From a virus, in IMG/VR virus record IMGVR_UViG_3300025082_001471, positions 1 to 25,230 of that record: a DNA stretch of 25,230 nt, one strand, 5' to 3'. The position numbers were made by a program, and so were the translations under genes. The notes under the pieces were generated by a model. The model did no database searches. It was not told the origin of the DNA and saw nothing but the letters and a program-made list of their open reading frames with translations. Shown here piece after piece: positions 1 to 25,230 of this stretch; positions within the stretch are counted from its first letter, which is position 1; every line of letters begins with the position of its first letter.

Positions 1-1121
1 TGTTCGAGGCCCTGTTTTTCGGGTGGCAAGAGCACGACCGATACAGGCTAGAAGAGCAAAAAGGCGACGAGGAGCTACACGGGCAACTGGTGAAAGCATA
101 TGAGAGAGAGGACATGGAGTTCTTTTTCGATATGGGCCGGCAGATGGGCTACAACGAGATGTGGACCGAGCGTGCGGTGGAGTTCGGACTCAAGCCATGC
201 CAGGTGCGATGGGCACAGCAAGTGCTGCAAACAAAGTTCGATGGCGATATGACCCGGTTCGATACCGAATACCCCCTCTCGGCGCAAATCGCGTTCACGT
301 CCAGCGGGAAAAGCCCGTTCGATCAAGTCATTGTGTCCAATAGAATCGATGAACTGAAAGACAACCCACCGCCCATGACCGTGGGCTCGGCTGCTTCATA
401 CGATGGGTTCAAGCTCGCCCTGTTCCCAGGGCAAGACAACTGGCAAGTCTACAAAGAGGTAGACCCCAATCACCAGTACGTCGCTACAATTGACTCGGCC
501 CACGGCATCGATGATGGGGACTTTAGCTGCGTGCAAGTCCTCGATGTCACCGACCGATGTCAGGTGGCTGAGTTTTATGCCAGAGTTCCGCCCGATGTTG
601 TCGCCAGAGAAGCTGCGGCGGTCGCTACAGCCTACAACTTCGCAATCGTTGTCCCAGAAGTCGATGGCCCAGGGCTGGCTGTGGTGCGTGAGCTTTTGGA
701 TATGAACGGCGGCGATGGATACAAAAACCTGTACGTTCGCTCCCAGAGCGGTAACTGGACGCAAAGGTTTGGATTCAGAACCGGGGCCCAGGGGAAAAGA
801 GATGCGGCAATCGCTGCGCTTGCAAAAGCTATCCGCGACAAATCGTGGGACTTTTACTCGCTGCGCCTTCTGAGCGAATGCCAGGTCTTTATCGAATCAT
901 CGACAGGGAAGTCCGAGGCGATGCCCGGAGAGCACGATGATGCGGTAATGGCGATGGCTATCGCCCTTTACCTTGATTCAGAAATTTCAGAGAGGATGTC
1001 ATCAGAAATTGACATCACTCCAAAACCGAAACGAGAACGCGGCGCGGTGTATGTGCAGGACCTGATGACAGGAGATACACCCAGAACAGACCCACATTTG
1101 GGCTCATCGGAGTATTGGTAA
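1..1121 (+). CDS. terL: Terminase large subunit, C-terminal part (5' truncated by window edge)
   Basis: ATP-driven DNA packaging motor subunit that also cuts the phage concatemer. The reading frame is open from base 3, so the true start and the N-terminal ATPase domain lie left of the window; the GTG at 90 is internal. Visible in order: a short stretch LFFGWQEHDRYR just after the edge, the conserved linker EYPLSAQIAFTSSG (about nt 270-313), and an RNase H-like nuclease domain. Its candidate metal-binding acidic residues are Asp in the DSAHGIDDGDFS strand (nt 492-494), Glu and Asp in VVPEVDG (nt 657-665) and the Asp pair in HDDAVMAMA (nt 936-941). This is the usual Asp/Glu/Asp layout of terminase nucleases. 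The TAA stop shares its last A with the ATG of the next gene. Downstream portal, scaffold and capsid genes confirm the packaging module. About 372 codons are present. Confidence 0.95.
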   Translation, partial: FEALFFGWQEHDRYRLEEQKGDEELHGQLVKAYEREDMEFFFDMGRQMGYNEMWTERAVEFGLKPCQVRWAQQVLQTKFDGDMTRFDTEYPLSAQIAFTSSGKSPFDQVIVSNRIDELKDNPPPMTVGSAASYDGFKLALFPGQDNWQVYKEVDPNHQYVATIDSAHGIDDGDFSCVQVLDVTDRCQVAEFYARVPPDVVAREAAAVATAYNFAIVVPEVDGPGLAVVRELLDMNGGDGYKNLYVRSQSGNWTQRFGFRTGAQGKRDAAIAALAKAIRDKSWDFYSLRLLSECQVFIESSTGKSEAMPGEHDDAVMAMAIALYLDSEISERMSSEIDITPKPKRERGAVYVQDLMTGDTPRTDPHLGSSEYW

Positions 1122-1339
1122 TGCAGACTTATTTACTTTTTTTCCTTTTGTTGTGCTACATTTTTACTATGTCGATGCAGGTGGCGCTTATTTGGCTTAT
1201 CCATAAAGACTCCACACGCAAAGACGCACTTGAAAAACTGCGAATCGAGTCCGACAAGGCAAAGCAGTGGGACTCATTTGACATGTATCAAAGAGACGGC
1301 CTTGAAGCGGTAATCGCGGGCCGAAAGGAGCAGGCATGA
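1121..1339 (+). CDS. Small membrane protein, 72 aa
   Basis: The product is not recognised. The ATG overlaps the TerL stop by one base (TAATG), which I prefer to the in-frame TTG at 1115. Residues about 4-27 form one long hydrophobic segment (LLFFLLLCYIFT, then VALIWLI), followed by a charged, helix-prone tail rich in Lys, Asp and Glu (from HKDSTRKD onward). This looks like a single N-terminal membrane anchor with a soluble C-terminal tail. Its place between terminase and portal is odd for a membrane protein. A holin, an inner-membrane spanin or a minor virion membrane peptide are all possible, but no motif decides among them. No obvious holin gene lies next to the amidase at the other end of the window, so this is the only holin candidate here. 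The end overlaps the next start by ATGA. Confidence 0.75.
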   Translation: MQTYLLFFLLLCYIFTMSMQVALIWLIHKDSTRKDALEKLRIESDKAKQWDSFDMYQRDGLEAVIAGRKEQA

Positions 1340-1650
1340 GCTTTGGGGCAGCATTTGCATCGGGACTTGGCGGTGGCCTTGCGAGCGGGGGGGTACAATT
1401 GGCGCTGGGCCCCGAGGGGCTTGGGCTGTTCGGGAAAAAGCAGACCCCTGAGGAACCGCGATTCCAGGGGCCTGGGATGGGCAGCTTTGATGACTGGATG
1501 AAAAGCATATACGCAAGTGTCCCGAGCGGAACAACGCAATCACAGCGCATCCCGATAGAGGTAAAGCCCTTTGAGACCCCACGCTCTGACAGGGTTCAGA
1601 GGCTGATGGCAATATCCAACATTCAGGCCGGGCTTGGCTGGGGCCGTTAG
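1336..1650 (+). CDS. Small glycine-rich protein, 104 aa, unknown function
   Basis: The start ATG overlaps the preceding TGA (ATGA), so translation is probably coupled. The N-terminal 35 residues are rich in Gly and Ala with a glycine-zipper look (GLGGGLASGG, then LALGPEGLGLFG). The remainder is polar, with a basic end. A similar glycine-rich stretch (GLAGGLSGGLGALGG) occurs near the N-terminus of the internal virion protein at 13789-16044. That raises the possibility that this too is a membrane-active virion peptide, but this is inference. A run of seven G bases (1387-1393) lies in the Gly codons. The TAG stop shares its G with the GTG start of the next gene. No family was recognised. Confidence 0.75.
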   Translation: MSFGAAFASGLGGGLASGGVQLALGPEGLGLFGKKQTPEEPRFQGPGMGSFDDWMKSIYASVPSGTTQSQRIPIEVKPFETPRSDRVQRLMAISNIQAGLGWGR

Positions 1651-1931
1651 TGGCGGCATACGGGCCGAGGAGCGTCGAGGGGGGAACGGCGATCGACCCC
1701 GTATTCGAGAAGATTCGAGACCGGCTCATCCACACCTTCTCGCCAATGATTCCCTCGGCAGATGTCCGAGCGCAGGCTGCCCAAATGGCGATGCGTGGCC
1801 TGTCCACGCTGGTGCCGCAATCACCCCAAACAGTAATAAATCCAACAAGCCCTTCCATTTACAAACCAATTGATGCAAGAATACGAGCGACCATGAACCT
1901 TCGTAAGCGCATCCCACAAGGAGAAGTCTGA
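1650..1931 (+). CDS. Hypothetical protein, 93 aa, GTG start
   Basis: Unrecognised. The GTG start at 1650 overlaps the upstream TAG by one base (TAGTG), and the TGA stop overlaps the following ATG by one base (TGATG), so the gene fits the coupled chain on both sides. The product is soluble, with a helix-prone middle (VFEKIRDRLIHTFSPMIPSADVRAQAAQMAMRGLSTL) and a basic C-terminus (ARIRATMNLRKRIPQG). There is no membrane segment or catalytic motif. The start depends on GTG, because no in-frame ATG lies near the gene's beginning; a later start would break the neat overlap. The location suggests a minor head or portal-associated protein, but the sequence does not prove it. Confidence 0.7.
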   Translation: MAAYGPRSVEGGTAIDPVFEKIRDRLIHTFSPMIPSADVRAQAAQMAMRGLSTLVPQSPQTVINPTSPSIYKPIDARIRATMNLRKRIPQGEV

Positions 1932-2254
1932 TGAGAGACGCCAATGAGGCAGGTGGAGCCCCCACTGACATTATGCAGCAGGCAATCCAAAAAATACTAA
2001 AGACGCTGAAGGCCGATGAGTTCTTGGCGTTGATGCAGGATCCAGGCGCGATTGCAAGGGGCGTCCGTGGCGGTGGCCCCGAGGGCCCGATGGCCGCACA
2101 GCCGCTCACACAAGACATGGCCCCACACCCAGGATACACGCCCCAGGGCGGAATGGGTGGTGGAATGGCGGGAAAGGGAACCATGGATGGCAAGAGCGCC
2201 AAGCTGAAAGCCTTATACAACATACTGGGAACTGGCGGGGCAGGACCTAAGTAG
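1931..2254 (+). CDS. Hypothetical protein, 107 aa, Gly/Met/Pro-rich tail
   Basis: Unrecognised. The first 40 residues are helix-prone (IMQQAIQKILKTLKADEFLALM). They are followed by a low-complexity Gly/Met/Pro segment (GVRGGGPEGPMAAQPLT, then GGMGGGMAGKGTM) and a short basic helix. The extreme C-terminus of the next gene, the portal, has a very similar Gly/Met/Pro composition (MAPPGEAGMGEGGLMGGG), which may reflect shared packing inside the head or shared ancestry of low-complexity tails. The ATG overlaps the previous TGA, and the TAG stop is immediately followed by the portal ATG with no spacer. The best guess is a minor head protein; confidence is in the gene, not the role. Confidence 0.75.
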   Translation: MRDANEAGGAPTDIMQQAIQKILKTLKADEFLALMQDPGAIARGVRGGGPEGPMAAQPLTQDMAPHPGYTPQGGMGGGMAGKGTMDGKSAKLKALYNILGTGGAGPK

Positions 2255-4465
2255 ATGGATGGCCCAATCACCAGAGAGTACGAAGAGGGCAAAAAGGCCT
2301 CTTACGAGCCGAAAAGCAAAGAGAAGAAGCTGGCCTCTTTCGTGCGAGAGCAGTATGAGCTATCCGAAAAAGCGAAACAAAGCGTCATTGAGAGCGCATG
2401 GCTGGGCACGGCGTTTTATACCGGCAAGCAGTGGACTCGCTGGAACCGCGTAACCCAGATGCTAGAAGAGCCGTCCCCACCGCCATGGCGCGTGCGGATG
2501 ACTTTGAATTACATCATGCCTACGGTCGAGACCCTTGTGGGCAAGCTGACTGAGAACCGCCCCGGCTTCATGGTTATGCCAGCGACCGATGACGATGATG
2601 ATAAAGATCGAGCCAGAGCATCTGAAAAGCTCTTGAACCACATCTGGCACGAGACAAACATGCAAGTGAAGATGCATGAGTTCTGCAAGTGGATGGCCAC
2701 GACAGGCACGGCATTCTTTCGCGTGTGGTGGGACCCAACGGCTGGACACGATTATGAGTTTGAAGAAGAGCAGCCCATCGTAGAGCACCTGGAAGAGGTC
2801 GTCGGCCAAAGCGCCGAAGAGATGGAGGGCAAGCCCAAGGCGAAGAAAAAGCGCAAGTCTGAAAAGACCGGCTTCCCCGTTGTCGATGTCCTGAGTGTCC
2901 TGGAGGTGGCGTGGGACCCAGGAGCAAAGGACCTGGAGAGCGCCCAGTGGATTGTGCATGCGAACTCGCTGCATATCGACCAAATCAAAGACAACTGGCC
3001 CAAGGGCAAGCACGTCAGCCAGTCCGACTCCTATCACGCCGATACCCAGAGCGCACAAATCATCAAAGAGTTCAGCGGCAACGAGGGCCTGGATGAGAAG
3101 TACATAGACCGAGTGGTTGTCCTGGAGTATTTCGAGCGCCCATCCCCGCGATTCCCGGACGGGCGCTACCTGGTTGTGGCCGGAGACATCTTGCTGGAGC
3201 AGTCCAACGAGCTTCCTTATGGGATGATGCCATTTGTGATGGCCCGACACGTCACCTCCCCTGGAAAGTTTGCCGGCGAGGGAGTTGTCAAATCAATCAT
3301 CGCTCCGCAGAAGGAGTTGAATAAATCAGTAAGTCAGCGAATTGAAAACAAGAACATCCATGCCTCGCCTAAATGGTTAGCCGAGAAGGGGTCAATAGAA
3401 AAGCATCAAATCACCGACCAACCGGGGGAAGTGATTGTGTACTCGCGCACCGCCACAAGGCCCCCACAGCCTCTTCCCCCACCCCCACTGTCTCCGGAGC
3501 ATCGCGCTATCCAGGACGAGCAGATTGGCCACATCGAGGCAATCAGCGGCGTCAGCGATATCACCAGGGGCCTCGCGTCTGCGGCAACATCTGGCCGCGC
3601 CATTGGCCTTTTGTCTGACTTAGATCAAACAAAGCTCGGGCCCACAGTGCGTGAGATGGAGCGAGCAATCGAGGACTTGTGCTCATGCTTGCTTCGGTTC
3701 TGGCGTGATTATATGCCGATCCCCATGACGATTCGAGCGGTGGGCAAAAACAAGTCTATCGATGTATTTGACTTCTATTCATCTGATATCCAGAGCACCG
3801 ATGTTCGCATCGTCGCAAACTCGATGCTACCGAAGCATCCCTCGTATCGACGCGAGCAAGTGATGCAAGCATTCCAGGTTGGTCTGCTTGGAGATCCAGC
3901 AGACCCGCAGGCCAAGATGATGGCCCGCAAGATGATGGAATTTGGCGACACTGAACTCCTGGAGGGTGACGACTCTCGGGATAGAAACTACGCCAAAGAG
4001 GAAGTCGAGCTAATCAAAAACGGTGGATGGGCTGATGTGCAGGCGTGGGAGGACCACCTCACACACATCGACGTTCACCTGGCGTTCATGAAGAGCGTTG
4101 AATACCGAATTTTACCGACAGAGGTACAAGAGAATTTTGTCCGACATTTGGCCTGGCACTACTACATGGAAAGCCAAAACGCGCAGGGTGTTCCCTGGTG
4201 GTCGAGCTATGTAGAGGCTGGAGGTAAAGACATGCCGCCGCCTGAAATGCCCGCTGGGATGATCGGAGATGAACTAGGTGTTGACATGGCGCAGGGACAA
4301 GGCGCTATAATGGCACCAGGAACTGAGGCCATGCCGATGGCTCCTCCGGGAGAAGCAGGCATGGGTGAGGGTGGTCTAATGGGTGGGGGCACTCCGGAGC
4401 TTAATCAAGCGATTGGGACACGGGGCCCTGGCGTAGCGGACTATGAGTTTGGGTTTGAAGCCTAA
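2255..4465 (+). CDS. Portal protein, podovirus (P22-like) type, 736 aa
   Basis: Forms the dodecameric ring at one capsid vertex through which DNA is packaged and ejected. The length is close to P22 gp1 (725 aa). Visible landmarks: an N-terminal helical region with FYTGKQWTRWN and MTLNYIMPTVETLVGKLTENRP, where the protein recalls other large portals (NYI...V....G...NRP). An acidic run DDDDDK follows near residue 112. A Lys/Glu-rich insert (GKPKAKKKRKSEK) lies about residues 192-205. The region ISGVSDITRGL plus TSGRAIGLL, about residues 430-455, matches the conserved stem segment of P22-like portals. The C-terminal 70 residues are a Met/Gly/Pro-rich low-complexity tail. The start ATG touches the preceding TAG; a second ATG at 2259 is out of frame. 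Terminase upstream and scaffold and coat downstream agree with the call. Confidence 0.93.
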   Translation: MDGPITREYEEGKKASYEPKSKEKKLASFVREQYELSEKAKQSVIESAWLGTAFYTGKQWTRWNRVTQMLEEPSPPPWRVRMTLNYIMPTVETLVGKLTENRPGFMVMPATDDDDDKDRARASEKLLNHIWHETNMQVKMHEFCKWMATTGTAFFRVWWDPTAGHDYEFEEEQPIVEHLEEVVGQSAEEMEGKPKAKKKRKSEKTGFPVVDVLSVLEVAWDPGAKDLESAQWIVHANSLHIDQIKDNWPKGKHVSQSDSYHADTQSAQIIKEFSGNEGLDEKYIDRVVVLEYFERPSPRFPDGRYLVVAGDILLEQSNELPYGMMPFVMARHVTSPGKFAGEGVVKSIIAPQKELNKSVSQRIENKNIHASPKWLAEKGSIEKHQITDQPGEVIVYSRTATRPPQPLPPPPLSPEHRAIQDEQIGHIEAISGVSDITRGLASAATSGRAIGLLSDLDQTKLGPTVREMERAIEDLCSCLLRFWRDYMPIPMTIRAVGKNKSIDVFDFYSSDIQSTDVRIVANSMLPKHPSYRREQVMQAFQVGLLGDPADPQAKMMARKMMEFGDTELLEGDDSRDRNYAKEEVELIKNGGWADVQAWEDHLTHIDVHLAFMKSVEYRILPTEVQENFVRHLAWHYYMESQNAQGVPWWSSYVEAGGKDMPPPEMPAGMIGDELGVDMAQGQGAIMAPGTEAMPMAPPGEAGMGEGGLMGGGTPELNQAIGTRGPGVADYEFGFEA

Positions 4466-4504
4466 CCAACTTCGTAAACTGGGACGATAAACCAGGAGAG
4501 CTTC

Positions 4505-5233
4505 ATGGAAGATTATACGGGCGATAACAGTCACGAGGAGACGCCGTCCTCGGAATATAGCGTCGAAGAAGATCAGGACACTTCGTTTGCGTCGGACGAT
4601 ATCGACGATGAGCCTGAAATTGGAGACGATGGTGAGCCGCAACCAATTCCTTACAAACGGTTCAAAAAGTCCCGCGAGCAATTGCGAGACCTGAGAGCCG
4701 AGCGTGATGAGTTGATGCAGCAGTTCAGCGAACTTCGCGGACGACAGGCAAGTATGGAGCAATATGTCCAACACATGCAGCGTGCAGCGAGTTCCCGAGA
4801 CCAGGGGAAAGAGGCAGAGGAGGACGAGTACGCAGACCCGCTTGAAGGCAAAGTCGCCAAGCTGGAGAAGATTATTCGGGCGCTTCACTCTCGACAAGAG
4901 AGCAGTAACCGCAACACTCAAGTCAAGGATGCCGAAAGGCAAATCCGAGGAGAGCTTGATGCGGCGCGAAGCAAATACCCGGATATGAACGATCTGTTTG
5001 TCCTCGATGCACTCGCCAGGAATCCAAACGCACGGGTGGCGGATTTGGCCAAAAAGAGCCATAACGGGACCCATAAGCGTTTTGAGGAGTGGGCATCCAA
5101 ACGAGGGTATAAACCCCGTGGACGCCGACTCGCGCCTGCTGGTCGTAAGGGAGCAATCAAGCCTGTAGACATTGGAGATGATCTCGATCTAGCCGAAGAA
5201 GCCGCGATTGAATACTTACTGTCAATCGAATAG
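4505..5233 (+). CDS. Capsid scaffolding protein, 242 aa
   Basis: Guides procapsid assembly and leaves before or during DNA packaging. The N-terminal about 45 residues are very acidic (EEDQDTSF, DDIDDEPEIGDDGEPQ). Then comes IPYKRFKKSREQLRDLRAE, a form I associate with phage scaffolding proteins (IPY.RF before a coiled coil). A long charged coiled coil follows (about residues 56-145), and then a basic region (RGYKPRGRRLAPAGRKG) near the C-terminus, the end that usually contacts coat protein. An AGGAGA ribosome-binding site lies at about 4494-4499, 5-6 bases before the ATG. The gap to the portal is 39 bases and shows no clear promoter. The position directly before the major capsid gene is the typical one. 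Confidence 0.88.
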   Translation: MEDYTGDNSHEETPSSEYSVEEDQDTSFASDDIDDEPEIGDDGEPQPIPYKRFKKSREQLRDLRAERDELMQQFSELRGRQASMEQYVQHMQRAASSRDQGKEAEEDEYADPLEGKVAKLEKIIRALHSRQESSNRNTQVKDAERQIRGELDAARSKYPDMNDLFVLDALARNPNARVADLAKKSHNGTHKRFEEWASKRGYKPRGRRLAPAGRKGAIKPVDIGDDLDLAEEAAIEYLLSIE

Positions 5234-5248
5234 AAAGGCCAAAATACC

Positions 5249-6550
5249 ATGGCAGGTCAAGGCGGTGGATTTCCACTTCCCTCGGGAGCAGCGGATACCA
5301 CTTTTACTAACGGTTTTAATGCCGTCCTCAAAGACTTCTTTGAAGGCACGGTGCGAGACCATCTCAATACTCAGGTAACCCTTTTACAGCACATCGAAAA
5401 ATCAAAGCGTAGCTTTGTTGGTCGTAAGATCGTCTTCCCTGTGAATCTTCGTCGGACTTCTGGCGTTGGTGCTCGCGGAGAGAACGGAACTTTGCCAGCG
5501 GCAGACCGCCAACGATACGATGATGTCAACATTTCCGCGAAATACCTTTACGGTCGAATCGAATTAACCGGTCCGGTCATCGAGGCATCCCGTGGAGATC
5601 GAGGAGCTTTTGCTTCGGCATTGCGCTCTGAGGTCGAAGGCATGCGCCGTGACTTGCGTGACGATTTGAATCGTCAGCTTTTCGGGCTATTGCCGCGTAA
5701 GGCATCAGATGACTCCGTGATGGATCTCACTGGCGTATTAGGCGTTATTAGCGCAACGGCGTCGAGCGACACGCAGACCCTAGATGCCGGGAACGGCAAG
5801 GCGGGAACGCGCTATCTCAAGCCTGGGATGAAGGTAAGCATTTTGGCGGCAGACGGAACCCATCGCGGGTCCACGTTTATCGAGTCCGTCGATTCTGCAA
5901 ACTTTCAGGTCGTGCTGGACGCCTCAACTGCCTGTACGCAAGATGATGTTATCGTTCGTGGCGATAGTTCGGGATCCAACAGCATGAATGCCGAGTTGAC
6001 TGGTATTGCCAATATCGTTCAAGCCCAAACAACGGGCTCGTTCCAGGCAATCAGTACGACGGATTTTCCAGAGTGGGCTGCATCTGAGCTTGCAAACGGT
6101 GGGACAGCCCGCCCGTTGAGCTTGGAGTTGATGCAGTTGGCTGTGGATACGGCTGATGAGGTTGGCGGTGCGGAGCCCCGTTTGATTATGGGGCACCACA
6201 GCGCACGGCGTGAGTACATCAACCTTCTGACATCTGACGTGCGATATGCTCCCGAGCAATTGCGCGGTGGTTTCCAGAAGTTGTCGTATGCCGGCGGGAC
6301 TAACCCGATCCCAATTGAGTTTGACAAGCACTGCACGTATGGTGCGCTGTACTTTGTCAATACTGCGGACGTGAAATACTACGTTCAAAAGGACTGGGCC
6401 TGGGCTAACCGGGATGGCTCAATGATGAGCCGTGTTGTCGATAAAGACGCCTGGGAAGCATTCATGTGCTTCTACGGCGAGTTGGGCTGCGAGCGACGTA
6501 ACACACACGTCATCCTCAAAGACCTGGCAATCAGCAATACCATTTTCTAA
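5249..6550 (+). CDS. Major capsid protein, 433 aa (HK97-fold family inferred)
   Basis: Shell-forming coat protein. The N-terminal region (FEGTVRDHLNTQVTLLQHIE, then GRKIVFPVNLRRTSGVGARGE) and the long helix SALRSEVEGMRRDLRDDLNRQL are typical of the N-arm, E-loop and spine helix of large coat proteins. Residues about 185-235 (LKPGMKVSILAADG through DDVIVRGDSSGS) read as a small beta domain inserted in the core. The C-terminal third (RLIMGHHSARREYINLL; NPIPIEFDKHCTYGALYFVN) resembles the A-domain end of this family. All 30 Arg codons are CGN with none AGA/AGG, unlike the later genes, which suggests selection for high expression. The ribosome-binding site AAAGG (5234-5238) is modest. The gene follows the scaffold by 15 bases and is followed by a strong terminator. 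Confidence 0.92.
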   Translation: MAGQGGGFPLPSGAADTTFTNGFNAVLKDFFEGTVRDHLNTQVTLLQHIEKSKRSFVGRKIVFPVNLRRTSGVGARGENGTLPAADRQRYDDVNISAKYLYGRIELTGPVIEASRGDRGAFASALRSEVEGMRRDLRDDLNRQLFGLLPRKASDDSVMDLTGVLGVISATASSDTQTLDAGNGKAGTRYLKPGMKVSILAADGTHRGSTFIESVDSANFQVVLDASTACTQDDVIVRGDSSGSNSMNAELTGIANIVQAQTTGSFQAISTTDFPEWAASELANGGTARPLSLELMQLAVDTADEVGGAEPRLIMGHHSARREYINLLTSDVRYAPEQLRGGFQKLSYAGGTNPIPIEFDKHCTYGALYFVNTADVKYYVQKDWAWANRDGSMMSRVVDKDAWEAFMCFYGELGCERRNTHVILKDLAISNTIF

Positions 6551-6559
6551 TTTAGGTTT

Positions 6560-6587
6560 GGGGGGCATGAAGCCCCCCTTCCTTTTC
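6560..6587 (+). terminator. Intrinsic terminator after the major capsid gene
   Basis: A perfect 7-bp G/C stem, GGGGGGC (6560-6566) pairing with GCCCCCC (6572-6578), with a 5-base loop ATGAA, followed by the T-rich stretch TTCCTTTTC. It lies 10 bases after the capsid stop. All genes continue on the same strand, so it is probably leaky and lowers transcription of everything after the capsid gene. Confidence 0.85.
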
Positions 6588-6593
6588 ATTCAG

Positions 6594-6608
6594 TATCCCT
6601 TCGGGGGG
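6594..6608 (+). promoter_or_regulatory. UUCG-capped mini-hairpin before the next gene
   Basis: CCC-TTCG-GGG (6597-6606) forms a short stem with a UUCG loop, one of the most stable RNA tetraloops, and the flanking T/G can add a wobble pair. It sits between the capsid terminator and the GGAG ribosome-binding site (6617-6620) of the gene at 6630. It may protect the 3' or 5' end of an RNA or help termination. The stem is short, so chance is possible. Confidence 0.35.
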
Positions 6609-6629
6609 AAAACTGTGGAGTGATGAACC

Positions 6630-7226
6630 ATGATTAAAGATCGAAACATTGGATATAAGTACAAGACCGAATTTATGTCGGCGTACACCTTCAACTTTTA
6701 CGAGTTGGCAACGCACATCAAGGGAACCATCGGTGGCGCTGCAAAGCTGACGGAGATTGGTGCGCTGGGCGTAGTGGGCCCAAAGCTCGATGCCGTAGGT
6801 GAGTGGGCTCGGACAACCTTCCCGGTTCCAAGCTATTGGGACACGGAAAACAAGATTTTTGTGCGCTGCATCTGGTCTGACAATGGAACGGCTGGAACCG
6901 AAGATATGACGGCTCATTTTGCTGTATGGTATCAGGAGAAAGCATACGGCGCGGCTCCGACAGCAGCCATTGGAACTACCGCGCTGGACAGTGTGATTGT
7001 GGCAGACAAGCACTCTGGCTCGGCAGACACCATCCAAGCCACTCCGTGGGGCGCGATTAATGCTGACTCGATTGCATCGGCTACGGACTACCTCACGGTG
7101 GACGTGGAGCTTGCAGCGGACGCCAACGACCTCGCCCCGGTCTTGATTGGTATTGAGTGGGCCTACGTTCCGAAGTTGACCAGCGGTTCGCAGGTTAGTG
7201 ACCTAGCCGATCCGACTGATGCGTAA
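6630..7226 (+). CDS. Probable capsid decoration / minor head protein, 198 aa
   Basis: No family was recognised by motif. The product is beta-rich and soluble, with alternating hydrophobic strands (NKIFVRCIWSDNG, DMTAHFAVWYQ, DYLTVDVELAAD, PVLIGIEWAYV). It is rich in Ala, Gly, Thr and Asp in the middle (GAAPTAAIGTTALDSVIVADKHSG). It is the first gene after the major capsid protein, a common site for decoration or head-completion proteins, and has GGAG at 6617-6620, nine bases before the ATG. The TAA stop overlaps the next ATG by one base. A secondary possibility is a head-tail joining protein. The function is inferred from position and beta-sandwich-like composition only. Confidence 0.6.
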   Translation: MIKDRNIGYKYKTEFMSAYTFNFYELATHIKGTIGGAAKLTEIGALGVVGPKLDAVGEWARTTFPVPSYWDTENKIFVRCIWSDNGTAGTEDMTAHFAVWYQEKAYGAAPTAAIGTTALDSVIVADKHSGSADTIQATPWGAINADSIASATDYLTVDVELAADANDLAPVLIGIEWAYVPKLTSGSQVSDLADPTDA

Positions 7227-7732
7227 TGGTACTCACTGAGCGACAATGGCGCGACATCAAGCGCATCAAGTGGAGCGATGCTGAATCTCGTCGTATCCGC
7301 GAGCGTGTGCATGATGACAAGCTCATTGTCGGTTGGTGTGGAAAAGAGAAGCGATGGATGCTTGCTCGGGTGGTTCCTGCGACTGTGCATATGAAGTATG
7401 GTGCAAAGACAATCGCTACCTCCGAGCAAGCACCCTTCATTTGGAAGCGGTGGGAGACCGACGATGGGTTGGCGCTCCACATTCGAGATCCAAGGCTTAT
7501 ACCATATATCCAGCGATGTGACCTGTGGCGACAAGGCGGCCAGAAGTACATGCTTCAGTTCGATCATGCGGAATGGATTGAAGAGACGAAAGAGAAAAGC
7601 GAGGGCGATGAGCTTGAGTACGCCGCCAAGCAGGCCTTTGATCTAATCAAGCCGCTCGCGAAGAACAAGGTTGGATACATTCCCAAACACCCCGTATCCA
7701 CGAAATGGTTCGGGCCGACCTCCTGGAGATAG
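7226..7732 (+). CDS. Hypothetical neck-position protein, 168 aa
   Basis: Unrecognised. It starts on the last base of the previous stop (TAATG). The first 40 residues are basic and Trp-rich (RQWRDIKRIKWSDAESRRIRERV). A mixed beta region follows (KLIVGWCGKEKRWMLARVVP; DGLALHIRDPRLIPYIQRCD), then a charged helix (EWIEETKEKSEGDELEYAAKQAFDLI) and a basic C-terminus. There is no catalytic motif, membrane segment or signal. It lies between the decoration-like gene and the adaptor candidate, where many podoviruses carry small head-completion or neck proteins. The role is unknown. The next gene's GGAGA ribosome-binding site lies inside its last codons. Confidence 0.7.
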   Translation: MVLTERQWRDIKRIKWSDAESRRIRERVHDDKLIVGWCGKEKRWMLARVVPATVHMKYGAKTIATSEQAPFIWKRWETDDGLALHIRDPRLIPYIQRCDLWRQGGQKYMLQFDHAEWIEETKEKSEGDELEYAAKQAFDLIKPLAKNKVGYIPKHPVSTKWFGPTSWR

Positions 7733-7735
7733 CAA

Positions 7736-8434
7736 ATGGCAACGGTAAACCTAACCAGAGCCCAGGCAAAGACACTTGCGAAGACTCTGATGGACGAGAA
7801 GGGTGCGCTCTTTTGGACAGACGCCCAGATGAACGCCCTGTTTGACGAAGCCAATCGAACCGTGTGGCGAATGCTGGTCAAGGCCAATCCGGGGCACTAC
7901 CACACCAGCACGGACTTCGCCTGGCCGGCTGACACTGAAATCCAGGACATCGTCTCCGATTGTGGGGTCGCGGCTGTGCCATACAAAATCCTCGGCATTG
8001 AGAGCAAGGAAACCGCAGGGAGTGTAACCTCAGCCAACCTGCCAGCCAAATGGAAGCCGATGATGTTCCAGGACAGAACGAAGTTTCTGCAAGACTCTTC
8101 GCCGTACTGGGTCCCGAGGGGGCGCTACTACTGCCTGAGAGGCACCAAACTGTTTGTGGCACCACTCCCAGGCGAGGCGCTGCAATGCACCATCTTCTAC
8201 ATCCAGATGCTAGACAAGGTGACGAGCGATGCAACCGAGTGCCTGGGCGGGATGGCAGAGAGCTTTCATGATTCGGTCGCGTATTGTTTGGCGTGGCTGA
8301 TGAACTCAAAGCAGAATGGCCAGAACCCCACGATAGTCCGGCTGTGGGAAAGCTCGAAGCTGGAGATTGAGCAGCACGCAGAGGAAATCAATGCAGACGA
8401 GCCTCGGCAAGTGCGCTATATTGGGCACCACTAG
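7736..8434 (+). CDS. Head-tail adaptor / connector candidate, 232 aa
   Basis: Probably binds the portal from outside and seals packaged DNA, as P22 gp4 or T7 gp11 do. The N-terminal part is helical with the pattern TDAQMNALFDEANRTVWRML (residues about 25-44), which resembles the alpha-helical core of phage connector proteins. A beta insertion follows (WVPRGRYYCLRGTKLFVAPLPGEALQCTIFYIQ), and then C-terminal helices (ESFHDSVAYCLAWLMNSKQN; WESSKLEIEQHAEEIN). This helix, beta-insert, helix layout is common in such adaptors, which often carry the short stretch of gene-product coordinates followed by a nozzle gene, as here. GGAGA precedes the ATG by 6 bases. The TAG stop is part of the next gene's ribosome-binding site (TAGGAG). 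The assignment rests on layout and order. Confidence 0.65.
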   Translation: MATVNLTRAQAKTLAKTLMDEKGALFWTDAQMNALFDEANRTVWRMLVKANPGHYHTSTDFAWPADTEIQDIVSDCGVAAVPYKILGIESKETAGSVTSANLPAKWKPMMFQDRTKFLQDSSPYWVPRGRYYCLRGTKLFVAPLPGEALQCTIFYIQMLDKVTSDATECLGGMAESFHDSVAYCLAWLMNSKQNGQNPTIVRLWESSKLEIEQHAEEINADEPRQVRYIGHH

Positions 8435-8437
8435 GAG
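8432..8437 (+). promoter_or_regulatory. Stop codon fused to ribosome-binding site (TAGGAG)
   Basis: The TAG stop of the adaptor candidate supplies the first bases of the AGGAG ribosome-binding site of the nozzle gene, 5 bases before its ATG at 8443. Terminating ribosomes would sit on the next initiation site, so reinitiation is likely. Confidence 0.75.
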
Positions 8438-8442
8438 CTTGG

Positions 8443-10530
8443 ATGTCGAAGGTTATCCCCATACGTGGTCCGTTCCCAGGGGTTGAGGAGCGCGAGAACG
8501 CACAGAAGCCGGAGCATGCCTCCGTCTCTATCAACATCGATTACAGCCGGGGGTTCATCGAGTCACGCCGTGGGTTTGAGAATCGACTGAATGGCATCGC
8601 AGTCAAAAGAGCGCAGGTACATCACTTCGTCTCATCCCATGGTGAGGAATACCTGCTCCTTGTTGGGCCGAAGGCGAATGGCGATATCATGTTCTTGCCC
8701 TTGTCCAAAAACGGGCAGTACCTCGTCAAGGAGGGCTCAAACTTCACTGCGGGGCAAGACCTAACCGCAGTATTTGGTGAGCCGAACAATCCGGAGTTTC
8801 GGTGTAGCTTCGTTGATATGCTCGGCCCAGAGGATACTGATGGGGATGGAGAGCCTGACACGGCTGCAAACGTATGCCTTGTGACAACCAAATACGCCAC
8901 GTATGTCTTCGATCCAACGTATTACTCTGAGTTTGAAATGAACAATACGATGCTCACGAGACAGCAGGCCGCGATAGTCCGAGCGTATTGGATATCACCG
9001 CCAAGGGGCGATATCGCCGTAGCGCATCAGCAGGCTGTTTTCTACGCTGGCTTCCGGCGGGGCGAGACAGTGACTCTGTCAGACCCACTTGAGGATGCCC
9101 CTGACTTTTTGGGGGTGGCGACAGGAAAGCACGACAAGTCGATGAAGTCTCTTGAGCCAGATTTTATTGCCTGGTCGGATTTGTACGACCCCTTCGCGAT
9201 TCAGAAGGACAGCTTTACCGCCATTGAGCCCGGAGAGAAGGTTACCGGGATGATCCCGTTTCAGAGCAATCTGGTGATTTTCTCAGACAAGGCAATCTAC
9301 CTCCTTGTCGGCATCATTGGATCCCAAACCCCGCTAGTAATGCAAAAGGTCGTGCATGGCATCGGCTGCGTTGCCCCGGACAGCGTGGTGAACATTGGTG
9401 ACTCGATACTCTTCATGTCTCACGATGGCATATACGCCTTTGTCGGAGGAACGAGTCGGCTGCAAAAGACCAAGGGCATGGTCCAGAAGGTAAGTGAGCC
9501 AATTGGGTCACTGTGGGGCGAGTCAACCGCGTCTCATTCCGCCCCGAGATACATGTCACACTTTCTATCAAATGCTGGATGGCCATTCAAAATATCTGGC
9601 GGTGGGCAGCACCTGACCCAAGCCCTCCATATCCCCGGTCGAAACGAGGTCTGGTTTTCTATCCAGTGCCAGATGCATGCGCCATTCAGCTTCGCTCTTA
9701 CCGCTGTGTATAACTACCAGCTATCCGCATGGACCTTCTACATGAAGGGGTCCGCCGTCTATGGAGGAAACAGCGGGAGCCAGAACCCGAAGCAGATTGG
9801 CTCGTGCATGTTTAGCGGCTGCGTCGTCAGGGAGCGCAATGTTGAAAGGGTGTTTACGACCAGCGCAGACTCGGAGCTTCAGGAGCACGGGCTGGAATAC
9901 GACCACTCAAAAGCCCTGGATAACAACAACCACCCGATACCAGTTTGCTGGCTCAGTGGCCGCCTTTTCAGAGAGAGCGACATGACGACGGTCTATCGGC
10001 CAGTTCGCATAAAGATGCTCTCTAGAGGCAGGAGCTACCAGGGAGTCGCAAACATGGGCCCGGCGGGCAGAACATTCACGACCCCCGTAATGATGGCCAC
10101 GGGCGAGGAGTCTCATTGCGACCATGACGCGGAGGGGCCAACGGCAGTTGATGCTGTTACAGACCCAGACCGGCAACAAACGACAGCCGGGATACCGATG
10201 CACCCGAACCCGATGTCCAAGTCGTTTTGGGGCGATGCAAGCACCGTGCAATCGACGGTCACAAGCTCCTCGCACATCGACGGCGTGGACTTGGCTGGTG
10301 CTGTGACGTATGGAAACAATGGCATAGCCCCGCCGCCCATGGAATGGGGTACAGCCAAATGGATGGAGCGGGACTGGTTCTCCTCCACCCCGCAGTGCGG
10401 TAGCGTGCGCTCGCGCTCGTGCAAGGTCGGGTTTTTGGCATGGCCAGTGAATACGGCGGCTGGCTGGATACCGTCCGGACTTGTAATCCAATCGTTCTCA
10501 CTTGAGGCGGACGTGGGAGACCAAAGATGA
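8443..10530 (+). CDS. Tail nozzle / beta-propeller tail protein, 695 aa
   Basis: Probably forms the lower part of the short tail, in the role of T7 gp12 or P22 gp10. The central part holds the repeats and motif I associate with phage propeller tail proteins: PFQSNLVIFSDKAIYLLVG (about residues 271-289), then VVHGIGCVAPDSVV, then GDSILFMSHDGIYAFVGG. N-terminal strands include RRGFENRLNG and EEYLLLVGPKANGDI. Residues 131-139 read DTDGDGEPD, a DxDxDG calcium-binding loop. The C-terminal third is Cys-, Ser- and Gly-rich, without a clear domain (GAVTYGNNGIAPPPMEWG). The length is close to T7 gp12 (794 aa), longer than P22 gp10. It follows the adaptor candidate directly and precedes fibre genes. 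The end overlaps the next start by ATGA. Confidence 0.75.
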   Translation: MSKVIPIRGPFPGVEERENAQKPEHASVSINIDYSRGFIESRRGFENRLNGIAVKRAQVHHFVSSHGEEYLLLVGPKANGDIMFLPLSKNGQYLVKEGSNFTAGQDLTAVFGEPNNPEFRCSFVDMLGPEDTDGDGEPDTAANVCLVTTKYATYVFDPTYYSEFEMNNTMLTRQQAAIVRAYWISPPRGDIAVAHQQAVFYAGFRRGETVTLSDPLEDAPDFLGVATGKHDKSMKSLEPDFIAWSDLYDPFAIQKDSFTAIEPGEKVTGMIPFQSNLVIFSDKAIYLLVGIIGSQTPLVMQKVVHGIGCVAPDSVVNIGDSILFMSHDGIYAFVGGTSRLQKTKGMVQKVSEPIGSLWGESTASHSAPRYMSHFLSNAGWPFKISGGGQHLTQALHIPGRNEVWFSIQCQMHAPFSFALTAVYNYQLSAWTFYMKGSAVYGGNSGSQNPKQIGSCMFSGCVVRERNVERVFTTSADSELQEHGLEYDHSKALDNNNHPIPVCWLSGRLFRESDMTTVYRPVRIKMLSRGRSYQGVANMGPAGRTFTTPVMMATGEESHCDHDAEGPTAVDAVTDPDRQQTTAGIPMHPNPMSKSFWGDASTVQSTVTSSSHIDGVDLAGAVTYGNNGIAPPPMEWGTAKWMERDWFSSTPQCGSVRSRSCKVGFLAWPVNTAAGWIPSGLVIQSFSLEADVGDQR

Positions 10531-11345
10531 GTTTCCTAAGAAGCCCGTCACACGTGACCACGAAGACGTTCAAGGTCAGAAGAAACCCGCAGGGCTACTT
10601 GTTCCCGTCCGTTCCGCCGGTCTCACCGGCAGCGCAGGGCTCGATCAGACACCTTGGAAGAGACAATCAGATACGCGCATTGCAGATGCACATAGCTAAC
10701 CTTGGCCCAATCGTCACGCCAGACGTTTCAATCTATGACGCCATAGCCACGCTACCGAAGGGCGGCGGAAGGCTCATCTTATCGGAGGGCAACTGGGTCA
10801 TGCGGAGCGGGATTACCACCACAAAGAAGGTGCATATCTACGCGGCGTGCCCAGGGGCTACCAGGCTGGTTCGAGACCAGGACATCGATGAGCCCATGAT
10901 AACCCTGGCAAACAACTTCTCGACGATACACGGGGTAACATTTGTTGATTCCGATGACACTAACCTTGTGCCGGCAGTGAAGATCACCGGAGACTACTGC
11001 ACGGTGGATGACTGCACATTTGAAAATGTGGGCACCGGGGTTGAGATGGTCGGAAGTTACTGGAACACCGTGTCGAATTGCATTTTCCAGGCATGCGAAG
11101 AATATGGGGTTAGCGTCACCGGCTCACCAATCATGCACTCAATCCTGAATAACAAGTTCATTCTCTGTAGCCCCGCATCCGGAGGGTGGCTGAACATGGC
11201 ATCCGGAGTTGACAATGCCCTGATATGCGGGAATGTGTTTGATTATGCCGCCGGAACGATTGTGTATACAGCGGGCAACAACCAAACGTCAGCAGAGATT
11301 GAATCCTGCAATGCGGTGAAACTCGCTAACATTACGAGGAGCTAG
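10527..11345 (+). CDS. Short beta-helix tail fibre / tailspike-like protein, 272 aa
   Basis: The region from about residue 66 on has the entry pattern of pectate-lyase-like right-handed beta-helices (IYDAIATLPKGGGRLILSEGNWVM). It continues as short coils with repeated small-residue turns (TLANNFSTIHGVTFVDSDD, VKITGDYCTVDDCTFENVG, WNTVSNCIFQACEEYGVSV, MHSILNNKFILCS, NALICGNVFDYAAG). The first about 60 residues are basic and Pro-rich, probably the virion-attachment segment. At 272 aa it is much shorter than tailspikes such as P22 gp9 (666 aa). Catalytic residues could not be assigned, so it may only bind the receptor, or digest a surface polysaccharide. It is coupled to the nozzle gene (ATGA) and ends with two consecutive TAG codons (11343-11348) directly before the next ATG. 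Confidence 0.75.
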   Translation: MSFLRSPSHVTTKTFKVRRNPQGYLFPSVPPVSPAAQGSIRHLGRDNQIRALQMHIANLGPIVTPDVSIYDAIATLPKGGGRLILSEGNWVMRSGITTTKKVHIYAACPGATRLVRDQDIDEPMITLANNFSTIHGVTFVDSDDTNLVPAVKITGDYCTVDDCTFENVGTGVEMVGSYWNTVSNCIFQACEEYGVSVTGSPIMHSILNNKFILCSPASGGWLNMASGVDNALICGNVFDYAAGTIVYTAGNNQTSAEIESCNAVKLANITRS

Positions 11346-11348
11346 TAG

Positions 11349-11858
11349 ATGGCGGCATCAGATGTAACGGGCAGTTGGGTAACTCTTTCAGACGCAGCGA
11401 CAGCGGAGGCGGCTCACCTGAATACGAATTTCACAGAGCTACGGAATCTGCTGACATCCACCAAGCTCAATCACGAGAACTTACAGTACCCGCGCTCTCT
11501 TTTCTGCGTGTCATTTAGCATGTATGAGGGGGCGGACTTCGACCCAGGCGGCAAGCAGTTCACATTCAAGCTGCCACAAGGCGAGGGGGCCACATATGTC
11601 CCAGTCAGTATTTATGTCGCTGCGGGCTCTTTGGCCGGAACTGTGGCCGCGACGCTTTGGAGGGACGATAGCCCTGATGTGCAACTTGCCCAGGCCACTT
11701 GCTCGGTCGTGGGTGTGCCTGCGGAGGATACGTCTTTTGCGGAGTCTTCTATCAACGCGGGGGAGCGGCTGTATTTTTCCATTGACGGGGCATCTGGCGG
11801 CGGAGATGAAATTTCTTTTGGTGTATGGATGAAGGGTTATCACACGGACGCGGCATGA
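11349..11858 (+). CDS. Small fibre-like virion protein A, 169 aa
   Basis: Paralogue of the next gene. Residues about 9-55 contain SDAATAEAAHLNTNFTELR, then KLNHENL, then SLFCVSF. The NxNF.ELR..L...KL.H.NL form recalls short attachment regions seen in phage tail-fibre proteins. After it comes a beta-sandwich-like domain (KQFTFKLPQGEGATYVPVSIYVAAG; GERLYFSIDGASGGGDEISFGVWMKG). The gene starts 3 bases after the upstream stop and has AGGAG at 11337-11341. The product is probably a short head- or tail-attached spike with a receptor-binding or decorating role. The family is not recognised; the fibre role is inferred from the motif and from its place after the beta-helix gene. Confidence 0.65.
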   Translation: MAASDVTGSWVTLSDAATAEAAHLNTNFTELRNLLTSTKLNHENLQYPRSLFCVSFSMYEGADFDPGGKQFTFKLPQGEGATYVPVSIYVAAGSLAGTVAATLWRDDSPDVQLAQATCSVVGVPAEDTSFAESSINAGERLYFSIDGASGGGDEISFGVWMKGYHTDAA

Positions 11859-11859
11859 T

Positions 11860-12405
11860 ATGGTTGATGTAAATCTAAAGAACTGGTCTGTGTTTTCGGA
11901 TGGTGTGGCAGCCTCTGCCCATGATGTGAATATGAATTTTGCGGAGTTGCGCTCTTTGGTCACAACGACGAAGTTAGATCACGACAACCTGCTGCAACAA
12001 AAGTCGATGTTCTGTGTCTCGGTAACGTCGTGGAAAGGGGCGCGGCACAAGGATACGCATCACTTGTCCGTCAAGCTCCCGACTGGCATTGGGATGGTGC
12101 AGGTTGTAAGGGCTCAGTTCAGTTGTGCAGATTACGATAGCGGGGCTGCGGATGCATTTTGTGATATATATTATAGGTCAACGCGGGGGGCTGGGATAGG
12201 CAGCGGCACGCAGATACTAGATCAACTCACCGTGGACGCGGACAGTGAGGTAGCCGAGGAACTTGGGGAAGACTACCCAGGGGAATGGTTCTCACCCCTT
12301 CCGGGCGGAGGGGTGGTTGTGTTTAAGTTTTCAGCAACGAGCAGTGGGGCTGGTTGCGACGGGTTTGCAGCGCATTTATGGCTCAAGGCCAAGCACGTAA
12401 GGTAG
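11860..12405 (+). CDS. Small fibre-like virion protein B, 181 aa (paralogue of A)
   Basis: It aligns end to end with the preceding protein. SDGVAASAHDVNMNFAELR matches the A form SDAATAEAAHLNTNFTELR, and KLDHDNL matches KLNHENL, followed by SMFCVSV against SLFCVSF. The C-termini end alike in a strand before the tail (FAAHLWLKAKHV against ISFGVWMKGYHT). Over the first about 54 aligned residues, I count about 24 identities. It has an insertion of about a dozen residues in the middle (YYRSTRGAGIGSG region). The DNA of the two copies is clearly diverged. The ATG begins 2 bases after the stop of A. The role is presumably the same as A, perhaps with a different ligand. Confidence 0.65.
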   Translation: MVDVNLKNWSVFSDGVAASAHDVNMNFAELRSLVTTTKLDHDNLLQQKSMFCVSVTSWKGARHKDTHHLSVKLPTGIGMVQVVRAQFSCADYDSGAADAFCDIYYRSTRGAGIGSGTQILDQLTVDADSEVAEELGEDYPGEWFSPLPGGGVVVFKFSATSSGAGCDGFAAHLWLKAKHVR

Positions 12406-12409
12406 TGAC

Positions 12410-13780
12410 ATGGTTACAAGAACTGAAAAGGCATATAAGAATCCCCGGTCCACGATGGCTGATGGTCGGCTGACTGGGCAGGCTCGGAACATCTCAGCGC
12501 CAATGCGCCAGGGTGGGGTGATGCGAGCGGCGGCAGAGGGTCGTCGGCGGCGAGAGGGGGCTCCTCCGGTCCCACACACACGCCCGCCGGTATCCACCCA
12601 GCAAAGAGCAGAGGCCGCCCTCGCCAGGGGGGCTGAGCAGGCTGGCCCTGGTGCCATTGCGAATGCGGCTGTATCGCGGCTTCGTGGTGCTGGGCTAGGC
12701 TCCCAGGCCATGGGTGGTGGCGGTGGGCAGCCCCCGCCAAAGCCAACGCCGTTTGGCCCTCAGTACAAACCGGGGACGGAGTTGGAAACGGAGGGACCGA
12801 TCGAGCCCCTCACCTGGGAGAAGCCGGATTTGGGGCCGGCTTATGTCCCTGGCTCAGATTTTGCGCCGGAATATAGTTTTTTTGGTGGCCTTCTCGGCGG
12901 CAGCACGCCTGAGATAAAGTACGGAACGAAGACGAGTGCTGATGACTATGACCCGGAGACCGGCGAGGGGGGGCTTCAAACGACCATGCCGAGCGGCGGG
13001 CAAGGCATCCCGATATATGACGATATTACCGGGGAGATTATTGGTTATTATAACGTGGCCGGGACCACCTTCGATGCGGATGGCAATCAGATTTCTGCGA
13101 CTGGCGGGGCGATGTCCAAGGACCCATGGGACCCGGAGGCCGGTAAGTTTGAGAGCGAGAAACCTCCGACCGTGCAGGAGCTTATAGACATGTACCTTGC
13201 GGATGACTCAGAAGCGGTATCCGTTGAGGATGTACTCGGTCAGCATTACGGGCTAGACCAGGCGCAGGCCTCGGCGGGTACAGACTTGGCCAGCATGATG
13301 GGTGGCCTTGGCATGGGACGCTCTGGCCAGCACATGCAAGGCCAGACCACCCTGTCGGCGCAGACGTTTGCCGATAAGCTGGCTACCAACCTCCAGGCAG
13401 CGACGGCCAATGCGAATTTCGCGGCAGAGAAGGCGAAGAACATCATACAAATCCACGGCCAGGGGCTAGACCGAGCAGAGCGGGCGGAGCTATTCGATGA
13501 GTTGATGGCGCGTCAGAAGGATGTTGATAAGTTCTCGATAGCCGAGTATTTGCTTGGCTTGTCCGGCAATGACCAATTCGACCTGGCAGGCCTTGGCAAG
13601 TTCTTTGAGATGTATGACCAGGGGGCGAGCCTTGATGAGATCCTAGATGCCATGGTTGAGGGCGGGCATATGTCGGCAAAAGCAGCGGCGGACAACCGAG
13701 GTTTCCTGGAGAAGATATGGGACTCAACGGGTGGGAAAATCTTGGGCTCAAATCTAAACCCGCTCAATTGGTTTGATTAG
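12410..13780 (+). CDS. Internal virion / ejection protein 1, 456 aa
   Basis: First of three consecutive genes of rising size (456, 751, 2522 aa), matching the layout of T7 gp14, gp15 and gp16 or P22 gp7, gp20 and gp16. The N-terminal about 110 residues are basic, Arg/Gly/Pro-rich and probably disordered (EGRRRREGAPPVPHTRPP, GGGGGQPPPKP). An acidic, low-complexity middle follows (EDY/DPETG, AMSKDPWDPEAG). The last about 200 residues are Ala-rich helices (TTLSAQTFADKLATNLQAAT, NANFAAEKAKNIIQIHGQG, AELFDELMARQKDVDK). No enzyme motif was seen. The role in forming the ejection channel is inferred from order and composition. The start ATG is 5 bases after the previous stop, with AAGG upstream. Confidence 0.65.
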   Translation: MVTRTEKAYKNPRSTMADGRLTGQARNISAPMRQGGVMRAAAEGRRRREGAPPVPHTRPPVSTQQRAEAALARGAEQAGPGAIANAAVSRLRGAGLGSQAMGGGGGQPPPKPTPFGPQYKPGTELETEGPIEPLTWEKPDLGPAYVPGSDFAPEYSFFGGLLGGSTPEIKYGTKTSADDYDPETGEGGLQTTMPSGGQGIPIYDDITGEIIGYYNVAGTTFDADGNQISATGGAMSKDPWDPEAGKFESEKPPTVQELIDMYLADDSEAVSVEDVLGQHYGLDQAQASAGTDLASMMGGLGMGRSGQHMQGQTTLSAQTFADKLATNLQAATANANFAAEKAKNIIQIHGQGLDRAERAELFDELMARQKDVDKFSIAEYLLGLSGNDQFDLAGLGKFFEMYDQGASLDEILDAMVEGGHMSAKAAADNRGFLEKIWDSTGGKILGSNLNPLNWFD

Positions 13781-13784
13781 GAGG
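13778..13784 (+). promoter_or_regulatory. Stop codon fused to consensus ribosome-binding site (TAGGAGG)
   Basis: The TAG stop of the gene at 12410 overlaps a full AGGAGG (13779-13784), four bases before the ATG of the second internal virion protein at 13789. It is the strongest ribosome-binding site I noticed in the window. Confidence 0.8.
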
Positions 13785-13788
13785 CAGA

Positions 13789-16044
13789 ATGGCACAGATA
13801 CCACACATACCTGGAGTCCCGCAGCCCGGTGGTTACTTGACCCAGGTGGCTGCAAACAGGGCGCGTAGGAACGAGAGGGCCTCCCAGCCGGGAGTATGGG
13901 AAAAGGCACTTGCACAGGGGCTCGCCGGGGGGCTGTCTGGGGGCCTTGGCGCACTAGGCGGAGAATGGGCGAAGAGTCTATTTGCGGATGACGATCTAGA
14001 ATTTGCCTCAGATCTGTCAGAGAAGGCCAACGCGGACATCGAGATATTCACGGAGCCAGACCCAGAGACCATAAGCCAAGAGGGCTTGCAGCGCAGGCTA
14101 GATGGGTTGCTAGCGAGTGACGAGGTGGCCAGTGGCGTTGGCGTTGGCCGGGGTCAAGAGCTTGGAGAGCAGAAGAAGGGGCGCTTTGCGATTGATAAGA
14201 TTGAGGGGGTCCCTGACTGGACGAAGAAGCGAGACGCTCCTGCTCCCGATGAGGTCGAGGGCCCTGGCCGAATGACAACCATGAACAGGGCCATTCTCGC
14301 CATGCAGCAGAAGGCTGGCACAGAGCAGGGACGGAAGGAGCTTCACCGGCAACTATACCCGGCGGTGCCGGATCCGAAAGCCCCAGACCGAGCGCCACGA
14401 GGACGCAGATTTAAGAGCGCGAAGTACCAGGCGCTCTGGCGAAAGAATGTGGCCTTGACTCGGCGTGCAGAGCAAAAAGAAATTCGAGAGATGCTGACCT
14501 CGGCAAAGGGCGTTGAAGCGCATAATTTGAACGTCGAGAAGGAGCGGGAGGATAACAACGCCAAGGCAACCGCCAGGACCGGGAGGGGTGCGCCAACGCA
14601 CAGTCGCGAAGGTTTGGTGTGGATGGCTGGCACGAAGTGGCTGGCCTCTTTGGTCTACGAGCGAGGCCCAGACGGCAAGTGGGTGCTGAAAAAGGAGAAT
14701 GGGGTTGTGACTCCGAGCTTTCCTAACGGGGAAAAGGTCGGCAAGGAGGAGATGGATCTCATTACTTCGGCATTCGTTAAGACCCCTGAAGCTCAGCAGA
14801 AGCTTGATATTTTCTTGCGAACTGGGCTCGATAGTAACCTCAAGGCCAAATTGCCAGATGACGTCTTGAGTAGCATGAAAAAGGCCATGGGAAAAGCTGG
14901 TCCGGATACAGTGCTACTTGGCGGCAAGACCCCGGACAGGGTCGATCTCGTGGAAGCACCGCACCCGTTCACGATCTCAGGGGGGGTGCATACCTACGTC
15001 AAGGCCGAAGGCGCAAAGTCAGCAACAGCGAAGTCGAGCGAGAAAAGACACCACCTCACAATCGAGAACCTCATTGACCTCTTAGATGACCACTCGAAGA
15101 AAACAGCCACCAAGGGCCTGAGATGGGATAGCGATAACCATAAATGGCTTGATGTGTCTGTGTCATTCACAGACAGCGAGGCGGCTGACATCCAGAAGGT
15201 CGTCAGCTTGTGGGATGAGATGAAGGGGAAGGCGGGTGATGGGAAAAATAAGGCAGCAAACAGGATAAATAAAAGAATTACAAAGTTTTGGAGAGGAAAA
15301 CGTGCTCTCCGCAAAAAGATGGTTGAGTTGATACAGTATAACAATACAACCAAAAAGGATGCACCGACCACGCCGCCGGCAACAGCAGCGACAACGGAAG
15401 AGAAAAGAGTGGAGACACAGGTCGGGGCGCAGTCGAGGCTATCGAGTAAAGATTGGGTTTCGGATATACTCAAGGGGGTGCCCATGCGGATAGCCGAGGG
15501 TGAGAGCACGAACTTTGTTGGGGAATCCGGGATACCCTGGACTCCGCCAGACGGGTCCCCGCGCCACATACCGCTGAAGGCGCTACGTGGAAAGACCGTG
15601 GTTAGGGGGGGGAATGTTACCGCAAGGTTTAACCCCACCCTCAAAAAACAGCTAGGCGACGACGGAGTGCTGGAGGTGTCCGAGGCCCTTGCGAAGTTGG
15701 TTGCCGCAGAAAGGCACAACCAGAAGCAGGCGTGGGCAAAGCACCTGAATAAGACCAGGAAGACAAAGGTAAAGATCGAAAAACCGGTGAAGGAAAGCGT
15801 TCTAAAAAAGATCCGGACGTTCCTTGAGGGCCAGGGCATTACATACGGCACCACACTAAAGGGCTGGGCATCCCCGCCCACAGCCATGCGGACACCAGGC
15901 CCAGGGCAGGGCGACGACCCAGTGAGGAGACTGAGCCAGGGGAATCAGGCGCTTCACGCACGCCTTATGGACATGGCCAGGCGGGGTGAAATCTCGTGGC
16001 AGAGCGCAAAGCGGAGATTCCTCGGTCAAGCGGATCGGGCATAG
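13789..16044 (+). CDS. Internal virion / ejection protein 2, 751 aa
   Basis: Middle member of the ejection trio, and the same size as T7 gp15 (747 aa). Near the N-terminus, after a basic stretch (ANRARRNERASQPG), comes a glycine-rich segment GLAGGLSGGLGALGG (about residues 44-58), a glycine-zipper type that could insert in membranes. The rest is highly charged and mostly helical, with Lys/Arg-rich parts (KFWRGKRALRKKMVELIQ; HNQKQAWAKHLNKTRKTKVKIEK) and a Thr/Pro/Ala linker (TTPPATAATTEEK). The final 60 residues are Arg-rich and soluble. I see no lytic transglycosylase or protease motif. A run of eight G bases (15605-15612) lies in frame. A consensus ribosome-binding site fused to the upstream stop sets the start. 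The function is inferred from the layout. Confidence 0.65.
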   Translation: MAQIPHIPGVPQPGGYLTQVAANRARRNERASQPGVWEKALAQGLAGGLSGGLGALGGEWAKSLFADDDLEFASDLSEKANADIEIFTEPDPETISQEGLQRRLDGLLASDEVASGVGVGRGQELGEQKKGRFAIDKIEGVPDWTKKRDAPAPDEVEGPGRMTTMNRAILAMQQKAGTEQGRKELHRQLYPAVPDPKAPDRAPRGRRFKSAKYQALWRKNVALTRRAEQKEIREMLTSAKGVEAHNLNVEKEREDNNAKATARTGRGAPTHSREGLVWMAGTKWLASLVYERGPDGKWVLKKENGVVTPSFPNGEKVGKEEMDLITSAFVKTPEAQQKLDIFLRTGLDSNLKAKLPDDVLSSMKKAMGKAGPDTVLLGGKTPDRVDLVEAPHPFTISGGVHTYVKAEGAKSATAKSSEKRHHLTIENLIDLLDDHSKKTATKGLRWDSDNHKWLDVSVSFTDSEAADIQKVVSLWDEMKGKAGDGKNKAANRINKRITKFWRGKRALRKKMVELIQYNNTTKKDAPTTPPATAATTEEKRVETQVGAQSRLSSKDWVSDILKGVPMRIAEGESTNFVGESGIPWTPPDGSPRHIPLKALRGKTVVRGGNVTARFNPTLKKQLGDDGVLEVSEALAKLVAAERHNQKQAWAKHLNKTRKTKVKIEKPVKESVLKKIRTFLEGQGITYGTTLKGWASPPTAMRTPGPGQGDDPVRRLSQGNQALHARLMDMARRGEISWQSAKRRFLGQADRA

Positions 16045-16047
16045 CGC

Positions 16048-19000
16048 ATGCCAGATAACGACAAATCCTGGTGGAACGACCCGGTTAAGATGGTGCGATG
16101 GCTCAGGGAGCCGGTCCATGAGGTTGGACAGTGGGGAAGGAAGTGGATGGATGAGTTCGAGTGGGGGTCAAAGAATCAGCCCCCGGAGGCAACTCCCACC
16201 CCCGTGGCGGGCACAGGAGACGTCGAGAAGGCCGCAGACCTTTTCACGAACCCGACCTGGAGGGCGCTCTGGATGGGCAAGCCGCCGTCCACCGAGAGGC
16301 AAAAGCGCAGCGGGAGGGGCCTGCCTGCGGCAACAAGCAAAGACATCCTTGCGGCTGCGGGGCAGTTTAAGCCGGGCGGCGGATTGCTGCCACTTGCCCC
16401 TGAGTCAGCCAAGGCGGCTGCCAAGGCGATAGATCCAACCCAGCACCTTCCTGGCGAGATGCCCCCTCCAGCCAAACCCCCGGCGTGGACATACGACGAG
16501 CCGCCGATTGGGGGCTTCACTGACTACAGAGTCCCGGGGACGTCGGGCAGGGCGGCCCCTCCGGATAAGTCAGCGCGAAGCGCAGGCTGGCCATTTGATG
16601 CGGATGGCGGGGTCCAGGGCGGGCTATCCATGCGCGAGGTCGATCAGATCGCCGATAGAGATCGAGGCAAAATGAGCCGCAGTGAGTATAGGGATGCCTC
16701 AGTAAAGGCAGCCCGCTCAAAGGCCATATCGGACATCAAGAGCCCACCGACAAGGACAAGTGAGAGCGGGAGGGAAATCGAGAAGCTATTCAGTGACCCG
16801 CGATGGGAAGCTGCCGGGAACAATCCAGGAGCCCTGATGCAGGAGTTTCGGGACAAGCTGGGTGAGTTGGAGAAGTGGCGCTGGGAGAGGAAGCCGTTTC
16901 CGTGGGACCTGTACCGCGAGAAGAAGCGGGCCATCATCCTGAGTTACCGGCAAAAATACACGGACATGCTCACCGATACATTCGGCGTGTCTGTCCACGG
17001 GATGCCAGGCAGAAAACACGCGGCGAGGGTCGTAGTCCCGGTACGTGACGCCGAAGGGAAAATTCAGAAGTTCCCCAACACCGATGTAGACGAGTACCGG
17101 GCAGCCACCCCGTCGAAGTTTATCCCGGACGAACTGAAGTTGAGTACAGATGTTGGCCCTGAGATTGGTGCTCCGCTCAAGGTGAGGGAGTGGACGGCCC
17201 AGACGACCTTCGGGCCAAAGGTAATGACAGAGGAGTTCACCCCAGCCGCACTCACAAGCGAGGCACAGGTTCACCCGGACGTCAAGTGGGTGTTTGACAA
17301 AGACACAGGCATCCGCCTGTCACTCCCAGAGCAGCACAAGAAAGAGGGCAGGGTGCAGGGCCTTCAGGCCAAGCTCGATGAGCTAGTGGCCGCCAGGGCA
17401 GAGTATATCAAAAACCCGCTGTCCACCGAGGGGAGGACGATATTCACCGCGCATGCTGTAGGCGACCTGGCGGGCGTCCCACCCACTGAATACGCCGCGC
17501 CGGCACGCCCGCCCGAGCTACAGACGGAGGAGTTGAGGGACTTCCCAAGCGACCCCTACGCAATGGGCCGCCTCCGGGAGTTCGACCGCCAGATAGAGGC
17601 AGCCGAGATGAGCATCCTCCAGGAGGAGGAGGGGCCAGGCGATGTCCTGATGAATGTCCGGCCAGGTAAGGAGTTGAAATACGCGAAAAGCGTTCAAGTG
17701 AAGGGAGATACCGAATACTACCTGCCGATACTCGGCATAACGGTAACTGTCCCAGGGAACCATGAGGTCTGGCTAGCCCCTCATGATGCGGACTTCTATC
17801 TATCGAAGAGGGGCGGCAACCTTCCGCCAGAGGAAGTGATACTGGGTCTCCACCCGATGAACCCGTTCGGGAGGGTAACTCGCGGCGAGATGGTCGAAGC
17901 CCAGATGGAGGGCGGGTATCGGGTTGCCGGGGCCCTCCACCCAGCAGAGAGCCTGTACCACGATCTAATGCTCACCTACAACCCAGGGGCTGCGGTCTTA
18001 GGTGCTGGGACTACTGTTGCAGATTATTGGCGGGGCGTGGAGGGCGACGAGGAGGGTGACCTGCTGAGAAAGCGCCACGGCGCTCGCCATTATGACCCGA
18101 GAGAGCAGAGCCCGCACTGGATGGCGAACTTTGGCAGATGGGCCGTTCAGTTCCTCCCGTCCCTGATGGAATCGGAAGTCATTATGCGGGCCGGGTTGGG
18201 TCTTAGCGGGTCGCAAGTAAAGTATTGGCGCGGGGGACTTCCGCACGATGTTCAGTTCGGCGCTGCTTACGACCTGTATGGCTTTGACCCAACGATGTTC
18301 GAGCTTACCGGAGGCTCCAAGTCTGACCTGAGCCTGGGCGATGCCCTCCTGGAGACCACCAAGAACACTCCGGAAAGCGGGTGGCACCTAATCTCCGGGC
18401 TGGCGACGATGGCGTGGCAGGGCGCGTATGGGACCGGCAAGCCAGAGCATGCGTATGAGAAGTCAAAAGTCCTTGGCCAGACGCTTGGAGACATGTATGG
18501 AGCCATTGGCCACATCGGCTACGGCGTCCTGATGGACCCAAGGGTGGCCATCCCGCATGACCCGGTTGCCGCTGCGCTCATCTTTGGCATGACGGTGAAG
18601 CCAGTCGTCAAGGGTCTCCAGGCCAGGAAGGGGTACAAGAAGGCCACTGTTGACCGGGCAGTCATCGAGGAGATGAAGGCGCTGAGCAAGATGGAGGAGG
18701 GGGCCGGCGCTCCGCCAGAGCTTCTTGAGGTTGCGGAGGCTTATAAGCAGGTAGAGGCTGCGGTCAAGCACCGTGAGACTCGATCGATTTTAGACCAGGA
18801 GTTTGCGGAGCTAGCCAAGCACAAGGACTGGCCGGCGCTTCGTGACGCTATAGAGGCAAAGAGGCGGGTCGTAGCGAACAGCCAGGCCAAGGTGATGCGG
18901 TCCAAGGGATTCGCTCGCCGTGAAAGGCGCATCCTCGCCAAGCTCCAGAAGGGCCTCCGCGCCTTAGAGACGAAGGCTGCCCTGCTGAGGGAGAAGGCAA

Positions 19001-22000
19001 TCGAGAAGCTTGTGGTCCGCAATGAGCGGCCAGTGCATGATGTGGGGCAGGCAGCGACCGCAAAAGATATAAGGACCGGGCGCAAGGCAGAGCCAAAAGC
19101 AGAGAGGCCCATCGTCGAAAAAGACTTTGAGTTCCGAAGGCTTGAAAAGGCAAAGGCGGAGATGGTCGAAGCCGAGGCCGCAATGGACGCCCTGGAAGCG
19201 AAAGCAACAGAGAGTGGGCTATGGTCACCGGAGTCCCGGATAAGCCTTGGCCGCGTCCAAAAGGATGGCAGCAGAGCGTTCCCAGAGTACGATGCGCTTT
19301 CGGATCGGTGGCGCAAGGCCAACGACGAGTTGTTTGCCGCCGAGGAAGCAGGGGCTGCCGCAGAGGTTAAGTATGGCCCGAAGCCCGCCGCCAAGCCTGT
19401 TGCAGAACCCGCTGTTCAGGTCGAGGCAGCCCCCAAACCCGTCGCTCAGGTCGAGGCACCCCCCACAGCCCCCGCCCCTGCAGTGAGGTCGCGACTTGTG
19501 GGCGAAACGCTGGAGCCAATCCGGCCCAAGACCAGCGCACAGACAGTGCCGGAGGGGGCGGGGGTACTGTCGGTGGCAGATCGGGGATTTGTTGAGCGCG
19601 TCACTGAGTCGATTGGCGGTGCCAGGCGAGCGGGCCAGCCGGTGTGGGGCGCAGAGGTTCGCTTTGCGGAGCCGCCCGCGCGCCAGCCTGGCTGGGTTAA
19701 GTCAACGAACGAGGTGGGTAGGGAGTACTGGGTCCGGGAGACTGCCCGATACGACATCGAGCATCTTCGGTATGGGAGAAATACCCTCGACGTTCCTCGC
19801 ACAATGAGAGAGGGGCCGTACCGCTTCATGGCGGGTAACGACCCGGTTAAGATGGTGCGATGGCTCAGGGAGCCGGTCCATGAGGTTGGACAGTGGGGAA
19901 GGAAGTGGATGGTGGACCGCTGGAAGAACCTCCCGAAGGACTTCCAGGTCTTGGTCAACAAGATTCACACAGACCTCCCCCGGGCAATCCTGTCGGCATC
20001 CAAGCTCATGCCAATAGCGACCCCATGGTCTGCATTTGAGATGACAGGGATTCTGTACAACCGCTTCATAAGAGATGCCCCTGGCCTTGGGTACATGCGG
20101 TCCGTGGTCAGGTCCCCACGAAAGCTCCTTCCGGCGACCGTTCAGGCCATCATCGAGGAGGGCAAGCAGAACAAGTGGGCATATGAGTGGGAAGTGGATG
20201 CCCTCATGAAGGACCTCCCGAAGACCGTGGAATGGGGAGGTAAGTCATACGATGTTCGACCCAGGCTGAGCCAGCACTTCAAGACGGAGTACAGAAACAC
20301 CTCATTCACATGGGACGATCTCAGGCTCATTCACTCGCTCAATGCCACACAAATACAGCAGATGAAGGGAGGCAGAGCCCTGCCACCATACGGGAAGCCG
20401 GGCGGAGCGATGCTCGGAGGCGACCTCGGGGCCCGAGTAAAGGGCGCTCCGGCAATATCTGGGATGATTGGGCGGCTGGAGACTCGCCTTGCCAACTCTC
20501 GCAATGGCCGGATCGACGTGTACAGGTACAACCCGGACAAGCTGACCAAGGACGGGAAGCGCGGGGCATGGGAGATAGATCCAGAGCTAAAGGAGTTCCT
20601 CCAGGTAACGGACAAGAAGAGATTCAAGGACATCCAGGACCAGGTAAAGTTCGCAAACGAATACGGCAGACCGCTGAGCCGCCGGATGCACGAGGTCATC
20701 AAGGAGGCCCACGAGCTTGGGATTGTTGACAACCCAAACACTGCAATGCAGTGGTACTGGCCGTCCATCTTTGAAATCAAGGGAAATCTAGAGACGTGGT
20801 TCAGGAAAAAGCACAACAAAAGCAAGCCAGAGACGAGAAAGGAGGCGGAGGCTGCCGCAGACTACGTCGCAAAGGCCTTCCGAGAGCTTGAAGGGAAGAG
20901 GAACGCCACGGTTCGTTCGCTGACAAACAAGCTGCGCCAAGAGAACGTGCCCATAGAGAAGCGAATCGAGTACTACGGGCAGGTAGCCGACCTGAGCAAG
21001 GAAGTCTATGGCGGCTTTACCTCGATAAAGAACTCTGTCGAGGCGATGAAGACGTACAACAAAATCAGCAAACTAACTGACCAGTCCTTCTTGCCGCAAG
21101 GTGCGCCGCCATGGATGAAGCCAAGGGTGATTGTTAGATCGACCCCCGCTCCAGGCTACAAAAAGATGCCGAACAAGGCTCTGTTTGAATACCTTGGGAA
21201 AAGGCGAGTTCACAAAGAGCCCGCAAATCTCGCCAAATGGAAGAGGGAGGTGGACGCGAGTGGGAAGGCGTACTGGGAGACCAGGGACTTCGTCAAGATT
21301 GAGTCGAAGCAAAGGCGATTTGCAGACCTCGCCAACAAGTATGTGCTGGAGGATGTCTACTGGGACATCCAGTGGACGGAGGCAATCCAGGCGGCTTCAA
21401 AGGATTGGCTTGCTGGGTACGTGCGCCTCATGAAGGGCAATTTCACCATCCGGCACCCTGGGGTTACAGCGAGGAACTGGCTTTATAACGTCCTGGTGTT
21501 TGCGCCATATGGTGACATCAACCCAATGAACCCGGCGCGGTGGAAGCTCTATGAGATGATGCTTCGCGATACGGCGGTTGCAAAGAAAAGCCCGCTGTAC
21601 GAGGCAGCGTACAAGACGGGAATATTCAAGAGCAACTTCGCCAACGTCGAGGGCCTTGTGGAGGCCCAGGGGATGGCCATGCGGGGCATCTTCCAGAATG
21701 GCGAGGGGCTCTTGCATGCACTGCTGGAGGCATCGATTGGCAACAAGTTCATCAAGGAGCGAGCGGGGCGTGCCGGCGCGTTCAAGCAGCTTTTCCAGGA
21801 CTACCCGGGAATGCTGTACGGGTGGATGGACTCATCGTTTAAGTATGTGAGGTTCCTCCGGTATCTAGAGCAGGAGGGCTGGCTGAAGAAGAACCCTGCT
21901 ACCAAGCAGTTGGATCTTTACAACAAGGAGACTCGGAAGTTCGGGGATCTCACCGGGACGACGACTATTTTCCAGGAGTTTACCAACAAGGCCATCGACC

Positions 22001-23616
22001 AGTTCGGAAATTACGAAACGCCCCGGTTCACGGATATGTTTTCCACGCCAATGCACGTTCCTGGTCTGACGGCTGGCGTATCAAAGGCCCTGGGCCTAAT
22101 ATCGCCCAACCAGTTCATGAAGTTTATGGCATGGTCAATCCCGCAAACCGTTGAGATGACATGGCGGAATCCGATACTCTCATCCCTTGCGACACAGGGA
22201 ATGGATGCGCTTACGGAGGCGTTTTCAGAGGGCGTCGGGCTGGACATGGATCGGTTTGGCTCCATCCTTGATGTCAATACAAAGTACAATCGGCTCGTGC
22301 GTGCCTTCCCTCGGGACCTGTCTGTAGACAAGGAGTTGCTGCTAGGTGGGCGGGATCCTGTCAGGATTGGACGGAAGACATACCGCCCACCAACGGAGGT
22401 TGCTGGCCGCAAGGTGCGCCTCAATAGCGCTGGGGAGGCGGAGTTCCATGTCCAGACTGCCCCTGGGTTCGACCCGGAGGGGTTGACTGGGGAGCGCCCG
22501 GCCTATGGCGGAGAGCGAAAGGTAAGGCAAACGGGAGTCTGGCTGACGTTCAAGCAGATTGGAAACAAGGATGCCTTTGAGGCCCTGACTGGCCTTAGGG
22601 GCGATAAGGCGGAGCGAATCCGCAAGAGGATATTGGACACCGTCCCGCTGAAGGGCACGTTCCCCAACATCCGATGGATGACGCCGGGGTCCGAGTTCGT
22701 TTCCCCCACAAAGCCTGGGGAGCGAGAGACGGCGGCGGACTGGGCTCAGTTCTTCATGGCTCCGCAGGGTTGGCCGATAAAGTATCTGTACATGGCGCTC
22801 GGCGGACAGGACCCGACCACAGGCAAGCTTGCCCTGGACCCCACATCCACCGTTGATGATTCCAGTTGGAGCCAGATAAAGAGGTTCGGGTGGACGTTCG
22901 TCAGAGATCACCTCGGGATTGTCGGCAACATAATCGAGGACTATGCGCGGGTAGATAGCGGCGAGGCGGACTGGCTCGGGCGTCCGTACAAAGACCGGTA
23001 TCTGCAAAGGTACACGGGCCAAAGGACAGACACTCACACAACAGAGGACAAATTCAGGATCCGAACGAGACAACTCCTTCTGATTGTTGCCGATGACGTC
23101 AAGGGAATGACGCAGTACTGGCGAAAGAAAACAAAGGAAGCGGGTCTCCGGACAATGGGGTTTGACGAGGTTGCAGACATGCTAGAGGCAACCAACGAGG
23201 GGTCCGGCAAGAAGCTAAGGGAAGTTGTTGAGCAGATAGAGCACGACCGGATGAGAAAGCTTTTGGCGCAATACCAGGCAGATATAATGGGCCTTGGCAG
23301 CTCATCTGAGAAGCATCTTATCATCCGCCGCATGCTGGAAGACTTGCTCACCTCTAGCATGGGGGCGAAGCCCTTCAAGGCAAGGGCAGTCAGGCTATTG
23401 TCCATGATGCGGGAAGATGCCGATGAGTGGAACAAGTACATCCGAGCCAAGACAACCGACCCAGAAAAACTCAGGCGACTGGAGGAGGAGGCGGCGGCTG
23501 ACCTCAAGAAGGCCGCAGAAAAGTTTTCTCCAGGGCCGGAAAGTGGTAAAACAGAATGGCCACCCCCGCCTGAGCGGAAGCCAGCGCGGACTGATTTTAT
23601 TCCACCAAGGAGATAG
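16048..23616 (+). CDS. Giant internal virion / ejection protein 3, 2522 aa
   Basis: Probably the largest internal protein, in the place of T7 gp16 (1318 aa) but twice its size. Residues 10-34 (NDPVKMVRWL...) are repeated exactly at 1264-1288. Order: Pro-rich, likely disordered residues to about 220; charged domain; Gly/hydrophobic region about 600-860 (TLGDMYGAIGHIGYGVLMDP; DPVAAALIFGMTVKPV); Lys/Glu helices about 870-1105; Ala/Pro linker about 1110-1148 (VAQVEAPPTAPAPAV). The second half, after residue 1264, contains a region about residue 1800-1825 (FTIRHPGVTARNWLYNVLV) resembling the RN motif of large polyvalent phage proteins; the tail is Pro-rich and basic. No HExxH or clear transglycosylase motif was found. 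The start has only weak GGG upstream. About half of its early Arg codons are AGA/AGG (11 of the first 19). Confidence 0.65.
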   Translation: MPDNDKSWWNDPVKMVRWLREPVHEVGQWGRKWMDEFEWGSKNQPPEATPTPVAGTGDVEKAADLFTNPTWRALWMGKPPSTERQKRSGRGLPAATSKDILAAAGQFKPGGGLLPLAPESAKAAAKAIDPTQHLPGEMPPPAKPPAWTYDEPPIGGFTDYRVPGTSGRAAPPDKSARSAGWPFDADGGVQGGLSMREVDQIADRDRGKMSRSEYRDASVKAARSKAISDIKSPPTRTSESGREIEKLFSDPRWEAAGNNPGALMQEFRDKLGELEKWRWERKPFPWDLYREKKRAIILSYRQKYTDMLTDTFGVSVHGMPGRKHAARVVVPVRDAEGKIQKFPNTDVDEYRAATPSKFIPDELKLSTDVGPEIGAPLKVREWTAQTTFGPKVMTEEFTPAALTSEAQVHPDVKWVFDKDTGIRLSLPEQHKKEGRVQGLQAKLDELVAARAEYIKNPLSTEGRTIFTAHAVGDLAGVPPTEYAAPARPPELQTEELRDFPSDPYAMGRLREFDRQIEAAEMSILQEEEGPGDVLMNVRPGKELKYAKSVQVKGDTEYYLPILGITVTVPGNHEVWLAPHDADFYLSKRGGNLPPEEVILGLHPMNPFGRVTRGEMVEAQMEGGYRVAGALHPAESLYHDLMLTYNPGAAVLGAGTTVADYWRGVEGDEEGDLLRKRHGARHYDPREQSPHWMANFGRWAVQFLPSLMESEVIMRAGLGLSGSQVKYWRGGLPHDVQFGAAYDLYGFDPTMFELTGGSKSDLSLGDALLETTKNTPESGWHLISGLATMAWQGAYGTGKPEHAYEKSKVLGQTLGDMYGAIGHIGYGVLMDPRVAIPHDPVAAALIFGMTVKPVVKGLQARKGYKKATVDRAVIEEMKALSKMEEGAGAPPELLEVAEAYKQVEAAVKHRETRSILDQEFAELAKHKDWPALRDAIEAKRRVVANSQAKVMRSKGFARRERRILAKLQKGLRALETKAALLREKAIEKLVVRNERPVHDVGQAATAKDIRTGRKAEPKAERPIVEKDFEFRRLEKAKAEMVEAEAAMDALEAKATESGLWSPESRISLGRVQKDGSRAFPEYDALSDRWRKANDELFAAEEAGAAAEVKYGPKPAAKPVAEPAVQVEAAPKPVAQVEAPPTAPAPAVRSRLVGETLEPIRPKTSAQTVPEGAGVLSVADRGFVERVTESIGGARRAGQPVWGAEVRFAEPPARQPGWVKSTNEVGREYWVRETARYDIEHLRYGRNTLDVPRTMREGPYRFMAGNDPVKMVRWLREPVHEVGQWGRKWMVDRWKNLPKDFQVLVNKIHTDLPRAILSASKLMPIATPWSAFEMTGILYNRFIRDAPGLGYMRSVVRSPRKLLPATVQAIIEEGKQNKWAYEWEVDALMKDLPKTVEWGGKSYDVRPRLSQHFKTEYRNTSFTWDDLRLIHSLNATQIQQMKGGRALPPYGKPGGAMLGGDLGARVKGAPAISGMIGRLETRLANSRNGRIDVYRYNPDKLTKDGKRGAWEIDPELKEFLQVTDKKRFKDIQDQVKFANEYGRPLSRRMHEVIKEAHELGIVDNPNTAMQWYWPSIFEIKGNLETWFRKKHNKSKPETRKEAEAAADYVAKAFRELEGKRNATVRSLTNKLRQENVPIEKRIEYYGQVADLSKEVYGGFTSIKNSVEAMKTYNKISKLTDQSFLPQGAPPWMKPRVIVRSTPAPGYKKMPNKALFEYLGKRRVHKEPANLAKWKREVDASGKAYWETRDFVKIESKQRRFADLANKYVLEDVYWDIQWTEAIQAASKDWLAGYVRLMKGNFTIRHPGVTARNWLYNVLVFAPYGDINPMNPARWKLYEMMLRDTAVAKKSPLYEAAYKTGIFKSNFANVEGLVEAQGMAMRGIFQNGEGLLHALLEASIGNKFIKERAGRAGAFKQLFQDYPGMLYGWMDSSFKYVRFLRYLEQEGWLKKNPATKQLDLYNKETRKFGDLTGTTTIFQEFTNKAIDQFGNYETPRFTDMFSTPMHVPGLTAGVSKALGLISPNQFMKFMAWSIPQTVEMTWRNPILSSLATQGMDALTEAFSEGVGLDMDRFGSILDVNTKYNRLVRAFPRDLSVDKELLLGGRDPVRIGRKTYRPPTEVAGRKVRLNSAGEAEFHVQTAPGFDPEGLTGERPAYGGERKVRQTGVWLTFKQIGNKDAFEALTGLRGDKAERIRKRILDTVPLKGTFPNIRWMTPGSEFVSPTKPGERETAADWAQFFMAPQGWPIKYLYMALGGQDPTTGKLALDPTSTVDDSSWSQIKRFGWTFVRDHLGIVGNIIEDYARVDSGEADWLGRPYKDRYLQRYTGQRTDTHTTEDKFRIRTRQLLLIVADDVKGMTQYWRKKTKEAGLRTMGFDEVADMLEATNEGSGKKLREVVEQIEHDRMRKLLAQYQADIMGLGSSSEKHLIIRRMLEDLLTSSMGAKPFKARAVRLLSMMREDADEWNKYIRAKTTDPEKLRRLEEEAAADLKKAAEKFSPGPESGKTEWPPPPERKPARTDFIPPRR
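16075..16150 (+). repeat. 76-bp exact direct repeat, copy 1
   Basis: Begins AACGACCCGGTTAAGATGG and is identical, base for base, to 19837-19912. It encodes residues 10-34 of the 2522-aa protein. The bases just outside differ (G before, A after here; T before, T after in copy 2). It contains a 13-base palindrome GGCTC-AGG-GAGCC at 16100-16112. Confidence 0.95.
19417..19476 (+). repeat. 30-bp imperfect tandem repeat, two units
   Basis: CAGGTCGAGGCA begins at 19417 and again at 19447. The two 30-base units agree at about 24 positions. They encode the Ala/Pro/Val linker repeat QVEAAPKPVA-QVEAPPTAPA in the middle of the giant protein, next to the boundary between its halves. Confidence 0.7.
19837..19912 (+). 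repeat. 76-bp exact direct repeat, copy 2
   Basis: Second copy of the 76-bp element at 16075-16150, 3762 bases (1254 codons) further on, in the same reading frame. It encodes residues 1264-1288. It lies 9 bases after an in-frame ATG at 19828, so this copy too sits near a possible gene start. Confidence 0.95.
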
Positions 23617-23620
23617 GAGA
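23614..23620 (+). promoter_or_regulatory. Stop codon fused to ribosome-binding site (TAGGAGA)
   Basis: The TAG stop of the giant gene overlaps AGGAGA (23615-23620), eight bases before the ATG at 23629. It is the third stop/ribosome-binding-site fusion of this type in the window. Confidence 0.7.
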
Positions 23621-23628
23621 ATAGATAG

Positions 23629-24009
23629 ATGGCAAATTCACGATCAATGTATATGGAGAAAATTGATAACCTGGCCGATGACGAGACGGTGACATTTACC
23701 CCTCCGTTCGGGGCGCACACCTGGCAGATACGGCTGTTCACAAACGGCCACGCCACCACATCCGTCAACATCCAGACCAAAGACGAGGACGGCGAATTTA
23801 TTCATGTTGATGGCTCCCCGTTCCAGGGCTCTGGCGGCACAGACGACTTCGATGCGAGTGGCGAACTTGAGCTTACAATCGATTCCACAAATCCATCGAT
23901 TCGCGTTGATGGCGATGTCCTTAACGCAGTAATGAAGGTCAAATGCAAGGCCTATCGGACGCTGGAAGATGTCGCAACCAGTGGCTACACAGCCATACTT
24001 AAGGACTAG
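23629..24009 (+). CDS. Small beta-rich virion protein, 126 aa
   Basis: Unrecognised. It is a compact, beta-rich sequence (VTFTPPFGAHTWQIRLFTNG; SVNIQTKDEDGEFIHVDGSPF; GELELTIDSTNPSIRVDG; VMKVKCKAYRTL), acidic and soluble, with no signal or membrane segment. The pattern recalls small virion decoration or fibre-cap domains of phages, but no named family could be assigned. It follows the giant ejection protein by 12 bases and precedes the next gene by 9, so it is probably cotranscribed with both. The ATG is chosen because it follows AGGAGA at the right distance. Confidence 0.7.
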   Translation: MANSRSMYMEKIDNLADDETVTFTPPFGAHTWQIRLFTNGHATTSVNIQTKDEDGEFIHVDGSPFQGSGGTDDFDASGELELTIDSTNPSIRVDGDVLNAVMKVKCKAYRTLEDVATSGYTAILKD

Positions 24010-24018
24010 GGGCATACC

Positions 24019-24492
24019 ATGGGAACAACGAGATACGGCACACGCCTTAGTATAAAGAAGAGTCAGCTAGATGCCATAGGGGGCTCATCTGTAGACAATG
24101 AGTCTTTCCGCGCCGATCAGGTTTACATGAACATGGTCAACAAAAGCGGTGGCACCCTGGCCAAGGGAATCATGGTTCGCCATGTGGATGGATCCGTAAC
24201 AGGAGTTCAGGAATCGTCGAGTACGACCGGGAAGGCCACCATAGGTGTTACGCTTGCAAGCTCTGCCGATGACGCTGCGGTTCAAGTCGCCTACGGCGGC
24301 AAGGTTCAGGTGCTTGTCAAGAGCGGACAAAACATCAGCGAAGGGGCGGTGTTCAAGCCCCAGAACGACGGCAAGGCTCAGTCTGGTGGTGGTTCAAATG
24401 CCATGGGATACTTGCTGGAAGATGGGGACTTGTCTGCCGATGGCGGTGACGAGCTTTTCTGGGCTGCCATAGTAATAGGGGAGCAGGGATAG
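24019..24492 (+). CDS. Decoration / head-fibre-like protein, 157 aa
   Basis: Reads like the DUF2190-type capsid decoration or head-fibre proteins: NKSGGTLAKGIMVRHVDGSVTGV, then TIGVTLASSADDAAVQVAYGGKVQVLV, then ISEGAVFKPQNDGKAQ and MGYLLEDG. This is the G.V......v.......iGv......g..v.V...G.v.vlv..g..i..G pattern of that beta fold. It is short and soluble, with no signal. The start ATG lies 9 bases after the previous stop; GGGG just upstream serves as the ribosome-binding site. The position between the internal protein module and the lysin, far from the major capsid gene, is unusual. I have not run a comparison, so the family is inference. Confidence 0.6.
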   Translation: MGTTRYGTRLSIKKSQLDAIGGSSVDNESFRADQVYMNMVNKSGGTLAKGIMVRHVDGSVTGVQESSSTTGKATIGVTLASSADDAAVQVAYGGKVQVLVKSGQNISEGAVFKPQNDGKAQSGGGSNAMGYLLEDGDLSADGGDELFWAAIVIGEQG

Positions 24493-24494
24493 AG

Positions 24495-24767
24495 ATGAGC
24501 ATAGAAACAGCACTATCGGCAATCCGACGCATAAACGCCCTTAAGGAGTTGGCTAAGCACGGAATTGACACAGGCAGTGAAATTGAAGAATGCGAAGGAC
24601 TGCTAGACCTCTGCGTAAAGCGGCTGAAGGCACTCCCAGGCATTGAACACTATCGCAAGCGTAAGCGGTGGAAGGGCTCGTTCACGGACAAGCAGAAGGA
24701 TGCCATCCGAGAGCACATGAAGACTCTCTCTGACGCAAGCATAGCGGAAGAGTTGTTCTCGCAATGA
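24495..24767 (+). CDS. Small helical protein, 90 aa, unknown function
   Basis: Unrecognised. It is highly charged and almost wholly helix-prone (ALSAIRRINALKELAKHG; SEIEECEGLLDLCVKRLKAL; KDAIREHMKTLSDASIAEELF), with two Cys residues and a basic middle (HYRKRKRWKGSF). No membrane segment is present, so it is not a classical holin. The ATG follows the previous stop by 2 bases, with AGGGA upstream. The end overlaps the amidase start (ATGA), so it is probably translated with it. It could assist lysis, or be a regulator or virion protein; the sequence does not say. Confidence 0.65.
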   Translation: MSIETALSAIRRINALKELAKHGIDTGSEIEECEGLLDLCVKRLKALPGIEHYRKRKRWKGSFTDKQKDAIREHMKTLSDASIAEELFSQ

Positions 24768-25230
24768 AGCCTGCGACCGTAGCAGGGCAGAAGGCCAAGT
24801 ATTACTGCGAGGAATCCAACATATCCTTGCCTATGCTTGGTCTATCCACGTGGGATGACAGGAACGGGTTCAAGGCAATCCAAGAGGATTTACCTGCCTA
24901 CGACTCTGTTATCGATGGATTGTTCTACTCAAAGAGCGTTGCTGCATTCATCAAGAAGTACCAGCACCATCTAATAATCGATGATGAACTCGTCGCTGCG
25001 CCGGGTATTGAATTGGTCAACTTCCTGAGCAGGAACTGTCATCGGTTCAAGTCCCGTAGGCGCATAGAACCCTCCGAAATCGTCGTCCACGAGTCGGTCA
25101 CATCGGGCTGGCAGAGGACAATCAACATCCTCACTCGCCGCCATCTTGGCGTTCACTTGCTCATCCATGAGGACGGGACAGTAACACAACATGCAGACCT
25201 TTGCGACCGGCTGCCGCACGCTGGTCCGCA
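24764..25230 (+). CDS. N-acetylmuramoyl-L-alanine amidase (endolysin), 3' truncated by window edge
   Basis: Cuts the bond between MurNAc and L-Ala in peptidoglycan. The ATG overlaps the previous TGA (ATGA). The frame is open to the right edge, giving 155 codons, and the rest of the gene lies outside. Residues about 36-90 look like a PG_binding_1-type cell-wall-binding domain (FKAIQEDLPAYDSVIDGLFY, then SVAAFIKKYQHHL, matching the Q..L......DG.F...VA.F...Q shape). Residues 105 on are the Amidase_2 domain: IVVHESVT, with His109 as a candidate zinc ligand, then VHLLIHEDGTVTQHADL and PHAG (His152). The further zinc ligands would lie beyond the edge. No recognisable holin is adjacent. It may act in host lysis or as a virion-carried entry enzyme. 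Confidence 0.8.
   Translation, partial: MKPATVAGQKAKYYCEESNISLPMLGLSTWDDRNGFKAIQEDLPAYDSVIDGLFYSKSVAAFIKKYQHHLIIDDELVAAPGIELVNFLSRNCHRFKSRRRIEPSEIVVHESVTSGWQRTINILTRRHLGVHLLIHEDGTVTQHADLCDRLPHAGP

Follow-up and report, generated by a model that had tools for sequence, protein, structure and literature searches.

A probable templated insertion: in-frame copy of a downstream segment near the 5' end of a giant gene in an uncultured phage

Deletion or phase switching between direct repeats that lie inside one gene is a known system. Templated insertions, or short dispersed duplications, of great ape and cancer genomes are another; in these (PMC7954356, PMC8421209), a short segment derives from a separate template that is retained, a close relative keeps the empty site, and the joints have little or no microhomology. 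A third is the chimera of multiple displacement amplification, which, in one study (PMC1855051), arises by strand switching within one molecule at short or no homology, over 85% of such chimeras being inverted with deletions. The locus described here is like an intragenic repeat system in having two in-frame repeats in one gene, but its second copy appears to be new and is not common to a close relative, and the short form was not seen. It has the features of templated insertions listed above, although it lies in a phage gene; unlike those, it is in direct orientation, has its template 3.76 kb away, is in frame, and is known from one metagenome contig. From amplification chimeras, with which it would have strand switching within one molecule in common, it differs in being direct and in that nothing was lost. 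No comparable phage case was found among the literature matches listed, which does not mean that phage events of this kind are absent from the literature.

The window, by which we mean the whole stretch of DNA that was analyzed, is a virus record of 25,230 bases. Within it, the segments 16075-16150 and 19837-19912 agree at all 76 positions in direct orientation and have unlike flanks (G versus T on the left, A versus T on the right). The offset of 3762 equals 3 x 1254, and both copies stand in one frame of a giant open reading frame, each encoding NDPVKMVRWLREPVHEVGQWGRKWM (Table 1). Our re-comparison thus confirms the original prediction of an exact 76-base repeat with unlike flanks and an offset divisible by three within one gene. 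The pair is the sole exact direct repeat of at least 16 nt in the window; with copy 1 taken out, the longest exact direct repeat is 15 nt. In first-order Markov resamples (n = 100), the longest repeat had a mean of 14.4 nt and a maximum of 19 nt, so the 76-base match reflects a single event and not background.

Table 1. Positions of the giant gene, the two repeat copies, the joints of the insert, and a candidate start (window coordinates; G001 and G005 are relatives described in the text)
Feature	Position	Strand	Basis
Giant gene, 2522 codons, no family match	16048..23616	+	ORF and profile searches
Left joint; no bases common to source and target	16074..16075	+	window/G001 alignment
Copy 1; apparently derived, adds 25 codons (net 75 bases) in frame behind codon 9	16075..16150	+	comparison with G001
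In-frame ATG at 3' end of insert, behind AAGGA-N5; candidate new start	16147..16149	+	anti-SD test
Right joint; at most 2 shared bases, GG	16149..16151	+	window/G001 alignment
Copy 2; apparent native source segment	19837..19912	+	present in G001; diverged in G005

A close relative, IMGVR_UViG_3300024517_000038 (G001), was found via the first 36 bases of the repeat. In the viral contig scans, which may omit records very near the window, this 36-base piece matched that one other contig, once, at the native copy; in genome contigs it had no match. G001 holds the whole giant gene in its long form (2409 aa) with only one copy of the repeat, and it is 97-98% identical to the window over 16149-16537, 16542-19055, and 19426-23623. 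Copy 2 is in place there, window positions 19780-19960 being identical at 181 of 181 bases, flanks included. At the copy-1 site, the window reads CCTGGTGG, then 75 bases, then GATGAG, and G001 reads CCTGGTGGGATGAG: TGGTGG is followed directly by GATGAG, and window position 16074 joins 16149/16150 with the flanks aligned. Relative to this empty site the window has a net gain of 75 bases; the last of the 76 matching bases, a G, also occurs in the target. Correspondingly, the G001 protein begins MPDNGKSWWDEFEWGSK, and the window protein has the repeated peptide between SWW and DEF. An empty site this clean points to a recent copy-and-paste mutation, or to a sequencing artifact, and not to a genetic switch.

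Exact templates were sought in the window and G001 for all window/G001 indels of at least 12 nt. Copy 1 has a template of 74 nt (automatic cut); the other indels had no long template, the longest exact match elsewhere being 15 nt, and many of those listed are alignment fragments from ~12.7-14.2 kb and 23.6-24.8 kb of the window, where the two records align poorly. That the copies are identical constrains the age of the event little, because even at the full window/G001 divergence of 2.4%, 76 bases stay unchanged with P = 0.16.

More distant relatives bear on the direction of the event. Six further contigs were retrieved via the capsid protein, and a relative of the giant protein is present in two (G005 and G006) and absent from four. 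G005 (IMGVR_UViG_3300030107_005999), with 37-39% amino acid identity and a frame that stays open for 1987 codons until the contig ends, has a diverged copy-2 region, GDPLSITRFLRNPPEPLLSLGKKWIENRW. Aligned to the empty form of 17 residues, its N-terminus (24 residues, to GSK) gives a score of 15, a weak match (shuffle p 0.08); aligned to the insert-bearing form of 42 residues it gives -4, and its likeness to the insert itself was not significant (p 0.25). The G006 giant gene (1947 codons, 25% identity over part) is too distant for the copy-1 site to be judged. The empty site in G001, together with the copy-2 region and N-terminus of G005, suggests that copy 2 is most likely old and copy 1 new, a polarity drawn from one close relative and one weak N-terminal match. 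The earlier idea of a recent duplication of the gene's 5' end therefore holds as to duplication and is reversed as to direction: the 5' copy appears to be the new one, pasted from mid-gene. Nor do the relatives have unrelated sequence at both sites, which had been proposed as a sign of misassembly; copy 2 is native, and the copy-1 segment is merely absent in G001.

With an exact copy, a retained source, the empty site of G001, and an open frame all observed, we consider it likely that copy 1 is a recent derived insertion, templated by the downstream source and truly present in the phage lineage. About 75 bases would have been copied from the source, which itself was retained, and placed in the same orientation 3.76 kb upstream, right behind codon 9. 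In a double template switch, at phage replication or in the repair of a break, the growing DNA end would have strayed from its template near codon 9, used the downstream segment as template, and then resumed synthesis where it had departed. Two template switches are the most likely mechanism, since they fit a direct copy, a source that is kept, the lack of a target-site duplication, and near-zero shared bases. Microhomology at the switch points is minimal (0 bases on the left, at most 2 on the right), so the joints bear no clear signature of template switching, a point against this mechanism. The event would postdate the split from G001, and the insert would exist in the real phage and not only in the library. 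The insertion could be tolerated since the frame stays open, 75 being a multiple of three and the insert free of stops; accident alone would give such a length together with same-frame placement in 1 of 9 cases. On the simplest reading of the sequence, the protein would undergo a near-neutral N-terminal lengthening by a Trp/Arg-rich, possibly amphipathic stretch.

Two kinds of mobile element were considered and found not to fit. An insertion sequence or transposon would leave a target-site duplication of several bases, and the joint here is clean with at most 2 shared bases. A diversity-generating retroelement does not fit either: adenine-specific changes between the copies were sought and none was found, there being 0 differences in 76 bases.

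The main rival is that copy 1 came from a chimera, made in the library by amplification strand switching or in assembly, and that the real phage has an empty site like that of G001. We regard this as unlikely, yet it deserves to be taken seriously. The insert is seen in one assembly only; no second contig with it was found, and a 27-base pattern across the right joint matched no viral contig, in scans that may omit records very near the window. Near-blunt joints are also compatible with a chimera, as is a repeat length of 76, given that short-read k-mer sizes are of this order. Against these points, assembly requires reads across each new joint, so that two independent chimeric junctions 75 bases apart would probably have to predominate. 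The length and frame, moreover, fit coding, at the chance of accident given above. Everything else is arranged as in G001, so that no misjoin is seen. Finally, the copy is direct and nothing was lost, as opposed to the mainly inverted chimeras in PMC1855051.

A broader proposal would make the templated insertion one instance of a pattern, in which the N-terminal part of this family of giant phage proteins is a landing zone that repeatedly gains short in-frame amphipathic Trp/Arg pieces, copied from mid-gene in the window and unrelated in G001, with the piece or its ribosome-binding site altering the start or the membrane/portal contact. We hold this to be improbable. G001 does have 23 extra codons (the ESPLRLGIRKAVKWAGDQIPRWVEES region) at window 16536-16541, a different N-terminal site of the giant gene (L011, reverse strand, positions 5042-5116 of the reverse complement); no template for this segment was found in the window or G001. 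The insert segment ranks 2-3 among the most amphipathic 18-mer clusters of its protein on two scales, and the G001-only segment ranks 6 and 8 in its own. With 11-mers, the window segment drops out of the top eight on one scale and the G001 segment on both. A mobile 25-codon motif common to both was suggested by likeness to the eye and was discarded, since local alignment of the G001-only segment to the repeat and to homologues of the repeat gave shuffle p values of 0.21-0.79. The amphipathicity, like the start signal discussed below, was noticed after the fact and may serve as a lead only.

The repeat could instead be old, the ancestor having had both copies, G001 (and G005) having lost copy 1, and gene conversion having kept the copies alike. 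Gene conversion can indeed maintain the identity of two copies, and MAFFT alignment of the whole proteins set G005 residues in the insert columns, contrary to the N-terminal scores. G001, however, would need to have lost exactly the repeated unit without flanking repeats, and the G005 N-terminus is far too short and better fits the empty form, weakly as noted. We find this history very improbable.

Still less credible, to the point of being nearly negligible, is the recombination switch of the original prediction, in which the repeats would serve the deletion of 1254 codons and so yield a 1268-aa short form. The arithmetic of that product is correct, and the repeats are direct, in frame, and long enough, direct repeats of such length sufficing for phage recombinases. 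Copy 1, however, is absent in G001, so the repeat pair is not common to the close relative, which has the long gene with a single copy. The short form was found in none of the three relatives that hold the gene (G001, G005, and G006, of which G005 is cut by the contig end). The proposed switch is thus unsupported; occasional deletion in this one phage is possible, and nothing points to a function.

Equally negligible is the notion that the insert was kept for its Shine-Dalgarno-like AAGGA-N5-ATG as a second in-frame start (MDEFEW...): its anti-SD duplex reaches -7.6 kcal/mol against -4.6 at the annotated start in a simple test and its ATG at 16147 is tied third of 74 in-frame ATGs, but a stronger candidate lies downstream at 16273 (-9.8), leaving little gain, the signal was found after looking, and the source codon is ATT in G005. 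An internal start at copy 2 was rejected as not conserved, for the same codon.

The observation itself is confirmed. Subject to a small but real risk of artifact, the locus illustrates a mutation type already known, copy and paste, with source, target, and empty site all legible in a gene of an uncultured phage, and the tempting but wrong reading of a long/short switch is removed. Such cases show how phage genes might lengthen by in-frame pieces. If the insert is real, the same signature across many close phage pairs would measure how frequent such events are.

The giant gene product is probably an internal virion or ejection protein, to judge by gene position. It had no family match at E 0.01 in PHROGs or Pfam and no match among solved structures; the collection of annotated phages had no match by DNA or protein, and genome contigs contained no relative. 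Among the other window genes, one matches a P22-like portal in Pfam above the cut-off, PHROGs give matches to a major head protein and a terminase, and an SU10 adaptor is matched below the cut-off. AlphaFold, run on the copy-2 source region from an alignment of 4 rows, gave a mean pLDDT of 37.7, too poor for use. Between the window and G001, pN/pS is 0.43 (71 synonymous and 101 nonsynonymous differences in 2370 codons), and the large length differences inside the gene (+75, -69, and +333) are all multiples of three; these three frame-keeping changes and the pN/pS value indicate that the reading frame is under constraint. The largest falls at window 19056-19425, in an Ala/Glu-rich linker that exceeds its G001 counterpart by a net 333 bases (111 codons); the linker also has an imperfect 30-base tandem repeat at 19406-19465.

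Around the giant gene, the similarity to G001 varies. The gene just upstream (window 13969-16074) is 86% identical, compared with 97-98% for the giant gene; the small genes 3' of it (23624-24764) have no blastn match in G001, and the last window gene, from 24765, matches again at 88%. Both ends of the G001 contig (L010 start, L012 end) align to the same 143 window bases, 10806-10948, and an exact end repeat of 20-399 bases was not found on G001. In G006, the gene directly upstream of the giant gene has a 46-base exact repeat with a 30-base offset (L025 3225-3300). A further record, IMGVR_UViG_3300006926_000632 (L013 1-7396), has 7396 bases at 99.97% identity to window 2746-10141, which indicates nearly the same phage in a second record; it ends before the giant gene.
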